Shown here: positions 1 through 64,000 of the stretch, one piece after another | Layout of the letters: the number at the start of each line of letters is the position of its first letter | Position numbering within the stretch: position 1 is the stretch's first letter | Assembly: GCF_029948125.1 (NCBI RefSeq) | Contig: NZ_JASAMB010000007.1 | Coordinates: 186,001 to 250,000, forward strand | DNA from: Catellatospora sp. KI3 | GTDB lineage: Bacteria > Actinomycetota > Actinomycetes > Mycobacteriales > Micromonosporaceae | Length of the DNA: 64,000 nt | Reading direction: 5' to 3' | Program-made: the position numbers and the translations under genes | Notes under the pieces: generated by a model | What the model saw: the letters and a program-made list of their open reading frames with translations, nothing else | Databases searched by the model: none | What the model was told of the DNA's origin: nothing

Positions 1-7
1 CCCGACA

Positions 8-42
8 CCGGCCGTACGCCGGGCAGGTCGGCGTACGGCCGG
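8..42 (-). terminator. GC-rich hairpin terminator
   Basis: Two perfect 13-base arms (CCGGCCGTACGCC at 8-20 and its complement at 30-42) flank a 9-base loop. The hairpin lies just past the stop of the minus-strand lipoprotein gene that ends at 53. There is no T tract, which is usual for actinomycete intrinsic terminators. Confidence 0.6.
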
Positions 43-52
43 AGCGGCCGCG

Positions 53-1036
53 TCAGTACACGGTGACCGTCGCGGTGGCGACCGGCGCCTTGCTCCGCCA
101 TTCGACGATGCCCCATTCGAGCCGCCACTCCCGGGCCGGGGTGTAGTCGGGGACGGTCAGGCGCATGGCGAACCGGATCGACCCGCCAGCCGGGATGGTG
201 CCCGGGGCGCAGTTGAGCAGATAGAGCTCCCGAGCCTTGTACAGGCTCTCGTCGTAGGTCGGGCAGGGGTCGAGCGCGACGGCGGTCCTGCCGGGGTTGG
301 TGAGGACGACCGTGTAGTCGAGGTTCGCCCCGGCCTTCACCCGCGCCGGTGCCTCGATGCGCGCGGTCAGGTGGTCGAAGCGCGGGCGGGCGGGCTGCTC
401 CTGGCGTATGCGGTGGACGCCGGTGATGCCGATGGGGCAGGTGCTGGTCATGGTCAGCCCGGGGATGCTCAGGTCGCGGTCCGCGAGCCGGACCGAGATG
501 TCGCGGTAGCCGCGGCCGTCGCCGCTGCCGCAGCTCACCGAGCTGCCGATGGTGAACTGCGCGCGCTCGCCCGGGTCGATGGTCGCCGGGCGCTCCTCGT
601 CGCCGTTGCCGGTGAGCTTCGGCGGGTCGATCTCGACCGGTACGGTCCTGCCCCCGCTGAGCAGCACGGGGACGCCGCCGAGCGAGCAGCGGCTGGGCCC
701 GGTGTTGCGTACCCCGATGTAGTGCAGCTTCGTGCCCGTGACGCCGTCCTCGGAGATCAGGTCGGCGGTGGCGGGCAGGTCCGCGGCGGTGCACAGCCGG
801 GCGACCTCGCGGGGCGGTTCGAGTTCCCGTTCGGGGGCCTGCACGCCGTTGAGCTGCCACGGCACCGTGTCGGGCGGCCAGCTGCCGACGATCGGCGAGG
901 GCGACACCCCGGCCGGTCTCGCGGTCTCGGCCACGGCGGGCGCGGTGCTGGCGGCGGGCGCGGCGGTCCGCGGCCCGCCTGGGCCTGAGCAGCCGGCCAG
1001 CAGGAGCAGGGCGGACAGTACGGCAAGACGGCGCAT
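53..1036 (-). CDS. Exported lipoprotein with DUF4232-like domain
   Basis: A 327-residue lipoprotein. The N-terminus has two Arg, a hydrophobic run and the lipobox LLAGC, with Cys near residue 16, so it is probably lipid-anchored outside the membrane. I chose the ATG at 1036 because AGGGGG sits just upstream and the signal peptide begins there. The region from about residue 80 (CTAADL ... VRNTG ... C) resembles the matching region of the next gene upstream (1062-1751), so the two look like paralogous DUF4232-type beta-sandwich domains. A C-terminal part with a VVLTNPG motif looks like a second beta-sandwich. It is the last gene of a sigma factor operon, 25 bases after its neighbour. Function is unknown; a cell-surface sensor or ligand-binding role is inference. 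Confidence 0.8.
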   Translation of the reverse strand: MRRLAVLSALLLLAGCSGPGGPRTAAPAASTAPAVAETARPAGVSPSPIVGSWPPDTVPWQLNGVQAPERELEPPREVARLCTAADLPATADLISEDGVTGTKLHYIGVRNTGPSRCSLGGVPVLLSGGRTVPVEIDPPKLTGNGDEERPATIDPGERAQFTIGSSVSCGSGDGRGYRDISVRLADRDLSIPGLTMTSTCPIGITGVHRIRQEQPARPRFDHLTARIEAPARVKAGANLDYTVVLTNPGRTAVALDPCPTYDESLYKARELYLLNCAPGTIPAGGSIRFAMRLTVPDYTPAREWRLEWGIVEWRSKAPVATATVTVY

Positions 1037-1061
1037 GGGTTCCCCCTGGGCGGATCGGCGG

Positions 1062-1751
1062 TCAGCCACGGTCGGCGGACCAGGTGGACACGGTGATGAC
1101 GCAGGTGGTGGTCAAGGTGAGACCGGGCAGGGGCAGGCGCTCGCCGGAGAAGGTGAGCACCAGGTCGCGGTAGACGGTGGGGTGGGCGGCGTCGGGGCAC
1201 TCCGTGGAGGCGGCGAGCTCCGCCGACGCGGCCGCCCCGGGTATGAGCAGCACCGACGGCACGGCACCGGTGTCGTCGGACCCGGCCTCCGGGTCGGCCT
1301 CAGGGCGGGTCGGCACGGCCTGGGCGGCGCCGCTCTCCTGTGAGCCGGGTTCCGGGCGGTCGATCAGCAGGCACGCCTGCGCGCTGCCGTTGCGTACGGT
1401 CACCTGGTAGTGCTCAGCGCCGTCGGCGCGGCCGAGCACCAGGGCCGAGGCGGCCGGGCCGAGGTCGGCGGCGGTGCAGGCGACGGCGCTCGGCTGCGGG
1501 GTCGGCTCGCCGCGGTGCAGCCAGGGGATCGTGTCCTCGATGCGCCAGGCGGGGTCGGCGACCGCCACGGGGACCAGGATCGCGGCCGGAGCCGCGAGCA
1601 GCGTCGACACGACGGCGGCCGCGACGGACAGGATCCGGCGCCGACGGCGGCGGACCATGCCGGTGCGGACCCGGTGTACGGGGTCGTCCCAGCCGGGCAG
1701 GGCGCGCCGCTCGTCGGTGAGGGTGCGGCGCAGCTGTTCCTCGAGGTTCAT
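1062..1751 (-). CDS. Membrane-anchored protein in the anti-sigma position, DUF4232-like
   Basis: A 229-residue protein with a short cytoplasmic N-terminus (MNLEEQLRRTL...), an arginine patch, one transmembrane helix at about residues 40-63, and an extracytoplasmic domain with paired cysteines and a CTAADL motif like the downstream lipoprotein. Its ATG overlaps the TGA of the sigma factor gene by four bases (1748-1751), so the two are translationally coupled. Genes in this slot behind SigE-family sigma factors often encode single-pass regulators of the sigma factor. I see no zinc-anti-sigma HxxxCxxC motif in the short N-terminus, so an anti-sigma role is only suggested by position. Confidence 0.75.
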   Translation of the reverse strand: MNLEEQLRRTLTDERRALPGWDDPVHRVRTGMVRRRRRRILSVAAAVVSTLLAAPAAILVPVAVADPAWRIEDTIPWLHRGEPTPQPSAVACTAADLGPAASALVLGRADGAEHYQVTVRNGSAQACLLIDRPEPGSQESGAAQAVPTRPEADPEAGSDDTGAVPSVLLIPGAAASAELAASTECPDAAHPTVYRDLVLTFSGERLPLPGLTLTTTCVITVSTWSADRG

Positions 1752-2245
1752 CGCAGGGCCTCCATGCCCGCCGGGGCGAGTGCTTCGCGCAGCTTGGCCA
1801 TGGCCCGTGAGGTGGTGCTCTTGACCGTGCCCTGGCTGCAGCCGAGCGTCTGCGCGATCTGGGCCTCGGACATGTCCTCGTAGTAGCGCAGCACGATCAC
1901 CGCCCGCTGCTGCCTGGGCAGCGTGGTCAGCAGCCGCCACAGCTCGCCGTCGTGCGGCTCCTGCTCGCGGCCCGGTGGTTCGGGCAGCTCGCCGGGCAGC
2001 ACCTCGCGGCGCAGGCGCCGTCGGCCGTTGAGGTAGCAGTTGAGGATGGTGCGGCGCACGTACCCCTCGGGGTTGTCGTGGCGTTCGATCCGGCGCCAGG
2101 CCAGGCCGGTGCGTTCCAGCGCGTCCTGGACCAGGTCGGCGGCCAGGTGCGGGTCGCCGCACAGTACGTGCGCGAAACGCAGCAGGTCAGCGTGCCTGCT
2201 GCGGACGTACTCGTCGAAGGACGTCGGTGCGTCCCAGCTCGCCAT
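1748..2245 (-). CDS. SigE-family RNA polymerase sigma-70 factor
   Basis: A 165-residue ECF-type sigma factor. Region 2 is at about residues 10-75 (FDEYVRSRHADLLRFAHVLCGD, then DLVQDALERT and a YVRRTILNCYLNGRRR segment). Region 4 is at about 105-155 (LPRQQRAVIVLRYYEDMSEAQIA with helix-turn-helix GCSQGTVKSTTSRAMAKL). This pattern is the SigE family common in Streptomyces and Micromonosporaceae. The ATG at 2245 is used because the family normally starts close before the FDEYV motif; the longer frame to 2344 has no conserved sequence. It heads an operon with two exported proteins that carry similar outer domains. I infer a cell-envelope response. Confidence 0.88.
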   Translation of the reverse strand: MASWDAPTSFDEYVRSRHADLLRFAHVLCGDPHLAADLVQDALERTGLAWRRIERHDNPEGYVRRTILNCYLNGRRRLRREVLPGELPEPPGREQEPHDGELWRLLTTLPRQQRAVIVLRYYEDMSEAQIAQTLGCSQGTVKSTTSRAMAKLREALAPAGMEALR

Positions 2246-2375
2246 GACCGGTATGACACGCGGCGGCCCGCCCGCGGTTGTCCGCCGGAAAAGTCGGACG
2301 CGCGACGTTAGCCGCCGTTGCGAACGGGTAGATAGACGGCACATCAGTCCAACACGAGCATGGGAGGCGAGCTAC

Positions 2376-2759
2376 ATGACGGCCATGAACCCAGTTCCCT
2401 GGGACCCGTGGAACTACCGCGAGACGCTCGACTACAAGCCCGCCGACGACGGCGGTGACCGTTCGATCGTGGGCTTCCACGTGGAGGCGACCGACGGCGG
2501 CATCGGCAAGATCGACGAGGCGACCGGCGCTGTCGGTTCGCGCTACCTCGTGGTCGACACCGGTCCGTGGATCTTCGGAAGCAAGGTGCTGCTGCCGGCG
2601 GGTGTCATCACGAACATCGACTTCGCTGAAGAGCGGGTCTACGTCGACCGCAGCAAGGCCGAGATCAAGGACGCGCCAGAGTACGACCCGGACCGGCGCG
2701 ACGACGCCGACTACCGCGGTTCGCTCGGCGACTACTACGCCGGCGGAATGCCGCGCTGA
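2376..2759 (+). CDS. PRC-barrel domain protein
   Basis: A 127-residue protein with a strong ribosome site, GGGAGGCGA, seven bases before the ATG at 2376. Residues 30-95 form a PRC-barrel-like beta domain: VGFHVEATDGGIGKIDE, then RYLVVDTGPWIFGSKVLLPAG and a final FAEERVYVDRSK segment. The C-terminus is acidic and low in complexity (EYDPDRRDDADYRGSLGDYY). PRC-barrels occur in the photosynthetic reaction centre H subunit, in RimM and in many small actinobacterial proteins of unknown role, so I cannot give a reaction. It is transcribed alone and divergently from the sigma factor gene, and ends at a strong terminator. Confidence 0.85.
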   Translation: MTAMNPVPWDPWNYRETLDYKPADDGGDRSIVGFHVEATDGGIGKIDEATGAVGSRYLVVDTGPWIFGSKVLLPAGVITNIDFAEERVYVDRSKAEIKDAPEYDPDRRDDADYRGSLGDYYAGGMPR

Positions 2760-2766
2760 TGAACGC

Positions 2767-2802
2767 CCGGGGCGGGACGGCTCGAGCCGCCCCGCCCCGG
2801 GG
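2767..2802. terminator. Bidirectional hairpin terminator
   Basis: A long GC stem with one mismatch joins GGGGCGGGACGGCTC to GAGCCGCCCCGCCCC with almost no loop. It lies eight bases after the PRC-barrel gene and faces the convergent amidohydrolase gene. Confidence 0.65.
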
Positions 2803-2927
2803 CATACCCGTCCGGTGTGGCACAGACGCCGGGCGCAGCAGTCCGGTAGGGGGTGGAACGCGGTGCGGGCCGCGTTCCGTTCGGCGGGCCGGTCCGGTCG
2901 GGAGACACCGGACCGGCCCGCCACATG

Positions 2928-3719
2928 TCACGCGCAGGCGTCGACCAGGCGGGCCAGCGCCGCGCCCACCCCGGCGAGCCCTCCGGTCGGCGGGCCGCCG
3001 GGCTCGACCGAGTACACGTCGCGGCGCAGCTCGATCATCAGGCCGTGCACCCGGGCGTCCTGCCCGTAGTGCTTGAGCGGGATGTAGCAGCCGGCGAACG
3101 GGCTGTCGAACGCGGCGTCGTAGTCGGCGAACGCGGCCCGGGCCGCCTCCACCAGCCAGGACGGCGTGTGCGCGGCGTCGGTGCCCAGGCAGACCTCGGG
3201 GCGGTCGGCGCCGCCGATCTCGTACGGCAGCCGCTCGCGCGGGTACGAGTGCACGTCGATGACGACCGCCCGCCCCGTCGCGGCCAGCCGCGCGTCGACC
3301 AGCTCCGTCATCGCCGCCGCGTACGGCTCGAACCACCGCCGCACCAGCGCCTGCGCGGCCGCCGGATCGTCCTCGCGCAGCGGTGCCCCGGCACTGGTCC
3401 GGGTGTATACCGCGCCCATGCCCACCGCCGTCATCGGCTCGCGCTCGTCCGGGAACCGCTCCGGGTCCACGACCAGCCGCGACAGGCCGTTGACCAGCGA
3501 CCACGGCCGCACCCGGGCGGCGTCGGCGGCGTACGCGGCGATCAGGTCGGTATGCGCGTCGGTCATCGCCGCCAGCTCGGCGGCCAGCTGCGCGTCGTCG
3601 AGCAGCAGCCGCGCCCGCACCTCAGCCGGGATCGCGGTCGCCGCATGCGGCACATGCAGCACGACCGGGCTGCCCCCGTCCCCTGCAACCACCCGGTGAC
3701 CACTGAGAACATCACTCAC
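2928..3719 (-). CDS. N-formylglutamate amidohydrolase family protein
   Basis: About 263 residues. Family features seen are VVLHVPHAAT near the N-terminus, a DAHTD motif, NGLSRLVVDPERFPDE, AVYTR, VIDVHSYP and GTDAAHTP. These contain the His/Asp/Glu residues expected to bind zinc in the FGase fold. Known members hydrolyse N-formyl-L-glutamate to formate and glutamate in histidine breakdown (HutG), but no hut genes are nearby, so the substrate is open. I prefer the GTG at 3719 because GGTAGGG lies just upstream; a GTG at 3728 would add three residues. Confidence 0.82.
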   Translation of the reverse strand: MSDVLSGHRVVAGDGGSPVVLHVPHAATAIPAEVRARLLLDDAQLAAELAAMTDAHTDLIAAYAADAARVRPWSLVNGLSRLVVDPERFPDEREPMTAVGMGAVYTRTSAGAPLREDDPAAAQALVRRWFEPYAAAMTELVDARLAATGRAVVIDVHSYPRERLPYEIGGADRPEVCLGTDAAHTPSWLVEAARAAFADYDAAFDSPFAGCYIPLKHYGQDARVHGLMIELRRDVYSVEPGGPPTGGLAGVGAALARLVDACA

Positions 3720-3748
3720 CGCGCGCACCCTACCGTCCGACCCAGGTT

Positions 3749-3809
3749 CGAGTTGCCGGGCAATCGGGCGAATCTTGGACCCGTATACGCCCGATTGCCG
3801 GGCAACTTG
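3749..3809. repeat. Imperfect 22-base inverted repeat
   Basis: The left arm 3749-3770 (GAGTTGCCGGGCAATCGGGCG) and the right arm 3788-3809 pair over 22 bases with two mismatches around a 17-base loop. It lies between two divergent genes, so it is not placed as a terminator for either. The unusual TTGCC-GGCAA core suggests a dispersed palindromic element. Confidence 0.6.
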
Positions 3810-3857
3810 GATGGTCTTGGCGCGGGGCGGGGCGGGGGTCGGTGGGATGATGGGCGG

Positions 3858-4463
3858 GTGTCCGGATCAGACCTGAGCGCCGAGATGGCGGCCTGCCGTG
3901 CCGCGCACGAGCGGCTGCACCGCACCCTGGACCGCGTCGACGACCTGGTGGTCCGCCAGCCCAGCCGCCTGCCCGGGTGGACCGTCGGCCACGTGCTGAC
4001 CCACCTGGCCCGCAACGCCGACAGCGTGCTGCGGCGGCTGCGCGCCGCGGAGCGCGGCGAGCTGGTGACGCAGTACGAGGGCGGCGCGGCCGGTCGCGAG
4101 GCGGAGATCGAGGCCGGCCACGACCGGCCCGCCGCCGACATCGTCGCCGACCTGCGCGCCGCCGACGCGGCGGTGGACGAGGCGTTCGCGGCGGCGGCAC
4201 CGGAGGTGTGGGCGCGTACGGTGCTCGCCGGCGACGTCAACGAGATCCCGGCGACCCGGCTGGTGTTCTCGCGCTGGCGCGAGGTCGAGGTGCACCACGT
4301 CGACCTCGGCCTGGGCTACGGCCCGGCCGAGTGGCCGGACGCGCTGGTGGCGCGCTGGCTGCCGGAGCTGCTGGAGCAGCTGCCCGACCGCACCGACCGG
4401 CACGCGCTGACGGCGTGGCTGCTGGGCCGCGCCGAGGCGCCGGAGGTCCGGTCCTGGGGCTGA
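3858..4463 (+). CDS. DinB/mycothiol-dependent maleylpyruvate isomerase-like protein
   Basis: A 201-residue four-helix DinB-fold protein. GWTVGHVLTHLARNAD at about residues 40-55 carries the first metal-ligand His, and SRWREVEVHHVDLGLGY at about 138-155 carries the Glu and second His. This is the ligand pattern of mycothiol maleylpyruvate isomerases (MDMPI). Members are metal enzymes that use mycothiol for isomerase or S-transferase chemistry. The C-terminus is short, without the second MDMPI_C domain. The GTG at 3858 is the start that fits the first conserved helix. The substrate is unknown. Confidence 0.83.
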   Translation: MSGSDLSAEMAACRAAHERLHRTLDRVDDLVVRQPSRLPGWTVGHVLTHLARNADSVLRRLRAAERGELVTQYEGGAAGREAEIEAGHDRPAADIVADLRAADAAVDEAFAAAAPEVWARTVLAGDVNEIPATRLVFSRWREVEVHHVDLGLGYGPAEWPDALVARWLPELLEQLPDRTDRHALTAWLLGRAEAPEVRSWG

Positions 4464-4509
4464 GGCGGGGCGCCCCCGGGCTGGCGGCGGGCAACCCGGC
4501 GCGGACCGG

Positions 4510-5457
4510 TCAGGGCTGGCCGGTCTGCGGGCGCTGGTAGCGGTGGCCCTCGGTGTCCGGTCCGGGGTTCAGGTCGATGATGACGCGGCACTGCTGGTCG
4601 CCGACGGCGATGCGCTCGGCCAGGTCGACGGTGACCGTGCCGCGGTTGCGGGCGCCGATGCCGCCGAAGATGCTGGAGGTGATCCGGCACATGGCCGGGG
4701 AGAACCGGACCGCGTCGCCGAACGGGCAGCGCCGGTTGCCCAGCACGATCCGCTCGTCGGTGACCTCGATCACGTAGAAGTCGCCGCCGGCCGCGGCCTT
4801 GAGCCGGACGTAGCACTCGGCCAGCTGCTCGGCGCTGAGGCGCCCGACGATGTGCCGCGCGGCCCGGTACTCGGCCTCCATCTGACCGCCGACGGTCGCG
4901 CCGACGTGCGCGACCAGGTCCTGGGCGCGCTGCGGGCCCGCGCCGTCCTCGACCGCGCGCGCCAGCTCCACCAGCAGCGCGCGCAGCAGCGTCTCGCGAC
5001 CGAACCCGTCCGGTCCGGCCTCGTCGGGGGCGGGCAGCGGGTCGGTGATGCGGGCGGGCGGGTCGAAGGACTTCTCCACCGAGCGGGCCACCGGCAGGGT
5101 GGCGCTGACCCGCTTGCCGCCGCCGCGCTTGGCCGCCACGGCGAGGTCGTCGGCCAGCTGCGAGACCAGCCACATGCCGCGGCCGCGTTCGGAGGTCGCC
5201 CGGGGCGGGGTCAGGTCGGGGGTGAACAGCGGCCCGAGGTCGTGCACGGTGATGGTGGGCTGGGTGCGGTGCCAGTCGACCGACACCCAGATCGGCCCGC
5301 CCGCGTGCTCGACCGCATTCATGATCAGCTCAGAGACGGTCAGCTCGGCCTGCGGCACCGTGCCGGCGTCGGCGGCGTGGCGGGTCAGGTAGGTGCCGAT
5401 CTCCCGGCGTAGCAGACTGCCCGCCTCCGGCGTGGGCGGCGACAGCAGCCAGTCCAT
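4510..5457 (-). CDS. Anti-sigma-type ATPase (HATPase) fused to a MOD1 output domain
   Basis: 315 residues. The N-terminal half (about 15-140) is a GHKL ATPase of the RsbW/SpoIIAB type: ELTVSELIMNAVEHAGG is the N box, TVHDLGPLF the G1 region, and SERGRGMWLVSQLADD the G2 region. Such domains phosphorylate anti-anti-sigma factors or bind sigma factors. The C-terminal half (about 160-300) matches what I know as methanogen output domain 1, with conserved cysteines in NRRCPFG, SPAMCRIT and DQQCRVII that may sense redox state or bind a cofactor. Genes with this fusion are common in Micromonosporaceae. It is monocistronic, and no partner STAS-domain gene lies in this window. Confidence 0.82.
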   Translation of the reverse strand: MDWLLSPPTPEAGSLLRREIGTYLTRHAADAGTVPQAELTVSELIMNAVEHAGGPIWVSVDWHRTQPTITVHDLGPLFTPDLTPPRATSERGRGMWLVSQLADDLAVAAKRGGGKRVSATLPVARSVEKSFDPPARITDPLPAPDEAGPDGFGRETLLRALLVELARAVEDGAGPQRAQDLVAHVGATVGGQMEAEYRAARHIVGRLSAEQLAECYVRLKAAAGGDFYVIEVTDERIVLGNRRCPFGDAVRFSPAMCRITSSIFGGIGARNRGTVTVDLAERIAVGDQQCRVIIDLNPGPDTEGHRYQRPQTGQP

Positions 5458-5559
5458 GGGTCCTCACAGGTGCTCGCGGCGCGGGTGATCCGGGCTCCAT
5501 GCTCCTCGCTCGGGCGGCGCAGGACAACGCGAGAGCGGCGTAGGTGGTGATCTGTGTCG

Positions 5560-5588
5560 TTGACGGCCGTATGGGCCCCTGCTAGCGT
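5560..5588 (+). promoter_or_regulatory. Sigma-70-like promoter
   Basis: TTGACG (5560-5565) and TAGCGT (5583-5588) are separated by 17 bases. Transcription would start near 5595 and leave a leader of about 130 bases before the adenylosuccinate synthetase ATG. It also argues against the longer reading frame that starts at 5554. Confidence 0.55.
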
Positions 5589-5724
5589 CCATGCCGCCCG
5601 CGACGGTCTGGTGGGGGAATGCCCTGTTCAGGGCCTATTTTCCGTACCCGCCGCGCCGCCCGCAGCGACGGCGACGAGGCCGGTAGTCCACACCCCGCCC
5701 CCTCCAGATGAGGTAGCGCTGCTG

Positions 5725-7125
5725 ATGACGGTTGTCCACCCCACCCGCGGCTACGCCGATGTCCTGGTCGGCCTGCAGTACGGCGACGAGGGCAAAGCAA
5801 AGATCATCGACCTGATCGCCCCCGACTACGACATCGTCGCCCGGTTCAACGGCGGCGCCAACGCCGGGCACACCATCGACACCCCGCAGGGCCGGGTGGT
5901 GCTCCAGCAGGTGCCGTGCGCCATCTTCCAGCCGCGGACGCTGCTCTACATCGGCTCCGGCTGCGCGGTGAACCTGTGGAAGCTGGCCGCCGAGCTGGAC
6001 CAGATCGCGGCGCTCGGGGTCGACCTGGCCGGCCGCCTGCACATCAGCGACCGGGCTGCGGTCGTGCAGCCCGCGCACCTGCTCGTCGACGAGCGGGACA
6101 GCGCCGGCATCGGCACCACCAAGAACGGGATGGGGCCGTGCTACGCCGACCGGGCGTACCGGATGCGCGGCGGCACCCGGACCAACCTGCAGCTGCGCGA
6201 CGTGCTGGCCGACCCGGCGGGCGCGGTCGCCGCGATGCGCACCGCGGCCGAGGCGGAGCTGGCCGGGTTCGACGGCGACACCTCGGCGCAGCGCCGGGAC
6301 CTCCAGCAGCGGCTGGACTCGTTCGCGGCCTGCGTCGAGCGGGTGCGCGGGCACGTCCAGCCGCGCCGCACCTGGCTGGCCGAGCGGGTCGGGCAGGGCG
6401 CGCGGGTGCTGTTCGAGGGCGCGCAGTCGACGATGCTGGACGTGGTCCACGGCGACCAGCCGTTCGTCACCGCCAGCCACACCGTCCCGGCGTACGCCTA
6501 CGTCGGCGGGGACCTACCGCCGCGGTTCCACCGGTACACCATCGGGGTGGCCAAGGCGGTCATGTCGCGGGTCGGCAACGGCCCGTTCCCCTCGGAGCTG
6601 GGCGCGGAGCGGTCGGCGGCGTACTTCGCCGAGGCGGTGTCGGCCGGTCGCGGCCGGGCCGAGGAGCACGCCGAGTTCGACATGCACCGGCTGCGCCTGT
6701 CGAGCGACGAGATGGAGCTGGGCATCGCGATGCGGATGCTCACCCACGAGTACGGCTCCGGCAGCGGCCGTCCGCGCCGCATCGGCATCCTCGACCTGGC
6801 GCAGCTGCGCGAGATGGTCGTCGCGTTCGGCGTCGACGTGGTCTACCTCAACAAGGTCGACTGCCTCTCGCTGTACGGCGACAGCATGTTCGGCGGCATC
6901 CCGGTCCGGGTGCCGGCCGCCGCCGAGCAGGGCGCCACCCGGGTGCTGCCGTCGTTCACCGCCGACCAGCTGCGCGCCGACCAGCCCGACGTGCTGCCGT
7001 CGGAGCTGCTGGAGTTCCGGTCGTTCGTGGAGGCCGAGATCGGCGTGCCGGTCATCGGCTTCGGCATGGGCCCCGGGCGGGAGCAGATCACGCGGTTCTT
7101 CCGACTGGGCGAATACGCGCGCTGA
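5725..7125 (+). CDS. Divergent adenylosuccinate synthetase (PurA family)
   Basis: 466 residues against about 430 for ordinary PurA. PurA joins IMP and aspartate with GTP to make adenylosuccinate on the way to AMP. The family landmarks are present but altered. The P-loop is QYGDEGKAK rather than QWGDEGKGK; GGANAGHT is intact; IGTTKNGMGPCY replaces IGTTGRGIGPAY; FEGAQSTMLDVVHGDQPFVTAS is intact; YGSGSGRPRR replaces GxTTGRxRR; LNKVDCL replaces TKLDVL; GFGMGPGREQ replaces STGPDR. The catalytic Asp and His of GDEGK and NAGHT are kept. It stands alone behind its own promoter. I read it as a PurA paralogue, perhaps with changed substrate use, and therefore give no symbol. Confidence 0.85.
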   Translation: MTVVHPTRGYADVLVGLQYGDEGKAKIIDLIAPDYDIVARFNGGANAGHTIDTPQGRVVLQQVPCAIFQPRTLLYIGSGCAVNLWKLAAELDQIAALGVDLAGRLHISDRAAVVQPAHLLVDERDSAGIGTTKNGMGPCYADRAYRMRGGTRTNLQLRDVLADPAGAVAAMRTAAEAELAGFDGDTSAQRRDLQQRLDSFAACVERVRGHVQPRRTWLAERVGQGARVLFEGAQSTMLDVVHGDQPFVTASHTVPAYAYVGGDLPPRFHRYTIGVAKAVMSRVGNGPFPSELGAERSAAYFAEAVSAGRGRAEEHAEFDMHRLRLSSDEMELGIAMRMLTHEYGSGSGRPRRIGILDLAQLREMVVAFGVDVVYLNKVDCLSLYGDSMFGGIPVRVPAAAEQGATRVLPSFTADQLRADQPDVLPSELLEFRSFVEAEIGVPVIGFGMGPGREQITRFFRLGEYAR

Positions 7126-7228
7126 ATCCGAACGCGAACGTACGCCGAAAGACAGGTTTGCGGCGGCGCGGAAGGGGCACTCCATTGTTGCGGAGCAATC
7201 CCCATTCGCGCACGTTAGGAGCACTGTC

Positions 7229-7498
7229 ATGACTGTCGCCGGAATCATCTCGGCAATCATCGTCGGCCTCGTGATCGGAGCTCTCGGTCGCCTGGTCGTG
7301 CCGGGTCGGCAGGACATGCCGATCTGGCTGACGATCCTCGTCGGCATCGTCGCCGCGCTCATCGGCACCGCGATCGCGCAGGCCGTCGGCGTCGCCGTCA
7401 CCGACGGCATCGACTGGATCGAGCTGGTCTTCCAGATCGGCCTGGCCGCGCTGGGCGTGGCCCTGATCGCGGGCGTCCGCGGGCGCAGCTCCGTCTGA
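7229..7498 (+). CDS. GlsB/YeaQ/YmgE-family small membrane protein
   Basis: 89 residues with a clear TAGGAG ribosome site before the ATG. Three hydrophobic helices (about 4-24, 31-53, 66-83) and the early GALGRLVVPGRQ segment are typical of the transglycosylase-associated/GlsB family, small inner-membrane proteins linked to general stress. The biochemical role is unknown. It is followed by a perfect hairpin terminator. Confidence 0.88.
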   Translation: MTVAGIISAIIVGLVIGALGRLVVPGRQDMPIWLTILVGIVAALIGTAIAQAVGVAVTDGIDWIELVFQIGLAALGVALIAGVRGRSSV

Positions 7499-7508
7499 CG
7501 CAGCTGCT

Positions 7509-7540
7509 CAGCCCGGGTCCGACTACTCGGACCCGGGCTG
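7509..7540. terminator. Perfect 14-bp hairpin terminator
   Basis: CAGCCCGGGTCCGA (7509-7522) and its exact complement (7527-7540) enclose a CTAC loop. It sits between the convergent GlsB-like and thioredoxin genes and can serve both. Confidence 0.75.
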
Positions 7541-7562
7541 ATCCGTGTCTGGATGTCGGTCT

Positions 7563-7913
7563 CTACCTGGCGTCGAGCCCGGCGAGTTCGCTCAGCTGCA
7601 TCCGCAGCGCCGCCTTCGGCCGCGCCCCCACCAGCGAGCCGGTCAGCTCGCCGGAGCGGAACACCAGCAGCGTGGGCAGCGACATCACCTTGTACGCCCG
7701 CATCGTCTCCGGATTGGCGTCGGCGTCGATGGCGAACAGGTGCAGCCGGGGGCCGAACTCCTCGGCCAGCTCGGTGAGGCCGGCCGAGATCCGGGCGCAG
7801 GACGGGCACCAGTCGGCCCAGAAGTCCAGCACCACCGGACGGTCGGCGGCCAGCACCAGCTCGGCGAAGGTCTCGTCGGTGACGGCGGTCAGCAGAGGCC
7901 GGGGGTGCGGCAT
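7563..7913 (-). CDS. Thioredoxin-family protein with WCPSC active site
   Basis: 116 residues with a full thioredoxin fold: VVLDFWADWCPSC at about 27-39, the cis-proline loop VMSLPTLLVFRSGE, and KAALRMQLSELAG at the end. The redox pair is Cys-Pro-Ser-Cys instead of the usual Cys-Gly-Pro-Cys, which would shift the redox potential and partner choice. The start at 7913 is fixed by GGGAGGAAAC just upstream. The first 25 bases lie inside the end of the MerR gene, so the two form a tight operon. It probably acts as a cytoplasmic thiol-disulphide reductant; the partner is unknown. Confidence 0.88.
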   Translation of the reverse strand: MPHPRPLLTAVTDETFAELVLAADRPVVLDFWADWCPSCARISAGLTELAEEFGPRLHLFAIDADANPETMRAYKVMSLPTLLVFRSGELTGSLVGARPKAALRMQLSELAGLDAR

Positions 7914-8275
7914 GTTTCCTCCCGATGTGTCATGGCCAGCGTCAGCTGATCGGCCAGCCGCGACCGGACCGCGCCCAGCTCGGTCAGGCACGCGTCGACC
8001 TCCTCGAGCTTGCGGCGCAGCACCGCCACCGAGTCCGGGCAGACGTCGCCTGAACTGTTGCCGGCGCGCAGGCAGGCCACGAACGGCTTGATGTCGTCGA
8101 GCCCGAAACCCACCGCCAGCAGCGCCCGGATCTCGTGCACCACGCGCAGCTCGGCGTCGTCGTACACCCGGTAGCCGTTGGCGGAGCGCTGCGGGCGCAC
8201 CAGCCCGTGCGCCTCGTAGTAGCGCAGCGTGCGGGCGCTCGTACCGGCGCGTTCCGCGAGCTCACCGATCAGCAT
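7889..8275 (-). CDS. MerR-family regulator with C-terminal cysteines
   Basis: 128 residues. The N-terminal winged helix-turn-helix is classic MerR: MLIGELAERAGTSARTLRYYE then GLVRPQRSANGYRVYDD. A dimerisation helix follows at about 80-118. Cysteines occur at about residues 68, 79 and 95, and as a pair in the last residues (ETCRTPGLC). The gene overlaps the thioredoxin gene by 25 bases. I infer that it controls this operon and senses metal or thiol stress through its cysteines; no operator could be assigned. MerR regulators normally act on promoters with 19-20-base spacers. Confidence 0.85.
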   Translation of the reverse strand: MLIGELAERAGTSARTLRYYEAHGLVRPQRSANGYRVYDDAELRVVHEIRALLAVGFGLDDIKPFVACLRAGNSSGDVCPDSVAVLRRKLEEVDACLTELGAVRSRLADQLTLAMTHREETCRTPGLC

Positions 8276-8303
8276 GAGAGCAGGCTAGACATTGCCGCCG
8301 ATG

Positions 8304-8825
8304 TCAAGGCAAGGCCGCGGACACCGTGCGGTCCGTCACAGGCGCGCGCAGGCCCGCCAGGAACCCGCGCAGATCCGCCGCCAGCGTCAGCTCGGCGGCG
8401 AAGTCGGCGTCGAACCAGACCACCGTCGGCTCGGCGCGCGGGCCGCGCGGCCGGTAGTCCAGGGCCACCCAGCTGTGCCCGGTGCTGCTGGACAGCAGCA
8501 CCGCCTCGCGCGGCAGCCCCCAGTACGACGCCAGGAACGGGCTGTCGAACAGCGACAGCATGCCCGCGCGCCGCCCGATGCCCAGCAGGCTCTCGAACGG
8601 CACCTCGTCGGTGCACCACGACGTCGCCCCGTTGACCGGGAACGCGCTGCAGGCGCGCGCCACCCCGCCGCCGTTGCGCAGCCGCAGCAGCTCCAGCAGC
8701 GACCCGGGCAGCGTCACCCCCAGCGCCGCCTGCGCCTGCGCGACCAGCTCACGGGTCAGCGGCGGCTGCACCCCGTGCGTGCTGTCGCTCCAGAACGACG
8801 CCCTGATCTCATCGAAGCGGGTCAC
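8304..8825 (-). CDS. SMI1/KNR4 (SUKH) family protein
   Basis: 173 residues with a SUKH-fold pattern: an LGVTLPGSLLELLRLRNGGGV loop, followed by WCTDEVPFESLLGIG, LSSSTGHSWVALDYRPRG and a PTVVWFDAD strand. SUKH proteins often act as immunity proteins to polymorphic toxins, but many are free-standing. No toxin gene is adjacent here. The start is a GTG with a weak ribosome site, so the first residues are uncertain. Confidence 0.75.
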   Translation of the reverse strand: MTRFDEIRASFWSDSTHGVQPPLTRELVAQAQAALGVTLPGSLLELLRLRNGGGVARACSAFPVNGATSWCTDEVPFESLLGIGRRAGMLSLFDSPFLASYWGLPREAVLLSSSTGHSWVALDYRPRGPRAEPTVVWFDADFAAELTLAADLRGFLAGLRAPVTDRTVSAALP

Positions 8826-8965
8826 GGCCCGGGATGTTACCGACCGCGCCGCCCGCGCTGGGGGCGGGCCAGGGACCGGCTCGTACCCCCGAATAGCACA
8901 TCAGTTCGCGCCGCTGCCCGGTAGGTAACGACCGTCTCGCCCCACGGTGCTGGCATTCTGGGCAG

Positions 8966-9643
8966 GTGGCACAACCCATCGGCGCGACCGCGCACTGGCA
9001 GGCCGTGTACGACCGGACCGATACCCGGTCCGTCAGCTGGTATCAGGACGAGCCCGCGATGTCGCTGCGGCTGCTGTCCGCCGCGGGCGTACGCCCCGGC
9101 AGCTCCGTCATCGACGTCGGCGGCGGCGCCTCGACCCTGGTCGACGCGCTGCTGGACCGAGGCGTCACCGACGTGACCGTGCTCGACGTGGCCGAGACCG
9201 CGCTCGACGCGGCCCGGCGCAGGCTCGGCGACCGCGCCGGCGTGGCCCACTGGATGGCCCGCGACCTGCTCACCTGGTCGCCGCTGCGCCGGTACGCCGT
9301 CTGGCACGACCGCGCCGTGTTCCACTTCCTCACCGACCCCGCCGACCGCGACCGCTACCGGCGCGTGCTGGAGGCGGCCCTGCTGCCCAACGGGCAGGCG
9401 GTGCTCGGCGTGTTCGCGCCGGACGGCCCGCAGACCTGCTCGGGCCTGCCGGTGGCCCGCTACGACGCGCAGGAGCTGGCCGCGCGGTTCCCCGGGTTCC
9501 GGGTGGAGCAGGCCGAGCGGGAGGAGCACCGTACGCCCGCCGGGCAGGTGCAGCCGTTCACCTGGCTGCGGCTGACCCGCACCGACCACCTGCGCGCCAC
9601 CTACGCCCCCGCCCCCGCCCCACCCCCCGCCCCCCTCCGCTGA
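8966..9643 (+). CDS. Class I SAM-dependent methyltransferase
   Basis: 225 residues. The SAM-binding motif I is VIDVGGGASTLVDALL at about 48-63; motif II is DVTVLDVAETALDAARRR, followed by a post-motif HDRAVFHFL strand that fits UbiE/thiopurine-type small-molecule methyltransferases. The early HWQAVYDRTDTRSVSWYQ is a family signature of uncharacterised class I enzymes. It starts at GTG 8966. The C-terminus is a proline/alanine tail. The substrate is unknown. It stands alone, followed by a palindromic element. Confidence 0.85.
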   Translation: MAQPIGATAHWQAVYDRTDTRSVSWYQDEPAMSLRLLSAAGVRPGSSVIDVGGGASTLVDALLDRGVTDVTVLDVAETALDAARRRLGDRAGVAHWMARDLLTWSPLRRYAVWHDRAVFHFLTDPADRDRYRRVLEAALLPNGQAVLGVFAPDGPQTCSGLPVARYDAQELAARFPGFRVEQAEREEHRTPAGQVQPFTWLRLTRTDHLRATYAPAPAPPPAPLR

Positions 9644-9658
9644 GCCCACTGCGGTTAA

Positions 9659-9706
9659 GGAAGGGCCCCTTCTTATCGGAATCCGATGTAGAAGGGTCCC
9701 TTCCCA
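9659..9706. repeat. Palindromic AAGGAAGGGCCCCTTCTT-type element
   Basis: The arms GGAAGGGCCCCTTCT and AGAAGGGTCCCTTCC pair with one mismatch around about 18 bases, and each arm is itself nearly palindromic. I recall very similar hairpins scattered through Micromonospora and Salinispora intergenic regions. It lies directly after the methyltransferase gene and could end its transcript. Confidence 0.6.
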
Positions 9707-9827
9707 ACCCCCGAATGCGACCCGGAAACCCCGTTGCCGCCGCCTTCTACGCTTTCGGTGGATCGTGGCGGTGACTGGGTCCGCTGTGGACCGCGGCCGC
9801 CCGATCGCATGGGACGACGGGGGTTCT

Positions 9828-11594
9828 ATGGCAAGCAGGTTCGTGCGTTCGCTCAGCGCGGCCACCGCGGTGGCGCTGGTGCTCTTCGGGCTTGGCACAC
9901 CGGCCCAGGCGAGCGCGGACGGTCTCGACGGGACCGTCAAGGACGCCCTCACCGGGGCGCCCGTCGTCGGCGCCGGAGTCCGGATCGAGTGGGCCGACTA
10001 CTCGCACTGGAACTTCACCAACAGCGACGCCACCGGCTACTTCTCCTTCGCGAACCAGGCGCCGGGGGAGTACATCGTCCATGTCTCCGCCAACGGCTAC
10101 GTGGAGCAGTACCTGCACGGCCACGCCGACCGCTACTCGGCCGACCCGATCGCGGTGCCGGGCAGCGTCCAGGTGCAGCTGATGCCGATCCAGTACGGCG
10201 ACGTCGTCGGGCACGTGCGCTCGGCCGCCGGCGCCGCCCTCAAGGACGTCTACGTCGAGCTGAACCGCGACGGCAACTGGGTCGGCTCGACCAGCACCGA
10301 CCGCACCGGCGCCTACCGGTTCGAGCACGTCGAGACCGACGAGGACTACACCCTCAAGGTCCGCTACGTGAACGGGCAGGAGGTCTGGTACGAGAACACG
10401 ACCGACCCGTACTCGGCGACGCATTTCGCGGTGGCGAACGGGGCGACCACCACGATCGACCTGACCCAGGGGCCGGTGGGCAACCTGACCATCAAGGCCG
10501 TGGAGGCCGGGACCGGCGCGCCGCTGGCTGGCATCTGCTTCTACCACCAGGACGGACCGCTGGCCTTCTACACGGTGTGCAGCGGCGCGGACGGCAAGGC
10601 CAGGCTCAAGGACATCCCGGTCGGAACGTACGAGGGCGGCTCCTTCGACCAGGCGGAGACCTACCTCAACGGCCACTTCGGCCCGGCGACCGTCACCGCC
10701 GGGCAGGGCACCACCACGACCGTGCGGCTGCGCAAGGGCGGCAACGTCCACGTCTCCTTCGTGGACGCGGCCACCGGGGAGCCGGTCAGCGCCTGCCCGT
10801 CGCTGGTCGAGCCGAAGAACCACACGGCGGGCGGCGGCAGCAACTGCGGCTCGACGGTGCACTTCACCAACTACTTCCCGCAGAAGTTCCAGCTGTTCAG
10901 CTGGGTCTTCGACGGTGCGCACGGTGCGCAGTGGCTGGGCACCGACGGGCACGGCACCGGCACCCAGAGCCAGGCGAAGGTGTACGACCTTACCTACGGC
11001 TCCGACATCAGCATCACGGTGCCGCTGGACGCCGCGGGTTCCATCACCGGGACGGTCACCGACGCGGCCACCGGCCAGGGGCTGGGCAACGTGTGCCCGT
11101 CGCCGGTCGGGCCGTGGGCGAGCTACGGGCCCAACGGGCCGGTGGACTGCACCTACGGCGGCCAGTACTACATCAACAACCTCGGGCCGTACGCGTGGAA
11201 GCTGGTCTTCCCGGTCTTCAACGGGCTCAACGGCTGGGCCTGGTCGGGCAACGCGGCCAACCGGGCGGCGGCGACCCCGGTACAGGTCGTGGCGGGGCAG
11301 ACGGTGACGGTCGACGTGGCCCTCCCGGCCACCGGGAAGATCACCGGCACGGTGCTCGCCCCGTCCCGCCCCAATTGCCCGCAGTGCACCACCATCTACG
11401 TGGTGGACGCCGCCACGGGCGACTACGCGGGCGTGATCCCGTACGTCAAGGCCGACGGCACGTTCACCATCACCGGTCTGAACACGCAGAACGTCTGGAT
11501 CTACTACAGTTCGCCGGACGACGGGCTGATCAAGCACCCGACGAAGATCCACGTCACGGCGGGTCAGACGGTCAGCGGCGTCAACCTCGGCTGA
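9828..11594 (+). CDS. Secreted protein with six carboxypeptidase-regulatory-like repeats
   Basis: 588 residues with a signal peptide (about 1-28, ending PAQASA). The rest is a string of six beta-sandwich units of 75-100 residues, recognisable by GTVKDALTGAPVVGAGV, GHVRSAAGAALKDVYV, KAVEAGTGAPLAGICF, SFVDAATGEPVSACPS, GTVTDAATGQGLGNVC and GTVLAPSRP. These are CarboxypepD-regulatory/Cna-B-like folds found in surface adhesins. Paired cysteines in the later units suggest disulphides. The ATG at 9828 gives the signal peptide directly; an upstream frame to 9765 lacks conserved sequence. There is no sortase motif or anchor, so it is probably released. Function is unknown; adhesion is inference. Confidence 0.83.
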   Translation: MASRFVRSLSAATAVALVLFGLGTPAQASADGLDGTVKDALTGAPVVGAGVRIEWADYSHWNFTNSDATGYFSFANQAPGEYIVHVSANGYVEQYLHGHADRYSADPIAVPGSVQVQLMPIQYGDVVGHVRSAAGAALKDVYVELNRDGNWVGSTSTDRTGAYRFEHVETDEDYTLKVRYVNGQEVWYENTTDPYSATHFAVANGATTTIDLTQGPVGNLTIKAVEAGTGAPLAGICFYHQDGPLAFYTVCSGADGKARLKDIPVGTYEGGSFDQAETYLNGHFGPATVTAGQGTTTTVRLRKGGNVHVSFVDAATGEPVSACPSLVEPKNHTAGGGSNCGSTVHFTNYFPQKFQLFSWVFDGAHGAQWLGTDGHGTGTQSQAKVYDLTYGSDISITVPLDAAGSITGTVTDAATGQGLGNVCPSPVGPWASYGPNGPVDCTYGGQYYINNLGPYAWKLVFPVFNGLNGWAWSGNAANRAAATPVQVVAGQTVTVDVALPATGKITGTVLAPSRPNCPQCTTIYVVDAATGDYAGVIPYVKADGTFTITGLNTQNVWIYYSSPDDGLIKHPTKIHVTAGQTVSGVNLG

Positions 11595-11611
11595 CCGGAT
11601 CGGGCAGCAGG

Positions 11612-11638
11612 CGGCGCCCCCGTTCAACGGGGGCGCCG
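11612..11638. terminator. Hairpin terminator between convergent genes
   Basis: CGGCGCCCCCGTT and its exact complement enclose a single-base loop, and the downstream side runs into GTCCTTCGTTTCC. It lies 18 bases after the secreted repeat protein gene and faces the convergent WD-like gene. Confidence 0.7.
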
Positions 11639-11666
11639 TCCTTCGTTTCCCGGCCGTGCGATGGGT

Positions 11667-12971
11667 TTATTCGCCCCTGGGCGCCGACCGGTCGGCGGGC
11701 GGCAGCGCGTCCACGAAGACCGCGCTGATCGTCTCGGTGACGGTGACCAGTACGCGCCCGTCGGTGGAGAAGCCGCCCGCCGCCATCGCCGGTTCGGTCC
11801 ACAGGACGCGGCCGCGGCCGTCGAACAGGGCCGTGGCGTCGTCGTCCGCGGCGTACACCAGCGGGCCGCACTGCCCCCACACGGCGCGGGTGCAGACGGT
11901 GGCCAGCGGCGAGTCGCCGGTGAGCTTGGCGGGCAACCCCTGCGGCCGGACCGGTGCCGCGCCGCCGACCGCGTCCCCGTCGAGGGTGAGCAGCACCGCG
12001 GCGGGAGTCACCGGCGCGTCCTCGGCGCCTTCGCGGACACCGCCCGCGACCAGCAGGCCGCCGCCGTCGGGCGCGAAGGCCAGCGCGTTGACCCGCAGCA
12101 GCCCGCTGTCGTGCCGCAGCAGCTCCGCTCCGGAACCGGTGTCGCGGACCACGATCTCGCCCGCGCGGCCGGCGTGGGCCAGCCGCCGCCCGGTCGGATC
12201 GAGCGCCACCGGCCCCAGCGGATCGGCGGCCAGCTCAAGAACGACCTCGCCGGTGTACGGGTCCAGCACGCGCACGCCCCGCGCCGCCGAACCGGCCGCG
12301 ACCCGGCTGCCGTCGGCGCTGAAGCCGATCCGGACGGTGGTCCGCTCGGTGTCGAAGAAGTCGTCGTCCTCGTTCGGGCCGAGGTTCAGCTGCCACGCTT
12401 CGGTGCCCTCAGGCACCCGCCAGGCGTGCACCCGGCCCTCGACCGAGCTCACCGCGATCGTGCCGTCCGGGCTGAGCTGCGTGTCCAGCGCCTCGTCGTG
12501 GAAGCGCGCCCCGTCCAGCAGCATCGCGGACGGGGCCTGCGGCGCGGTGCCCCAGACCACGATGTCGCCGCCGTTGTGATGCCACTCGGCGGCGGCGGTC
12601 ACGACCAGCCAGCGCGGCTCGGCGGGGCAGGCCACGGAGGTGGCGCCGTGGTAGAAGTAGGCGAAGTCGTCGCCCTCGTCCTCCTCGTCGCGGCCGGTCT
12701 CGGCCGGACGTCCACTCTCGACGTCCTGGAGGTCGCCGAGCCGCCGCCAGGCCGCTAGGGCGTGCCACGGGTCGGCCTGGCCCGCGGCGTACCGCTGCCA
12801 CCAGTGGTCGGGCATCGGCCGCAGCCGGGGCGGCCAGGCCAGCAGCACCGGCGCCGCCTCGGCCAGGAGGTCGGCGGGGGCCTGCTCCAGCAGCGGCCAC
12901 GCCTGCTCCCAGGCCGGTGCGGACGGCTCGCCGGCGAGGATCGCCGCGAGGGTGGTCGGATCGCCGTCCAT
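11667..12971 (-). CDS. WD40/beta-propeller-like protein
   Basis: 434 residues. After an N-terminal helical part rich in Trp (about 1-75) come repeats with the LSPDGTIAVSS, FSADGSRVAAGS, LDPTGRRLAHAG, FAPDGGGLLVAGG and FSTDGRVLVTV signatures, about 40 residues apart. These are blades of a WD40-type propeller. There is no signal peptide, so it is cytoplasmic. I use the ATG at 12971 because GAAAGG sits six bases upstream. Propellers of this kind in actinomycetes usually serve as protein-interaction scaffolds; no partner is encoded next to it. Confidence 0.75.
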   Translation of the reverse strand: MDGDPTTLAAILAGEPSAPAWEQAWPLLEQAPADLLAEAAPVLLAWPPRLRPMPDHWWQRYAAGQADPWHALAAWRRLGDLQDVESGRPAETGRDEEDEGDDFAYFYHGATSVACPAEPRWLVVTAAAEWHHNGGDIVVWGTAPQAPSAMLLDGARFHDEALDTQLSPDGTIAVSSVEGRVHAWRVPEGTEAWQLNLGPNEDDDFFDTERTTVRIGFSADGSRVAAGSAARGVRVLDPYTGEVVLELAADPLGPVALDPTGRRLAHAGRAGEIVVRDTGSGAELLRHDSGLLRVNALAFAPDGGGLLVAGGVREGAEDAPVTPAAVLLTLDGDAVGGAAPVRPQGLPAKLTGDSPLATVCTRAVWGQCGPLVYAADDDATALFDGRGRVLWTEPAMAAGGFSTDGRVLVTVTETISAVFVDALPPADRSAPRGE

Positions 12972-13229
12972 GCCGTGCCTTTCGGTCGCCGTGCGCGGCA
13001 TGGACCGTACCATCGCGACATTGCGCCTGTCGGTCCGTGATCGTGCGGTCCTGCGCACCGGGACGCCACCGCCGACGCGGTCCGTCTCGGCCGGTGATCG
13101 CGGTCCGCTGTCCGAATACCGGCTTCGCGTCGACGTCGTGACCTCGACCGGTGATCTTCCCGCTGGAACGCCGCCGCCTACCATCGCGGTCGACGGTGCG
13201 GGGGATGATTTCGGAAGTCGCGGGTGATT
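12972..13229. other. Intergenic region, no gene seen
   Basis: This divergent spacer between the propeller gene and the carboxypeptidase gene has mixed base composition and no coding frame I trust. Only the dyad at 13230-13245 stands out. Confidence 0.5.
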
Positions 13230-13245
13230 TGTAGAGAACTCTACA
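13230..13245. promoter_or_regulatory. Perfect 16-base dyad, candidate operator
   Basis: TGTAGAGAACTCTACA is a perfect palindrome, with 7-base arms and an AA centre, 31 bases before the D,D-carboxypeptidase start. The GTAG...CTAC halves recall operators of winged-helix repressors such as BlaI. The assignment is inference. Confidence 0.45.
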
Positions 13246-13276
13246 TGTTCGTGAGTTTCGCGTTAATGTCCCGCTC

Positions 13277-14536
13277 ATGGACTGGATCACTGCGCGAGCA
13301 GGGCAGCTCGCCGCCGCGGTCGCCGCGGCGGCGCTGGCCGCACCGGCCCCCGCGCTCGCCGCCCCCGACCGGCCCGGCGCGGAACTCGGCGCCCGTGCCG
13401 CAGCGGCGGCCCGCGCGGCGGTGCCCTGCCCGAAGACCCCCGCCCCGAAGTGGCCGATGCCCGAGCGCCCGTCGCCGCCCACCGACGCGCCGGCCCACCG
13501 CCAGGTCGGCGGTGCCCAGCTGGACACCGCCGACCTCGCCGTACCGCCCGACGCCACCCGGCCGCCCGCCGTGAGCGCCACCTCCTGGGTGGTCGCCGAC
13601 CTGGACACCGGCGCGGTCCTGGGCGCCTGCGGCCCGCACGAGTACGGCGCACCCGCCAGCGTGCAGAAACTCCTGCTGGCCGCCACCATGCTGCCCAAGC
13701 TCGACCCCGACGAGGTCGTCACCATCACCCCCGAGGACATGGACTTCGAACCCGGCAGCTCCGCCGTCGGCCTGGTCGAGGGCGGCCGGTACTCGGTGGA
13801 GATGCTGTGGCTGGGGCTGCTGCTCGTCTCCGGCAACGACGCCGCCAACGTCCTGGCCCGCCTCGGCGGCGGCCCCGACGGCGCGGCCGGCGGCGTACGG
13901 GCGATGAACGCCGAGGCGGCCCGCCTGGGGGCGTACCAGACCCACGCGGTGACCCCGTCCGGGCTCGACGGGGCGGGACAGTTCACCAGCGCGTACGACC
14001 TGGCCCTGATCGCCCGGGAATGCTTCGCCGACCCGGCCTTCCAGCGGTACACCACCACCCGGCGGGTACGGGTCCCGGAGCAGCCCAAGCACGTCAAGAG
14101 CTTCGAGATCCAGAACCAGAACCAGCTGCTCGACGCGTACCCCGGGGCGCTGGGCGGCAAGACCGGCTTCACCGACCTGGCCCGCCACACCTACGTCGGC
14201 GCCGCCGAACGGGGCGGCCGCCGGCTCGTCGTCACGCTGCTGGGCGCCGAGTACCTGCCGCTGAGCGGCTGGCAGCAGGGCGCCGCCCTGCTCGACTGGG
14301 GCTTCGCCCAGCCCGCCGACGCGTCCGTCGGGCACCTGGTCGACCCGGCCGAGATCGCCGGCGGCGCCTCCCCGGGCGCGGTCGCGGCAGTCGCCCGGCA
14401 GGCCGGTGCCGCCCCGCAGGTCACCTCGGGACGCAGCGCGGGCACGTCCGGCATCCTGGCGCTCGGCGCGGTGGCCGCCGCGGCCGGGCTCGCCCTCTCC
14501 GCGACCGCCCGCCGCCGCCGACGCCGCCAACCCTGA
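13277..14536 (+). CDS. D-alanyl-D-alanine carboxypeptidase (penicillin-binding protein)
   Basis: 419 residues. There is a signal peptide (about 1-28), then a Pro/Ala-rich stretch and the serine D,D-peptidase domain from about residue 100. The three active-site motifs are present: SxxK as Ser128-Val-Gln-Lys131, SxN as Ser185-Gly-Asn187, and KTG at 295-297. The C-terminus has a transmembrane helix followed by an RRRRRR stop-transfer run, so the enzyme is anchored facing out. It removes the terminal D-Ala of peptidoglycan stem peptides and so limits cross-linking. A palindromic element lies just upstream of the start. Other D,D-peptidase activities are possible. Confidence 0.9.
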   Translation: MDWITARAGQLAAAVAAAALAAPAPALAAPDRPGAELGARAAAAARAAVPCPKTPAPKWPMPERPSPPTDAPAHRQVGGAQLDTADLAVPPDATRPPAVSATSWVVADLDTGAVLGACGPHEYGAPASVQKLLLAATMLPKLDPDEVVTITPEDMDFEPGSSAVGLVEGGRYSVEMLWLGLLLVSGNDAANVLARLGGGPDGAAGGVRAMNAEAARLGAYQTHAVTPSGLDGAGQFTSAYDLALIARECFADPAFQRYTTTRRVRVPEQPKHVKSFEIQNQNQLLDAYPGALGGKTGFTDLARHTYVGAAERGGRRLVVTLLGAEYLPLSGWQQGAALLDWGFAQPADASVGHLVDPAEIAGGASPGAVAAVARQAGAAPQVTSGRSAGTSGILALGAVAAAAGLALSATARRRRRRQP

Positions 14537-14581
14537 CCGCCCGCGCCGCGCCACGCTCGCACGCGCCGGTCGTCCGGCTGT

Positions 14582-14637
14582 AGTTTCGGGGAAAGTGCAC
14601 GAATCCAGGCCCGGATTGCTGCACTTTCCCCGAAACT
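14582..14637. repeat. Perfect 18-bp inverted repeat
   Basis: AGTTTCGGGGAAAGTGCA (14582-14599) and its exact complement (14620-14637) enclose a 20-base loop that itself contains GAATCC/GGATT(G). It lies between convergent genes, so it may end transcripts from both sides, but its low GC for this genome and long loop suggest a mobile or dispersed palindromic element. Confidence 0.65.
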
Positions 14638-14673
14638 GCTGGCCGCCCTGCGGGGGTCGGGGGTGCGGTCCGG

Positions 14674-14889
14674 TCAGACGTATTTGCGGTACCTGATCGC
14701 GGCCTCGATACGCATCAGAGCGCCGCCGATGAACAGAATCCCGCCCAAGGCCTGCAGATCGCCGGCGGCTTCGCCGACACTGATGATCAGACAGAGCAGG
14801 CCGACGGCGATACCGGCGCCACCGAGGATCCCGGTGAAGAAGACAGGCTCCTTCTGCAGGGCTTCGTGTTCCATGGCTTCGTTCTCCAT
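14674..14889 (-). CDS. Small two-helix membrane protein
   Basis: 71 residues with an acidic N-terminus (MENEAMEHEALQKE), two hydrophobic helices at about 17-38 and 45-60, and a basic end RIEAAIRYRKYV. A second ATG at 14874 has GGAG upstream and may be the true start. I do not recognise the family. It is monocistronic and convergent with the carboxypeptidase gene. Confidence 0.6.
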   Translation of the reverse strand: MENEAMEHEALQKEPVFFTGILGGAGIAVGLLCLIISVGEAAGDLQALGGILFIGGALMRIEAAIRYRKYV

Positions 14890-15013
14890 GGCCGGCAGCG
14901 TACGGACGAAACGTCGTCTCTGGGGGCCCGAGAATCACCGAGGCCTTGGTCACTCAGTCAGTCACACGGAAATGGAAGAGGGCCTGCCCGCTCTGCGGAC
15001 AGGCCCTCTGACC

Positions 15014-15088
15014 TGGTGGGCGATACTGGGTTTGAACCAGTGACCTCTTCCGTGTCAAGGAAGCGCGCTCCCACTGCGCCAATCGCCC
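15014..15088 (-). tRNA. tRNA-Val(GAC)
   Basis: A full cloverleaf reads on the minus strand. The acceptor stem is GGGCGAT/ATCGCCC, the anticodon loop TTGACAC gives GAC, the T loop is GTTCAAAC, and the 3' CCA is encoded. It is the last of three tRNA genes transcribed Gly-Cys-Val, a common actinomycete cluster. Confidence 0.95.
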
Positions 15089-15101
15089 GTGCTGTCTTAC
15101 G

Positions 15102-15172
15102 AGGTGGAGACGGGATTTGAACCCGTGTACACGGCTTTGCAGGCCGTTGCCTCGCCTCTCGGCCACTCCACC
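15102..15172 (-). tRNA. tRNA-Cys(GCA)
   Basis: Acceptor GGTGGAG/CTCCACC with discriminator U, the usual identity base for cysteine. The anticodon loop CTGCAAA gives GCA. CCA is not encoded. It is the middle gene of the Gly-Cys-Val cluster. Confidence 0.95.
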
Positions 15173-15202
15173 GTGGTAGTAACGCCTTGCGGCGGTTCTC
15201 CG

Positions 15203-15275
15203 AGCGGATGACGAGACTCGAACTCGCGACCCTCACCTTGGCAAGGTGATGCGCTACCAACTGCGCTACATCCGC
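15203..15275 (-). tRNA. tRNA-Gly(GCC), first copy
   Basis: Acceptor GCGGATG/CATCCGC, anticodon GCC in the loop TTGCCAA, discriminator U, no encoded CCA. The 73-base body is identical to the plus-strand copy at 16621-16693. Confidence 0.95.
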
Positions 15276-15319
15276 TTGTCAGTTCGCCCGCCTTCCGGCG
15301 TGCTGCCCAACGGATGAGA

Positions 15320-15349
15320 ACTTTAGCCGGTCGAGGGTGGTCTTGCCAA
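15320..15349 (-). promoter_or_regulatory. Promoter of the Gly-Cys-Val tRNA cluster
   Basis: On the minus strand TTGGCA (15349-15344) and TAAAGT (15325-15320) are 18 bases apart, 44 bases before the tRNA-Gly. The -10 runs on as TAAAGTTC, close to the TAGAGTTC found upstream of the two plus-strand tRNA genes in this window. Confidence 0.6.
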
Positions 15350-15369
15350 ACCGGGGTGCCCCGGGCGCG

Positions 15370-16458
15370 TCACGCCCGGGGTTGCGGTGCCAGTCCGGTG
15401 CAGTTGGATGCCTGCTCAAGCCGCTGCTGTACGGCCTTGAGCGCGTTCCCGGTGACCGGGACCGGCTGCCCGTTGTTCGACACCACGCCCGGAGTGAACA
15501 CGCGGCTCTGCACCTTCCCGTCCTTGATCACGACGGTGAGCAGCCCGGTGTCCGTGCTCTTGGAGACCGAGTACCAGAGGAAGTTGCCCAGGCCGTAGTG
15601 CACGTACGTGTCCCCGATGAAGCCGTCGGACAGCAGCACGTGCGCATGGGTGCCCAGCACCAGGTCGGCGCCGTTGTCGGCCATCAGCTTGGCGAAGGTC
15701 TTCTGCTCGCCGTTGGGGCAGCTCTGGCCCTCGGTGCCCCAGTGCATGAAGACGATCACCACGTCGGCCTGCTCCCGGGCCTTCTTCACGGCAGCCACGG
15801 CCAGCTTCCGGTCGAACGCCATCGCGACGCCCGGCCGGGTCGCGGTGGGCTTCCACTGCTCCTTGAGGTCGTGCACCTGCGACATGCCGACGATCGCCAG
15901 CCGCACCCCCTTCACCGTGGTCAGGTACGGCGCGTACGCCTCCTCGGTGTTGTGCCCGGCGCCGACGACCGGCTGCCCGGCCTCCTTCGCCGAGTCGAGG
16001 GTGTCCAGCAGCCCGATCTGGCCGTAGTCGAGGGTGTGGTTGTTGGCGATCGACACGAGGTCGATCCCGGCGGCCTTGATCGCCGCGTACGACTCCTTGG
16101 GCCCCCGGAAGTGGAACTCCTTCGGCTGCTCGCTGCCCCGGTCGGTGATCGGCGTCTCCATGTTGACCATGGCGAAGTCGGCAGCGCTCAACTGCTTCGC
16201 GTACGGCCCGAAGGCCTTGTCGGGGTTCTTGAGCAGGGCCAGGGTGCGGCCGGTGAAGTGCACGTCCCCGGCGAAGGCCAGCGTGATCTCCTCGGCGGGT
16301 GCCGGCGCGGCCGAGGCCGTGGCGGAGGGCTCGGCGGGGTTCGCGGGCGGGTGCCACGACGCGGGCTGCGGCTGCTGCTGCGAGCAGGCGGCCAGGGCGG
16401 CGAGCAGGGCCAGGCAGGCAAGGCGGCGGGCGGCGCGGCCCAGGCGGGGGCGGGTCAC
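15370..16458 (-). CDS. CapA-family lipoprotein (metallophosphatase-like)
   Basis: 362 residues. The N-terminus has an arginine-rich start and a hydrophobic run ending in the lipobox LAAC, so it is a membrane-anchored lipoprotein. From about residue 58 the CapA/PgsA fold is clear: ITLAFAGDVHF, FAMVNMETPI, VSIANNHTLDYG, VVGAGHN, VIVFMHWGTE and VLGTHAHV. These supply the Asp/His/Asn metal ligands of the calcineurin-like fold. Members take part in poly-gamma-glutamate capsule export, but no capBC genes are present here, so the role is open. The start is a GTG at 16458. A tRNA-Gly gene is divergent upstream. Confidence 0.88.
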   Translation of the reverse strand: MTRPRLGRAARRLACLALLAALAACSQQQPQPASWHPPANPAEPSATASAAPAPAEEITLAFAGDVHFTGRTLALLKNPDKAFGPYAKQLSAADFAMVNMETPITDRGSEQPKEFHFRGPKESYAAIKAAGIDLVSIANNHTLDYGQIGLLDTLDSAKEAGQPVVGAGHNTEEAYAPYLTTVKGVRLAIVGMSQVHDLKEQWKPTATRPGVAMAFDRKLAVAAVKKAREQADVVIVFMHWGTEGQSCPNGEQKTFAKLMADNGADLVLGTHAHVLLSDGFIGDTYVHYGLGNFLWYSVSKSTDTGLLTVVIKDGKVQSRVFTPGVVSNNGQPVPVTGNALKAVQQRLEQASNCTGLAPQPRA

Positions 16459-16572
16459 CCGATTGAGGGTACGGGCAGGTGAGTGCGGCTCGCATCACCG
16501 TCTTGGCCGCGCTGTCCGACCCTGCGGCGCGCGGAAGGGGATACCGAGTGGCGCGGGCGGCGGGGCACCCGC

Positions 16573-16578
16573 TAGAGT
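16573..16578 (+). promoter_or_regulatory. -10 element of tRNA-Gly
   Basis: TAGAGT, running on as TAGAGTTC, lies 42 bases before the tRNA. The same octamer precedes the tRNA-Val at 31888. The -35 is poorly matched (GTGGCG). Confidence 0.4.
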
Positions 16579-16620
16579 TCTGTCGTCGGGCAGCGAGCCG
16601 CAGGGCAAGCCTCCTGACAT

Positions 16621-16696
16621 GCGGATGTAGCGCAGTTGGTAGCGCATCACCTTGCCAAGGTGAGGGTCGCGAGTTCGAGTCTCGTCATCCGCTCCA
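16621..16696 (+). tRNA. tRNA-Gly(GCC), second copy
   Basis: The 73-base body is identical to the minus-strand copy at 15203-15275, but here CCA is encoded at 16694-16696. It is a single-gene transcript with its own terminator. Confidence 0.96.
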
Positions 16697-16700
16697 TACG

Positions 16701-16743
16701 AAAGATCGCCGGTAGCCCCTCGGGCCACCGGCGATCTTCTTTT
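16701..16743 (+). terminator. Intrinsic terminator of tRNA-Gly
   Basis: AAGATCGCCGGT (16702-16713) pairs exactly with ACCGGCGATCTT (16727-16738), followed by CTTTT. This is a textbook terminator with a T run. Confidence 0.85.
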
Positions 16744-16812
16744 GTCACCGGCCCCGCCGACCGCCGCTATCCGGCCGCGCCCCGCGCCCCGCCACTGCCC
16801 CGCCTCTCATAA

Positions 16813-16869
16813 ACGCTGGCCTATCTCAGTGAAGATGATCACATCTCAGTCGACGAGATAGGCCAACGT
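16813..16869. repeat. Imperfect 15-bp inverted repeat with inner repeats
   Basis: ACGCTGGCCTATCTC (16813-16827) pairs with GAGATAGGCCAACGT (16855-16869) with one mismatch. The 27-base interior holds TGATCA, and ATCTCAGT occurs twice across the element. It is AT-richer than the surroundings and lies in an intergenic stretch with no gene. It is a candidate dispersed element or operator. Confidence 0.55.
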
Positions 16870-16930
16870 ATATGCAAGACGGGGCGGGGGCAGCGGGAAA
16901 GGTCGCGGGAAAGACTGCGGGCGGGGCGGG

Positions 16931-17464
16931 TCAGGCTTCGCCGCGGAGGTAGCGGGCGGGGATGTCCTCGGCGAGCCATACGCCGTTGGCGCTGCGGTAG
17001 AAGCTGTGGCCGTCGTCGGCCATCTCGGCGGCGGCGACCACCAGGATCACCGGGGCGCCGTGGCGGCTGCCGACCTTGTGCGCGGTGCCGGCGTCGGCCG
17101 ACAGGTGCACGTGGTGGCGGTTGCCGCGGTGTACGCCGTCGGCGTAGATCGAGGCCAGGTTGCGCCGGGCGGTGCCGTGGTAGAGCAGCTCGGGCGGCTC
17201 CACCGGGGTCAGGCCCAGCTCGACCTGCACGGAGTGGCCCTGGCTGGCCCGGATCCGGTCGCCTTCGATGGCGAAGCGCTGCTTGTCGTTGCCGGCCACG
17301 ACCGCGTCCAGCTGCTCGCGGGTCACCCGGGGGCCGTTGGCCGCCAGGGCGCGCAGCAGGGTGTCGATCGGCACCCAGCCGTCGGGGCTGAGGGTGATGC
17401 CGACGCTCTCGGGCGCGTGGCGCAGTACGTACGACAGGCGCTTGCTGATTTTCACGATATCCAT
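16931..17464 (-). CDS. kptA: RNA 2'-phosphotransferase (Tpt1/KptA family)
   Basis: 177 residues, the normal length for KptA. It aligns by eye along its whole length to E. coli KptA: LSYVLRHAPESVGI, GWVPIDTLL, a DKQRFAIEGDRIRASQGHS block, LLYHGTARR, HHVHLSADAGTAHKVGSRHG and SANGVWLAEDIPARYL. It should transfer the 2'-phosphate of an RNA splice junction, or an RNA 5'-phosphate-type substrate, to NAD+, giving ADP-ribose cyclic phosphate. Bacteria lack the yeast tRNA splicing that makes such junctions, so its natural substrate is unsettled. It follows the NYN-type gene by 43 bases on the same strand, and tRNA genes are near. Confidence 0.93.
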   Translation of the reverse strand: MDIVKISKRLSYVLRHAPESVGITLSPDGWVPIDTLLRALAANGPRVTREQLDAVVAGNDKQRFAIEGDRIRASQGHSVQVELGLTPVEPPELLYHGTARRNLASIYADGVHRGNRHHVHLSADAGTAHKVGSRHGAPVILVVAAAEMADDGHSFYRSANGVWLAEDIPARYLRGEA

Positions 17465-17507
17465 GTCGGTGCCACGGTAGGCGGGCGCCGCAACGCCTGT
17501 CGACGTG

Positions 17508-17906
17508 TTATCGGCCGCGGTAGGGGAGGCTGCGGGGGCCGGTGACGCGGCCGCCCGCGGCGGTCACCCGGTCGCGCAGGGCGCGGTCTGCGGTGGCGAC
17601 GACCACGGCCGGGCGCTGCGGGGACTCCTGCCGGACCAGGTCGACGACGGCGTCGTCGCCGCTGCGGGGCGCGGCGTGCACCCGTACCCCCGCGATCTGC
17701 GTCACGTCGCGGGCCGCGCCCTCCACGACCAGCACGACCTCGATCGGCCCGGCCAGCTCCGGCACGCCGGGCAGGCCGGTCTCGGCGAGCCCCGCGAGCG
17801 CGTCGCGCAGCCGGGTCGCCGCGCCGTGGCGGTCGCGCCACCAGCCGTCGGGAACCGACCCCACGACGTTGGCGGCGTCGACGATGAGCAGAGCAGGCGC
17901 GGTCAT
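17508..17906 (-). CDS. NYN/PIN-like ribonuclease domain protein
   Basis: 132 residues. The pattern LLIVDAANVVGS near the start, a central DDAVVDLV and VVVATADRALRDRV near the end give the acidic residues of the NYN/PIN nuclease fold, close to YacP-type proteins. PIN/NYN enzymes cut RNA with Mg2+ or Mn2+. It precedes kptA in the same direction with a 43-base gap, so the two may form an RNA repair or processing unit. The ATG at 17906 is chosen because the first strand begins there; the ribosome site is weak. Confidence 0.78.
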   Translation of the reverse strand: MTAPALLIVDAANVVGSVPDGWWRDRHGAATRLRDALAGLAETGLPGVPELAGPIEVVLVVEGAARDVTQIAGVRVHAAPRSGDDAVVDLVRQESPQRPAVVVATADRALRDRVTAAGGRVTGPRSLPYRGR

Positions 17907-17993
17907 CCCGCCAGTGTCCCGCGTACAAGGGAAGGTCGCAGGTCGTGGCGTGACTTCGGCGGGCAGTGGCGCGCGCCGCCTAGGCTGGCTGCC

Positions 17994-18215
17994 ATGGAAC
18001 GTATGTCTCGCCTCTGGGCCGCTGTGGTGGCCGGTTTCCTGTCCACGATGCTCGTTCCCGCCGTCGCCTGGGCGGAGGAGTCGGGCGTCGCCGAGCTGGC
18101 GCGCAAGAAGCGCGGCATCGGCAGCATCTTCGGTGGCGCCACGCTGATCTGCTGCCTCGTCGTGGTGGCCGTGATCGTCATCGGCGTCGTGCTGGTCGTG
18201 CGCCGCAAGAAGTAG
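17994..18215 (+). CDS. Small protein with signal peptide and C-terminal transmembrane helix
   Basis: 73 residues: a signal-like helix (about 8-26, ending AWAEE), a basic linker ARKKRG, then a hydrophobic helix GGATLICCLVVVAVIVIGVVLVV and the basic tail RRKK. It would lie mostly in the membrane with its C-terminus inside. I do not recognise the family. A second ATG at 18003 is possible. It is monocistronic. Confidence 0.55.
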   Translation: MERMSRLWAAVVAGFLSTMLVPAVAWAEESGVAELARKKRGIGSIFGGATLICCLVVVAVIVIGVVLVVRRKK

Positions 18216-18225
18216 TCCGTCGGGT

Positions 18226-18258
18226 GCCGGTGGGGGAGAGGCGGGCTCACCCACCGGC
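18226..18258. terminator. Bidirectional hairpin
   Basis: GCCGGTGGG (18226-18234) pairs exactly with CCCACCGGC (18250-18258). It lies between the convergent small membrane protein gene and the last conservon gene. Confidence 0.5.
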
Positions 18259-18269
18259 GGAGTCCGACG

Positions 18270-18857
18270 TCAGGCCGGTACGGCGGCCTTCACCATGGTC
18301 AGAACGTGCTCCACGAGCGTGATGAGCACGTTCTTGACCGAGATGCGGTCGCGGGCGTCGCACAGCAGCACCGGCACGTGGCCGTCCACGTCCAGCGCCT
18401 CGCGCACCTGCTCGACGGTGTAGCGCTGCTCGCTGTCGAAGCAGTTGACCGCGATGACGAACGGCGTGCCGCGCTGCTCGAAGTAGTCGATCGCGGCGAA
18501 GGAGTCGGCCAGGCGGCGGGTGTCGGCCAGCACGACCGCGCCCAGGGCGCCGGTGGCCAGCTCGTCCCACAGGAACCAGAAGCGGTTCTGCCCGGGGGTG
18601 CCGAACAGGTACAGCACCAGGTGCGGGTTGATGGTGATCCGGCCGAAGTCCATCGCGACCGTGGTGGTCGTCTTCGTGGACACACCTGTGGTGTCGTCGG
18701 TGCCGACCCCGGCGGTGGTCAGGACCTCCTCGGTCCGCAGTGGACTGATCTCGCTGACGGCCCCGACGAGCGTGGTCTTGCCGGCGCCGAAGCCTCCGGC
18801 GACCAGGATCTTCAACGCCTGGGGGACCGGCGCGTGGTCAGAGCGCACGGAGTCCAT
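18270..18857 (-). CDS. cvnD: Conservon GTPase-like protein CvnD
   Basis: 195 residues. It has a P-loop GGFGAGKTTLVGAV at about 16-29, the switch region TTTTVAMDFGRI, the G3-like LFGTPGQNRFWFLW, VVLADTRR, and AVNCFDSE in place of NKxD. This is the Ras-like ATP/GTP-binding protein that closes cvn operons in Streptomyces and relatives. It overlaps cvnC by 20 bases. With CvnA-C it is thought to form a membrane-associated complex comparable to G-protein signalling. Confidence 0.92.
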   Translation of the reverse strand: MDSVRSDHAPVPQALKILVAGGFGAGKTTLVGAVSEISPLRTEEVLTTAGVGTDDTTGVSTKTTTTVAMDFGRITINPHLVLYLFGTPGQNRFWFLWDELATGALGAVVLADTRRLADSFAAIDYFEQRGTPFVIAVNCFDSEQRYTVEQVREALDVDGHVPVLLCDARDRISVKNVLITLVEHVLTMVKAAVPA

Positions 18858-19230
18858 GGATCACCGCCTGGAGGGTGTCGACATTCGGAAGGTGGTCGGT
18901 GGACGGCGGATCGTAACGGGCGATCAGACCGTCCTGGAGCAGGTCGCACAGCAGCACCCGGACCACGCCCAGGGGCAGGTCCACGCGTGAGGCGAGCTCG
19001 GCCAGGGCACGGGGCTCCTGGGTGAACGCCAGGATCGACTGGTGTTCGGGCGAGGGGGTGTCCGCGGCCAGAGACGCGGTCGCCACCACGTACGTGATGA
19101 GGTCGAAGTCGGTGGTCTTGGGCCGCACCCGGCCCCCGGTGACCATGTACGGACGCACCACCGGCCCGGCCTCGTGATCCCACCAGGCCGGGCCCTCATC
19201 GACTACCGGGTCGGTGGGGTCAGTGGACAT
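18838..19230 (-). CDS. cvnC: Conservon DUF742 protein CvnC
   Basis: 130 residues of the DUF742 family: EAGPVVRPYMVTGGRVRP near the start, then FDLITYVVATA, and the winged-helix-like ALAELASRVDLPLGVVRVLLCDLLQDGLI. The start at 19230 places the ATG 11 bases inside cvnB. It is the third component of the conservon and probably bridges the kinase-like and GTPase-like partners. Confidence 0.92.
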   Translation of the reverse strand: MSTDPTDPVVDEGPAWWDHEAGPVVRPYMVTGGRVRPKTTDFDLITYVVATASLAADTPSPEHQSILAFTQEPRALAELASRVDLPLGVVRVLLCDLLQDGLIARYDPPSTDHLPNVDTLQAVIHGLRAL

Positions 19231-19639
19231 CGGCACCCGGCCGCGACGGCGTGGCCAGATGCGTGCCGACGCGGGTGGCGAGCATGGCCATCTCGTACGC
19301 GAGGATGCCAAGGTCGATGTCGGGGTCGGCCAGCACGGCCAGGCAGGAGCCCTGACCGGCGGCGCTGACGAGCAGGAACGCCTCTTCCATCTCGACGATG
19401 GTCTGGCGCACCGGGCCGCCCTTGAACCGCTGGCCGGTCGCGCCGGCCAGGCTGGAGAAGCCCGAGGCGACCGCGGCCAGGTGCTCGGCGTCGTCCCGGG
19501 ACATGCCGGTGGAGGCGCCGGTGAGCAGGCCGTCGACGGAGAGCACGACGGCGCAGCGGGCCTGCGGCACTCGGGCGAGCAGGTCGTCGAGCAGCCAGTC
19601 GGTCGCGGGTCGGGTCGTCGTCGGTACCACGTCAGGCAC
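19220..19639 (-). CDS. cvnB: Conservon roadblock/LC7 protein CvnB
   Basis: 139 residues with the roadblock/LC7 fold: WLLDDLLARVPQARCAVVLSVDGLLTGASTGMSRDDAEHLAAVASGF, then QTIVEMEEAFLLVSAAGQGSCLAVLAD. Roadblock proteins commonly act as GTPase regulators, which fits the CvnD partner. It overlaps cvnA by eight bases and cvnC by eleven. Confidence 0.92.
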   Translation of the reverse strand: MPDVVPTTTRPATDWLLDDLLARVPQARCAVVLSVDGLLTGASTGMSRDDAEHLAAVASGFSSLAGATGQRFKGGPVRQTIVEMEEAFLLVSAAGQGSCLAVLADPDIDLGILAYEMAMLATRVGTHLATPSRPGADVH

Positions 19640-21944
19640 GTCCTTCCAGGGTGGGACTGTCTTCCAAGCCGGCGCTGTCCTGCGGCCGGCTGTGGCTCAC
19701 GGTGTCTTCCCCGTTGTCGGAGATCTCGGTGACGGCTTTGGCCCGCCCGCGCACGGTACCCGACTGGAACGCGGACATCATCGTCCGGACCTGGTCGGCA
19801 CTGCGGGCGCGGGGCGGTGCCGGATCCGTCGCGATGGAGAGCGTGGTGTCGTCCCCCACGGCGCCGGGGCTGCCCGCGGTGGCGGGTTCGGGAGCGGTGC
19901 TGCGGCGGACCCGTTTGGGCAGCAGCAGCGCGGCCTCCTCGTCGGTCTTGCTGGTGGTGCCGAGGTCTATGGTCTGCTCCTCGACCGGCGCCGCGACGGC
20001 GGGCGCCGCGGCCACGGCGGGCACGCGCGGGGCGGTGAGGACGGGCTCGGTGCGCACGGTGCCGTCGTTGAGCACGAGTTCGGCGGGGACGAGCACGACC
20101 GCCGTGATACCGCCGTACGACGAGGGCCGCAGGCGCACCGTGATGCCCTGCCGGGCGGCCAGCCGGGCCACCACCAGCAGGCCCAGCCGCGAGCTCTGCG
20201 CCGGGTCGAACGCGGGCGGCTCGGCCAGCTTCGCGTTGGCCTCCAGCAGCTCGGCGTCGCTCATGCCCAGGCCGCGGTCCTCCACGTGCAGCGCCAGTCC
20301 GGCGCCGACGACCTCGGCGAAGACCCGGACCCGGGTGTGCGGCGGGGCGAACGAGGTGGCGTTCTCCAGCAGCTCGGCGATGAGGTGGATCAGGTCGCCG
20401 ACGGCGCGGCCGACGATGGCCACGTCCGGCATGCGGTCGACGGTGACGCGCTGGTAGTCCTCGATCTCGGAGGTGGCGCCGCGGACCACGTCGATGGTCG
20501 GCACCGGGTGCCGCCAGCCCCGGCCGGGGGCCGCGCCGGCGAGGATGACCAGCGCCTCGGCGTGGCGGCGCATGCGGGTGGCCATGTGGTCGAGCCGGAA
20601 CAGGTCCTCCAGCTCCTGCGGCTCGGTGGTGCGCCGCTCCATCCGGTCCAGCAGGGTCAGCTGGCGGTGCAGCAGCGCCTGCGAGCGGCGGGCGATGTTG
20701 AGGAAGACCTCGCTGATGCCGCGGCGCAGGATCGCCTCGTCGACGGCGGCGCGTACGGCGGTGCGCTGCACGGCGCCGAAGGCGTGGCCCACCTGGCCGA
20801 CCTCGTCGGTGCCGACGGCGACCAGCGGCACTTCGGTCAGTGACGGGTCGTTGACGACGGCGCCGGGCTGGCGCAGGGCGGCGATGGCGCGCGGCAGGCG
20901 CTCGTGCGCCACCTCCAGCGCCGAGACCCGTAGGCGCTCCAGGCGCCGGACCACCGAGCGGCCGGTGCGCAGCGACAGCACCAGCGAGATGACGGCGCAG
21001 ATCAGGCCGAGCAGCCCGGAGGAGATGGTCTTGACGAAGGCGCCGATGCCGATCTCGTTGGCCAGGTCGGAGGTGGCGCCGGCGGCCGCGCCCTCGGCGG
21101 CGTCGGTCTGGGTGATCAGCGCGTCGGCGGTGCTGCGCCAGATCTTGGCGTCCAGCGGCAGCTTGCCGCCGGCCCGCGCGTTGGACAGCGACTCCTCCAT
21201 CGAGAACAGCGTGGTGTAGGTGTCGCTGGCGAAGATCTGCTTGAACGTCTCGCGGTGCGGGGAGGTCAGCGCGGCCTGCGCCTCCTCGAGCATCTGGCGG
21301 CGGGCGCCGATGACCCGCAGCACCGCGGTCTGCTCGGCGGTGGTGACCTTGCCGTCGGCCACGGCGCCGGTGACCACGGCGTCCTCGCGGGCCAGCAGCT
21401 CGCGGGTGCGGCTGATGGAGAACAGGCCGCGCGCGGACCGGGCCAGGGCGGGGTCGGCCAGGTCGGTCAGGGGCGAGAACGCCATGTACAGCGTGTCGAT
21501 GAGCGCCGAGTAGTCGCGCACGATCGCGGCGTTGTCGGCGCGCCCGGCGTCGATGTCGGCGCGGGTCTGCGGCAGCCCGTTGAGCGCGGTGAGGAACCCG
21601 TCCACCAGGCCCAGCTCGTGCGGCGAGAGGTCTTCGCGCAGTCCGCTGTCGGCGATGCGGCGGCGCAGGATCTGCTCGTCGGCATCGGTCTTCGCGCGCT
21701 GCTCGGTCAGCGCGGCCGAGCCGGGCTTCTCCGCCACCGACAGGCGGCGCTCCTGCTGCAGCTGCACCATCACGTGCTCGCCGTAGTTGCCGAACACCTG
21801 CTCGTACTGGCGGGCGTGGAGGAGGTTGAGGGCGCTGTCGGCGGTGACCGCGACTGCGAAGACGGACAGGCCGGTGATCGCTATCAGCGGGACCACAGCC
21901 AACGTCATGATCTTGGCGCGGATACTCCAGCCACGGTTTCTCAC
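19632..21944 (-). CDS. cvnA: Conservon sensor kinase-like protein CvnA
   Basis: About 770 residues. It has a transmembrane helix (TLAVVPLIAITGLSVFAVAV), a large extracytoplasmic nitrate/sulphite-sensing (NIT-like) domain, a second transmembrane helix (LGLICAVISLVLSL), a HAMP-like linker, and a GHKL ATPase with LIAELLENATSFAPP as N box and DRGLGM as G1, followed by a disordered tail. There is no ordinary HisKA phosphorylation site. I place the start at the GTG at 21944 because the family typically begins just before RNRGWSIRAKI and codons further upstream are poor in GC at third positions. An ATG at 22028 is the alternative and would add 28 residues. It heads cvnABCD. Confidence 0.85.
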   Translation of the reverse strand: MRNRGWSIRAKIMTLAVVPLIAITGLSVFAVAVTADSALNLLHARQYEQVFGNYGEHVMVQLQQERRLSVAEKPGSAALTEQRAKTDADEQILRRRIADSGLREDLSPHELGLVDGFLTALNGLPQTRADIDAGRADNAAIVRDYSALIDTLYMAFSPLTDLADPALARSARGLFSISRTRELLAREDAVVTGAVADGKVTTAEQTAVLRVIGARRQMLEEAQAALTSPHRETFKQIFASDTYTTLFSMEESLSNARAGGKLPLDAKIWRSTADALITQTDAAEGAAAGATSDLANEIGIGAFVKTISSGLLGLICAVISLVLSLRTGRSVVRRLERLRVSALEVAHERLPRAIAALRQPGAVVNDPSLTEVPLVAVGTDEVGQVGHAFGAVQRTAVRAAVDEAILRRGISEVFLNIARRSQALLHRQLTLLDRMERRTTEPQELEDLFRLDHMATRMRRHAEALVILAGAAPGRGWRHPVPTIDVVRGATSEIEDYQRVTVDRMPDVAIVGRAVGDLIHLIAELLENATSFAPPHTRVRVFAEVVGAGLALHVEDRGLGMSDAELLEANAKLAEPPAFDPAQSSRLGLLVVARLAARQGITVRLRPSSYGGITAVVLVPAELVLNDGTVRTEPVLTAPRVPAVAAAPAVAAPVEEQTIDLGTTSKTDEEAALLLPKRVRRSTAPEPATAGSPGAVGDDTTLSIATDPAPPRARSADQVRTMMSAFQSGTVRGRAKAVTEISDNGEDTVSHSRPQDSAGLEDSPTLEGRA

Positions 21945-22228
21945 ACTGACCACGTCCAAGGTACGGCGCACCACGGCATCGACACCGGGTCTGCGCGAAC
22001 CCGACCGACCCCCATCGGTTTGTGACATGCCACAGGGCGCTGTTCGACAATTGCCTTCGGGCCAAGAAACTAGCGGCCCGAGAGTGTTCCTGTCCACTGC
22101 GGTGGATGTCCACAGCAGACATGATCACTTATGGCGACGAAGGCGTTGCGCTGGGTACATCACCTTGGCACGGCCCGGCCCGCCCGGCAGACTGTCGCAC
22201 GGCCCCCCGCTGCTCCAGGGAGATCACT

Positions 22229-23032
22229 ATGGACACCCTCAGCCTCGTCTCGGCGATCCTCTCCGTGCTCGGCGCGGTCGTCGCGGGCGTCATGACGACC
22301 TGGTCGGCGAAGCGGGCCACCGTGTTCGAGCACCGGCTGGCCGAGCAGCGCCACCTGGAGACCAAGGCCGAGCAGGCGCAGGAGGTGCTCAGCCGCTACC
22401 GCGAACCGCTGCTGCTGGCCGCGTTCAGCCTCCAGTCGCGGCTGCACAACGCGTTCGGCGGCGACTACTTCCTGCACTTCCTCGACCACGACGACGACTC
22501 CGAGCGCCGCTACGCCCGCGACTACACCGTCTACGTGCTGGCCGAGTACCTCTGCTGGGTCGAGATCATCCGGCGCGAGATGCGCTTCCTGGACCTGGGC
22601 GACGACGAGAGCAACCGGGCGTTCACCCGCCACCTCGGCGCGGTCAGCACCCAGCTGTCGACGCTGAAGTACCCGCTGCCGCACTTCCGGCTGTTCCGCG
22701 GCCAGCAGCGCGCCCTCGGCGAGCTGTGCATGGTCAACGGGGCCAACGGCCGCAGCGACAGCATCACGTACCCGGCGTTCTGCTCCCGGCTGGACACCGA
22801 GCCCGAGTTCCGGCACTGGTTCGCGCGGCTGCGCGAGGACGTGGACGAGATCGTCAAGCTGCGCCGCGTCGGCTCGCCCGACGGCAACATCCGGCTGCTG
22901 CGGATCCAGCACGCGCTGATCGACCTCATCGACTTCCTCGACCCCGCCCGCACCCGCATCCCCGACGACCGCGCCAAGCTCGTCGAGCAGGCCGGATCCG
23001 TCCCAGCACAGGGCGCTGCGGCCGGGGCGTGA
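22229..23032 (+). CDS. Single-pass membrane protein of unknown function
   Basis: 267 residues. A hydrophobic N-terminal helix (about 4-24) is followed by a helical cytoplasmic region (KRATVFEHRLAEQRHLETKAEQAQEVLSRYREPL) and a conserved-looking globular part with several Trp and Cys (YLCWVEIIRREMRFLDLG, DTEPEFRHWFARLREDV). A strong ribosome site, CAGGGAG, precedes the ATG at 22229. It diverges from the conservon and ends 24 bases before the SWIM gene, but with no overlap, so whether it belongs to that cluster is unclear. I do not recognise a family. Confidence 0.75.
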   Translation: MDTLSLVSAILSVLGAVVAGVMTTWSAKRATVFEHRLAEQRHLETKAEQAQEVLSRYREPLLLAAFSLQSRLHNAFGGDYFLHFLDHDDDSERRYARDYTVYVLAEYLCWVEIIRREMRFLDLGDDESNRAFTRHLGAVSTQLSTLKYPLPHFRLFRGQQRALGELCMVNGANGRSDSITYPAFCSRLDTEPEFRHWFARLREDVDEIVKLRRVGSPDGNIRLLRIQHALIDLIDFLDPARTRIPDDRAKLVEQAGSVPAQGAAAGA

Positions 23033-23056
23033 CCGTCGCTGTCGGACAGGGTGGCT

Positions 23057-24391
23057 ATGGTGCCGCCCATGTCCGAAGCAACGATGCCGCCCTGGACGGC
23101 GGAGCAGGTGCAGGCGCTCGCGCCCGACGCCTCCTCCTTCGCCTCGGCGCGCAAGCTCGCCGCCTCCGGCGGCTGGAGCACCACCGGCACCGGCGGGGAG
23201 CCGGCCGGGTTGTGGGGCCTGTGCAAGGGCAGCGGGAGCAGTCCGTACCAGATCTGCGTGGACCTCACCGAGCCCGCGTACAAGTGCTCCTGCCCCAGCC
23301 GCAAGTTCCCGTGCAAGCACGCGCTCGCGCTGCTGCTGCGGTGGTCCGGCGGCCAGGTGGCCGCCACCGAGCCACCGGACTTCATGACGCAGTGGACCAC
23401 CGCCCGCGGTGCCCGCGCCGACAAGAAGGCCGAACGGGCCGCCGCCCCGCGCACCGAGGCCCAGGAGCGGGCGGCGCAGCGCCGCGCCGACAAGCGTGCC
23501 GAGTCGGTCGCGGGCGGCATCACCGAGCTGCGGGTATGGCTGGCCGACCAGATCCGGCACGGCATCGCCGGGCTGGACCAGTCCGGCTACAAGCCGTTCG
23601 AGCAGGTGGCTGCCCGCCTCGTCGACGCGCAGGCGCCCGGCCTGGCCGCGGCGGTGCGCCGCCTGGCCCCGCTGCCCAGCTCGGGTGCGGACTGGCAGCA
23701 GCGGCTGCTGTCCGAGCTGTCGCTGCTGCACCTGCTCACCGGTGCCGCGAGCAGCGATGACCTGCCCGAGGAGCTGGCCGCCACGGTCAGGGCCAGGGTC
23801 GGCGCCCCGGCCACCTCGGAGCAGGTGCTGGCGACCCCGCCGGTCCGCGACACCTGGCAGGTCCTCGGCGTACGCGACGAGGCCGAGGAGAAGCTCACCA
23901 GCCGCCGGGTATGGCTGCGCGGCCGCGACACCGGCCGCGCCGCCCTGATCCTGTCCTTCGCCGCCCCCGGCCAGGCCCTGCCCGTCGACCTGGTCCTGGG
24001 CACCGAGGTCGACGCCGAGCTGTGCTTCCATCCGGGTGCCACCCCGCTGCGCGCGCTGGTGGCCGCCCGGCACGGCGCCCCGCGGCAGTGCCCGCGACCG
24101 GGCCCGGTCCTGCCGGCGGCGCAGGCGCTGCGCGAAGTGGCCGCCGCGCTGGCCGGCGACCCGTGGCTGACCGGCTGGCCGCTGCTGCTGCGGGGCACGC
24201 TCGTGCCGGGCACGCCCTGGCACCTGGTCGACGCCGACGGCGACGCGCTGGCGCTGGACCCGGCGGCGGGCGACCCGTGGCGCACCGCCGCGATCGCGGG
24301 CGGGCAGCCGGTCACGCTGGCCGCCGAGTGGACCCCGGCCGGACTGCGTCCGCTGGCCGTGTACGCCGACGAAGAGGTGGTGCGCGCATGA
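23057..24391 (+). CDS. SWIM zinc-finger protein (YehQ-like)
   Basis: 444 residues. The SWIM motif CxCx6CxH is Cys77, Cys79, Cys86 and His88, within CSCPSRKFPCKH. SWIM fingers bind DNA or protein. A basic Ala/Arg helix follows (about 117-150) and then a long helical and beta C-terminal part without a name. The ATG at 23057 has AGGGTGG upstream; GTG 23051 and ATG 23069 are alternatives. It is first of five genes joined by start/stop overlaps with DUF5691, MoxR, DUF5682 and VWA genes. E. coli yehQ is the closest named SWIM partner of such a set as far as I recall. Confidence 0.85.
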   Translation: MVPPMSEATMPPWTAEQVQALAPDASSFASARKLAASGGWSTTGTGGEPAGLWGLCKGSGSSPYQICVDLTEPAYKCSCPSRKFPCKHALALLLRWSGGQVAATEPPDFMTQWTTARGARADKKAERAAAPRTEAQERAAQRRADKRAESVAGGITELRVWLADQIRHGIAGLDQSGYKPFEQVAARLVDAQAPGLAAAVRRLAPLPSSGADWQQRLLSELSLLHLLTGAASSDDLPEELAATVRARVGAPATSEQVLATPPVRDTWQVLGVRDEAEEKLTSRRVWLRGRDTGRAALILSFAAPGQALPVDLVLGTEVDAELCFHPGATPLRALVAARHGAPRQCPRPGPVLPAAQALREVAAALAGDPWLTGWPLLLRGTLVPGTPWHLVDADGDALALDPAAGDPWRTAAIAGGQPVTLAAEWTPAGLRPLAVYADEEVVRA

Positions 24392-25881
24392 CCAGCCCCG
24401 ACACCACCACCGCCCTGTGGCCGCAGCTGCTGTCCAGCGCCCTGGTCGGCACCGACCGCCGCCCCTGCGCCCCCGACGCGGTGCCGCAGGTGCTGGCTGA
24501 GGCCGTCCCGGCGGGTCCGCTGGACCCCGACGGGCTGCTCACCGCCGCCGCCGTGGTCACCGTGGCCCGGCGCGCCGGTCAGCGGCCCGCGCAGGTGGAG
24601 GCGCCCGCGCCCGCCCCGGCGGAGACCGCGCGCTACGCCCCGGCCGCCGCCCAGCAGCGGCTGGGCCGCCTGCTGTCCGGTTCGGAGGCCGAACTGGACC
24701 GCCAGGTGCAGCACGAACTGCTCGGCGAATGGCTGCGGCTGGCCGCCGGGCGCGACCTGCTCGCCGCACCGCAGCACCTGGTGGCGCTGCTGGAGCAGGC
24801 CGACTCGAGCCAGCGGCAGCTGGTGCGCGCCGTCGGCGGCGCCCGCCTGCAGTGGCTGTGCGCCGAAGGCCTCGGCCGCTGGTCGTGGGCCATGACCGCA
24901 CCCGAGGCCGCGCCGGGGGCCGAGGACTGGGAGACCGGCCGGATCGAGGCCCGCGCCGCGCACCTGGCCCGCCTGCGCGGCACCGACCCGGCCGCCGGGC
25001 GGGACCTGCTGGCCGAGGCGTGGCCGCAGGAGAAGGCCGCCGACCTGGCCGCCCTCATCGAGGCGTGCGCCACCGGCCTCGGCCTCGACGACGAGCCGTG
25101 GCTGGAGAAGGCCCTCGACGACCGGCGCACCCAGATCCGCGAGGCGGCCGCCCGGCTGCTGGGGCAGCTGCCGGGCTCGGCATACCGGCAGCGCATGGCC
25201 GACCGGGCGCTGGCCTGCGTGGAGGCGGTCAAGGCGCGGCGGCTGGAAGTGACGCCGCCCGCCGAGTGCGACGCCGGGATGCGCCGCGACGGCATCGTGG
25301 CCAAGCCCCCGACCGGCACCGGCGAGCGGGCCCACTGGCTCGCCCAGATCATCGCCGCCGCGCCGCTGGACTGCTGGGCCGCGATCGACGCCGACCCGGC
25401 CGCCGTGCTCAACCGCAAGGCCTCCGACGACTGGGGCCCGGTGGTGCGCAAGGGCCTGGCCCGAGCCGCGGTCGCCCAGCGCGACGGCGGATGGGCCAAG
25501 GCGCTGCTGTATGCCGGGTTCACCGACGCCGGCGAGCTGCACGCCCAGCTCGTGGCGGTGCTGCCGCCCGACGAGCTCGCCGAGACCGTCGCCCGGCACC
25601 TGCGCCGCAACGTCGACAGCGGGGTACGGCTGCTGCCCGCGCTGCCCGACATCTGGCCCGCCGTCGTCTGCGAGGCGGTGCTGGAAGCCCTGCGCGACCG
25701 GGAACGCTCCAGCGGCCTGCGGTACCAGCTGCTGCGCCGCGCCGAGACCGGCCTCGACCCCGCCTACGCGCCGCGGCTGGCGGCGCTGCTCGACGACGTT
25801 CCGCAGCTGCACGTCCAGGTCCTCGCCCGACTGCACACCATCATCGCCATCCGGCACGACATCCACCGGGAGTTCGCATGA
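24388..25881 (+). CDS. DUF5691-family protein
   Basis: 497 residues, predicted mainly helical, with an early LLSSALVGTDRRP motif that I associate with DUF5691 and HEAT-like helical pairs later (KALDDRRTQIREAAARLLGQLP). There is no signal peptide and no catalytic motif that I can see. Its ATG overlaps the SWIM gene TGA (ATGA at 24388-24391). It is probably a scaffold in the complex formed with MoxR and VWA proteins. Confidence 0.8.
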   Translation: MTSPDTTTALWPQLLSSALVGTDRRPCAPDAVPQVLAEAVPAGPLDPDGLLTAAAVVTVARRAGQRPAQVEAPAPAPAETARYAPAAAQQRLGRLLSGSEAELDRQVQHELLGEWLRLAAGRDLLAAPQHLVALLEQADSSQRQLVRAVGGARLQWLCAEGLGRWSWAMTAPEAAPGAEDWETGRIEARAAHLARLRGTDPAAGRDLLAEAWPQEKAADLAALIEACATGLGLDDEPWLEKALDDRRTQIREAAARLLGQLPGSAYRQRMADRALACVEAVKARRLEVTPPAECDAGMRRDGIVAKPPTGTGERAHWLAQIIAAAPLDCWAAIDADPAAVLNRKASDDWGPVVRKGLARAAVAQRDGGWAKALLYAGFTDAGELHAQLVAVLPPDELAETVARHLRRNVDSGVRLLPALPDIWPAVVCEAVLEALRDRERSSGLRYQLLRRAETGLDPAYAPRLAALLDDVPQLHVQVLARLHTIIAIRHDIHREFA

Positions 25882-26963
25882 CCGCCACCATCGACACGCC
25901 GACCGTGCTGCGTCCGCACGCCGAGCAGTCGTACGCCCACGAGCTCGCGGCCCTGGCCGCCGCCGACGACAAGCCCCGCCCGCCGGGCTGGCGCCTGTCC
26001 CCGCAGGCCGTGGTGACGTACCTGCTCGGCGACGGCGACCAGATCAGCCCCAAGTACATCGGCCCGCGCCGGCTGATGGAGGTCGCGGTGGCGACCCTGG
26101 CCACCGACCGGGCGCTGCTGCTGCTCGGCGTGCCCGGCACCGCCAAGACCTGGGTGTCGGAGCACCTGGCCGCCGCGATCAGCGGCGACTCGACGCTGCT
26201 GGTCCAGGGCACCGCGGGCACCCCCGAAGAGGCCATCCGGTACGGCTGGAACTACGCCCGCCTGCTGTCGGAGGGCCCGACCCCGGCCGCGGTGGTGCCC
26301 AGCCCGCTGATGGTGGCCATGCGCACCGGCGCGATCGCCCGGGTCGAGGAGCTGACCCGCGTCCCGTCCGACGTGCAGGACACCCTGATCACGATCCTGT
26401 CCGAGAAGACGCTGCCGGTGCCGGAGCTCGGCGACGAGGTGATGGCGGTCAAGGGCTTCAACGTGATCGCCACCGCCAACGACCGCGACCGGGGCGTCAA
26501 CGAGCTGTCCAGCGCGCTGCGCCGCCGCTTCAACACCGTGGTGCTGCCGGTGCCCGGCTCGGTCGACGAGGAGGTCGACATCGTGCAGCGCCGGGTCGCC
26601 TCGCTGGGCCGCTCGCTGGAGCTGCCGGAGGTCCCCGACGCGATCAACGAGATCCGCCGCGTGGTGACCGTGTTCCGGGAGCTGCGGGAGGGGCTGACGG
26701 CGGACGGCCGTACCAAGCTGAAGAGCCCGAGCGGCACGCTGTCCACCGCCGAGGCGATCTCCGTGATGACCAGCGGCATGGCCCTGGCCTCGCACTTCGG
26801 CGACGGCGTGGTCCGCGCGGCCGACGTGGCCGCGGGCATCCGCGGCGCGGTGGTCCGCGACCCCGTCACCGACGCGGTCATCTGGCGGGAGTACCTGGAG
26901 ACCGTGGCGCGCGAGCGCGACGGCTGGAAGGACTTCTACCGGGCCGCGCGGGAGGCGGAGTGA
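25878..26963 (+). CDS. MoxR-family AAA+ ATPase (YehL-like)
   Basis: 361 residues. The Walker A motif is GVPGTAKT at residues 84-91. IARVEELTRVPSDVQDTLITILSEK is the Walker B/helix region, where the usual DE reads VEE. FNVIATANDRDRG is sensor 1 and SSALRRRFN the arginine-finger region. MoxR ATPases act as chaperones with VWA partners in metal insertion or complex remodelling. It overlaps both neighbours by four bases. A C-terminal lid ends at EAE. Confidence 0.9.
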   Translation: MTATIDTPTVLRPHAEQSYAHELAALAAADDKPRPPGWRLSPQAVVTYLLGDGDQISPKYIGPRRLMEVAVATLATDRALLLLGVPGTAKTWVSEHLAAAISGDSTLLVQGTAGTPEEAIRYGWNYARLLSEGPTPAAVVPSPLMVAMRTGAIARVEELTRVPSDVQDTLITILSEKTLPVPELGDEVMAVKGFNVIATANDRDRGVNELSSALRRRFNTVVLPVPGSVDEEVDIVQRRVASLGRSLELPEVPDAINEIRRVVTVFRELREGLTADGRTKLKSPSGTLSTAEAISVMTSGMALASHFGDGVVRAADVAAGIRGAVVRDPVTDAVIWREYLETVARERDGWKDFYRAAREAE

Positions 26964-29251
26964 CCAGCGACCGCGTGCACGTCTACGGCATCCGCCACCA
27001 CGGTCCGGGCTCGGCCCGGGCCCTGGTGCGGGCCCTGGGCGAGCTGCGCCCCGACCTGATCCTGGTCGAGGGCCCGCCCGAGGCCGACGGCCTGGTGGCG
27101 CTGGCCGCCCACGAGGGCCTGCAGCCGCCGGTGGCGCTGCTGGCGTACCCGACAGGCACCGGCACCACGCCGGGCGAGGGCGCGTCGTTCTGGCCGTTCG
27201 CGGTGTTCTCGCCCGAATGGCAGGCGCTGCGGCACGCCGTCACCCACGACGTGCCGCTGCGCTTCTGCGACCTGCCCGCCGGGCACCGCTTCGCCGCCCG
27301 CGCCGCGGCTCAGGCACCCGCCGAGCCGACCGCCGACGCCGGGTCTGAGGCGGGCACAGTCGAAACGGACCCGGCCGACCCCGCCGAGCTGCGGGTCGAC
27401 CCGATCGCCGGGCTCGCCCACGCGGCCGGGTACGACGACGCCGAACGCTGGTGGGAGGACGTCATCGAGCACCGCCGCGACGGCAACCCGTTCGCGGCGG
27501 TCGCCGAGGCGATGGCCGAGGTGCGGGCCGGCAGCCCCGCGATCGGCGAGGACCTGGTCCGTGAGGCGTACATGCGGCAGACGCTGCGCGCGGCGCTGCG
27601 CGAGGGGCACCAGCGCATCGCCGTCGTCTGCGGCGCCTGGCACGTACCCGCCCTGACCGGCGACCTGCCCCCCGAGAAGGCCGACAAGGAACTGCTCAAG
27701 GGCCTGCCGACGGTGCCGACCGCGATCACCTGGGTGCCGTGGACGCACGGGCGGCTCGCCTCGTGGAGCGGCTACGGTGCTGGGGTCACCTCGCCCGGCT
27801 GGTACCACCACCTGTTCACCGCCGAGGACCATCCGGTCGAGCGGTGGCTGGTCGGCGTCGCCGGGGTGCTGCGCGGGCAGGACCTGCCCGTGTCCAGCGC
27901 CCACGTCATCGAGGCGACGCGCCTGGCCGACACCCTGGCGGTGCTGCGCGGGCGGCCGCTGCCCGGCCTGGCCGAGGTCACCGAGGCGACCCGGGCGGTG
28001 CTGTGCGACGGGGACGAGACCCGGCTGGAGCTGATCCAGCGGCAGGTCGTGGTGGGGGAGCGGCTCGGTGCCGTACCCGACGACACCCCGTCGGTGCCGC
28101 TGGCCCGCGACGTCACCGCCCAGGCCAAGCGGCTGCGCCTGACGCCTGAGGCCCTGGTCCGCGACCTGGACCTCGACCTGCGCAAACCCAACGACCTGGA
28201 GCGCAGCCGCCTGCTGCACCGGCTGCGGCTGCTCGGCGTCGACTGGGGCCGCCCCGCCCAGCGGGCGCGCGGCGGCAAGGGCACCTTCTGGGAGTCCTGG
28301 CAGCTGCAGTGGCAGCCCGAGTACGCCGTCGACCTCATCAGCGCCAGCGCGTACGGCGTGACGGTCGAGCAGGCCGCCACCGCCAAGGTCGTCGAGTCCT
28401 GCCCCGCGGCCGACCTGGCCGGGCTCACCAACCTGCTGGAGTCGTGCCTGCTCGCGCAGCTGCCGCAGGCCCAGCCGGCGGTGCTGAAGGCACTGGCCGA
28501 CCGGGCCGCCGTCGACACCGACGTCGCCCAGCTCATGGCCGCCGTGCCCGCGCTGGCCCGGTCGCTGCGCTACGGCGACGTCCGCGCCACCAGCACCGAC
28601 GCCCTGGCCGAGGTCCTGTCCGGACTGGTCACCCGCATCCGGCTGGGGTTGCCCGGCGCGGTCACCGGCCTCGACGACGACGCCGCCCGCGCCCTGCGCA
28701 TCCACCTCGACGGCACCCACGAGGCCCTCAACCTGCTCGGAGCCGAGCTGCCGCTGCGGCAGGAGTGGCTGGACACCCTGTCCCGCCTCATCGACCGGCC
28801 GGACCTGCCCGGCCTGCTCGCCGGGCGGCTGCTGCGGCTGCTGCGCGACGCGGGCATCCTCGACGCCGACGCGGTCGAGCTGCGGCTGGCCCGCTCGCTC
28901 ACCGTCGGCGTGCCCGCCCCGTCGGCCGCCGCTTACGTCGAGGGCTTCATCGCCGGAGGCGGGCTGCTGCTGGTGCACGACGAGGCACTGCTGTCCCTGG
29001 TGGACCGGTGGCTGACCGGGCTGGGGCCGGACACGTTCACGGCGGTGCTGCCGCTGCTGCGGCGTACCTTCGGCGCCTTCGCCGCCCCGGAGCGCCGCTC
29101 GGTCGGCGAACGCGTACGCCACTTGGGCAGCGGCGAACCCGGCCGCCCCGCGTCCGGTGACGACGATCTGGCCGCACTGGACCCCGACCGGGTCGCCCTC
29201 GTGCTGCCGACCCTGAAACTGCTGGTCACCGCTGGAGGAAGTCAGTCATGA
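26960..29251 (+). CDS. DUF5682 protein, TraB/Tiki-like N-terminal domain
   Basis: 763 residues starting at a GTG that overlaps the MoxR stop. The N-terminal about 270 residues carry GIRHHGPGS (10-18), LILVEGPPEADGL and, later, YMRQTLRAALREGHQRIAVVCGAWHVPAL. This HxxGP...EGPP...GAWH layout resembles the TraB/Tiki/ChaN/EreA superfamily of putative metal-dependent hydrolases. The rest (about 300-763) is helical and resembles the YehM-type part. Its role in the cluster is unknown; a protease or esterase activity targeted by the MoxR-VWA partners is an inference. Confidence 0.82.
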   Translation: MTSDRVHVYGIRHHGPGSARALVRALGELRPDLILVEGPPEADGLVALAAHEGLQPPVALLAYPTGTGTTPGEGASFWPFAVFSPEWQALRHAVTHDVPLRFCDLPAGHRFAARAAAQAPAEPTADAGSEAGTVETDPADPAELRVDPIAGLAHAAGYDDAERWWEDVIEHRRDGNPFAAVAEAMAEVRAGSPAIGEDLVREAYMRQTLRAALREGHQRIAVVCGAWHVPALTGDLPPEKADKELLKGLPTVPTAITWVPWTHGRLASWSGYGAGVTSPGWYHHLFTAEDHPVERWLVGVAGVLRGQDLPVSSAHVIEATRLADTLAVLRGRPLPGLAEVTEATRAVLCDGDETRLELIQRQVVVGERLGAVPDDTPSVPLARDVTAQAKRLRLTPEALVRDLDLDLRKPNDLERSRLLHRLRLLGVDWGRPAQRARGGKGTFWESWQLQWQPEYAVDLISASAYGVTVEQAATAKVVESCPAADLAGLTNLLESCLLAQLPQAQPAVLKALADRAAVDTDVAQLMAAVPALARSLRYGDVRATSTDALAEVLSGLVTRIRLGLPGAVTGLDDDAARALRIHLDGTHEALNLLGAELPLRQEWLDTLSRLIDRPDLPGLLAGRLLRLLRDAGILDADAVELRLARSLTVGVPAPSAAAYVEGFIAGGGLLLVHDEALLSLVDRWLTGLGPDTFTAVLPLLRRTFGAFAAPERRSVGERVRHLGSGEPGRPASGDDDLAALDPDRVALVLPTLKLLVTAGGSQS

Positions 29252-30396
29252 GCGACGAGGAGCGGCTGCGCCGCTGGCGACTGGTGCTCGGCGGCGACGG
29301 CGACGGCACCGGCGTACGCCTGTCCGGAACGGACAGCGGCATGGACGACGCCCTGGGCGCCCTCTACCGCGGCGAGGGCGACGGGGGCGGCAGCGGCCGC
29401 AGCGCCGGGCTGGGCGGCTCGGCACCGAAGGTGGCCCGCTGGCTCGGCGACATCCGGCAGTACTTCCCGTCGACCGTCGTACAGGTCATGCAGGCCGACG
29501 CGATCGAGCGGCTCAACCTGACCCGGCTGCTGGTCGAACCGGAGATGCTGGAGGCGGTCGAGCCGGACGTGCACCTGGTCGGCACCCTGCTGTCACTGAA
29601 CAAGGTGATGCCGGACAAGGCCCGCGCCACCGCGCGCATGGTGGTGGCGAAGGTCGTCGCCGAACTGGAGCGGCGGGTCGCCAACAAGACCCGGGCCATG
29701 GTCACCGGCGCGCTCAACCGCGCCGCCCGGATCAACCGGCCCCGCCACCGCGACATCGACTGGCAGCGCACCATCCGCGCCAACCTCAAGCACTACCAGG
29801 CCGAACACCGCACCATCGTGCCGGAGCGCCTGATCGGGTACGGCCGGCAGACCCGGGCGGTGCAGCGCGACGTGGTGCTGTGCGTGGACCAGTCGGGGTC
29901 GATGGCCGCGTCGGTCGTCTACTCCGGGGTGTTCGCCGCGGTGCTCGCGTCGATGAAGACGCTGCGCACGTCGCTGGTCGTGTTCGACACCGCGGTCGTG
30001 GACCTGACCGACCAGCTGCACGACCCGGTCGAGGTGCTGTTCGGCACCCAGCTGGGCGGCGGCACCGACATCAACCGCGCCATCGGCTACTGCCAGGGTC
30101 TGGTCACCCGTCCGCGCGACAGCATCTTCATCCTCATCAGCGACCTGTACGAGGGCGGGGTGCGCGCGGAGATGCTGCGCCGGGTCGCCGCGATGACGGC
30201 GGCGGGGGTGCAGGTCATCGTGCTGCTGGCGCTGTCGGATGAGGGACAGCCCGCGTACGACCACGGCAACGCGGCCGCGCTCGCGGCGATGGGGGTGCCG
30301 TCGTTCGCCTGCACGCCCGACGCGTTCCCGGAACTCATGGCCGCGGCCATCGAGCGGCGTGATCTCGGGCCGCTGATCGAGAAACTCAAGGGCTGA
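29248..30396 (+). CDS. VWA-domain protein (YehP/CoxE-like)
   Basis: 382 residues. The N-terminal part is helical with RWLGDIRQYFPSTVVQVMQADAIERL; the C-terminal VWA domain begins near residue 208. The MIDAS metal site is complete: DQSGS at 214-218, the later Thr in GGGTDINRA, and an Asp in ILISDLYEGG. VWA proteins of this class pair with MoxR ATPases to act on a client. Its ATG overlaps the DUF5682 stop by four bases. It is the last gene of the unit and is followed by a strong terminator. Confidence 0.9.
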   Translation: MSDEERLRRWRLVLGGDGDGTGVRLSGTDSGMDDALGALYRGEGDGGGSGRSAGLGGSAPKVARWLGDIRQYFPSTVVQVMQADAIERLNLTRLLVEPEMLEAVEPDVHLVGTLLSLNKVMPDKARATARMVVAKVVAELERRVANKTRAMVTGALNRAARINRPRHRDIDWQRTIRANLKHYQAEHRTIVPERLIGYGRQTRAVQRDVVLCVDQSGSMAASVVYSGVFAAVLASMKTLRTSLVVFDTAVVDLTDQLHDPVEVLFGTQLGGGTDINRAIGYCQGLVTRPRDSIFILISDLYEGGVRAEMLRRVAAMTAAGVQVIVLLALSDEGQPAYDHGNAAALAAMGVPSFACTPDAFPELMAAAIERRDLGPLIEKLKG

Positions 30397-30415
30397 GCGT
30401 TTTCGCAGCTCACGG

Positions 30416-30461
30416 GATCCGGCCGCGCTGACCTGGGGAGGTTGACGGGCGCGGCCGGATC
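30416..30461. terminator. Perfect 13-bp hairpin
   Basis: GATCCGGCCGCGC (30416-30428) pairs exactly with 30449-30461. It closes the five-gene cluster and lies about 85 bases before the stop of the convergent membrane protein gene. Confidence 0.65.
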
Positions 30462-30546
30462 ACTCTGATCACACCGCCCGGTGACGCTGCGGTCAAGTCG
30501 TCCGGTCGTACGGCACCGGCAGGCTGACCGGTGGCTGGGAGTTCCC

Positions 30547-30987
30547 TCAATGCTCGAGGAACCAGGTCCAGGCCTGCCCGAAGAACTCCGGCCCGAACGT
30601 CAGCCGCAGCGAGACCGCCAGCACCGCCGCCACGAACAGCAGCCCGGCCAGCCCGATCAGCAGCCGCACCACCAGCGGCTGGCGCTTGACCCAGCCGGTC
30701 CAGCCGCTGAGCTTGCCCTTGCCGAAGACCAGCAGGTTGCGGGCCCAGGCGAACTCGATCGCCCAGATGCCCAGACCCGCGAAGACGATCAGCCAGCCCG
30801 GTCCCGGCAGTGGGATCAGCGCCAGCCCGGCGAGCACCACGATGCCGCCCAGCGCGCCGATAATGATCTTCAGCGCGTACCGCCCGGTCGGGTTCGCCCT
30901 GATGGCGAGGTAGCCGAGGCGGGCCCGGTCCTTCACGCCGGTGCGGGTAGGCGGGTGCGGCCGCCGAAAGTCCGGTTTGTCGGTCAT
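30547..30987 (-). CDS. TIGR02611-type membrane protein (PGPGW motif)
   Basis: 146 residues. A basic N-terminus is followed by two hydrophobic helices (about 40-58 and 66-84) joined by the IPLPGPGWLIVFAGL motif that defines this actinobacterial family, then a third helix near residue 115. Function is unknown. It is divergent from ssgB with about 290 bases between them. Confidence 0.82.
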   Translation of the reverse strand: MTDKPDFRRPHPPTRTGVKDRARLGYLAIRANPTGRYALKIIIGALGGIVVLAGLALIPLPGPGWLIVFAGLGIWAIEFAWARNLLVFGKGKLSGWTGWVKRQPLVVRLLIGLAGLLFVAAVLAVSLRLTFGPEFFGQAWTWFLEH

Positions 30988-31279
30988 CGCCCCAACCCTG
31001 CCTGTCTCGCTCCCCGGGCCCTCGAAATCACCCGTCACCAACCCCGATGACTGGACGTTACCGGAGTGTGTCGACGCCTTGGGCGGCATCACATCCGAGC
31101 AATTCTGGGCAAAACACGGCATCTTACTCCCTGTGGGTGCGCCGGAGCCCGCGTTTTCATCGATCTTCCCGCGATCGGGTGAGATCGTAACGATGACGGA
31201 GCGTATAAGGGAGAGTCACCTTGAGTATGGGAGGGGCGGAGCGATTGAGCTCCGCCGCAGTGCCGGGGGGAGTACGTCC

Positions 31280-31711
31280 ATGAGTGCCATCCGTCCTACG
31301 ACCGTCGAGGTCGAGACATCGCTGCGGCTGGTCGCGCCCGACGCGACCTCGCTTCCGGTGCGGGCGAGCCTTCGCTACGACCCGGTCGACCCGTACGCGG
31401 TGCATGTGCTCTTCCATGCCGAGTCCGCCGGCGGCGAGGCGGTGAGCTGGTCGTTCGCCCGCGAACTGCTGGTCACCGGACTCGACGAACCGGCCGGCAT
31501 CGGCGACGTGCGGGTCTGGCCCTGGGCCACCCCGCGCGGCGACTTCGTCGCGCTCGCCCTGTCGTCGCCCGACGGCAACGCGCTCTTCGAGGTCCCCCGC
31601 AGTGTCCTCGTCCGATTCCTCCGACGCACGTACGTCGTCGTACCGCGCGGTCGTGAGACCGATCACCTCGACGTCGACGCCGCCGTCAACCGGCTGCTGG
31701 CCGGACGCTGA
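31280..31711 (+). CDS. ssgB: SsgA-like sporulation/cell division protein, SsgB type
   Basis: 143 residues, the usual SALP length. Seen are TTVEVETSLRLVAP near the start, LPVRASLRYDPVDPYAVHVLFHA, VSWSFARELL, VRVWPWATPRGDFVALALSSPDGNALFEVPRSVLVRFLRRTYVVVPRGRE and the acidic C-terminus. SsgB recruits FtsZ to septum sites and is the SALP kept in nearly all morphologically complex actinomycetes. A very strong ribosome site, GGGGGGAG, lies before the ATG at 31280. The SsgB assignment rather than another SALP is by close match to my memory of the family. Confidence 0.88.
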   Translation: MSAIRPTTVEVETSLRLVAPDATSLPVRASLRYDPVDPYAVHVLFHAESAGGEAVSWSFARELLVTGLDEPAGIGDVRVWPWATPRGDFVALALSSPDGNALFEVPRSVLVRFLRRTYVVVPRGRETDHLDVDAAVNRLLAGR

Positions 31712-31868
31712 ACCAACCCTGCAATTCGCCCCACCCCGGCGGTCGCCGACCGTCACCAAAGACGGACGAGGTGCTCTTGCGAGAGCACCTCGACCTGTTT
31801 GCAGCGGATTTGCGGAGGGCGCGGCGTGTCGGGGAGGTACCGAGATGCGGGCGCTGCCGCACATGCTG

Positions 31869-31874
31869 TAGAGT
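31869..31874 (+). promoter_or_regulatory. -10 element of tRNA-Val
   Basis: TAGAGT within TGTAGAGTTCC lies 13 bases before the tRNA, so the transcript would carry a very short leader. The octamer TAGAGTTC is shared with the tRNA-Gly promoter at 16573. Confidence 0.4.
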
Positions 31875-31887
31875 TCCATCTCGTTGC

Positions 31888-31962
31888 GGGCGATTGGCGC
31901 AGCGGGAGCGCGCTTCCTTCACACGGAAGAGGTCACTGGTTCGATCCCAGTATCGCCCACCA
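31888..31962 (+). tRNA. tRNA-Val(CAC)
   Basis: Acceptor GGGCGAT/ATCGCCC, anticodon loop TTCACAC giving CAC, T loop GTTCGATC, encoded CCA. An integrase-like remnant ends five bases beyond its 3' end on the opposite strand, marking it as a likely attachment site. Confidence 0.96.
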
Positions 31963-31966
31963 TCAG

Positions 31967-32188
31967 CTACAGCGGGTCAAGCCCTTCTTCGGAAGGGCTT
32001 TCCTCGTCTTCGGGCACGGTGTCAAGGCCCATAGTCAGCGAAAAGTCAGCGAGGGCATCGCGAACCCGCCGGCCCTGATCGCCCGAGTGGTGCGTGTAGC
32101 GGTTCAAGAGTGTCGATGCCTGCTCTCGTCGGGTCCGCTGGTCACGGGCCGATGGGCCGCGGGCGGGTCCGCCCGGCCACCGTTCCAC
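31967..32188 (-). pseudogene. C-terminal remnant of a tyrosine integrase
   Basis: A minus-strand frame ends with STLLNRYTHHSGDQGRRVRDALADF, split here only for length: STLLNRYTHHSGDQ then GRRVRDALADF. The RYTHH segment looks like the catalytic-tyrosine end of phage-type integrases. The frame stops five bases from the 3' end of tRNA-Val, the usual place of an int gene next to attL. The region before about residue 25 shows no integrase sequence, and codons such as ACA, TTG and GCA are unlike the neighbours. I read it as the end of a decayed integrative element; it could instead be chance coding. Confidence 0.5.
31979..32000 (+). terminator. UUCG-tetraloop terminator of tRNA-Val
   Basis: AAGCCCTTC and GAAGGGCTT form a perfect 9-bp stem closed by TTCG, followed by TCCTCGTCTT. 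It lies inside the integrase-like remnant on the other strand. Confidence 0.75.
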
Positions 32189-32299
32189 GACCCACGCCTG
32201 ACAAATCCCGGCGCGGGTCGTATCCCGGAACGCGCGGAAAGGGCGCAGGAGCCTGTCCGCTCCCGCGCCCTGACCGTCAGCGTGCCCCTCGTCCAGCCG

Positions 32300-33667
32300 T
32301 CACGCGGCCTTCACGAAGTACTGTGCGGCCGATCCGTTGCAATCCCAGATCTGCAGTCGCGCGCCGTCCGCTGTCGAGCCTGACGGGGAGTCCAGGCACT
32401 TGTTGGAGTTCGGGTTGCGCAACCGGTTGCCTTCCTGGACCCAGTTCTGTGCGCCGGTGCCGTTGCAGTCCCAGAGCTGCACCAGCGTGCCGTTGGCCGT
32501 ACCCGCGCCGTTGACGTCGAGGCACCGGCCCAGCGTCCGCAGGGTCTGGCCGTTCCAGCTCCACTGCTGGTCCTGCGAAACAGCAGGCCCCTGGCACGTC
32601 CACAGCTGCACGGCCGCGCCGTTGCCGCCCGTGTCGTTTCCGGCCACGTCCACGCACTTGCCGCCCGGCCCGTTGATCTGCGTCGCGGATCCGCCCGTGC
32701 CCCCGCCGTCCTGGTAGTAGCGCACATAGTCGATCAATGCGGTGAGCGGGAACTGGCCCTGCACGGGGTTCTGTCCGGGGTAGGTGCCGCCCAGCGCCAG
32801 GTTGAAGATGAGGTGGAACGGCTTGCGGAACTCCTCCAATGTCGCCGGTGTCGTGTCGATCACGTGCGTCTGCGTACCGTCGACGTACCAGCGGATCTGC
32901 GCGGGCGTCCACTCGATCGCATAGACATGGAAGGCCGCGGCGTTGTTGACGGCGGGGTTCGCGACGTAGTTGGCGTTCTGACCCGCTGTCCACGGGAACA
33001 CGCCGGTCCGCACATCCCAGAAGATGTTGTTCGTCACGGTCGCGTTCGCGTTCGCGTGTTCCATGATGTCGACCTCGCCGCAACTGGCCCAGTTGGTGGG
33101 CAGGCGGTCGTAGTAGGTCTGCGCCGGGTTGTAGGCGCTCGTGGACGACTCGTCGCACGAGTCGCCGAGCATCCAGAAAGCCGGCCACGAGCCCGTGGCG
33201 GTGGGGAGCGCCATGCGCGCCTCGATGCGGCCGTACTGGAAGGACCTCTTCGTGTCCGTCGTCATGCGGCACGACGTCTGGTAGAAGTTGCGGCCGTTGA
33301 CCACGATGGGCGTCGTGAGCCAGTTGGCGCGCATCACGAGGTTGCCGCCGGACTGCGAGCAGTTCTCGGGGCGGTACCACTCCCACTCGCCGTTGCCCCA
33401 GCCGTCGAAAGTATTGAGGCCGGGGTTTAGGCCGTTGCCGACGTTGTAATTCCAGTTGGCGCTGCTGGGAGCGCCGGACCCGTTGAACTCGTCGGCCCAC
33501 ACGAGGCTCCACGCGGCGTGTGCGGGCTGCTGCTGGACGACCGCGCTGCCGACGAATGCAGTGACGGCCGCGGTGAGGACGATCATGAGGCGCCGGCCGC
33601 GTGACAGCGCTCGGCTCACAGTGCGGCCACGGGGCATGTGAGGTGCGCGTTCTTGTTGAATCTCCAC
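32300..33667 (-). CDS. Secreted GH16 beta-glucanase with ricin-B (CBM13) lectin domain
   Basis: 455 residues. There is a signal peptide ending QPAHA near residue 51. The GH16 domain spans about 52-305 with EVDIMEH, where Glu198 is the nucleophile and Glu203 the acid/base, and with WPAFWMLG upstream. A Gly/Thr linker leads to a ricin-B trefoil (about 325-455) with QLWTCQG, QLWDCNG and QIWDCNG repeats of the QxW type. GH16 enzymes with this ExDxxE motif cut beta-1,3 or mixed-linkage glucans. I chose the GTG at 33667 because AGAAGGG lies upstream; the ATG at 33637 lacks a ribosome site. A LacI-type operator precedes it. Confidence 0.9.
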   Translation of the reverse strand: MEIQQERAPHMPRGRTVSRALSRGRRLMIVLTAAVTAFVGSAVVQQQPAHAAWSLVWADEFNGSGAPSSANWNYNVGNGLNPGLNTFDGWGNGEWEWYRPENCSQSGGNLVMRANWLTTPIVVNGRNFYQTSCRMTTDTKRSFQYGRIEARMALPTATGSWPAFWMLGDSCDESSTSAYNPAQTYYDRLPTNWASCGEVDIMEHANANATVTNNIFWDVRTGVFPWTAGQNANYVANPAVNNAAAFHVYAIEWTPAQIRWYVDGTQTHVIDTTPATLEEFRKPFHLIFNLALGGTYPGQNPVQGQFPLTALIDYVRYYQDGGGTGGSATQINGPGGKCVDVAGNDTGGNGAAVQLWTCQGPAVSQDQQWSWNGQTLRTLGRCLDVNGAGTANGTLVQLWDCNGTGAQNWVQEGNRLRNPNSNKCLDSPSGSTADGARLQIWDCNGSAAQYFVKAA

Positions 33668-33744
33668 AGCGATGTGCCCTTCTCGAGTAGGGGCGGCGGT
33701 GGTGCGATTGGCGGAAATGCCTGTTCGAGTCCCACGTGGCAGAC

Positions 33745-33760
33745 GTGAGAGCGCTCTCAC
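33745..33760 (-). promoter_or_regulatory. LacI-family operator
   Basis: GTGAGAGCGCTCTCAC is a perfect 16-base palindrome with the central GAGCGCTC of CebR/CelR-type operators that repress polysaccharide hydrolase genes. It lies where the GH16 transcript would start, so binding would block initiation. No LacI-family gene is in the window. Confidence 0.7.
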
Positions 33761-33790
33761 ATGGTGCGTGACTGGAAACCTTGTTGTCAA
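33761..33790 (-). promoter_or_regulatory. Promoter of the GH16 gene
   Basis: On the minus strand TTGACA (33790-33785) is a perfect -35. An 18-base spacer leads to CACCAT (33766-33761), a weak -10 that abuts the palindromic operator. Confidence 0.55.
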
Positions 33791-34410
33791 TAACCTGCCA
33801 TGCCAAAGCAACGAATTCGCGCATTGATCAGCTGGTCTAGATCACCATTGATGCTCGGTGACCACCGCTGACAGCACGTCGGAGTGGGTGGTTGATTGAG
33901 TGGCTATGCAGACGCATACCGACGGACGGCCACGGAGCCTGTGGACGGTTTCGGCTGGTGGACCTCTCCATGCAGCCTGGGTCTCGAACCAAGGTGTTAC
34001 GTTCGGGACGAAGAGGTCGTCAGTTCAACACCCTCGGACCCGCAAGGCTTACGTGACCTTCAGCGGCTACAAGCGCCGAAGCCCCCACTGGCGTCGTCGC
34101 ACGGAGCAAGGTCCTGCAGCGTAGCCTCTATCGAGTGACCAAATAGACACCGCGAGACGGCATTAAGTATTCACAGGGCCGGGTTCGCATGGCGCTGAGT
34201 GTGACGGTTGGCCCTGAACCGGGGAATGCGGTTCGGATTCTGCCGAGTATGGTCCACCAGCTCAGAGGGAAATCCCAGCGATGGACGTGCCCTCTTCTCG
34301 TGTTCGAGTGTCTAACCTCTATGGACCCTGCCTCGCCACACCTGCTGGCTTGCGTCGCGTGACTCTCCGGTCGCGCGTGTCGTCGTCCGTAGCCGTTGGT
34401 GCTGAACGTG
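33791..34410. other. Intergenic region without a convincing gene
   Basis: About 620 bases of lower GC than the surroundings with frames broken by stops on both strands. Around 33985-34060 the text GGTTCTCG-like, GGGACGAAGAGGTCGTC and AGTTCAAC looks like the T-arm end of a tRNA, but no acceptor stem closes, so I do not call a tRNA. It may be debris of the element marked by the integrase remnant. Confidence 0.4.
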
Positions 34411-34445
34411 AGATGCCCGGCCGGTCCGCGACCGGCCGGGCATCT
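34411..34445 (-). terminator. Perfect 16-bp hairpin terminator
   Basis: AGATGCCCGGCCGGTC and its exact complement enclose a CGC loop. It lies just after the stop of the large secreted protein gene. Confidence 0.75.
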
Positions 34446-34462
34446 GTCTGCTACGCCGTCGC

Positions 34463-36865
34463 CTACGCTCCGGCCACGTGCGAGATCTGGTAGGCCGCAT
34501 CGACCGCGTCGGCCTCCAGCACCACCGTCACCGGCCCGGCAGGCAGAGTGCACGTGATACTGCGGTTGACCGATGGCGAGCCCAGGTACCCGCACCACAC
34601 GATCCCGTTGGCGTCCACCACGGTGAAGCCGGCGTCACCGGTGCCCGAGGTCCGGGTGTAGGTGAAGACCTCCTTCGCGCCGTGCTGGTCGGCAGGAACC
34701 GAGAAGCAGGCGGCGAAGTGGTCATGGCTGGTCGTGATCGACGTGCCCGTGGCGCCCTGAGGCAGCACGGCACAGGAGTTGGTCCCGCTCACCCGGGGGA
34801 AGCTCACGGTGTAGCCGCCGACCGGGTTGCCGTTGGCGCCGGTCATGACCGCGTAGAACGGTGCTGCTCCGGTGAGCTCGCACGAGTACTGCCGAAGCGA
34901 GTAGGTGGAGTCGCACACGTAGTTTCCGTCCGCGTCCACCACGGCCACCAAGGGCCGCCCAGCACCGGTCGCGTCACCCGGCAGCACCTCCATGATCCTC
35001 GCGCCCGCGGGGCTGGCCAGTTGCACGCAGTCGAACTGGGCCGGCGAATCGAAGTGCCCCCGGTATGCCCCCAGCGCCCCGAGGTCGTCGGAGACCTGGG
35101 CACAGCCAGACGGCACCGTCGGCAGCACCGCCAGGGCGTACTGGTAATCCTCGTCGAGGACGCTGCTAGGCACCGAACCGTTGAGGACCATGGTGTAGCT
35201 GCCGTCTGCGGGGAACGTACACATCTGTGTGGTGCAGACCTTGCTCCCCGCAGCGTCGTAGATCTGGCCGTAGGCCTCATAACCCTCGGCGGTCACGGGC
35301 TTGATCCGGTAGTTGCCGGCCGCCGGGATCTGCAGCACTCGGCACCGGTTACCGGCCACTGCGCTGGCCGGGGCGGCGTTGTAGGGACCCGGCGTCACCG
35401 TCGGGCACCCGGCCGGCTCGTTGAGTCGGCGTACCTGCAGCTTGTAGGTCAGATCGGTGCTCCCGCTGTCCCAGTTGCGAAGGTAGGACAGCACCCGGTA
35501 GGTCCCGTCGGCCGGCAGTCGGCAACCGTCCTCTTCGGAGTGGCCGGTGCAGACGAGCGTGCCGGAGTCGTCGACGAGCAGCGCGAGCGCCTCGTTGTAC
35601 GCCGTCGGTGCGACGTAGGTGAGGATCCGGTCGCCCGCCCGCCCCGTCACCGGTACGCAGTTGATCTGCACCGGCGACGTGACGTGGAGCACGAGCGCCG
35701 GCTGGTCCCAGGACGTGGCGACGGCCGAACCGCAGCCCGCGTCGGCGGACAGGTTCGTGATCCCCAGCTTGTAGGTGAGCGAGGGCTCCCAACCCTGGTT
35801 CTGCACGACCATCGTGTACTTCCCGGCCGTCGGCAACGGACAGCCGTTGGCGTTGCTGTACTTCTCGCAGACCTGCTGACCGGCGTTGTCGTAGATCCAC
35901 CACCACAGGAACTGGTCCTCGAACTGGCTGAAGCGTACGCCGACGACTTCGGCGCTCGCGACGGTCAGCTGGTGGCAGCCGATCCGGCTGGTGACGGTCC
36001 CGGCGGCCACGGCGCTGCCCTGGTCGCCGAAGGGGCCGGCCGTCACCGCCGGGCAGCCGACGGAGTTCGAGATCCGCGGCAGGTAGAGCGTGTACGCCGC
36101 CTCGTTGCCGTAGAACTCGTGCAGGAACAGGCGATACGGGCCGGGTTGGCTGAGCGTGCAGTTCGTGGTGTACCGAATGAAGCAGACCGGTTGGTATTGC
36201 GCGTCCAGGATGGGCCCTTGAACGTCACCGCCGCCGGGAGCGGACAGGTAGAGCACCGAATCCTGCGGCTGGTTGAACGAGTAGCACCGACCCGCTGAAC
36301 CCTTCGGCAACGTGCTTGCCGCGCCCGGCGAGGCGAAGGAGAAGAACGAGTCCGCGAGCGCGGAGCAGGTCGACGGCGTACGCATCGACTCGACCGAGAT
36401 CGAGTAGTTGCCGCTTCCGCCGAAGTACAGCCAGGCCGTCAGCGTATAGAGCCCGGCCGCACCGAGCCGGCACGAACCGGAGTCAGTGGTGACGCTGCAG
36501 ACGACGTTTCCACGCGAGTCGGCGATCGAGGCACTTACCCAGTCCCCGGAGGAGCGGCCGAGCAGGGTGTAGAGGGTGTCGTTGGCCACGCTTGTATGGA
36601 TCTTGAAAAGATCCTTGCGTGTACCCGTGATGGAGGGGCAGACGACGACCGCGCCGAGCGCCAGGTTGCCGCCGCACCGTGTCGCGGAGGCGTCGACCTC
36701 TGCCGTGGTAACGGCGCTGGCCGCCGGTGCGGCGGCGTTGGCCGCCGCGGTGCCGTTGACTGTGGGCGGCCGGACGGCGGCGGCCGACGCTGATGCGGGC
36801 AGGAGTGGCAGCAAAGCCGCCAGTAGTCCGCCGGCGGCGCCGGCGGCCAGGGAACGCAATCTCAT
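34463..36865 (-). CDS. Large secreted cysteine-rich repeat protein
   Basis: 800 residues. The ATG at 36865 has GGGGAG upstream and begins a signal peptide (RLRSLAAGAAGGLLAALLPLLPASASA). The mature part is built from about seven units of 95-115 residues, each with a CP or C(A/R)x start, a TVASAEVVGVRF-like strand, and a QQVC/VCxT...C.LP..G.YT(M/L) block. These look like PPC-type beta-sandwiches with one or two disulphides each. There is no catalytic motif and no membrane anchor, so it is probably released. Base composition is somewhat lower in GC than its neighbours. Function is unknown; surface adhesion or binding is a guess. Confidence 0.75.
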   Translation of the reverse strand: MRLRSLAAGAAGGLLAALLPLLPASASAAAVRPPTVNGTAAANAAAPAASAVTTAEVDASATRCGGNLALGAVVVCPSITGTRKDLFKIHTSVANDTLYTLLGRSSGDWVSASIADSRGNVVCSVTTDSGSCRLGAAGLYTLTAWLYFGGSGNYSISVESMRTPSTCSALADSFFSFASPGAASTLPKGSAGRCYSFNQPQDSVLYLSAPGGGDVQGPILDAQYQPVCFIRYTTNCTLSQPGPYRLFLHEFYGNEAAYTLYLPRISNSVGCPAVTAGPFGDQGSAVAAGTVTSRIGCHQLTVASAEVVGVRFSQFEDQFLWWWIYDNAGQQVCEKYSNANGCPLPTAGKYTMVVQNQGWEPSLTYKLGITNLSADAGCGSAVATSWDQPALVLHVTSPVQINCVPVTGRAGDRILTYVAPTAYNEALALLVDDSGTLVCTGHSEEDGCRLPADGTYRVLSYLRNWDSGSTDLTYKLQVRRLNEPAGCPTVTPGPYNAAPASAVAGNRCRVLQIPAAGNYRIKPVTAEGYEAYGQIYDAAGSKVCTTQMCTFPADGSYTMVLNGSVPSSVLDEDYQYALAVLPTVPSGCAQVSDDLGALGAYRGHFDSPAQFDCVQLASPAGARIMEVLPGDATGAGRPLVAVVDADGNYVCDSTYSLRQYSCELTGAAPFYAVMTGANGNPVGGYTVSFPRVSGTNSCAVLPQGATGTSITTSHDHFAACFSVPADQHGAKEVFTYTRTSGTGDAGFTVVDANGIVWCGYLGSPSVNRSITCTLPAGPVTVVLEADAVDAAYQISHVAGA

Positions 36866-37222
36866 GTGGACTCCCCGTACGCAACTCAACCGCGATGTGC
36901 GGTATCGCGGAAGCATCGTGCCACGGCACAACAATCGCCACTGTCCCGTTCGTGGCCGGCCGTGGACTGTCGCGCCTCACGTATGGGTGAAAGACCAGGG
37001 CCTGGCGCTCGCGAGGTCAGCAGGGTCACCACCTGGTCCGGGTCCTCGTGGAAGCAGTCCCTGACTGAACATCCTTTGCTATCGATCGACCGGCTGAAAC
37101 GACCCAGCGGTGTCGCTCCGGCGAGACCTGGGACGTAACCGTGCTGGCACTCCCGGCGTAGTCGATCAGGAAAGCTGATACCGGGGCGGTAGGTGCCGGG
37201 TACGAAACTCGTGCTGGCGGGT
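36866..37222. other. Intergenic region with possible transposase debris
   Basis: No intact gene. On the minus strand near 37040-37110 a frame reads ERHRWVVSAGRSIAKDVQ, which faintly recalls the C-terminal RRWVVERT...RRLAKD block of IS5-type transposases with an internal loss. No terminal repeats are visible, so I do not call a mobile element. Confidence 0.35.
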
Positions 37223-37250
37223 TGTCGGATTCGGGGCGGGTCGTTCGTAG
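37223..37250 (+). promoter_or_regulatory. ECF-type promoter, TGTCGG-17-CGTAG
   Basis: TGTCGG (37223-37228) and CGTAG (37246-37250) are 17 bases apart, 50 bases before the YCII/DGPF gene. ECF42-group sigma factors are reported to use a TGTCGA -35 and a CG-rich -10 at genes of this protein family. The match is close but not exact, and no ECF42 gene is in the window. Confidence 0.5.
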
Positions 37251-37299
37251 AGAAGGTGAGAGGCGGCTGGACCAGGCCGCCGGTACGGAGGAGTCTGAG

Positions 37300-37668
37300 A
37301 TGACGCGGTATCTGATCTCGTTCGACGACGGCGCGATGGACCACATCCCCGCCGAGGACTTCCCCGACGTGGGCAAGGCCGCGCACGCGGTGGTCCAGGA
37401 GGCCGTGAACGCCGGCGTATGGGTCTTCGGCGCCGGCCTCGAACGCCAGCGGGCGAGCATCGTGGCCACCGACGGGCTGGTCGTGGACGGCCCGTACCCG
37501 GAGACCAAGGAGGTCATCGGCGGGTTCGTGGTCGTCGACGTTCCCTCCCGCGAGGAGGCGCTGGGGTGGGCTGCGAAGTTCGCCGCCGGTTGCCGCTGCG
37601 CGCAGGAGGTCCGCGAGCTCCTGCCCGATCCCGAGCTGGACGAGATGCTCCGCCGGGCCGCCCGGTGA
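37300..37668 (+). CDS. YCII-related (DGPF-type) protein
   Basis: 122 residues with GGAGGAG before the ATG at 37300. The ferredoxin-like YCII fold is clear: MTRYLISFDDGA, then VVDGPYPETKEVIGGFVVVDVPSREEALGWAAKF. The DGPY segment is a variant of the DGPF motif. These proteins often stand next to ECF42 sigma genes; here only the promoter type hints at that link. The reaction is unknown. It ends four bases before the end of the convergent kdpE gene. Confidence 0.88.
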   Translation: MTRYLISFDDGAMDHIPAEDFPDVGKAAHAVVQEAVNAGVWVFGAGLERQRASIVATDGLVVDGPYPETKEVIGGFVVVDVPSREEALGWAAKFAAGCRCAQEVRELLPDPELDEMLRRAAR

Positions 37669-37672
37669 TGCG

Positions 37673-38362
37673 CTAGGGGGCGTCGTCCGGGGCGAACCGG
37701 TAGCCGAGGCCGGGTTCCGTCCGTAGGTAGCGGGGGCGGCTGGGATCCGGTTCGAGTTTGCGGCGCAGGTTGGCCAGGTGGACCCGCAGGTAGTTGGTCT
37801 CGTTCTCGTACCGGGGCCCCCACACCTCGTGCAGGAGGTGCTGCTGGGTGACGAGCCGGTCGGGGTTGCGGGCGAGGATCTCCAGCAGGTGCCATTCGGT
37901 CGGGGTGAGCCGGATCTCGGTGCCGTCGGCGCGGGTGATGCGCTTGGCCGCCAGGTCGATGGTGAAGCTGCCGGTACGGACCACGGGTGCTTCCCCGGCC
38001 GGGGCGGCCCGGCGCAGCCCGGCCCGTACCCGGGCGAGCAGTTCGCCCATGGAGAACGGTTTGGTGATGTAGTCGTCGGCACCGGCGTCGAGGGCGTCGA
38101 TCTTCGTCGGTTCGGTGTGCCGGGCGGACAGCACGATGATCGGAGTGCTGGTCCACCCGCGCAGGCTCTCGACGATGGTGATGCCGTCGGCGTCGGGCAG
38201 GCCGAGGTCGATGATGGCCAGGTCCGGCGGGCTGTGGCTGGCGACGGCGAGCGCCGTGGCCGCGTCGTGGGCGAGCAGGACCTCGTGGCCGCGGGCCGTC
38301 AGGGCGATACGCAGCGCTTTGAGCAGTTGCCTGTCGTCGTCGACGACCAGGATGCGGCTCAT
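37673..38362 (-). CDS. kdpE: KdpE-type OmpR-family response regulator
   Basis: 229 residues. The receiver domain has the acidic pocket VVDDD at 6-10, the phosphoacceptor Asp52 in IIDLGLPD, Thr/Ser in VLSAR, and Lys in TKPFSM. The C-terminal winged helix has LTPTEWHLLEILARNPDRLVT, LLHEVWGPRYENETNYLRVHLANLRRKLEPDP and TEPGLGYRF, matching KdpE. KdpE normally drives kdpFABC at low potassium. Here it is third in an operon with a KimA-type transporter, and its ATG overlaps the kinase stop by four bases. Confidence 0.92.
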   Translation of the reverse strand: MSRILVVDDDRQLLKALRIALTARGHEVLLAHDAATALAVASHSPPDLAIIDLGLPDADGITIVESLRGWTSTPIIVLSARHTEPTKIDALDAGADDYITKPFSMGELLARVRAGLRRAAPAGEAPVVRTGSFTIDLAAKRITRADGTEIRLTPTEWHLLEILARNPDRLVTQQHLLHEVWGPRYENETNYLRVHLANLRRKLEPDPSRPRYLRTEPGLGYRFAPDDAP

Positions 38363-39765
38363 GACGGCGCCCTGGGCAGGGTGATGGTCATGGTGAGGCC
38401 GCCGCCGGGGGTGTCGGTGGGGGTCAGGGTGCCGGACATGGCTTCGGTGAAGCCTCGGGCGATGGCCAGTCCGAGGCCGAGTCCGGTGTCGGAGGCGTCG
38501 TCGAGGCGCTGGAACGGGGCGAAGACCAGTTCGCGCTGCTCGGCGGGGATGCCGGGGCCGTGGTCGACGACCTGGAGCCGGATCCGCGCGGCGGACGCTT
38601 CGGCGCGTACCTCGATCGCTGCTCCGTGGGGGCTGACCCGCTGGGCGTTGATGATCAGGTTGGCCAGGACCCGTTCCAGCAGGCCCGGGTCGGCCAGGGC
38701 GAGTGGCAGGTCGTCGCCGACGGCGACGGTGACCGTACCGGGGTCCGGCAGGTGCAGCAGGGTGGCGGCGACGACCTCGTCGAGGGCGATGGGGCGCGCG
38801 TCGACGCTGAGGGCCCCGGCTTGCAGGCGGCTGAGGGCGAGCAGGTTCTCGACGAGTTCGCTCATGCGGTCCGCGGACTCCTCGACCGTGGACAGCAGCT
38901 CCTGCTGCTGCTCCGGGGTGAGGGGCAGGTCGGGGTCGCGCAGGCTGGAGACGCCCGCCTTGATGCCGGCCAGCGGCGTACGCAGGTCATGGCCGACGGC
39001 GGCGAGCAGGGCGGCGCGCAGCCGGTCCACCTCGGCCAGCTGCTGCGCCTTGTCCGCCTGCTCGGCGAGGCGCTGGGCCTGCAGCGCGCGGGCGACGGCG
39101 GTGGCCAGGCGGCGCAGGAACCTCGGGTCCGGCGCCAGCACCGGCGGGCCGCCGACCACCAGCTCCAGCGCGGGGCCGGCGGGGACGGTCAGGGCGGGGT
39201 GCGAGCCGGGCGCCCTTCCGGCGGTGGCGACCACGGTCCGCCGGCCGTCGACGGTTTCGACCAGGGCCGCCGAGTCCATCTGCAGCGTGTCGCGGATGTT
39301 CTCGAGCAGGCTGGTCAGCGAGGTCTCCTTGATCGGATCGGCGGTGATGCGGGCCAGCAGTGTCGCTTCGATGCCGGAGCGCGCGGCGGCGGCGCGCTGC
39401 CGGGCGGCCACGTCGACCGCGACGCTGACCGTGACGGCGACGGCGACGTAGACCAGCAGCGTGATGAGGTTGTCGGGGTCGTCGACGGTCAGGGTGTGGT
39501 ACGGCGGGACGAAGAAGAAGTTGACCAGGATGTCGGAGGCGACGGCGGCGGCCAGGGCGGGCCAGAGCCCGCCGATGACCGCCACCGCCACGACCGCGGC
39601 GAGGTAGAGCAGCACGACGCTGGCCAGGGCGAGCGTGTCGCGCAGCGGCACCAGGATCGCGGTGAGCAGCGCCAGCCCCGCCGCGGCCAGGAGCGCGGCG
39701 ACCAGGCGGCGGTGGCCTCGGCCGGGTGCCGGGTCCGCCCTCGGCTGGGTGCTCATGGTGCTCAC
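38359..39765 (-). CDS. KdpD-like sensor histidine kinase lacking the N-terminal KdpD/Usp domains
   Basis: 468 residues against about 850-900 for full KdpD. It starts with the DUF4118 four-helix membrane domain (about 20-105; FFFVPPYHTLTVDDPDN is the KdpD signature), then a GAF-like region, HisKA with VGHDLRTPLAGIK near residue 250, and the HATPase with LANLIINAQRVSP, DHGPGIP and GLGLGLAIARG. The cytoplasmic KdpD sensor and universal-stress domains that normally precede the membrane part are missing. The GTG at 39765 lies one base after the transporter stop; an ATG at 39756 is also possible. Confidence 0.9.
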   Translation of the reverse strand: MSTMSTQPRADPAPGRGHRRLVAALLAAAGLALLTAILVPLRDTLALASVVLLYLAAVVAVAVIGGLWPALAAAVASDILVNFFFVPPYHTLTVDDPDNLITLLVYVAVAVTVSVAVDVAARQRAAAARSGIEATLLARITADPIKETSLTSLLENIRDTLQMDSAALVETVDGRRTVVATAGRAPGSHPALTVPAGPALELVVGGPPVLAPDPRFLRRLATAVARALQAQRLAEQADKAQQLAEVDRLRAALLAAVGHDLRTPLAGIKAGVSSLRDPDLPLTPEQQQELLSTVEESADRMSELVENLLALSRLQAGALSVDARPIALDEVVAATLLHLPDPGTVTVAVGDDLPLALADPGLLERVLANLIINAQRVSPHGAAIEVRAEASAARIRLQVVDHGPGIPAEQRELVFAPFQRLDDASDTGLGLGLAIARGFTEAMSGTLTPTDTPGGGLTMTITLPRAPS

Positions 39766-39766
39766 G

Positions 39767-41746
39767 TTAGCCAGCCACCCCGGCCGGGGGTCGCAGGTCG
39801 GCGGCCTGCCGGTGGTCGGCGTGGCTGGAGTCCAGCTGCCAGGGCACGTTGGTGACCATGACCTGGCGCTGGAACAGCAGCCTGGCCTTCAGCCGCAGCG
39901 CCGACTGGTTGTGCAGCAGGTGCTCCCACCAGCGGCCGACGACGTACTCGGGGATGTAGACGGCGATCAGGTCGCGGGGGTGCCCGACCCGCAGCTCGGC
40001 GATGTAGGAGAGCACCGAGCCGGTGATGTCCCGGTACGGCGAGTCGACGACGGTCAGCTGCACCGGGATGTCGTGCGCGCCCCATTCGAGCTGCAGCTGC
40101 CGTACCTCCTCGGGGGTGATCGCGGCCGTCAGCGCGGTGAGGGTGTCCGGGCGGGTGGCGCGGGCGTAGGCCAGCGCCCGCAGGGTGGGTTTGTGCAGCT
40201 TGGAGACGAGCACCACGGCGTGGATGCGGCTGGGCAGCACCATGCCGCCGGGGTCGGGGGCCAGCTCGGCGGCGACCCGGTCGTAGTGTGCGCGGATCGC
40301 GCGCATCATCACGAACAGCACGGGCATCGCGATGACGACCAGGTACGCGCCGTGGGTGAACTTGGTGACCAGCACGACGACCAGGACCAGGCCGGTGAAG
40401 ACGGCCCCGAGCCCGTTGACGATCCGGGAGCGGTGCATGTGCCGCCGCTGCCGCGGGTCCGGTTCGACGCGCAGCAGCCGGTTCCAGTGCCGCACCATCC
40501 CGATCTGCGACAGGGTGAAGGAGGTGAACACGCCCAGGATGTAGAGCTGGATGAGCCGGGTGACCGACCCGTCGAACATGTAGATCAGCGCCCCGGCGAC
40601 CAGGGCCAGCAGGATGATGCCGTTGGAGAACGCCAGCCGGTCCCCGCGGGTGTGCAGCTGGCGGGGCAGGTACCGGTGCTCGGCCAGGATCGAGCCCAGC
40701 AGCGGGAAGCCGTTGAAGGCGGTGTTGGCGGCCAGGATCAGGATCAGCGCGGTGGCGGCCTGGATGTAGAAGAACATGAAGCTGCCGGTACCGCCGAAGA
40801 CGGCTGCGGCGAGCTGGGCGATGACGGTGCGCTGGGCGTCGGTGGCGCAGTCGCCGGGGAAGCCGACCAGGTCGCAGGTGTGCTCGGCGTACCGGACGTC
40901 GGCGATCAGCGCCAGGGCGGTGATCCCGGCGAACATGGTGATCGACAGGATGCCCATCGCGGCCATCGTCTTGGCGGCGTTGCCGGCCTTCGGCGGCCGG
41001 AACGCCGGCACGCCGTTGGAGATCGCCTCGACGCCGGTCAGGGCGGTGCAGCCGGAGGAGAACGCCCGCAGCGCCAGGAACACCAGCGCGATCCCGGTCA
41101 GGCCCACCTGCGCCGGCTCGGGCTGGATCTGCCAGCCGGCGCTCTCGGCCACGGGCGGGTGGCCGAGCACGGTCTGCCCGACGCCGATCGCGATCATCGA
41201 CAGCACCCCGACGACGAACAGGTAGGTGGGGACGGCGAAGGCGCGGCCGGACTCCCGTACCCCGCGCAGGTTCATCGCGGTCAGCAGTGCCACGAACCCG
41301 ATGTTGATCGCCACCCGGTAGGGGTTGAGCGCCGGTACCGCGGAGATGATGTTGTCGACGCCCGCGGCGACCGACACCGCGACCGTCATCACGTAGTCCA
41401 CCAGCAGCGCGGCGGCGACGACCAGGCCGGCCGAGGGGCCGAGGTTGCGGGAGGCCACCTCGTACGAGCCGCCGCCGGACGGGTAGGCGCGCACCACCTG
41501 CCGGTACGAGACCACGACCACGGCGAGCAGGGCGACGACGGCGAGGCCGACCCAGGGTGCCAGGTACAGGTAGGCCAGCCCGCCGAGGGTCAGGACGAGC
41601 AGGATCTCCTGGGTGGCGTAGGCGACCGACGACAGCGGGTCGCTGGCGAAGATCGGTAGGGCGATCCGTTTGGACAGGAGTTGTTCACCGAGCCGGTCGC
41701 TGCGCAGGGGGCGCCCCACGACCAGCCGCTTGAGCCATTCGAACAC
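39767..41746 (-). CDS. kimA: KimA-like APC-family potassium transporter
   Basis: 659 residues with about 12 transmembrane helices (roughly 30-450) and a soluble C-terminal domain. The family hallmark FASDPLSSVAYATQEILLVL is near the start, followed by YPSGGGSYEVASRNLG and VDYVMTVAVSVAAGVDN; FTSFTLSQIGMVRHW falls late in the membrane part. Bacillus KimA is a high-affinity K+/H+ symporter inhibited by c-di-AMP at its cytoplasmic domain. Being first in an operon with kdpD- and kdpE-like genes supports a potassium role. It starts at a GTG with a poor ribosome site and a very short leader, so translation may be leaderless-like. Another APC cation or amino-acid substrate cannot be excluded. Confidence 0.87.
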   Translation of the reverse strand: MFEWLKRLVVGRPLRSDRLGEQLLSKRIALPIFASDPLSSVAYATQEILLVLTLGGLAYLYLAPWVGLAVVALLAVVVVSYRQVVRAYPSGGGSYEVASRNLGPSAGLVVAAALLVDYVMTVAVSVAAGVDNIISAVPALNPYRVAINIGFVALLTAMNLRGVRESGRAFAVPTYLFVVGVLSMIAIGVGQTVLGHPPVAESAGWQIQPEPAQVGLTGIALVFLALRAFSSGCTALTGVEAISNGVPAFRPPKAGNAAKTMAAMGILSITMFAGITALALIADVRYAEHTCDLVGFPGDCATDAQRTVIAQLAAAVFGGTGSFMFFYIQAATALILILAANTAFNGFPLLGSILAEHRYLPRQLHTRGDRLAFSNGIILLALVAGALIYMFDGSVTRLIQLYILGVFTSFTLSQIGMVRHWNRLLRVEPDPRQRRHMHRSRIVNGLGAVFTGLVLVVVLVTKFTHGAYLVVIAMPVLFVMMRAIRAHYDRVAAELAPDPGGMVLPSRIHAVVLVSKLHKPTLRALAYARATRPDTLTALTAAITPEEVRQLQLEWGAHDIPVQLTVVDSPYRDITGSVLSYIAELRVGHPRDLIAVYIPEYVVGRWWEHLLHNQSALRLKARLLFQRQVMVTNVPWQLDSSHADHRQAADLRPPAGVAG

Positions 41747-41765
41747 GAGACACAGTCAAGACCCG

Positions 41766-41794
41766 ATCATGGCGTCCGCCCCGGATCTTGACGC
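41766..41794 (-). promoter_or_regulatory. Candidate promoter of the kimA-kdpDE operon
   Basis: On the minus strand CATGAT (41771-41766) is a fair -10. The position 17 bases upstream, GCGTCA (41794-41789), is a poor -35 and lies within the last of the four direct repeats. That layout fits an activator-dependent promoter. Confidence 0.4.
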
Positions 41795-41838
41795 GTTCTT
41801 AACGCCGAACCGGACGATCTTCACGCCGTCTTGGCGCC
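41786..41838 (-). promoter_or_regulatory. Four helically phased direct repeats (operator array)
   Basis: On the plus strand the decamers TCTTGACGCG (41786), TCTTAACGCC (41797), TCTTCACGCC (41818) and TCTTGGCGCC (41829) start 11, 21 and 11 bases apart, so all face one side of the helix. OmpR-family regulators bind such tandem direct repeats. KdpE encoded in the same operon is the obvious candidate, which would make the operon self-regulating. Confidence 0.7.
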
Positions 41839-42367
41839 GTGTGACCCGCGACTCTCCGTCCGGCGTGCTTCGAATGCGGGGGGTGTGAGGTATTCAATGC
41901 TGTTTCCGGCGGCCACGATGTCGGCTTCGCCGCCCGAATCGAAGTCGGCGGAGAACGCAATTTCCGTAGCCCGTCAGGGCGCCCTGGATTAAGGGCGCGA
42001 GATCCTGGACATGGGCAGCCGGGACGTCGGGAACCACCAGTCGATACGCGGATGCGGCCGCCATGCAGCCTCCGCCGCAAGCCGCCCCGAACCGTTCGGC
42101 AGTACACCTGCTCCTTCACGAAATGCCTGCACAGCAGGCTGCAATCCGGAAAGTACACCGCTCGGGAGTCAGGCTACACGCATATCAAGCGGTGCGCTGC
42201 CCCGTCCGGTCCGGCATGACTCGGTTGACGATGTCAATGGTCGGTTCAAACACGAGCGATTCGGACGGGGCAGCGGATGGTGCGCCGTGCGTGTAGCGTG
42301 ACGCCCGCTCAATGACCTTCCTCTTTGCCGTGCGATTGACGCCGGCATTCTCTATGAAGGAGTACGT
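41839..42367. other. Intergenic region with a long-range inverted repeat
   Basis: No convincing gene. CGCTGCCCCGTCCG (42195-42208) and its exact complement (42262-42275) are separated by 53 bases. A ribosome site AAGGAG follows at about 42358, just before the start of the next gene. I looked for a c-di-AMP riboswitch on the minus strand ahead of kimA and saw none. Confidence 0.5.
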
Positions 42368-45070
42368 GTGCTGCCAAGCACTTTTCGAAGGCTTACGGTG
42401 GGGGTGGCATGCGCTGCGGTGCTCATGAGCGGCACCGCGGCGTGGGCGGATCCGACGCCCGGGCCAGTGTCGCTCGTGGAGGACGGCGCATACCCGAACG
42501 CGGCCCAGATCCTGGCCGAGCAGGACATCACACTGGTGGCCGGTGACGGCCACATCGTCCTGGCCGACTGCACGGGTACGGGTTCGATGATCGAGCTATA
42601 CCGGCGGCCCGACTACACGCGTCCGGAGCTGTCGAGCCACGTGTGCTTCGCGGTGTCCGGGTCGGCGGGGCGGTTGACCGTCGAGATCGTCGACGTCTAC
42701 AACATCAAGGCCGACTCGCACCCGCTCAAGGCGACGCTGGACACCGACGGCGACCTCGAGGTCGTCGACGTCGCGGCGAACCAGTGGGAGCCGGTGGGCG
42801 AGGGCTCGATCCCCGGGACCTCGTCGACGCTGCTGGAGTTGCGCGTCGGAAGCGGACTGGCACCGGTCACCGGCGCGGAGGCGGCGATCGGCAAGCTGGC
42901 CGCGGCGGAGCGCAGCTGCACGGCGACCCTGATCGCGCCGCGCTGGGTGGTCACCGCCGCCAGCTGCTTCGCCGACCAGGTGCAGGTGCCGACCCTCGCC
43001 GAGGGCGTGCCCGCCCGCGCGAGCAGCGTCGTGTTCCCCGGCCACGCGGCGACCGCGATCGACTGGATCAGCCCGCGTGCCGACCGTGACGCGGTCCTGG
43101 CGCGCCTCGCCGCACCCGTCACCGACATCACGCCCCTGGCCCTGGCCCCGACGGCCGCCCCGACCGGCACGAACCTGGACACGTTCGGGTACGTGCGCTC
43201 GGGCACCGGATGGACCAGCGATGTGCAGCAGGCAGCCCAGGTGAACTTCGACACCGCCGCCGCCGGCACGCTGACCGCCGCCACCGGAGCGCAGCTGTGC
43301 AAGGGCATGGCCGGTGCGCCTGTCCTCGCCTCCGGCAAGGTCGCCGCGGTGCTCAGCCAGGCCGGGCAGTCCGGCTGCCCGGACACCACGAGCACCGACA
43401 GCAGCATCACGGCCGCTCGCACCGACGACTTCGGCACCTGGGCCAACCTCGTCACGTCGGCGACCGCGGCCCACACGTGGACCCTGGCCGACATGCCCGC
43501 CGCAGGATCCGGCACCGCGGTCGCCGCGACCGCCGACAACGTCTTCACCGGTGCCGGGGCACCGCTGACCGGCGCCGCCGGCACGACGTGGGCGACGGGC
43601 GACACCTACAGCCCGGCGGTGGAGTTCAACGGCACCAGCGGCCAGCTGACCTCGGCCGGGCCGGCCGTGAACACCACGGCGGACTTCACCATCAGCGCGC
43701 GGGTCAAGCCGACCGCGGCCGGCGGCGTGGTCCTGTCGCAGGACGGAACTCAGGCGGCCGGGTTCAAGCTGTACACCGACGCTGCCACGATGTCCTGGCG
43801 GTTCGCCATGAGCTCGGCCGACAGCACCTCCGCCACCTGGGTCACCGCCGCTGCTCCCGACAACAGCGTGCAGCTGAACCAGTGGGCGCTCATCACGATC
43901 GCGTTCAAGGCGACCGGCGGGTTGATGACGCTGGACATCGACGGGATCAACCAGGCCGTCATCGGTAACACCGGCACGAAGTGGAACGCCACCGGCGGTC
44001 TCCGGTTCGGCGCGGTCAAGACCGGTGCGAGCACCGTCGGTGCGTGGTACGCGGGCCGGCTGGCGACCGTCCAGAGCTGGAACAAGGCGACCACCGCCTT
44101 CCGCTCGCCGGCGGCCAACTCGACCGTCGTCAACGCCCGCACCGGCAACACCGAGGTCTACTTCAACTCCGGCGGCACGCTGAAGGTCGTCCGGTTCGAC
44201 GGCACGAACTGGTCGGCGGCCGAGTCGCTCGGCGCGACGACGCAGGGCATCCCGACCGCGATCGTGAACCCGGTCAACAACAACATCCAGGTGTACTACG
44301 TCTCCGGCGGCAACCTCACCGAGAAGTCGTTCGACGGCACCACGTGGACGACCACCTCCTTCGGCGTGGCCGCCTCGGGTCAGCCGGCGGTGCTGTTCAA
44401 CCCGAAGACCAAGATGATCGGGGTGTACTTCAACTCGGGCAACGTCCTCAAGTCGCGGCACTGGACCCCGAGCGGCGGCTGGGCGGCGGTGGCGAGCCTG
44501 ACCACGGCCATCGCCGGCAGCCCGACCGCGGTGTACAACCCGAAGCTGGGCAACATGCAGCTCTACTTCAATTCCGGTGGAGTGCTGTACGAGAAGTGGT
44601 TCAACGGCACCGCGTGGGGCACGTCGAACATGAGCACCGCGATCACCGGCCAGCCCTCGGCGCTCTACAACCCGCAGCTCGGCAACATCCAGGTGTATGT
44701 CAACGCGGGCGGCACGCTGTCGGAGCGGTTCTGGAACCCCACCACCGGCTGGTCGGGCGGCCTGGGCAACCTCGGTGTCACCATGACCGGCAGCCCGGCG
44801 GCGATCTACAACCCGACGATCGGCAACATCCAGGTCTACGCCAACTCCGGTGGACTGCTGAAGGAGAAGTGGTGGCAGCCCTCCGGCGTCTGGGCCGGTC
44901 CGAGCACTCTGAGCACCCCGACCACCAACAGCCCCTGGGTGATCTTCAACCCCGTGACCAGCGGTATTGAGGTCTACGTCAACTCCGGCGGCAACCTGAG
45001 CCTCAAGGCCTGGGACCCGGTCGCGTCCTGGGCCGCGGTGCGCAGCCTCGGCGCCCCCATCACCAACTAG
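42368..45070 (+). CDS. Secreted pseudo-protease fused to LamG and a seven-bladed propeller
   Basis: 900 residues. There is a signal peptide (about 1-27, ending AWA), an N-terminal region of unknown type, then a trypsin-like (S1) domain at about 165-375. Two of the three catalytic residues are lost: the TAAHC His is Ser199 (VVTAASCF), and GDSGGP is GMAGAP with the nucleophile replaced by Ala315; the Asp region DRDAVLARL is kept. A LamG/concanavalin-like domain follows (about 415-580). Seven repeats of about 45 residues (NPxxGNIQVYxNSGG motif) complete a PLL-like lectin propeller (about 590-900). It is likely a secreted binding protein. It starts at GTG 42368 with AAGGAG upstream, and a terminator separates it from the toxin gene. 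Confidence 0.85.
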   Translation: MLPSTFRRLTVGVACAAVLMSGTAAWADPTPGPVSLVEDGAYPNAAQILAEQDITLVAGDGHIVLADCTGTGSMIELYRRPDYTRPELSSHVCFAVSGSAGRLTVEIVDVYNIKADSHPLKATLDTDGDLEVVDVAANQWEPVGEGSIPGTSSTLLELRVGSGLAPVTGAEAAIGKLAAAERSCTATLIAPRWVVTAASCFADQVQVPTLAEGVPARASSVVFPGHAATAIDWISPRADRDAVLARLAAPVTDITPLALAPTAAPTGTNLDTFGYVRSGTGWTSDVQQAAQVNFDTAAAGTLTAATGAQLCKGMAGAPVLASGKVAAVLSQAGQSGCPDTTSTDSSITAARTDDFGTWANLVTSATAAHTWTLADMPAAGSGTAVAATADNVFTGAGAPLTGAAGTTWATGDTYSPAVEFNGTSGQLTSAGPAVNTTADFTISARVKPTAAGGVVLSQDGTQAAGFKLYTDAATMSWRFAMSSADSTSATWVTAAAPDNSVQLNQWALITIAFKATGGLMTLDIDGINQAVIGNTGTKWNATGGLRFGAVKTGASTVGAWYAGRLATVQSWNKATTAFRSPAANSTVVNARTGNTEVYFNSGGTLKVVRFDGTNWSAAESLGATTQGIPTAIVNPVNNNIQVYYVSGGNLTEKSFDGTTWTTTSFGVAASGQPAVLFNPKTKMIGVYFNSGNVLKSRHWTPSGGWAAVASLTTAIAGSPTAVYNPKLGNMQLYFNSGGVLYEKWFNGTAWGTSNMSTAITGQPSALYNPQLGNIQVYVNAGGTLSERFWNPTTGWSGGLGNLGVTMTGSPAAIYNPTIGNIQVYANSGGLLKEKWWQPSGVWAGPSTLSTPTTNSPWVIFNPVTSGIEVYVNSGGNLSLKAWDPVASWAAVRSLGAPITN

Positions 45071-45092
45071 CGGTATCGACACCGCAGCCCGA

Positions 45093-45130
45093 GCCCTGCC
45101 GCCGCGCCCACTCCGGCGCGGCGGCAGGGC
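45093..45130 (+). terminator. Perfect 16-bp hairpin terminator
   Basis: GCCCTGCCGCCGCGCC pairs exactly with 45115-45130 around a six-base loop, 23 bases after the pseudo-protease gene. Confidence 0.75.
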
Positions 45131-45205
45131 GGGCGAAGCGTGCGGGTCGTATGCCGATCCGCCCCACGGTCGACCACATCACCTTCTTCGAAAGGTTCAT
45201 CAAAC

Positions 45206-48200
45206 GTGAGAACGAAGACGTTACCCCGGCGGGTGACGGCGGCAGCGATAGCGGCAGCACTGATGTCGGCGCTGCTCGCCGTACCTCCCGCCCACGCCGC
45301 CGTCACCACCCCCAGCGGCCGGGCCCAGGTCCTGGCAGTGTGGAAGACCGGGGGCCCGGAGGTCCGCCGCGCGGCGGAGCAGGCCTTGGCCGGCTCCGAC
45401 CAGGACATCGCGGCGTTCCTGAGCACCGGCCATGTCGCGGCGACCGAGCAGGACCTCCGTGCGCAGCTTGAGCAGCTGCTGGCCGTCTCCGGTCCCGGTG
45501 TGCGTTCGGCTGGGATGAGGGCGCTGGCCGGCTCCTCGGCCGACGTGACCGCGTTCCTGGACCACGGGTACAAGAAGCCGTTCGAGGACGATCAGCGCGT
45601 CCGGTTGTCGCAGATCATGTCCGCCGGCGGCCCGGGAGTCCGGGCGGCGGCGGCGACCGCGATGAACGGTTCGATCGACAAGGTGATCGCGTTCGTGCGC
45701 GACGGCCAGTACGCTGCGCGCAACGATGACGACCGGGTGCGGCTGACGCAGTTGATGGCCACCGGCGGTCCAGAAGTGAAGGCAGCCGCCGCAGCGGCCT
45801 TGAACGGCACCGTCGGCGACGTGCGTCAGTTCCTTGCCACCGGATGGCAGGTCGCCGCAGCCCGCGACGAGGAGACCCTGACCGTCGCGCAGCTGGCGGA
45901 TTTGTCTCTCAACGCCTCGCAGCGGGCCGGCGAGCAGTCGCAGGCGGCCAAGGACGCCTCAGCGCGGGCCATCGACGCGGCGAGGCTGGCGAAGGAGGCC
46001 GCGCAGCGGGCCGCCGCGGAGACCCAGGCCGCACAGGGTGCCGCTGGGAAGGCGGCGGTGGCTGCCGGCCGGGCTGCCGATGCGGCAGGCCGTGCCGCGG
46101 ACGCCGCGCGCACCGCGTCCAGCGCCGCCGCGGCCGCCAACGCGGCCGCGCGCCAGGCGGCAGACGCCGCCGCCGCCGCGGCTGCTGCCTCGGCACTGGC
46201 CGGCGACGCGGCGGCGAGGGCACGTGCCGCCGCAGCCGGTGCGGCGACCGATGCGGCCAAGGCCGACGCGGCGCGTGCCGCGGCCGTGCTGGCGCGCAAG
46301 GCCGCCGCCGACTCGCGATCGGCTGGTGAGGCCGCCGCGTGGGCAGGTCGCGCCGCCAGCGAATCGGCAGCTGCGGCTCAGGCCGCGGCCAGCGCGGGCG
46401 CGAACGCCGCAGCCGCGGCCCAGGCTGCCACCGACGCCGCCGGCTACTCCGGGGTGTCGGCCGAGCAGGCAGAAGTCGCCCGGCGAGCCGCCGCGAAGGC
46501 GAAGGCCGCGGCAGAGGAGGCGATCCGCGCCGCCAACGCCACCAGCGCCATCGCCGGACAGGCCGCAGCAGCGGCCGGTGACGCCCAACGTGCGGCCAAT
46601 CAGGCGGCCGCCCACGCGGAGGCCGCGGCGGCGGCGGCGGAAGCGGCCGCCGCGCATGCCGGTGAGGCGGCTACCGCCGCCAGTACCTCGCAAGCCGCGG
46701 CGACGGAAGCCGCCGCTGCCGCGGACACGGCGCAGGAAGCCGCGACCCAGGCACACCGAGTCGCCCAGATCTCACGCGATTCTGACGCCGAGCGGCTGGC
46801 GGCCCAGCAGGCCACCGCAGTGGCAGAGGCAGTGGAAGCCGCACGGGCGGAGGACGAGGCACGCAAGACCGCCGCGTGGCAGGCAGGCCAAGCCGTCCAG
46901 TACGGCCAGGAGGCCGAGCGGCTGCTGACGGAGGCGACCGCACCCGGCGTCGACCCGGCGACCGCTGTCACCAAGGGACGCCAGGCCGCAGTGCGCCTGC
47001 TCACCGCAGGCGGACCGTGGATCAGGTCCGCTGCCGAGTCCGCCCTCGCCGGGGGAGACCCCGAGATGCTCGGGTTCCTGTCCAGTGGTCTGGCCACTGC
47101 CCGTGAACGCGACGACCGTGCCAGCGTCATGGCGATCGCACACCAGGCCACGAAGCTCGAGCAGCGACTGGCCGCCGAGACCGCCTCGGTCGGCACCGTC
47201 GAGCAGGTCCGGGAGTTCCTCGCCACGGGCGCCTACCCGGGCAAGGACGACGACGACCGCATCCTGCTGTCGCAGATCATGGCCGCCGGCGGCCCCGGTG
47301 TGCAGGCCGGCGCGAGCCAGGCGCTCAACGGAACCATCGAGCAGGTACGCGAGTTCCTGGCCACCGGCCAGTATCTCGCCCGGGAATCGGACAACCGGGT
47401 GCTGGTGACCCAGAACCTGGCCACCGGCGGTCCGGAAGTCAGAGCGGTAGCGCAGGCCGTGCTGTCCGGCCCGGCGTCGGGTCTGGTTCCCTTCCTGCAG
47501 ACCGGTCTTCCCAAGGCGCAGCAACGGGACGCCGACGCGACGGCGCACAACGCCACCATCGACTCCTACCTCGCCGCGATCGACGGGAACGTCGCCACCG
47601 CTCGCCAGTACGCGGCCGAGGCGGCGCAGGCGGCGGCAACCGCCCGAGGCGCGGCGGCCGAGGCCGCGGGCTATGCCAACCAGGCCCAGGCCTCGGCGGC
47701 GCAGGCGAACGCGTTCGCCGTCCAGGCGGCCGCGTCGGCGGCCGCGGCCAAGGCCTCCGCCGCGCAGGCCGCGTCGTACGCCCAGCAGGCCCAGGCCAAC
47801 GCTGCTTCCGCGGCTGCGGCCGCCCAGCGGGCGGCTCTGGCGGCGACCGCTGCTGCCGCATCCGCCCAGCAGGCCGCGGCCTACGCGGCCGAGGCCCAGG
47901 CCGCCGCCGATGCCGCTGCCGCCTCCGCTCTGGCGGCCGGGGACAGCGCCGACGAAGCGGCCGCTGCCGCGACAGAGGCGGGCTACGCCGCTTGGCGGCT
48001 CCAGTTGCAGGAGCAGTTGGAGGGAGTGGTCCAGACGGAGACGGTGTTCGTCGGAGAGGACGGCCGGGTCTCGTTCGTCGAAGCCGTGCCGCAGCCGAAC
48101 ACCAAGCAGGAGATCATCCGCGAGGACATCTCAAAGTGCGTCGAGGAGGATCCGGGCACCGCGACGGGCTGGTTCACCGCCGATGACACCTGGCACAAGA

Positions 48201-49753
48201 ACAAGGCCGGCGTGGAGGTGTGCGACGTCCCCGTCACGGTGAAGGTGACCGGTGACATCGACTACGTGATGAAGACGTGCCCGGTGCCGAACCTCTCGAT
48301 CACCGCCTGCCACGGGCAGTACACCTCGACCGACACCCTGCTGCTGAGCAGCAAGCCACTGGACAACCCGCAGTACGACACCACGGCCGAACTCACCTAC
48401 ACCGAATACTCGCAGCACTACAAGGTGTACTGCGACAAGGACGGTGGATGTGCCACGGGGGACAGTGCCAAGCTGCTGTTCCACATCCTGACCGACGACT
48501 TCGTCAAGTGCTTCAACAACCCGGGACTCAACGGTCCGTGCGCCTGGGCGGCCCTGACGGTCATCCCGACGACCACCCTGATCAAGGGCGTCAAATATGT
48601 CACGGCGCTGCGCTGGGCGTTGCTGACCGGGGTCGCCGTCACCGACGCCCGCTTGGCCCTCGACACCACCCTGCTCGTCTACACCACGGCGTCGATGAAC
48701 CGGCTCGACTCGCTCATCGGCGCTGTCGCCCGGTTCCGCGCCACCCTGAAGGACGGCGCGGGGCTCGAGGCGGCGCTGGCCGCTCTGCGCAGGGAGGCGA
48801 GCGCCGATCGCGCTCTGGTCAAGCAGCTTGAGACCGAAGCGAACATCGCCAACGAAGTCCGCACCACCTGCGTGGACAACAGCTTCCCGGCCGGGACGCT
48901 GGTGACCATGGCGGACGGCTCACGGCGCACCATCGAGACCGTCGGGGTCGGTGACCGACTGCTGTCGAGGGATCCGCAGACCGGTGCCGTCACCGCCCAG
49001 TCGGTCACCGACACGTTCCAGCACGCCACCACGCGGTTGCTCGACGTCGACATCGACGGGGTCGGCACCATCACCAGTACGCCCGGTCACCGCCTGTACG
49101 TCGATGGGGTGGGTTGGCAGACGGTGGCCCAGCTGCGGGCGGGTGACGTCCTGGTCGGCAGGTACGGCATCCGCCACGAGGTGGCAGGTGTGCGCCCACG
49201 CCCCACCAGCGTGGCCGAGAAGGTCTTCGACCTCACCGTCGACGGGCCGCACACGTTCCTGGTGTCGCGCGAGACGCAGTCGGATGTCCTCGTCCACAAC
49301 TGCCTCAACCTGCTCAAGGATCACCGGGACTTCCCTCTCGAAGCCCACACCATCAGGGAGCATGTGGCCGAAGGTCCGTACGGCACCAACGGGGCGCTGC
49401 TGGGCGTGGACCAGGCTGCTGCTGAAACCCTCGCCAAGGCGAAGGGCATCAACGGCGTGTTCACCGACCTGTCGGTTGCGCAGGAAGCCCTGAAGAAGGC
49501 ATTCCAGGCGCGCTTGTCGGCCATGGCGACATGGAAGAACGGCAGCAAGGCGGACATAGAATTCGACGTGACGGTGGAGGTGCTCGACGCGAACGGCGTA
49601 AAGCTCACCTCGCTCGGCAAGGTCTACGAGTGGGACGGCGCGACGATGAAGATTAGCGATGCGAGTACCCGAGTCCGGGTGGTCATCGTGAGGGACTACC
49701 GCGATCCCAAGGGATGGTTCGTCAAGACCATGTTCCCCCTGCCGCGGAACTGA
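45206..49753 (+). CDS. ALF-repeat polymorphic toxin with HINT domain and CdiA-type RNase A-like C-terminus
   Basis: 1,515 residues starting at GTG 45206 with a signal peptide (1-31, PPAHA end). ALF repeats (AL.G...D..AFL..G pattern) occur as four units at about 35-235 and three to four at about 610-770. Very long Ala-rich coiled coils lie between and after them. A globular part (about 925-1110) and a hydrophobic stretch near 1120 follow. A HINT autoprocessing domain spans about 1226-1365: NSFPAGTLVTMADGS begins it and VLVHNC ends it, so cleavage after Asn1365 would free residues 1366-1515. That tail carries AHTIREHVAEG (His1381, His1386), GVFTDL and VRVVIVRDYRD...WFVKTMFP, the pattern of the CdiA-CT RNase A-like toxin. 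It probably kills neighbours by cutting RNA. The immunity gene follows. Confidence 0.88.
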   Translation: MRTKTLPRRVTAAAIAAALMSALLAVPPAHAAVTTPSGRAQVLAVWKTGGPEVRRAAEQALAGSDQDIAAFLSTGHVAATEQDLRAQLEQLLAVSGPGVRSAGMRALAGSSADVTAFLDHGYKKPFEDDQRVRLSQIMSAGGPGVRAAAATAMNGSIDKVIAFVRDGQYAARNDDDRVRLTQLMATGGPEVKAAAAAALNGTVGDVRQFLATGWQVAAARDEETLTVAQLADLSLNASQRAGEQSQAAKDASARAIDAARLAKEAAQRAAAETQAAQGAAGKAAVAAGRAADAAGRAADAARTASSAAAAANAAARQAADAAAAAAAASALAGDAAARARAAAAGAATDAAKADAARAAAVLARKAAADSRSAGEAAAWAGRAASESAAAAQAAASAGANAAAAAQAATDAAGYSGVSAEQAEVARRAAAKAKAAAEEAIRAANATSAIAGQAAAAAGDAQRAANQAAAHAEAAAAAAEAAAAHAGEAATAASTSQAAATEAAAAADTAQEAATQAHRVAQISRDSDAERLAAQQATAVAEAVEAARAEDEARKTAAWQAGQAVQYGQEAERLLTEATAPGVDPATAVTKGRQAAVRLLTAGGPWIRSAAESALAGGDPEMLGFLSSGLATARERDDRASVMAIAHQATKLEQRLAAETASVGTVEQVREFLATGAYPGKDDDDRILLSQIMAAGGPGVQAGASQALNGTIEQVREFLATGQYLARESDNRVLVTQNLATGGPEVRAVAQAVLSGPASGLVPFLQTGLPKAQQRDADATAHNATIDSYLAAIDGNVATARQYAAEAAQAAATARGAAAEAAGYANQAQASAAQANAFAVQAAASAAAAKASAAQAASYAQQAQANAASAAAAAQRAALAATAAAASAQQAAAYAAEAQAAADAAAASALAAGDSADEAAAAATEAGYAAWRLQLQEQLEGVVQTETVFVGEDGRVSFVEAVPQPNTKQEIIREDISKCVEEDPGTATGWFTADDTWHKNKAGVEVCDVPVTVKVTGDIDYVMKTCPVPNLSITACHGQYTSTDTLLLSSKPLDNPQYDTTAELTYTEYSQHYKVYCDKDGGCATGDSAKLLFHILTDDFVKCFNNPGLNGPCAWAALTVIPTTTLIKGVKYVTALRWALLTGVAVTDARLALDTTLLVYTTASMNRLDSLIGAVARFRATLKDGAGLEAALAALRREASADRALVKQLETEANIANEVRTTCVDNSFPAGTLVTMADGSRRTIETVGVGDRLLSRDPQTGAVTAQSVTDTFQHATTRLLDVDIDGVGTITSTPGHRLYVDGVGWQTVAQLRAGDVLVGRYGIRHEVAGVRPRPTSVAEKVFDLTVDGPHTFLVSRETQSDVLVHNCLNLLKDHRDFPLEAHTIREHVAEGPYGTNGALLGVDQAAAETLAKAKGINGVFTDLSVAQEALKKAFQARLSAMATWKNGSKADIEFDVTVEVLDANGVKLTSLGKVYEWDGATMKISDASTRVRVVIVRDYRDPKGWFVKTMFPLPRN

Positions 49754-49763
49754 GCGTCACCTC

Positions 49764-50405
49764 ATGAGCGGACGATACGGGGAGCTGGATTTCGGGCTGA
49801 CCGACCTTCTGAAAGCCTTCCACCAGGACTGGCGGCACGGAGGCACCGATGTCGAGGTGCTGTCGGCGTATGCGGCGAAGAATCCGCCGTATCTGCTGGA
49901 GTCCGTCCTGATCGACGCGCTGCGGCTGGATGAGTCCGCCGTGCCCACGTGGGCCATCGAAGCGCTGTGGTCGGCGGCCACGGATCGCTGTCACGATCTG
50001 CGGCGCGCAGGTTGGGACGGACGGGAGTGGCTGCGCCGGATCGTCCAGCTGAGCCAGGAACGGCTGCTGCAGGAACGGGAGGGTTTCCAGGCACGCGTCC
50101 CGTCAGGCGCCTACGGGCATCTGACGGGCGCGGTCCTGGATGAGATAGCGCTGGTGGCGGTAGGGCTGCTGGAGTCGTCACTGCGTGCGGGACCGAGGTA
50201 TGTTCCCGGTGTCGTGCCGGCGCTCAGCCTCGTCGCGACCCATGCCTGCCCTGACCTGGCATTCCGGCTGCTGCTGCGTGAACTCACCGCGTACGGGCAT
50301 GAGGTGACGCGAAGTCAATACGATCGGTACGTGGCCCTGGGCGCCAGCTTCGACTACGGACAGTTCCTGGTCGGCTGCTACGACCACCTCGTAGCGCCGG
50401 ATTGA
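49764..50405 (+). CDS. Probable immunity protein to the RNase A-like toxin
   Basis: 213 residues, starting ten bases after the toxin stop on the same strand. It is all-helical by eye, rich in Trp/Tyr and acidic residues (DFGLTDLLKAFHQDWRHGG, VPTWAIEALWSAATDRCHDL, HACPDLAFRLLLRELTAYGHEV), with no signal peptide, as expected of a cytoplasmic immunity protein. I recall CdiI-like proteins of this helical type behind RNase A toxins but cannot name a family securely. Base composition is slightly lower in GC than the flanks. Position is the main evidence. Confidence 0.75.
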   Translation: MSGRYGELDFGLTDLLKAFHQDWRHGGTDVEVLSAYAAKNPPYLLESVLIDALRLDESAVPTWAIEALWSAATDRCHDLRRAGWDGREWLRRIVQLSQERLLQEREGFQARVPSGAYGHLTGAVLDEIALVAVGLLESSLRAGPRYVPGVVPALSLVATHACPDLAFRLLLRELTAYGHEVTRSQYDRYVALGASFDYGQFLVGCYDHLVAPD

Positions 50406-50471
50406 CCGAAGCGTCGGCTGGTCCAGGGACTCGGCGACTCCGGGCAGCGCCCCGAGCCGGTGAGAAGCGGA

Positions 50472-50516
50472 CGGCCCGGCATGGCACGCGCGTCTGCGTG
50501 CCGTGCCGGGCCGTTT
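50472..50516 (+). terminator. 18-bp hairpin with T run
   Basis: CGGCCCGGCATGGCACGC and GCGTGCCGTGCCGGGCCG pair with a single mismatch around a six-base loop, followed by TTTCGTCG. It closes the toxin-immunity unit. Confidence 0.75.
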
Positions 50517-50668
50517 CGTCGTCCGGGTCGGTTCAGCCCGCGTACTGGGGGTTCGAGAGGCGGCGGCGGAACTCGGCGTGGGCGGACTCGACCCGGGCGC
50601 CGAGACGACGGCGGCCGAAGCCGCTGATCCTCACCCCGTACTCTCCACCGGGACAAAGGCGGTGGGAC

Positions 50669-50935
50669 ATGACCAGGTACTGGATCCACTACGACATCTC
50701 CATGACCTACCCGCACGGCTGGCCGCCGGTCGTGGGGGTGACCGGCCAGAACCTCGACGACTGCCTGGAGATCGTCCAGCACCGGTACGGCCCGCCCGTG
50801 CCGCCCGTGACGAGGGTCGTCGAGGACCCTGACCTGGCGCACTTCCAGCCTGGCGACGCTCCTTCCGGCTGGCCCCTCGGCGTCCCCGTCTGGCGCGGCA
50901 TCTGGTATCCGCCCGAGAACCTCACCCGGCCCTGA
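50669..50935 (+). CDS. Small protein of unknown function
   Basis: 88 residues from the ATG at 50669 with GGTGGGAC upstream. It is rich in aromatic and proline residues (MTRYWIHYDISMTYPHGWPP, VPVWRGIWYPPENLTRP) with a central VTGQNLDDCLEIVQHRYG segment that looks like a ferredoxin-like beta-alpha-beta unit. There is no signal or membrane helix. I do not recognise it. It lies between the toxin-immunity unit and an SMI1-type gene and may be a further immunity-like or orphan gene. Confidence 0.6.
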   Translation: MTRYWIHYDISMTYPHGWPPVVGVTGQNLDDCLEIVQHRYGPPVPPVTRVVEDPDLAHFQPGDAPSGWPLGVPVWRGIWYPPENLTRP

Positions 50936-50944
50936 GCCGCGTCC

Positions 50945-52543
50945 TCACAACCTGCCCCGGATGGTGCGGTGGCCGCAGGCCGGGCGATCAGGCCCCTGGA
51001 CGGCGGTCAACCAGGCGGCCGCCTGGGCGACGCTGGTGTGCCCGCCCAGTCCCGCGCCGGTCAGCTGCTGCGGGACCCGGCCGGTGGCCAGGAGTTCGTT
51101 CCACTGCCGGTCGTCGAGGATGAGCACCCGTAGCGCCGGGAAGCCCGCGACCGAAGCGATGTCGGCGACGTCCGCGTCGGCGAGGTCGAGCCGTACCAGT
51201 TCGGGAAGCTCGGCCAGGGCCGCGACCGAAACCGGGTCGCTGTTGCCGCCGAGCGTCAGGTAGCGGACCGTCGGCGCGGAGGCGAGCAGGCGCGGATCGA
51301 ACGACCTGGCGGTGATGTGCACCTGCTCCACCGGCTGACCGGCCGCGATCGACAGGTCGACGTGCTCGGCCACCTGCCGCACGTCGAGCATGCGGATCGA
51401 GCGCAGGTTCGGGAATCCGGCCAGGTCGGTGAGGCGTACCCGGTCGACCTGGCGCAGGTGCACCGCCTGGACCGCCTCAGGCTGGTGGTGGGCGGCGACC
51501 TCGGCGGCCAGGTCGGCGGCGCCGAGGTCGACCGACCACTGGTGGTCCGGCCGGGGCCGCCTGTCGGCGGTCCACTCCTCGCCCGGCTGGGCGGTGCGCA
51601 TGGCGGCCAGGGCGGCGTGCACGAGATGACGTACCGACGGCGCGATGTACTGGGCGGGCCCGTGGACGTCGCGACCGAACTTGAGCACCTGCCCGTAGGC
51701 GCCGCCCGGTGCCGGGTCGAGGTCGACGGCCGCGTAGTTCATGCCGTAGTCCGGGGCGAACATCACCCACCGGTCATTTCGCGACAGCCGCCGCACGCGC
51801 CCGTGCGGGTACGTCTCGAAGACCACCGGGTCGTACGCGAACAGGCCGGCATCGAGCAGCCCGCTGAACCCGGCGTTCGGCCCGTACTCGAACGAGTCGT
51901 CCGGCCGGTGCCATTCGACGACCTTCTCCAGCGAGGCCAGGCTGTACCCGGCCAGCAGACCGGACTCGAGGCTGTCGTCGTGGACGGTGCGGTACAGCGC
52001 CCGCAGGTCCTCGGGGAGCCGGGCCCCCAGCCGAGCCTCCGCCGCGAGGATCTCCGCCTCCGTGTATCCGGAGCCGAGGACCGGCGCTGATCCGTGCAGC
52101 CGGGTGTGCTCGCGGATGAACTCGTCGACGAGGACCCGCACCTCGGCGACGATGGCGGGGTCGGTGGGGCGGCCGTCGGTCACGGCCGCCTCGGTCCTGG
52201 CCATGCCCGGCAGCGGGTGGTTCGGGAACCGGTAGGCGCGGTCCAGGACCACGCGCGGCGGCAGCGACGGCACGTCGCCGGAGTAGGTGACCGTGTACTC
52301 GCCGGTCTCGGTCACCGCCACTTCGACACACAGGGCATCCGTCGCCCCGGCGGCGGACCGCATCCGGGCGAGCAGCAGCGGCATGCCGTTTCGGCCGCCC
52401 AGCCGGGCGGGCCGGCCGCCGGCGCCGTAGGTTTGGCTCTGCATACCGCGCTCGGCCACCACGGCCTGCATCGAGGCGGCCTCGGTCAGCCCGGAGGCGA
52501 AGGCCGACGCGAGCTCGTACGCGATGGACTCGGTCTCGTGCAT
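50945..52543 (-). CDS. SMI1/KNR4 protein with leucine-rich-repeat-like C-terminus
   Basis: 532 residues. After an N-terminal part (about 1-130, with VEVAVTETGEYTVTYSGDVPSLP) comes a SUKH domain (about 165-330): YTEAEILAAEARLGARLPEDLRALYRTVHD, YSLASLEKVVEWH, DRWVMFAPDYGMNYAAVDLDP. The last 150 residues have LRR-like turns (LAGFPNLRSIRMLDV, SAPTVRYLTLGG, LAELPELVRLDLADA, VAGFPALRVLIL). SUKH proteins are frequent toxin immunity or toxin-sensing proteins; this one faces the toxin locus from the other strand. I chose the ATG at 52543; earlier frame lacks conservation. Confidence 0.8.
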   Translation of the reverse strand: MHETESIAYELASAFASGLTEAASMQAVVAERGMQSQTYGAGGRPARLGGRNGMPLLLARMRSAAGATDALCVEVAVTETGEYTVTYSGDVPSLPPRVVLDRAYRFPNHPLPGMARTEAAVTDGRPTDPAIVAEVRVLVDEFIREHTRLHGSAPVLGSGYTEAEILAAEARLGARLPEDLRALYRTVHDDSLESGLLAGYSLASLEKVVEWHRPDDSFEYGPNAGFSGLLDAGLFAYDPVVFETYPHGRVRRLSRNDRWVMFAPDYGMNYAAVDLDPAPGGAYGQVLKFGRDVHGPAQYIAPSVRHLVHAALAAMRTAQPGEEWTADRRPRPDHQWSVDLGAADLAAEVAAHHQPEAVQAVHLRQVDRVRLTDLAGFPNLRSIRMLDVRQVAEHVDLSIAAGQPVEQVHITARSFDPRLLASAPTVRYLTLGGNSDPVSVAALAELPELVRLDLADADVADIASVAGFPALRVLILDDRQWNELLATGRVPQQLTGAGLGGHTSVAQAAAWLTAVQGPDRPACGHRTIRGRL

Positions 52544-53019
52544 GGCCGCGAGTGTGTCAGATGATCTCCGGAGGCGGGGGTACGGCCGAGTGTCGACGCG
52601 ATCGCGGGTGCCCGTCCAGCCGGTGGGCTGCATGTCGCCTCTCAGCCTGGTCTGACCGTTGGCAGAGGCTAGCGCTCGGTGTTCGTCGGCTCGACCCCCG
52701 GCCGTCGGTCGAGGCGCCGTCGACGTACTGCTCCACGTGAACAGGTGACGGATCTGGGCAGCGGCGATGGGTGAGGCGTGTTCGCCGGTTTCAGTCACGC
52801 TCCGTTGCGTTGCGATGGGCGACCCGCTTCGATGTAGTGGACTGGTGGCCCGCTTCATCACTGTCCCATGTGGACACAACTACCGAATAACCGACACTTG
52901 AACTGAATAAATAGATCCCTGTCACTGTGTATGGTGAGTGTTCCCCGGAACGTCGCGACCGATCGAGGGCGACTTTCGCTTGGCAGGGGATCCGTTCGCA
53001 CGCCTCCCATCCGGCAGCG
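52544..53019. other. Intergenic region, no gene seen
   Basis: This divergent spacer is about 475 bases long and contains a distinctly AT-rich patch at about 52870-52935, where promoters for the secreted propeller gene are likely. I could not assign clear -35/-10 boxes. Confidence 0.4.
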
Positions 53020-53041
53020 CTCGACGCCGGCTGGCGTCGAG
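53020..53041 (+). promoter_or_regulatory. Leader hairpin before the propeller-RTX gene
   Basis: CTCGACGCC and GGCGTCGAG form a perfect 9-bp stem around GGCT, ending 29 bases before the ATG. Without a T run it is more likely a leader structure than a terminator. Confidence 0.4.
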
Positions 53042-53070
53042 GAGTGCCGAGGCTTTCGGAAAGGGCAGGT

Positions 53071-54981
53071 ATGTCACTGGTACAGCGCATGGCCGCACGG
53101 ATCGGACTGCGCCGCCGGGCCGCCGTCGTACTACTGGCGGGCATCGGCTTGGTGGTGCTGCCCGGCACCCCGGCAGCGGCCGGCTCGACCGTGTTCGGCT
53201 ACGTCACCAACATCAGGGCCGCCTCGGTGACCGTGCTGGACACGTCCAGCAACACCGTTGCCGCGACGATCGCCGTCGGCTCCTTCCCGATCGCCGCCAC
53301 GGTCGCACCCGACGGCTCCCGCGTCTACGTGGCGAACAGCGGTTCCAACAGCGTCTCGATCATCGACACCGCCACCAGCACCGTGGTCGGGAGCATCGCG
53401 GTAGGCCCCACGCCCAAGGGGCTCGTGGTCAGCCCCGACGGCGCCAGCCTGTACGTGACCGGCGGCGGCACCCCGCCGCACAGTGTGCAGCACATCGACC
53501 TCGCGTCCGGCACCGTCGTAGCCGCTATCCCAGTGGGCAATGATCCGTCCGACCTGGTGATCTCCCCGGACGGCTCGCGACTGTACTCGGCGAACTTCGT
53601 CGGCTCCTCGGTATCGGTGATCGACACGGCCACCGACGCGGTCGTCGCGACCGTCGCCGCCGGAGGCGGCACGCCGACCGCGCTGGCGATCAGCCCTGAC
53701 GGTGGGCACGTCTACGCCGCCGACTACAACCAGTCCCGGGTATGGGTGATCGACACCGCCACCAATACGGTCGGCACCATCGCGGTCGGCCAGTTCCCCG
53801 CGAGCACCACCGTCACGCCCGACGGTTCCACGCTCTACGTGGCGCGGCAGAATGCCCAGGTGGTGGCGATTGACACGGCCAGCGCGACGGTCATCGCCAC
53901 CATCGCGACCGGTGGCACCTCGCAGGTCGCCTCGGGCATCACCCCCGACGGCGCCAGCCTGTACGTCACGGACTTCAACTCGAACTCGATCAAGGTGATC
54001 GACACGGCCACCAACACGGTCACCGCGACCGTCACCGGCGTCCCGGGCCCGTACAAGATCGCTTTTCCGGCGCCTGAGCCGGTGCCGAGCGTCGATCTCG
54101 AGGTGGCCGTCGGTGAATCGGCCGACCCGGTCGCGCTCGGGGATGCCTACACGTACACCGCGACCGTGACCAACCAGGGCCCGGACACCGCCACCGGGGC
54201 CACCGCGACCTTGTCGCTGGCAGGCGCGGCACACGTCGTCACCTCCGCGGACCCGTCCCAGGGCACCTGCACGATCACCGCCCCGACCGTCTCCTGCGCG
54301 CTGGGCAGCCTCGCCGACGGGGCCTCGGCGACCATCACAGTCACGGTCGAACCGCAGGCCACCGGCTCGATCGCCGCAACCGCGACGGTCAGCGCCGCCG
54401 AAACCGACCCCGACAGCGCCGACAACACCGCCGCCCAGACGACCGCCATCGGCAACGGTCACGGCTGCACCATCACCGGCACCCCCGGCAACGACACCCT
54501 CAACGGCACCAACGGCGCCGACGTCATCTGCGGCCTCGGCGGTGACGACACCATCAACAGCGGCAACGGCGCCGATGTCATCTACGGAGGCACCGGCGAC
54601 GACATCCTCGACGGAGGCAACAGCGACGACGTCATCCACGGCGGTGCCGGTGACGACGTCATCGGCGGTGGCAACGGCGCCGACTACCTCTACGGTGAGG
54701 CCGGAGACGACGCCAACTACGGTGAGACGCTGCTAGGCTCCCTGCTGTACCTGTTCGACAACGGCAACGACCACATCTACGGCGGACCGGGCAACGACGA
54801 CCTCGACGGCCAGAACGGCAACGACACGGTCCTGGACACCGAGGGCACCGACACGATGAGCGGCGGCCTGGGCAACGACAGCATCAACGTCCAGGACGGC
54901 ACCGGCGGCGACACCGCCGACGGGGGCCTCGGCGCAGACACCTGCGCCGCCGACCCCGGCGACACCACCACCAGCTGCTGA
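53071..54981 (+). CDS. Secreted YVTN beta-propeller/DUF11/RTX repeat protein
   Basis: 636 residues with an arginine-rich signal peptide (about 1-36, ending PAAAG). Residues about 40-335 are seven YVTN-type blades, each with ISPDG..LYVA and a VIDTATNTV(V)ATI motif. Residues about 345-460 form a DUF11-like beta-sandwich (DLEVAVGESADPVALGD, YTATVTNQGPDTATG). Residues about 475-636 are hemolysin-type calcium-binding repeats (GxDxLxGGxGDD pattern), so the C-terminus should fold on binding calcium outside the cell. The ATG at 53071 follows GGAAAGGGCAGG. The role is probably surface or matrix binding. Confidence 0.87.
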   Translation: MSLVQRMAARIGLRRRAAVVLLAGIGLVVLPGTPAAAGSTVFGYVTNIRAASVTVLDTSSNTVAATIAVGSFPIAATVAPDGSRVYVANSGSNSVSIIDTATSTVVGSIAVGPTPKGLVVSPDGASLYVTGGGTPPHSVQHIDLASGTVVAAIPVGNDPSDLVISPDGSRLYSANFVGSSVSVIDTATDAVVATVAAGGGTPTALAISPDGGHVYAADYNQSRVWVIDTATNTVGTIAVGQFPASTTVTPDGSTLYVARQNAQVVAIDTASATVIATIATGGTSQVASGITPDGASLYVTDFNSNSIKVIDTATNTVTATVTGVPGPYKIAFPAPEPVPSVDLEVAVGESADPVALGDAYTYTATVTNQGPDTATGATATLSLAGAAHVVTSADPSQGTCTITAPTVSCALGSLADGASATITVTVEPQATGSIAATATVSAAETDPDSADNTAAQTTAIGNGHGCTITGTPGNDTLNGTNGADVICGLGGDDTINSGNGADVIYGGTGDDILDGGNSDDVIHGGAGDDVIGGGNGADYLYGEAGDDANYGETLLGSLLYLFDNGNDHIYGGPGNDDLDGQNGNDTVLDTEGTDTMSGGLGNDSINVQDGTGGDTADGGLGADTCAADPGDTTTSC

Positions 54982-54985
54982 CCGT

Positions 54986-55027
54986 CGGGCGGCGGCCACC
55001 CAGGAACCAGGCGGTGGCCGCCGCCCG
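54986..55027. terminator. Perfect 15-bp hairpin
   Basis: CGGGCGGCGGCCACC pairs exactly with 55013-55027 around a 12-base loop, between the convergent RTX gene and the next minus-strand gene. Confidence 0.7.
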
Positions 55028-55074
55028 TACGAGACAGGGCGGTGCGCGACGAACCCGACAGGTCCCGCACCCGC

Positions 55075-55620
55075 TCACTGGCGCTTGATCGTGCCCTCCC
55101 CGACCGGGTTGAACGTGTCCTCCTCGAGGAAGACCCGGTAGAAGAGCGTGTTCCGGTCGCGCCACTGCAGTTCCAGCACGTCCTCCTTGACGCAGCCCGA
55201 ACCGAACAGAGGGGCCGCGCCGACGGTGATGTACTCGGTCAGCCGCAGGGTGGTGCCCTCCAGCGCGGCGAACCGCACCTCGCCGCTGCACTTGAGGCTC
55301 TTGTACCGCACCGTGCCGACCAGCGATCCGCCGTCGCCCGGCGGCGCGATGGTCACCGACGCGTCGTAGCGCTCGCCTGGGTTGAACTGGAAGATGCTGC
55401 CGTTCCAGGTGCCCCGGAACGACTCCAGCGTGATCTCGTCGCCCGGCTGCGTGCCCGTCGAGGCGCCGATGGTCCCGGGCGCCCTCGGGGCGCCGGTCGG
55501 TGTGGGCGGCGGGGCGCCGCGCTCCTCGTGGAAGTAGACGAAGACGCCCCAGAGCAGCGCCCCGAGGGCGGTGAGCGACCCCACCGCGGTCCAGAACGTG
55601 GCGCTGCCGCCCTTGCTCAT
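55075..55620 (-). CDS. Single-pass membrane protein with extracytoplasmic beta domain
   Basis: 181 residues. It has one N-terminal transmembrane helix ([22 protein letters not shown]), a Pro/Thr linker, then a beta-rich domain ([30 protein letters not shown] ... [19 protein letters not shown] ... [15 protein letters not shown]) with a likely disulphide. The pattern resembles small domains that accompany Ser/Thr kinases in actinomycetes, but no kinase is here. The ATG at 55620 has GGGGGAAGC upstream. Function is unknown. Confidence 0.72.
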
Positions 55621-55701
55621 ATAGCTTCCCCCGCCCGACTCCACCGGCTGCCGGACTGATTTTCGCACCGCACCACAAAGGACGGACAGTCGTCGAATCG
55701 T

Positions 55702-56214
55702 TCAGGATCGGCCGACCGGGCCCTGATCGGCGCCGATGACACAGCGGTCATCCGCTGTTGCGGCATCGGGTGGCCGCTGCAGGAGCTGCCGGGACGATTG
55801 GAAGCCCAGCCGCTCGTACACCGGCACCGCCCTGCGGCCGGAGTGGACCGTCACGCGGCTGGCCCCGAGGTTGGCGGCGTGCACCGCGACGGCCTCCACC
55901 AGCGCCGAGCCGATGCCTCGGCCGCGACGCTCCGGCAGGACGAAGACGGTCTGGACGTCGGCGGACAGCCGGTTCGTGGCGCCGGGGCGCGGGACGCGCG
56001 GCAGGAGTGCGACCCAGGCCATACCGACGATCTCCGGTCCGGAGAGCCGGGCGACGAAGGCCAGGTGCGTATCCGGGCGGACGGCCCACCACCGCGCGAG
56101 TTCCGCCGCGAACGCGTCCACGGACTGCGGCGCCAGCTCCTCCTTGTTCGTGTCCAACCACAACAAGCGGGCCAGGCCTGCGACGTCGTCCGCATGCGCC
56201 TGCGTGATCTCCAT
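55702..56214 (-). CDS. GNAT-family N-acetyltransferase
   Basis: 170 residues of the GNAT fold: the acetyl-CoA pyrophosphate loop is VLPERRGRGIGSALVEAV at about 92-109 (RxxGxG/A), preceded by the strand ADVQTVFVL and followed by ASRVTVHSGRRAVPVYERLGF. It uses acetyl-CoA to acylate an amine; the acceptor (antibiotic, peptide or protein) is not predictable. It is monocistronic and starts at ATG 56214. Confidence 0.85.
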   Translation of the reverse strand: MEITQAHADDVAGLARLLWLDTNKEELAPQSVDAFAAELARWWAVRPDTHLAFVARLSGPEIVGMAWVALLPRVPRPGATNRLSADVQTVFVLPERRGRGIGSALVEAVAVHAANLGASRVTVHSGRRAVPVYERLGFQSSRQLLQRPPDAATADDRCVIGADQGPVGRS

Positions 56215-56409
56215 GCGGGGCAGTGTGCCACGGCCGGGAGGGCGTGGCGGCCGTCACGGTGCGTAGGTATGCCTAGACGCTGGCAGGTGACCGCCTAGGT
56301 AGGGCGCGGCCAGGGAAGATACGCCGCTGCTGCGGATGGGGGAAGCGTTGCGGCGGGCCAGAATTGAGGACGTCAGCAAGACACAGTGTCACGGACTGAG
56401 GAGTCTGAG

Positions 56410-56553
56410 ATGTTCGATCTGCCCGAACTGAACTTCGAGCTCGCGAAGCTGCACCATCGCGAACTCATCGACGAGGCCGCGAAGGAGAGGCTCGCGGCCA
56501 GGGTGCACCGGCACGGCCACAAGCGCCGCCGCCACGACCGTACGGCGCGATGA
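56410..56553 (+). CDS. Very small basic protein (47 residues)
   Basis: A 48-codon frame with a strong ribosome site, GAGGAGTCTGAG, directly before the ATG at 56410. The N-terminal half is an amphipathic acidic helix (MFDLPELNFELAKLHHRELID) and the C-terminal half is strongly basic (HRHGHKRRRHDRTAR). The leader GAGGAGTCTGAG also precedes the YCII gene at 37300. Third codon positions are mostly G or C, and a terminator follows. I do not recognise it, but the signals support a real gene, perhaps a nucleic-acid or membrane-binding peptide. Confidence 0.6.
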   Translation: MFDLPELNFELAKLHHRELIDEAAKERLAARVHRHGHKRRRHDRTAR

Positions 56554-56565
56554 GCGCCGGCGCAG

Positions 56566-56599
56566 CAGGCCCGGGAGCCGTCACACGGCCCCGGGCCTG
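56566..56599 (+). terminator. Hairpin terminator after the small gene
   Basis: CAGGCCCGGG(A)GCCGT pairs with ACGGCCCCGGGCCTG with one bulge around CAC, then TTCGTG. Confidence 0.6.
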
Positions 56600-56689
56600 T
56601 TCGTGTCCGGCCGCTGAGAGCGAGCACACAGGCCGGGCGGCCGGAAAAGGGTCCCGGAACGGTCCGGGCCCGCCGGTACGCTGTCGCGC

Positions 56690-59431
56690 GTGGGAAGCCA
56701 GCGAGGTGCCGTGAGCTCGGCGATGATCGGTCGCGACCGCGAGCTGCGGCAGCTGACGCAGCTGGTGGCGGCGCGCCGCCCGGTCGTCGTCTTCATCGGC
56801 GGCGAGCCCGGCATCGGCAAGACGCGGCTGGTCCGCGAGCTGCTGCCCACGCTGCCGGAGCAGGCCGTGGTGCTGGTCGGCCATGCCGAGCCCGACTCGC
56901 TGGCCCGGCCGTACGAGCTGCTGCTGGACGCCCTCGACGCGGCCGGGGTGAGCGTCGACGCCGACCGGCTGACGGCGCTGACCGATCCGCACCGCAGCCC
57001 GGTCCAGCGGCTGCACAGCGGCCTGTCCCTGGTCGCCGACCTGGTCGGCGAGTCCCCGTCGGTGGTCGTGTTCGAGGACCTGCACTGGGCCGACTCGGAG
57101 AGCGCCGCGCTGTTCGAGCGCCTGGCCGACGCCGACGGCCCGCGCCTGCTCATCGGGACGTACCGGCCGGACGAGGTGAGCAACCGGCACCCGCTCGCGT
57201 CGCTGCTGGAGCGGATGGAGCGCCGGCACGCCGTGGCGCACCTGCGGCTGGAGCGGCTCACCGAAGCCGAGACCGCGGCGCTGCTGGCGACCGTGACCGG
57301 CCGGCCGGTGTCGTACCGTACCGCCGCCGCGCTGTACCACCGGACCGGCGGCAACCCGTTCTTCCTGGAGGAGCTGCTCGGCTCGTGCGCGCCGGGCGAC
57401 CTGGAGTCGCTGGTCGAGCAGCCGCTGCCGTGGAGCCTGGCCGAGGTGCTGCGCCGCCAGGTGGCCAGCCTCGACCCGGCGTCGCAGCGGGTGGTGGAGG
57501 CCGCCGCGGTGCTCGGCCGCCGGGCGCCGTTCGACCTGCTGGCGACGGTCACCGGAGCGGGCGAGGACGAGCTGATCGGCGTGCTGCGCGAGCTGGTGGT
57601 GCGGGGCGTGCTGGTGGAGGCGGGCGAGGACGAGTTCAGCTTCCGGCACGCGCTGGTCCGCGAGGCCATCACCGGGCAGATGCTGGGCCGCCAGCGCCGC
57701 CGCCTGCACGAGAGCGCGCTGGAGGCGCTGCTGGGCGGCGGCGACGCCGACCCGGCGCTGATCGCCCACCACGCACAGGCCGCCGGGCGGTACGCCGACA
57801 TGGTCGGTGCGGCCCGCCGGGGCGCGCAGCTGTACCTGGCCATCGGCTCGGCGTACCAGGCGCTGCAGTTGGCCGAGATGGGCATGGCCGAGGAGCCCGA
57901 GGACCTGGCGCTGCTGTCGGCGGCCGCCCGCGCCGCGTGGCTGGCCGGGCTGCTGGACGACGCCGCCTGCTACGGCCGGCGCTGGCGTGACCTGGCCGCC
58001 GGCCCCGCCGACCGGGCCGACGCGCTCTACCTGCTGATCCGGCTGGCGTGGGAGGCCGGTGACGAGGCGTGGATGGAGCGGGTCACCGCCGACATCGAGC
58101 AGCTCATCGCGCAGCTGCCGCCGGGCGCGGACAAGGCGCGGGCGATGACGGCCGTCGCCCAGTCGGCGATGCTGCGCGACCGCGACGACGAGGCGCTGGC
58201 CTGGGCGGACCGGGCGCTGGCGCTGGCCGCCGAGTTCGACCTGCCGCAGATCCGGCTGGCCGCGCTGGTCGAGCAGGGCATCGTGCTCACCGGGTACTCC
58301 GAGCGGTCGGCGGAGGGGCGCGCGGTGCTGGCCGGCCTGGTCGACGAGGCCGAGCGGCTCGGCGAGTGGGTGCTGGCCGCGCGGGCGCTGAACCGGCTGC
58401 TGCAGATGCCGCAGGCGTCGTCGCTGACCGAGCAGGCCGAGCTGCTGGAGCGGATGCGCGGCGACGCCGAGCGGGCCGGGTTCGAGGCGCTTTCGGTCGC
58501 CGCGTACTTCCAGGGCCGGGCCCGGCTGGCCATGCGCGAGGGAGACCTGCAGGCCGCGATCGGCGCGCTCGACGACGGGCGCGCCCGTGACCGGGGCTAC
58601 CGGCACTCGGGGTGGCGGGCCGACTTCCACGCCGTGTTCCTCGCCGGGCTGTGCCTGGAGTCCGGGGCGCTGGACCGCGTCCGCCGGCTGCTGTCCGATC
58701 TGGCCGAGGTCGACAAGGTCGACCCGATGGTGCTGCGCTGCATCGAGTTCCACCTGGCCTGCCGCAGCGGCGACGCCGACCGGGTCCGGGAGCTGCTCGA
58801 CCCGGTGCTGGACGGGCTGCGCGCCCAGGCGTGGCGCAGCGGTGAGCAGGCCCACGACCTGCTGTCGGCGGCGCTGTACGCCGGACTGCCGCGGGAGCAG
58901 TTGCGGCTGCTCGCCGGCGAGCTGCTCGACGGGCAGGTCTGGGACCACTGGCGGGCGCTGGTGGAGGCGCAGCTCGCCGAGGTGAGCGGGCAGACCGCGG
59001 CGGCGCTGGACGGCTACCGCTCGGTCGCCGGGTCGCCGCTGCTGGCCCCGGCCGTGCGCGGCACCGCGCACCTGGGCACGGCCCGCTGCCTGCTGGCGCT
59101 GGGACGGGAGGCCGAGGCGACGGGCAGCGTCGAGCACGCCGGTGAGCTGCTGCGCCGCTGGAGCGGCTGGCGCACCGTACAGCTCGCGCAGCTGCGGGCG
59201 CAGCTCGGCCTGGCCCCCGCCGACGGGCGGCAGGCGGTCACCGGCACCGCCGCGCTGACCACCCGCGAGCGCGAGGTGGCACTGCTGGTCGCCGACGGGC
59301 TGACCAACGCCGAACTGGCCCGCCGCCTGTACATCTCGCCCAAGACGGCGGCCGTGCACGTCTCCAGCATCCTGCGCAAGCTGGGCGTCGCCTCGCGCAC
59401 CGAGGTCACCGCCGCGCTGTCCACCGGCTGA
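56690..59431 (+). CDS. Large AAA ATPase regulator, LuxR family (LAL type)
   Basis: 913 residues from GTG 56690 (an ATG at 56723 is possible). It has a Walker A GEPGIGKT at about 38-45, Walker [12 protein letters not shown] at about 123-133, and a [11 protein letters not shown] sensor motif. A long TPR-like helical middle (about 330-830) ends in a LuxR/GerE helix-turn-helix: [47 protein letters not shown] regulators bind an inducer through the TPR part and activate transcription with ATP. Its target is unknown. It begins 90 bases after the small-gene terminator. Confidence 0.9.
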
Positions 59432-59577
59432 GTCCTGATCGGACTGATCGTCGGTACCGGTCGCGAGCTGCGGTGCGACGTCCAATCTGGGGTGCCGGGC
59501 ATCGTCTGCGGTGACAGTGGAAGGATCGGGCGGTACGTCCGGTGTCGTGCCGGACCGCTGATGCCGAAGGAGATGCC

Positions 59578-59799
59578 ATGCCGGTTTCCGCTGACCTCGC
59601 CAAGCTGCTGGACAAGGAGTACCAGGACAAGAGCCTGGAGGAGCTCGTCAACGCGCCGGTCGCCGCACTCGCCGGTGTGAGCGAGCGTGCCGCCGAGCAC
59701 ATCAAGGACGCCCTGGGTGTCAAGACCATCGGCGAGCTGGGCCGCAGCCCGTACTTCCGCGCTGCCCGGGCGATCGCCGACCTGGCCGACGCCAAGTAG
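59578..59799 (+). CDS. Small helix-hairpin-helix protein
   Basis: 73 residues with AAGGAG before the ATG at 59578. The segment APVAALAGVSERAAEHIKDALGVKTIGELGRSPYFRAARAIADLA is a helix-hairpin-helix-like repeat as in DNA-binding and topoisomerase/RuvA-type domains. Short proteins of this kind occur widely in actinomycetes without known function. It is monocistronic with a perfect terminator. Confidence 0.78.
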   Translation: MPVSADLAKLLDKEYQDKSLEELVNAPVAALAGVSERAAEHIKDALGVKTIGELGRSPYFRAARAIADLADAK

Positions 59800-59806
59800 T
59801 CGCGTC

Positions 59807-59840
59807 GCGGGCCGGCCACCCGCCGTGGTGGCCGGCCCGC
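59807..59840. terminator. Perfect 14-bp hairpin between convergent genes
   Basis: GCGGGCCGGCCACC (59807-59820) pairs exactly with 59827-59840 around a six-base loop. Confidence 0.7.
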
Positions 59841-59858
59841 TGCCGCAGCGGCAGGCGA

Positions 59859-61028
59859 TCAGTGGTTCGCGGTCACCTGCTCCTGCGCGTCCCGCTCGAC
59901 CTCGACCTTGAACATCTCCTTGAGCTTGTCGAAGTCCTGGATCTCGGTGCCGCCCGAGGCGAGGATCTGCTCGCAGATGCGCATCCAGCCGCGGCCGATG
60001 GCGCCGGTCAGCAGAGCCGCGGTGGTGCCGCTGATGGCCGCGCCGGTGATCGTGCCGACCCCGGGGATCAGCTTGAGCAGACCGCTCACGGCGAACCGGC
60101 CGATGCCGGCCGCGCCGCCCGCCATGACCACCGACGCGGCGAGGGTGCCCAGCCGCGCCGACGGGATGTTCAGGCCGTAGGTCGCGGCGATCTTCGCGAT
60201 CATGCCGACCTGCGCGGGGACGAGCAGGACCGCGTCGCTGAAGGGGATCGGGCTCGCGCCGATGACGCCCGCGGCCGCCACCGCCGTGCTGACGATGGCG
60301 CGCGCGGCGGCCCGCTTGCGCTCCAGGTCGATCTGCTGGGCCGCGGTCAGCGCGGCGTGGACGGCCTCGGGAGCGACCTGAAACGTGGACTCCAAGAGCT
60401 CGTGCAGCCCGTGTACCGGGTAGCCCTCGAACGCGTCCGCCTTGGCGTTGGTGAAGTGCACCCGCGGCGGGGTGATCGGCAGGCCAAGCGACTCGATGTG
60501 CTGGGCGAACTCGACCGCCTCCGGGTGCAGTTGCCCGTTCTTGCGGGGCACCTGGGTCAGTACGAAGATCACGGGCAGTCGCAGGCTCACCAGGTGCTTG
60601 ATCAGTTCGAGCTGGCCGTCCTCCATCCGCCGGTCGGTCCAGCGGACCACGTACCAGGCGACGTGGATGTGCTCGGCCAGCGGCTTCTGCCGGGTCTGGT
60701 GGACGATGTCGGTCAGTTCGGCCATCAGGCTCTCGGCGGACTCGCCGGTCTCGAACCCGCGCGAGTCGTAGATGCCCAGCGAGCTCTCGCTCTTGCGGTA
60801 GAAGGTGAGCCCGGCGGTGACCGGCCGGCCCAGGCCGGAGGGGGCCACGTTCTCCCCGAACACCGCGTTGAGCAGGGTGCTCTTGCCGGCCCCGGTCTTG
60901 CCGAAGATGGCCAGGTTGAAGTGACCCAGTTCCTCGAGCGCCTCGTCGTACTTCTTGCCGACCATACCGATGATCTTGGATAGCAGCTGATCTTCGGAGA
61001 GGCGGCTCTGCGGTACCTGCTGGGTCAA
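59859..61028 (-). CDS. Dynamin/YcjF-like GTPase with DUF697-type membrane domain
   Basis: 389 residues. I place the start at the TTG at 61028 because AAGGAG lies five bases before it; an ATG at 61052 has no ribosome site. The P-loop is GKTGAGKS (43-50), with a G2-like Thr in VTAGLTF and G3 as DSRGFE. The G4 position reads VLTQVPRKNG instead of NKxD, so base choice may be altered. From about 225 there are Ala/Gly-rich membrane-associating helices (AIVSTAVAAAGVIGASPIPFSDAVLLVPAQVGMI ... ISGTTAALLTGAIG) of the YcjF/DUF697 kind, often linked to membrane stress. It is monocistronic. Confidence 0.85.
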   Translation of the reverse strand: MTQQVPQSRLSEDQLLSKIIGMVGKKYDEALEELGHFNLAIFGKTGAGKSTLLNAVFGENVAPSGLGRPVTAGLTFYRKSESSLGIYDSRGFETGESAESLMAELTDIVHQTRQKPLAEHIHVAWYVVRWTDRRMEDGQLELIKHLVSLRLPVIFVLTQVPRKNGQLHPEAVEFAQHIESLGLPITPPRVHFTNAKADAFEGYPVHGLHELLESTFQVAPEAVHAALTAAQQIDLERKRAAARAIVSTAVAAAGVIGASPIPFSDAVLLVPAQVGMIAKIAATYGLNIPSARLGTLAASVVMAGGAAGIGRFAVSGLLKLIPGVGTITGAAISGTTAALLTGAIGRGWMRICEQILASGGTEIQDFDKLKEMFKVEVERDAQEQVTANH

Positions 61029-61317
61029 CGGGTCTCCTTCAGGGCGGGGCATGTCGGCCACGCAAGGCCGCGACAACGTCGCCCACGGTATTTGCCTGGA
61101 TCGCCCATGTGGATAGACCGACGCCCGGAAGGACGGTCCGGCTCGGCGGAGCGGGACCGCCTAACGTCGGTGGATTCCGTCCGCCGGGCCGTCGCCACGC
61201 GGGCCGTCCAGCCGAAGGGTGTCCGCACTGCTCTCGGCGGGCGGGTGCGTACGGGGCGCGCGTCGGTTAAGGTTGCCAGCCGGTGAGCCGGTCGACCGGG
61301 TACGGAGAGAGCGCGCG

Positions 61318-61845
61318 ATGGCAGTTGAGCAGTCCACGGTCCGCCCGTCGCGGCCGTTCGCCCTGGTGCTGGTGCTGGCCGCCGCCCTCGTCGCGGTGGA
61401 CCAGCTGACCAAGTGGTGGGCGGTGTCGGCGCTGACCGGCCGGGCGCCGGTCGACGTCATCGGCGACCTGATCCAGCTGCGGCTGACCTACAACCCGGGC
61501 GCGGCGTTCTCCATCGCCACCGGATACACCTGGGTGCTGACGCTGTTCGCGGCGGCGGGCGTCATCGCGATCACCTGGTTCGCCCGCCGGGTGCGGTCGC
61601 GGGCCTGGGCCGTCGGGCTCGGGCTGATGCTCGGCGGGGCGGCGACCCACCTGGGCGACCGCCTGCTGCGCGAGCCGGGCTTCGCGCGCGGGCACGTGGT
61701 GGACTTCATCGACTACGGCCCGTTCGTGGGCAACGTCGCCGACATCGCGCTGGTGCTGGGCGTGGCGCTGCTGCTGGTGCTGAACCTGCGCGACATCCCG
61801 ATGACCGGCCGGGCACCCGAGGTCGAGGCCGACCCCACGGCCTGA
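61318..61845 (+). CDS. Signal peptidase II family protein (divergent LspA)
   Basis: 175 residues with four transmembrane helices. LspA cuts signal peptides from prolipoproteins before the lipid-bearing Cys. Landmarks are DQLTKWWAV, TYNPGAAFS, GGAATHLGDRLLR and GHVVDFIDYGPFVGNVADIAL. The two catalytic Asp, in DRLL and NVADI, are kept, but the usual GGAxGNxxDR reads GGAATHLGDR, losing the conserved Asn. GGAGAG precedes the ATG at 61318. It may be a second LspA with special substrates. I give no symbol because of the altered motif. Confidence 0.85.
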   Translation: MAVEQSTVRPSRPFALVLVLAAALVAVDQLTKWWAVSALTGRAPVDVIGDLIQLRLTYNPGAAFSIATGYTWVLTLFAAAGVIAITWFARRVRSRAWAVGLGLMLGGAATHLGDRLLREPGFARGHVVDFIDYGPFVGNVADIALVLGVALLLVLNLRDIPMTGRAPEVEADPTA

Positions 61846-61946
61846 AACCGACCGCGTCGCCGGTGAAACCGCGGTGTAGGCGCCGTGGAACCGACGCGGT
61901 GGATGCTCCTTCCTGACCGGCTGACGCCGGTCGTGAGGGAGCGAAG

Positions 61947-62942
61947 ATGAGACACATTCCCGCGGTCCACGCGGAGGGCCTGGTGAAGTCGTTCGGTGAC
62001 TTCCGGGCCGTCGACGGGGTCGACCTGCACGTCGACCAGGGTGAGATCTTCGGTGTGCTCGGCCCGAACGGCGCCGGCAAGACCACCATGCTCAAGATGC
62101 TGGCCACGCTGCTGCCCATCGACGGCGGCCGGGCCGAGGTCTTCGGCGTGGACGTGCGCCGCGATCCGCACCGCACCCGGCAGCTGCTCGGTGTCACCGG
62201 GCAGTACGCGTCCGTGGACGAGAACCTGACCGCCAACGAGAACCTGTGGCTGTTCGGGCGGCTGCAGGGCGTGTCCAGCCGGGCGTCCCGCGCCACGGCC
62301 GCCCAGCTGCTGGAGCAGTTCGGCCTGCAGGAGGCGGCCGACAAGCCGATCTCCCAGTTCAGCGGCGGTATGCGGCGGCGCCTCGACCTGGCCGCCAGCC
62401 TGATCACCCGACCGCCGCTGATCTTCCTGGACGAGCCGACCACCGGACTGGACCCGCGTACCCGGGGTCAGATGTGGGACACCATCCGCGAACTGGTCGC
62501 TGGCGGCTGCACGGTCCTGCTGACCACGCAGTACCTGGACGAGGCCGACCAGCTCGCCGACCGGATCGCGGTCATCGACCGGGGCCGCAAGGTCGCCGAG
62601 GGGACCCCGGACGAGTTGAAGGCCTCCGTGGGCAACTCGACCCTGCGGCTGCGCCTGACCGACGGCGCCGACCAGTCCGTCGCGGCCGGTGTCGTACGGC
62701 GGCTGCTGGGCGAGGATCCGGTGCTCAGCCCCGAGTCCGGGCGGATGAACGTGGCGCTGGACACCGCCGACCGGGCCGCCGACGTGCTGATCAGCCTGCG
62801 CGAGGCCGGGGTCGGCATCGCGTCGGTCAGCGTCGACGCTCCCACGCTGGACGAGGTGTTCCTGGCCCTCACCGGCCACGACACCGGCGACAGCGCCGAC
62901 CAGTCCGCGGACGCGGACAAGCAGCTCGAGGTGGCCCGATGA
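61947..62942 (+). CDS. DrrA-type ABC exporter ATPase
   Basis: 331 residues. Walker A is GPNGAGKTT at about 39-47; FSGGMRRRLDLAASL is the signature; LIFLDEPTTGLDPRTR is Walker B. The C-terminal region with APTLDEVFLALTGHDTGD is typical of the daunorubicin-resistance DrrA group, which exports drugs or lipids with a DrrB permease. GAGGGAG precedes the ATG. It overlaps the permease gene by four bases. The substrate is unknown; no biosynthetic genes lie next to it here. Confidence 0.92.
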   Translation: MRHIPAVHAEGLVKSFGDFRAVDGVDLHVDQGEIFGVLGPNGAGKTTMLKMLATLLPIDGGRAEVFGVDVRRDPHRTRQLLGVTGQYASVDENLTANENLWLFGRLQGVSSRASRATAAQLLEQFGLQEAADKPISQFSGGMRRRLDLAASLITRPPLIFLDEPTTGLDPRTRGQMWDTIRELVAGGCTVLLTTQYLDEADQLADRIAVIDRGRKVAEGTPDELKASVGNSTLRLRLTDGADQSVAAGVVRRLLGEDPVLSPESGRMNVALDTADRAADVLISLREAGVGIASVSVDAPTLDEVFLALTGHDTGDSADQSADADKQLEVAR

Positions 62943-63790
62943 CCATGCAGATGATCAAGCAGGTGCCGGTGGCGGCGCCGCGGCGGCTGGGCCCAGAGGA
63001 CATCGCCGCCCGTACGACGTCGCACAACAGCGTGCGGCAGACCGTCAGCCAGACCATGTCGATGGCGTGGCGGGCGACGAAGAAGATGCGCCGCAACCCG
63101 GAGCAGTTCTTCGACGTCACCGTTCAGCCCGTGCTGTTCACGGCGATGTTCGCGTACCTGCTCGGCGGTGGCATGGCCGGCAGCGTGGCGGCGTACCTGC
63201 CGCTGGTGATCCCGGGCATCCTGGCGCAGACCGCGCTGACGGCGTGCATGGCCACCGGCGTGCAGCTGCGCGAGGACATGGAGAAGGGGGTCTTCGACCG
63301 GTTCAAGTCGCTGCCGATGGCCCGGATCGCGCCGCTGGCCGGGCCCATGGTCGCCGACCTGCTGCGGTACGCGATCGCCTCGACGCTGACCTTCCTCACC
63401 GGTATCGCGATGGGCTACCGCCCCGGCGGCGGCACGGCCGGGGTGCTGCTGGCGGTCGCGCTGACGATGGTCGCCGGCTGGTCGCTGGCCTGGGTGTTCA
63501 CCTGGGTGGGCACGCTGGCCCGCAGCGCGCAGAGCGTCCAGGGCATCTCGATGATGATCATGTTCCCGCTGACCTTCATGTCGAACGCGCTGGTCCCGGT
63601 CGACACCCTGCCCGGCTGGCTCGCCGCGTTCGTGAAGGTCAACCCGGTGTCGTACATCGTCACCGCCACCCGCGACCTGGCCAACGACGGCGACGTCACC
63701 GCGCACGTCGGCTGGGCCCTGGTGGCCTGCGCGGCCGTGATCGCGATCTTCGCGCCGCTGTCGGTACGCGGGTACAAGCGGCACCTCTGA
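62939..63790 (+). CDS. DrrB-type ABC-2 permease
   Basis: 283 residues, with a soluble start and then six transmembrane helices from about residue 58. The ABC-2 family motif RRNPEQFFDVTVQPVLFTAMFAYLLGG and LREDMEKGVFDRFKSLPMARI are present. It pairs with the upstream ATPase to form an efflux transporter. Its ATG is inside the ATPase stop (ATGA). Confidence 0.92.
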   Translation: MTMQMIKQVPVAAPRRLGPEDIAARTTSHNSVRQTVSQTMSMAWRATKKMRRNPEQFFDVTVQPVLFTAMFAYLLGGGMAGSVAAYLPLVIPGILAQTALTACMATGVQLREDMEKGVFDRFKSLPMARIAPLAGPMVADLLRYAIASTLTFLTGIAMGYRPGGGTAGVLLAVALTMVAGWSLAWVFTWVGTLARSAQSVQGISMMIMFPLTFMSNALVPVDTLPGWLAAFVKVNPVSYIVTATRDLANDGDVTAHVGWALVACAAVIAIFAPLSVRGYKRHL

Positions 63791-63792
63791 GG

Positions 63793-64000
63793 TCAGCCGG
63801 CCCCGATCCGCTCGAGCAGGCCCCGCGCCTCGTCGAGCAGGTCGGGGCCGCGCCGGTCGCCGTACTCGACCGCCAGCGCGGCCAGCTGCCCCGGGGCCCG
63901 CCGCTCGGCCTCGGCGGCGATCCGGGCCCAGGCCATGGTCGGCATGCTCCGGTTGTACGCGAACCGGTCCGCCAGCGCGATCAGCCGCACCGCGTCCGCG
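63793..64000 (-). CDS. Partial gene, C-terminal end only
   Basis: The frame is open to the right edge and ends at 63793, so the gene continues beyond the window. The visible last 69 residues are helical (RLIALADRFAYNRSMPTMAWARIAAEAERRAPGQ then LAALAVEYGDRRGPDLLDEARGLLERIGAG). I do not recognise a family. It is convergent with the DrrB gene, three bases apart, and there is no room for a terminator. Confidence 0.6.
   Translation of the reverse strand, partial: ADAVRLIALADRFAYNRSMPTMAWARIAAEAERRAPGQLAALAVEYGDRRGPDLLDEARGLLERIGAG

What the first reader, a model, noticed from the sequence alone, without database searches (positions are those of the whole stretch)
23057..30396. Five-gene MoxR-VWA-SWIM-DUF5691-DUF5682 cluster, all joined by start/stop overlaps
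Seen: SWIM finger, DUF5691-like, MoxR ATPase, DUF5682-like and VWA genes, each pair overlapping by ATGA or GTGA, so the five proteins are made in step. Known: MoxR and VWA proteins work as pairs that remodel a client, and E. coli yehLMPQ holds a similar set of unknown role. Inferred: these proteins form one complex in which the SWIM protein binds nucleic acid or a client, MoxR and VWA remodel it, and the DUF5682 protein acts on it. A conflict or repair role is possible but unproven.
Basis: partly seen in the sequence, partly recalled or inferred. Interest (0 to 1): 0.78.

Follow-up and report, generated by a model that had tools for sequence, protein, structure and literature searches.

The report
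DNA-damage-linked MoxR-VWA hydrolase operon
Five overlapping bacterial genes, related to a little-studied E. coli gene set, appear to encode an ATP-driven protein-remodelling machine built around a protease-like enzyme, and in several bacterial groups they carry control switches like those of DNA-repair genes.

Summary
In detail: five + strand genes (SWIM, DUF5691, MoxR, DUF5682, VWA) overlap by 4 bp each. Of 80 fetched homologous loci, 69 had enough flank, and 66 of those carry all five genes. Natural SWIM-DUF5691 and DUF5682-VWA fusions support one complex. E. coli yehI-yehLMPQ is the sister lineage, with DUF4132 in place of DUF5691.

Two things appear new. First, the DUF5682 N-terminal domain is TraB/Tiki-like (profile match 96.5%, P 1e-9; weak with other profiles) with near-invariant G-x2-H ... 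E ... R ... G-x2-H, so a predicted hydrolase. Second, copies carry DNA-damage promoters. In Actinobacteria the PafBC/RecA-NDp motif lies upstream (42 of 75 rows with 2 or fewer mismatches; 0.45% of random stretches). In one Streptomyces-like genome that motif precedes recA, uvrA, uvrB, ruvC and ung. One Deinococcus copy carries an RDRM. The window has a degenerate variant that also precedes the genome's own recA.

Best reading: a DNA-damage-induced MoxR-VWA machine working with a TraB-like hydrolase. The substrate is unknown, no damage box was found in Proteobacteria, and nothing was tested experimentally.

The parts
23039..23061 (+). Predicted RecA-NDp/PafBC-type promoter CTGTCGGAC-N8-TATGGT, 7 nt before ATG 23069 (degenerate)
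   Evidence: Matches the upper-case positions of the published consensus tTGTCRgtg-8nt-TannnT; 3 mismatches to the full consensus; one of 2 core-only matches in the 64 kb window; the same variant precedes the genome's own recA
23069..24391 (+). SWIM zinc-finger protein (YehQ-related); alternative start 23057
   Evidence: Pfam SWIM 5.5e-7; finger CSCPSRKFPCKH; profile match to YehQ family, prob 90, P 1.6e-6 over 98 columns
23285..23320 (+). SWIM finger CxC...CxH (residues 77-88 counted from 23057)
   Evidence: motif present in 67 of 74 relatives
24388..25881 (+). DUF5691 protein, perhaps a HEAT-like adaptor
   Evidence: Pfam 3.3e-120; fused to SWIM in 12 of 80 loci. The HEAT-like reading is inference from sequence, no structure was predicted
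25878..26963 (+). MoxR AAA+ ATPase, YehL subfamily
   Evidence: AAA_5 3.7e-37; 43% over 353 aa to E. coli YehL, only a 110-aa match at E 0.030 to RavA; Walker A GVPGTAKT
26960..29251 (+). DUF5682 protein (YehM homologue): TraB-like N domain plus C-terminal helical part
   Evidence: Pfam 9.1e-274; model pLDDT 85.7, pTM 0.81
26960..27739 (+). TraB/Tiki-like domain of DUF5682 (aa about 1-260)
   Evidence: hhalign vs TraB profile prob 96.5, P 9.8e-10 over 230 columns; best viral-library fold hit is a TraB family protein, E 0.017
26987..27001 (+). Motif 1 G10-I-R-H13-H14
   Evidence: H13 and H14 identical in 105 of 105 sequences of five groups; G10 is G in 95 and P in 10
27068..27070 (+). E37, candidate catalytic Glu
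   Evidence: 105 of 105
27560..27643 (+). Motif 2 R201-E202...M205...G225-A-W-H228
   Evidence: 105 of 105 at R201, E202, M205, G225, H228; compare R249...G272-x2-H275 of nine GumN-type proteins
29248..30396 (+). VWA (CoxE-like) protein, YehP homologue
   Evidence: VWA_CoxE 2.9e-55; 36% over 365 aa to YehP
29887..29901 (+). MIDAS DQSGS
   Evidence: D-x-S-G-S in 73 of 74 relatives
30410..30468 (+). Strong hairpin after the last gene, likely end of the transcript
   Evidence: -43.3 kcal/mol, z -4.4; no T tract, the terminator scan called none

Best explanation
The operon encodes one DNA-damage-induced protein machine. MoxR (AAA+ motor) and VWA (MIDAS adaptor) form the remodelling pair. DUF5682 is the effector, a TraB/Tiki-type hydrolase (most likely a peptidase) with a helical docking tail. 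SWIM-DUF5691 is a recognition module that brings in the target, probably a nucleoprotein or damaged-DNA complex. Damage activates the PafBC-type promoter; the machine then pulls on or positions a client protein so that the TraB-like site can cut it, clearing or processing proteins at damaged DNA. Shown by computation: gene set and order, fusions, TraB-like domain, damage-type promoter motifs in Actinobacteria and one Deinococcus. Inferred: actual induction, assembly, catalysis, client and site of action.
For: Unit: 66 of 69 loci with all five genes; the same order in Deinococcus and Rhizobium, with SWIM-DUF5691 fused in Hymenobacter; SWIM-DUF5691 in one ORF in 12 of 80 loci; DUF5682-VWA fusion confirmed by Pfam in L034 and seen with my profiles in L036 and L044. 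Enzyme: TraB profile score 75.9, prob 96.5; four other families of the operon score 29.8 or less, 50 column shuffles 23.2 or less; eleven residues identical in 105 of 105. Regulation: TTGTCRGTG in 23 of 73 upstream regions, shuffles mean 0.34, max 2; 2 or fewer mismatches to the full consensus in 42 of 75 rows vs 0.45% of random stretches; in-frame start 6-8 nt after the box in 48 of 59 rows; 21 exact sites in G023, 11 of them before repair, recombination or replication-type genes incl. recA, uvrA, uvrB, ruvC, ung, and 2 before DUF5682 operons; in the window's genome recA, a DnaN-like gene and this operon are among 7 variant sites; exact site before the DUF4132-type operon of G128; RDRM score 14.1 in L136, best of 40,340 positions, above the 13.3 median of known sites. 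Literature passages: DUF4132 protein DRA0166 and WGR protein DR2173 rise after mitomycin C, IrrE/DdrO-dependent (PMC8533742).
Against: No exact LexA box in the 20 kb around E. coli yehI/yehL, and none exact at the first gene of the other Pseudomonadota and Hymenobacter loci checked, only four one-mismatch sites just inside ORFs; damage control may be a clade-specific add-on. The window site has 3 mismatches to the full consensus and G000 has no exact site. Four of the 7 variant sites in G000 do not head known repair genes and the reversed control gives 3. Three fusion-type operons and three of four C89-type operons tested have no exact site. The GumN-based profile test was weak (prob 23%), one tool comparison gave 0.7%, and the clear TraB-proper test was the third one tried. 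Foldseek gave nothing at E 0.001 or better in PDB or viral libraries; the best PDB match of the N domain is a Tetrahymena complex IV chain (E 0.021). In 2 of 43 members PF22448 scored better (0.00056) than PF01963 (0.029) did. The RDRM rests on one species. The set also occurs in 36 plasmid-collection records, 9 of them typed mobilizable or conjugative, and two PHROGs match, so some mobility is possible. No interaction or activity data.
Confidence: 0.58

Rival explanations
1. DUF5682 is the client, not a partner: MoxR-VWA matures or loads metal into a TraB-like enzyme (as MoxR pairs activate dedicated enzymes), with SWIM-DUF5691 as assembly factors. The mature enzyme acts elsewhere, for example on a small molecule or signal peptide, and is needed under genotoxic stress.
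For: MoxR pairs are described as chaperone-like factors for maturation of dedicated complexes (PMC3893208 passages). The invariant His/Glu set suits a metal or hydrolase site. A DUF5682-VWA fusion fits client-adaptor as well as effector-adaptor.
Against: The adaptor pair SWIM-DUF5691 is as conserved in the sample as the enzyme and looks excessive for simple maturation (inference). TTGTCAGTG before the MoxR unit in 16 of 16 divergent loci, besides sites before the SWIM unit in many of them, suggests that all parts are wanted together.
Confidence: 0.22
2. A conserved stress or housekeeping proteostasis system whose damage induction in Actinobacteria and Deinococcus is secondary; the core job concerns metal, envelope or redox protein quality.
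For: Core in E. coli (5162 of 5426 genomes) without an exact LexA box. yehM mutated in copper-exposed E. coli (PMC12409786 passages). Shared chromosomal neighbours in Streptomycetaceae and Catenulispora loci.
Against: Unrelated damage-type motifs in two phyla and on type A, type B and one C89-type operon of Streptomyces-like genomes.
Confidence: 0.15
3. An anti-phage or conflict system of the MoxR-VWA ternary kind.
For: MoxR-VWA cores occur in described conflict systems (PMC7159879 passages); patchy in the phylum sample (21 of 296); found on some plasmids.
Against: PADLOC hits only at E 0.011 or weaker; no relative in the viral-contig scan and one unverified scaffold in the phage collection; 5162 of 5426 E. 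coli genomes; no variable effector module, the same five genes across phyla.
Confidence: 0.05

Closest known systems
E. coli yehI-yehL-yehM-yehP-yehQ (MoxR YehL subfamily)
   Same: Homologous MoxR, DUF5682 and VWA; SWIM protein related beyond the finger
   Different: E. coli type has DUF4132 (YehI), with a WGR domain in 2 of 4 relatives scanned, and no DUF5691; SWIM is last; no exact LexA box found
RavA-ViaA (MoxR RavA subfamily)
   Same: MoxR plus VWA pair
   Different: Window MoxR and VWA match RavA/ViaA only over short weak stretches (E 0.030 and 0.007) against 1.5e-81 and 3.5e-74 for YehL/YehP; no hydrolase gene lies beside ravA-viaA in the annotation seen
MoxR-vWA ternary conflict systems (VMAP, iSTAND, FtsH, beta-propeller)
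   Same: MoxR-vWA core
   Different: Third components differ (PMC7159879 passages); bpMoxR hit below cut-off (22.3 vs 27 bits); no variable effectors seen
TraB/PrgY/GumN and Tiki/Ere superfamily
   Same: G-x2-H, E, R, G-x2-H order and spacing; profile homology to TraB
   Different: DUF5682 adds a second His (H14) and a large helical C-terminal region; PF01963 hits only 2 of 43 members, best E 0.029
p97-SPRTN or other AAA+-protease pairs for DNA-protein lesions
   Same: Works-like analogy only: AAA+ remodeller plus protease under DNA damage (recalled)
   Different: No homology claimed; client untested

Membership tests
MoxR YehL subfamily system | MoxR closer to YehL than to RavA | tested here: met
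   43% over 353 aa, 1.5e-81 vs 0.030 to RavA
MoxR YehL subfamily system | Neighbouring DUF5682, VWA and SWIM genes | tested here: met
MoxR YehL subfamily system | Fifth partner DUF4132 | tested here: not met
   DUF5691 instead; no convincing profile similarity to YehI (P 0.04)
TraB/Tiki hydrolase superfamily | Two G-x2-H motifs with an intervening Glu | tested here: met
   G10-x2-H13, E37, G225-x2-H228 in the window; His and Glu 105 of 105, first G 95 of 105; same set in 9 GumN-type sequences
TraB/Tiki hydrolase superfamily | Sequence-profile homology | tested here: met
   prob 96.5 vs TraB; weak vs GumN
TraB/Tiki hydrolase superfamily | Parallel-sheet core fold like BcR135/ChaN | tested here: inconclusive
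   TraB protein is the best viral-library hit, E 0.017; BcR135 and ChaN appear only at E 0.77-3.0 in PDB
TraB/Tiki hydrolase superfamily | Hydrolase activity | not testable with these tools
   no assay
PafBC/RecA-NDp regulon | tTGTCRgtg-8nt-TannnT promoter, in actinobacterial relatives | tested here: met
   16 of 75 rows exact, 42 of 75 with 2 or fewer mismatches
PafBC/RecA-NDp regulon | Same promoter in the window itself | tested here: inconclusive
   3 mismatches to the full consensus, core letters matched, variant shared with the genome's recA
PafBC/RecA-NDp regulon | PafBC-dependent induction by DNA damage | not testable with these tools
   needs expression data
DdrO/RDR regulon (Deinococcus) | RDRM near the promoter | tested here: met
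   L136 4741-4757 at the end of a TTGACA-16-TACAAT promoter; one species only
Anti-phage defence system | Match to known defence models, or patchy spread within a species | tested here: not met

The most novel reading that the evidence does not exclude
A widespread, previously unassigned DNA-damage-response machine: a MoxR-VWA motor that feeds chromatin- or DNA-bound proteins to a TraB/Tiki-type protease (DUF5682), targeted by SWIM plus DUF5691 or WGR-DUF4132 adaptors; a bacterial counterpart in function to AAA+/protease pairs that clear DNA-protein lesions. E. coli yehI-yehLMPQ would be its proteobacterial branch.
Probability: 0.3. Interest if true: 0.9.

Novelty: new variant of a known kind. 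Interest (0 to 1): 0.72.

Why it matters
It gives a testable function to families now called 'unknown' (DUF5682, DUF5691, DUF4132) and to a core E. coli operon for which I found no functional study among the listed results (open-licence papers only; searches list 20 of 969 and 20 of 155). It names an enzyme class with candidate residues, and a condition (DNA damage) under which to look. If right, it adds an AAA+-driven protease-like machine to bacterial DNA-damage responses and links MoxR-VWA chaperones to them.

Tried and rejected
Phage defence: PADLOC gave only IetA and MTase_II models at E 0.011-0.046; 26 viral-contig stretches matched the peptide patterns but none encoded a relative; one phage record is an unverified faecal scaffold. 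Against a simple 'not mobile' view: two PHROGs match DUF5682 and VWA and 36 plasmid-collection records hold DUF5682, many of them large replicons. DUF5691 and DUF4132 as homologues: not supported (P 0.04). GumN-based profiles as TraB test: weak; only the TraB-proper profile was clear. In that test 3 of 114 DUF5682 sequences (L035, L037, L047) were dropped because the start motif was not found by my pattern. Foldseek with the full model was swamped by helical repeats. Solved-structure sequence searches: no hit with the DUF5682 profile; with the GumN-type profile only 7 designed-looking proteins, best E 0.0023. LexA-type boxes: none exact in the E. coli region; not enriched in the 73 regions (Cheo-type 0, alpha-type 1, gamma-type 1, cyanobacterial type 0); a Cheo-type scan of the window found nothing at the operon. 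Six patterns were tried, two of them versions of the PafBC motif; only that motif stood out. Conserved outside neighbours: only clade-specific synteny. Two PF01963 genome sets gave 0 of 81 and 12 of 79 genomes; the second supplied part of the TraB-proper profile. In one search the frame scanned for L233 was not the VWA frame; its identity rests.
Full report
What is there. Five ORFs on the + strand, SWIM 23057/23069-24391, DUF5691 24388-25881, MoxR 25878-26963, DUF5682 26960-29251 (GTG start) and VWA 29248-30396, overlap by four bases at each junction. Pfam assigns all five. Walker A (GVPGTAKT), MIDAS (DQSGS, GGTD) and the SWIM finger (CSCPSRKFPCKH) are intact. Across relatives, Walker A is present in 76 of 76 MoxR proteins, D-x-S-G-S in 73 of 74 VWA proteins, GGT[DE] in 71 of 74, and the finger in 67 of 74 SWIM proteins. 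A strong hairpin follows the last gene (30410-30468), without a T tract.

Conservation of the unit. Of the 80, 69 had enough flank, by my rule of 4.3 kb upstream and 1.4 kb downstream of the DUF5682 match. Of those, 66 carry all five genes: 55 collinear, and 11 with DUF5691-SWIM on the other strand. The three misses are L109 (DUF5691 not found, SWIM farther away), L116 (DUF5682 alone) and L129 (VWA not found, short downstream flank). The 11 loci without room were left out of the count. In one ORF, SWIM and DUF5691 are fused in 12 of 80 loci, in L046 and L050 (Pfam recognises the SWIM finger only in L050), and in Hymenobacter L137. DUF5682 and VWA are fused in L034 by Pfam and in L036 and L044 by my own profiles. 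The collinear order also occurs in Deinococcus taeanensis L136 and Rhizobium L138, and in Methylosinus L139 with a broken VWA frame. In a sample of 296 genomes of the phylum, DUF5682 occurs in 21 and DUF5691 above its cut-off in 18, all 18 within the 21; G124, G204 and G259 have DUF5682 without it, and three further DUF5691 matches below cut-off lie in genomes without DUF5682.

Two lineages. E. coli YehL, YehM and YehP are homologues of the window MoxR (43%), DUF5682 (27%) and VWA (36%). The YehQ family matches the window SWIM family beyond the finger (prob 90, P 1.6e-6). Of 398 genomes sampled from the phylum of G296 (the genome of the Thiofilum locus L112), 14 have DUF5682. I fetched 14 regions from 13 of them. 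Six (L194-L199) show the window order. Six (L186-L189, L191, L193) show DUF4132-MoxR-DUF5682-VWA followed by a YehQ-like gene, the yehI-yehLMPQ order; in five of these six the YehQ-like match is weak (27-40 bits). L192 is a variant with two DUF4132 genes, and L190 is cut by the contig end. DUF4132 carries a WGR domain in L188 and L192, 2 of 4 relatives scanned. yehLMPQ is core in E. coli: 5162 of 5426 genomes cover at least 80% of it, with 2 of 5322 places on plasmids. DUF5682 also occurs in 36 records of the plasmid collection, 27 typed non-mobilizable, 5 mobilizable and 4 conjugative.

The enzyme. A structure model of DUF5682 (pLDDT 85.7, pTM 0.81) shows an N-terminal alpha/beta domain and a long helical C-terminal part; the N domain alone gives pLDDT 81.0, pTM 0.79. 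Against a profile of ten TraB proteins, the N-domain profile (111 sequences) aligns over 230 columns with prob 96.5 and P 9.8e-10 (score 75.9). The other four protein families of the operon score 16.7-29.8 against the same TraB profile, 50 column shuffles at most 23.2, and the reversed alignment 18.6. This was the third profile test: against the GumN-type profile the match is weak (score 32.7, prob 23%, four controls 19.4 or less, 30 shuffles 18.1 or less), and the tool's own comparison of A4 with A5 gave only 0.7%. Two of 43 members hit PF01963, best E 0.029, and two hit RepB_primase_C at 0.00056. The best viral-library structure match is a TraB family protein (E 0.017, prob 1.00). PDB matches never reach E 0.001; the best for the N domain is a Tetrahymena complex IV chain (E 0.021), and BcR135 and ChaN, named as Tiki-superfamily structures in PMC6254334 (passages), appear at E 0.77 to 3.0. 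The motif is G10-x2-H13, E37, R201, G225-x2-H228, against G48-x2-H51, E77, R249, G272-x2-H275 in nine GumN-type sequences. H13, H14, E37, S84, E86, D104, R201, E202, M205, G225 and H228 are identical in 105 of 105 sequences of five groups, including two paralog groups; G10 is G in 95 and P in 10 (pooled sequences outside the five groups were not tabulated). I conclude that DUF5682 is a TraB/Tiki-type hydrolase with a docking tail; activity is inferred.

The switch. Of six damage-box patterns, TTGTCRGTG stood out: it occurs in 23 of 73 regions upstream of the SWIM domain, shuffles mean 0.34, maximum 2. The published P1 consensus is tTGTCRgtg-8nt-TannnT (PMC5656591, passage). PafBC acts through the RecA-NDp motif in the DNA damage response (PMC6789036, passages). 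Scoring the whole consensus in the 93 bases up to the SWIM domain gives 16 exact, 42 with at most two and 59 with at most three mismatches, of 75 rows (74 loci with a SWIM match plus the window; L117 had too little sequence). Random stretches give 0.45% and 2.4%. Of the 59, 48 have an in-frame start codon 6-8 nt after the box. The 42 rows span 18 named genera and one family-level MAG, though Streptomyces supplies many. The non-actinobacterial rows L076, L101, L112 and L131 show 4 to 7 mismatches. In the 16 loci where SWIM is divergent, TTGTCAGTG also stands 82-249 bases before the MoxR domain in all 16 (read from the listing).

Validation. Downstream genes include ung, ruvC, a Hel308-like helicase, uvrA, uvrB, ogt, recD2, uvrD, a DnaN-like gene, recA and a DEAD helicase (11 repair, recombination or replication-type genes), rpsF and a sigma factor. 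Two more sites lie before the SWIM gene of this operon (L227, at the place of L043; no Pfam hit at 1e-5) and before the VWA ORF of the more distant DUF5682 operon (L233, at the place of L037). L217, L221, L223, L225 and L232 had no family, and L234 was not scanned. An exact site also lies 78 bases before the DUF4132 ORF start used in the E. coli-type operon of G128. Three fusion-type operons and the C89-type operons of G000, G204 and G235 have no exact site (G204 has a one-mismatch variant). The window's genome has no exact site. The variant TGTCGKAC-N8-TAN3T occurs 7 times there, reversed control 3: before recA, before a DnaN-like gene, and at window 23040-23061 before this operon. The remaining four are before an ABC transporter gene, a glyoxalase-like gene, an ORF without a family, and one place not scanned. 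With the published capital letters only, the 64 kb window has two matches, one of them here.

A second phylum. In D. taeanensis L136 an RDRM-like site (4741-4757) begins on the last base of the -10 box of a TTGACA-16-TACAAT promoter and ends 19 bases before the SWIM start. With a matrix from 34 D. radiodurans sites (Table 2 of PMC8533742, section part read) it scores 14.1, the best of 40,340 positions; apart from its own reverse strand (13.8) the next is 9.4. Known sites run from 6.0 to 16.8, median 13.3. In D. radiodurans, the DUF4132 protein DRA0166 and the WGR protein DR2173 rise after mitomycin C and not in an irrE mutant (same paper, passages). These are not shown to sit in a MoxR operon.

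Mechanism and limits. The simplest account is a damage-induced machine with a MoxR-VWA motor, a TraB-like hydrolase effector, and SWIM-DUF5691 (or DUF4132/WGR) for targeting. No exact LexA box was found in the E. coli region or at the other Pseudomonadota loci checked, so the damage link is unproven in Proteobacteria. Induction, assembly, activity, substrate and phenotype are untested. Searches of the held library for DUF5682 (no paper), yeh gene names (2 papers; some searches listed of 969 and of 155), MoxR with YehL (4 papers, passages of one seen), MoxR with TraB (2 papers, listing only) and DUF4132, WGR or YehI in pairs (2 papers, passages seen) showed no functional study of this operon; most subscription papers are not in that library.

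Noticed in passing
L034 (G000:C78) and L035 (G000:C89): The same genome has two more DUF5682 systems: MoxR plus a fused DUF5682-VWA protein of 1297 aa, and a VWA-MoxR-DUF5682 set whose diverged DUF5682 keeps the eleven invariant residues while G10, R12, P39 and R189 differ.
   Followed up: partly
L038 (G128): A Streptomyces-like genome carries the E. coli-type DUF4132-MoxR-DUF5682-VWA-SWIM operon with an exact RecA-NDp site, besides the window type.
   Followed up: partly
L188, L192: WGR domain fused to DUF4132 in the yehI slot, a possible nucleic-acid or ADP-ribose link.
   Followed up: no
L140 (MT835988.1): A record labelled Bacteriophage sp. (UNVERIFIED, faecal) holds MoxR, DUF5682 and VWA genes; probably a bacterial scaffold.
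   Followed up: partly
L139 (Methylosinus pOB3b3) 11220-12388: The VWA reading frame is broken into three overlapping pieces; described only.
   Followed up: no
L102-L130 (Streptomycetaceae) and Catenulispora loci: The operon sits near genes that look like succinyl-CoA ligase, a B12-binding protein and a PcrA-type helicase in 13-16 loci (names by eye).
   Followed up: no
window 18838-22128: Minus-strand set that looks like a conservon (histidine kinase, Roadblock, DUF742-like) next to the operon; named by eye, not tested.
   Followed up: no
window 22022-23032: 336-aa plus-strand ORF just upstream with no Pfam family; ends before the predicted promoter.
   Followed up: partly
L233 (G023:C1:8309548): Exact RecA-NDp site 28 bases before the VWA ORF start used for the C89-type DUF5682 paralog operon, so more than one DUF5682 system may be damage-controlled.
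   Followed up: yes
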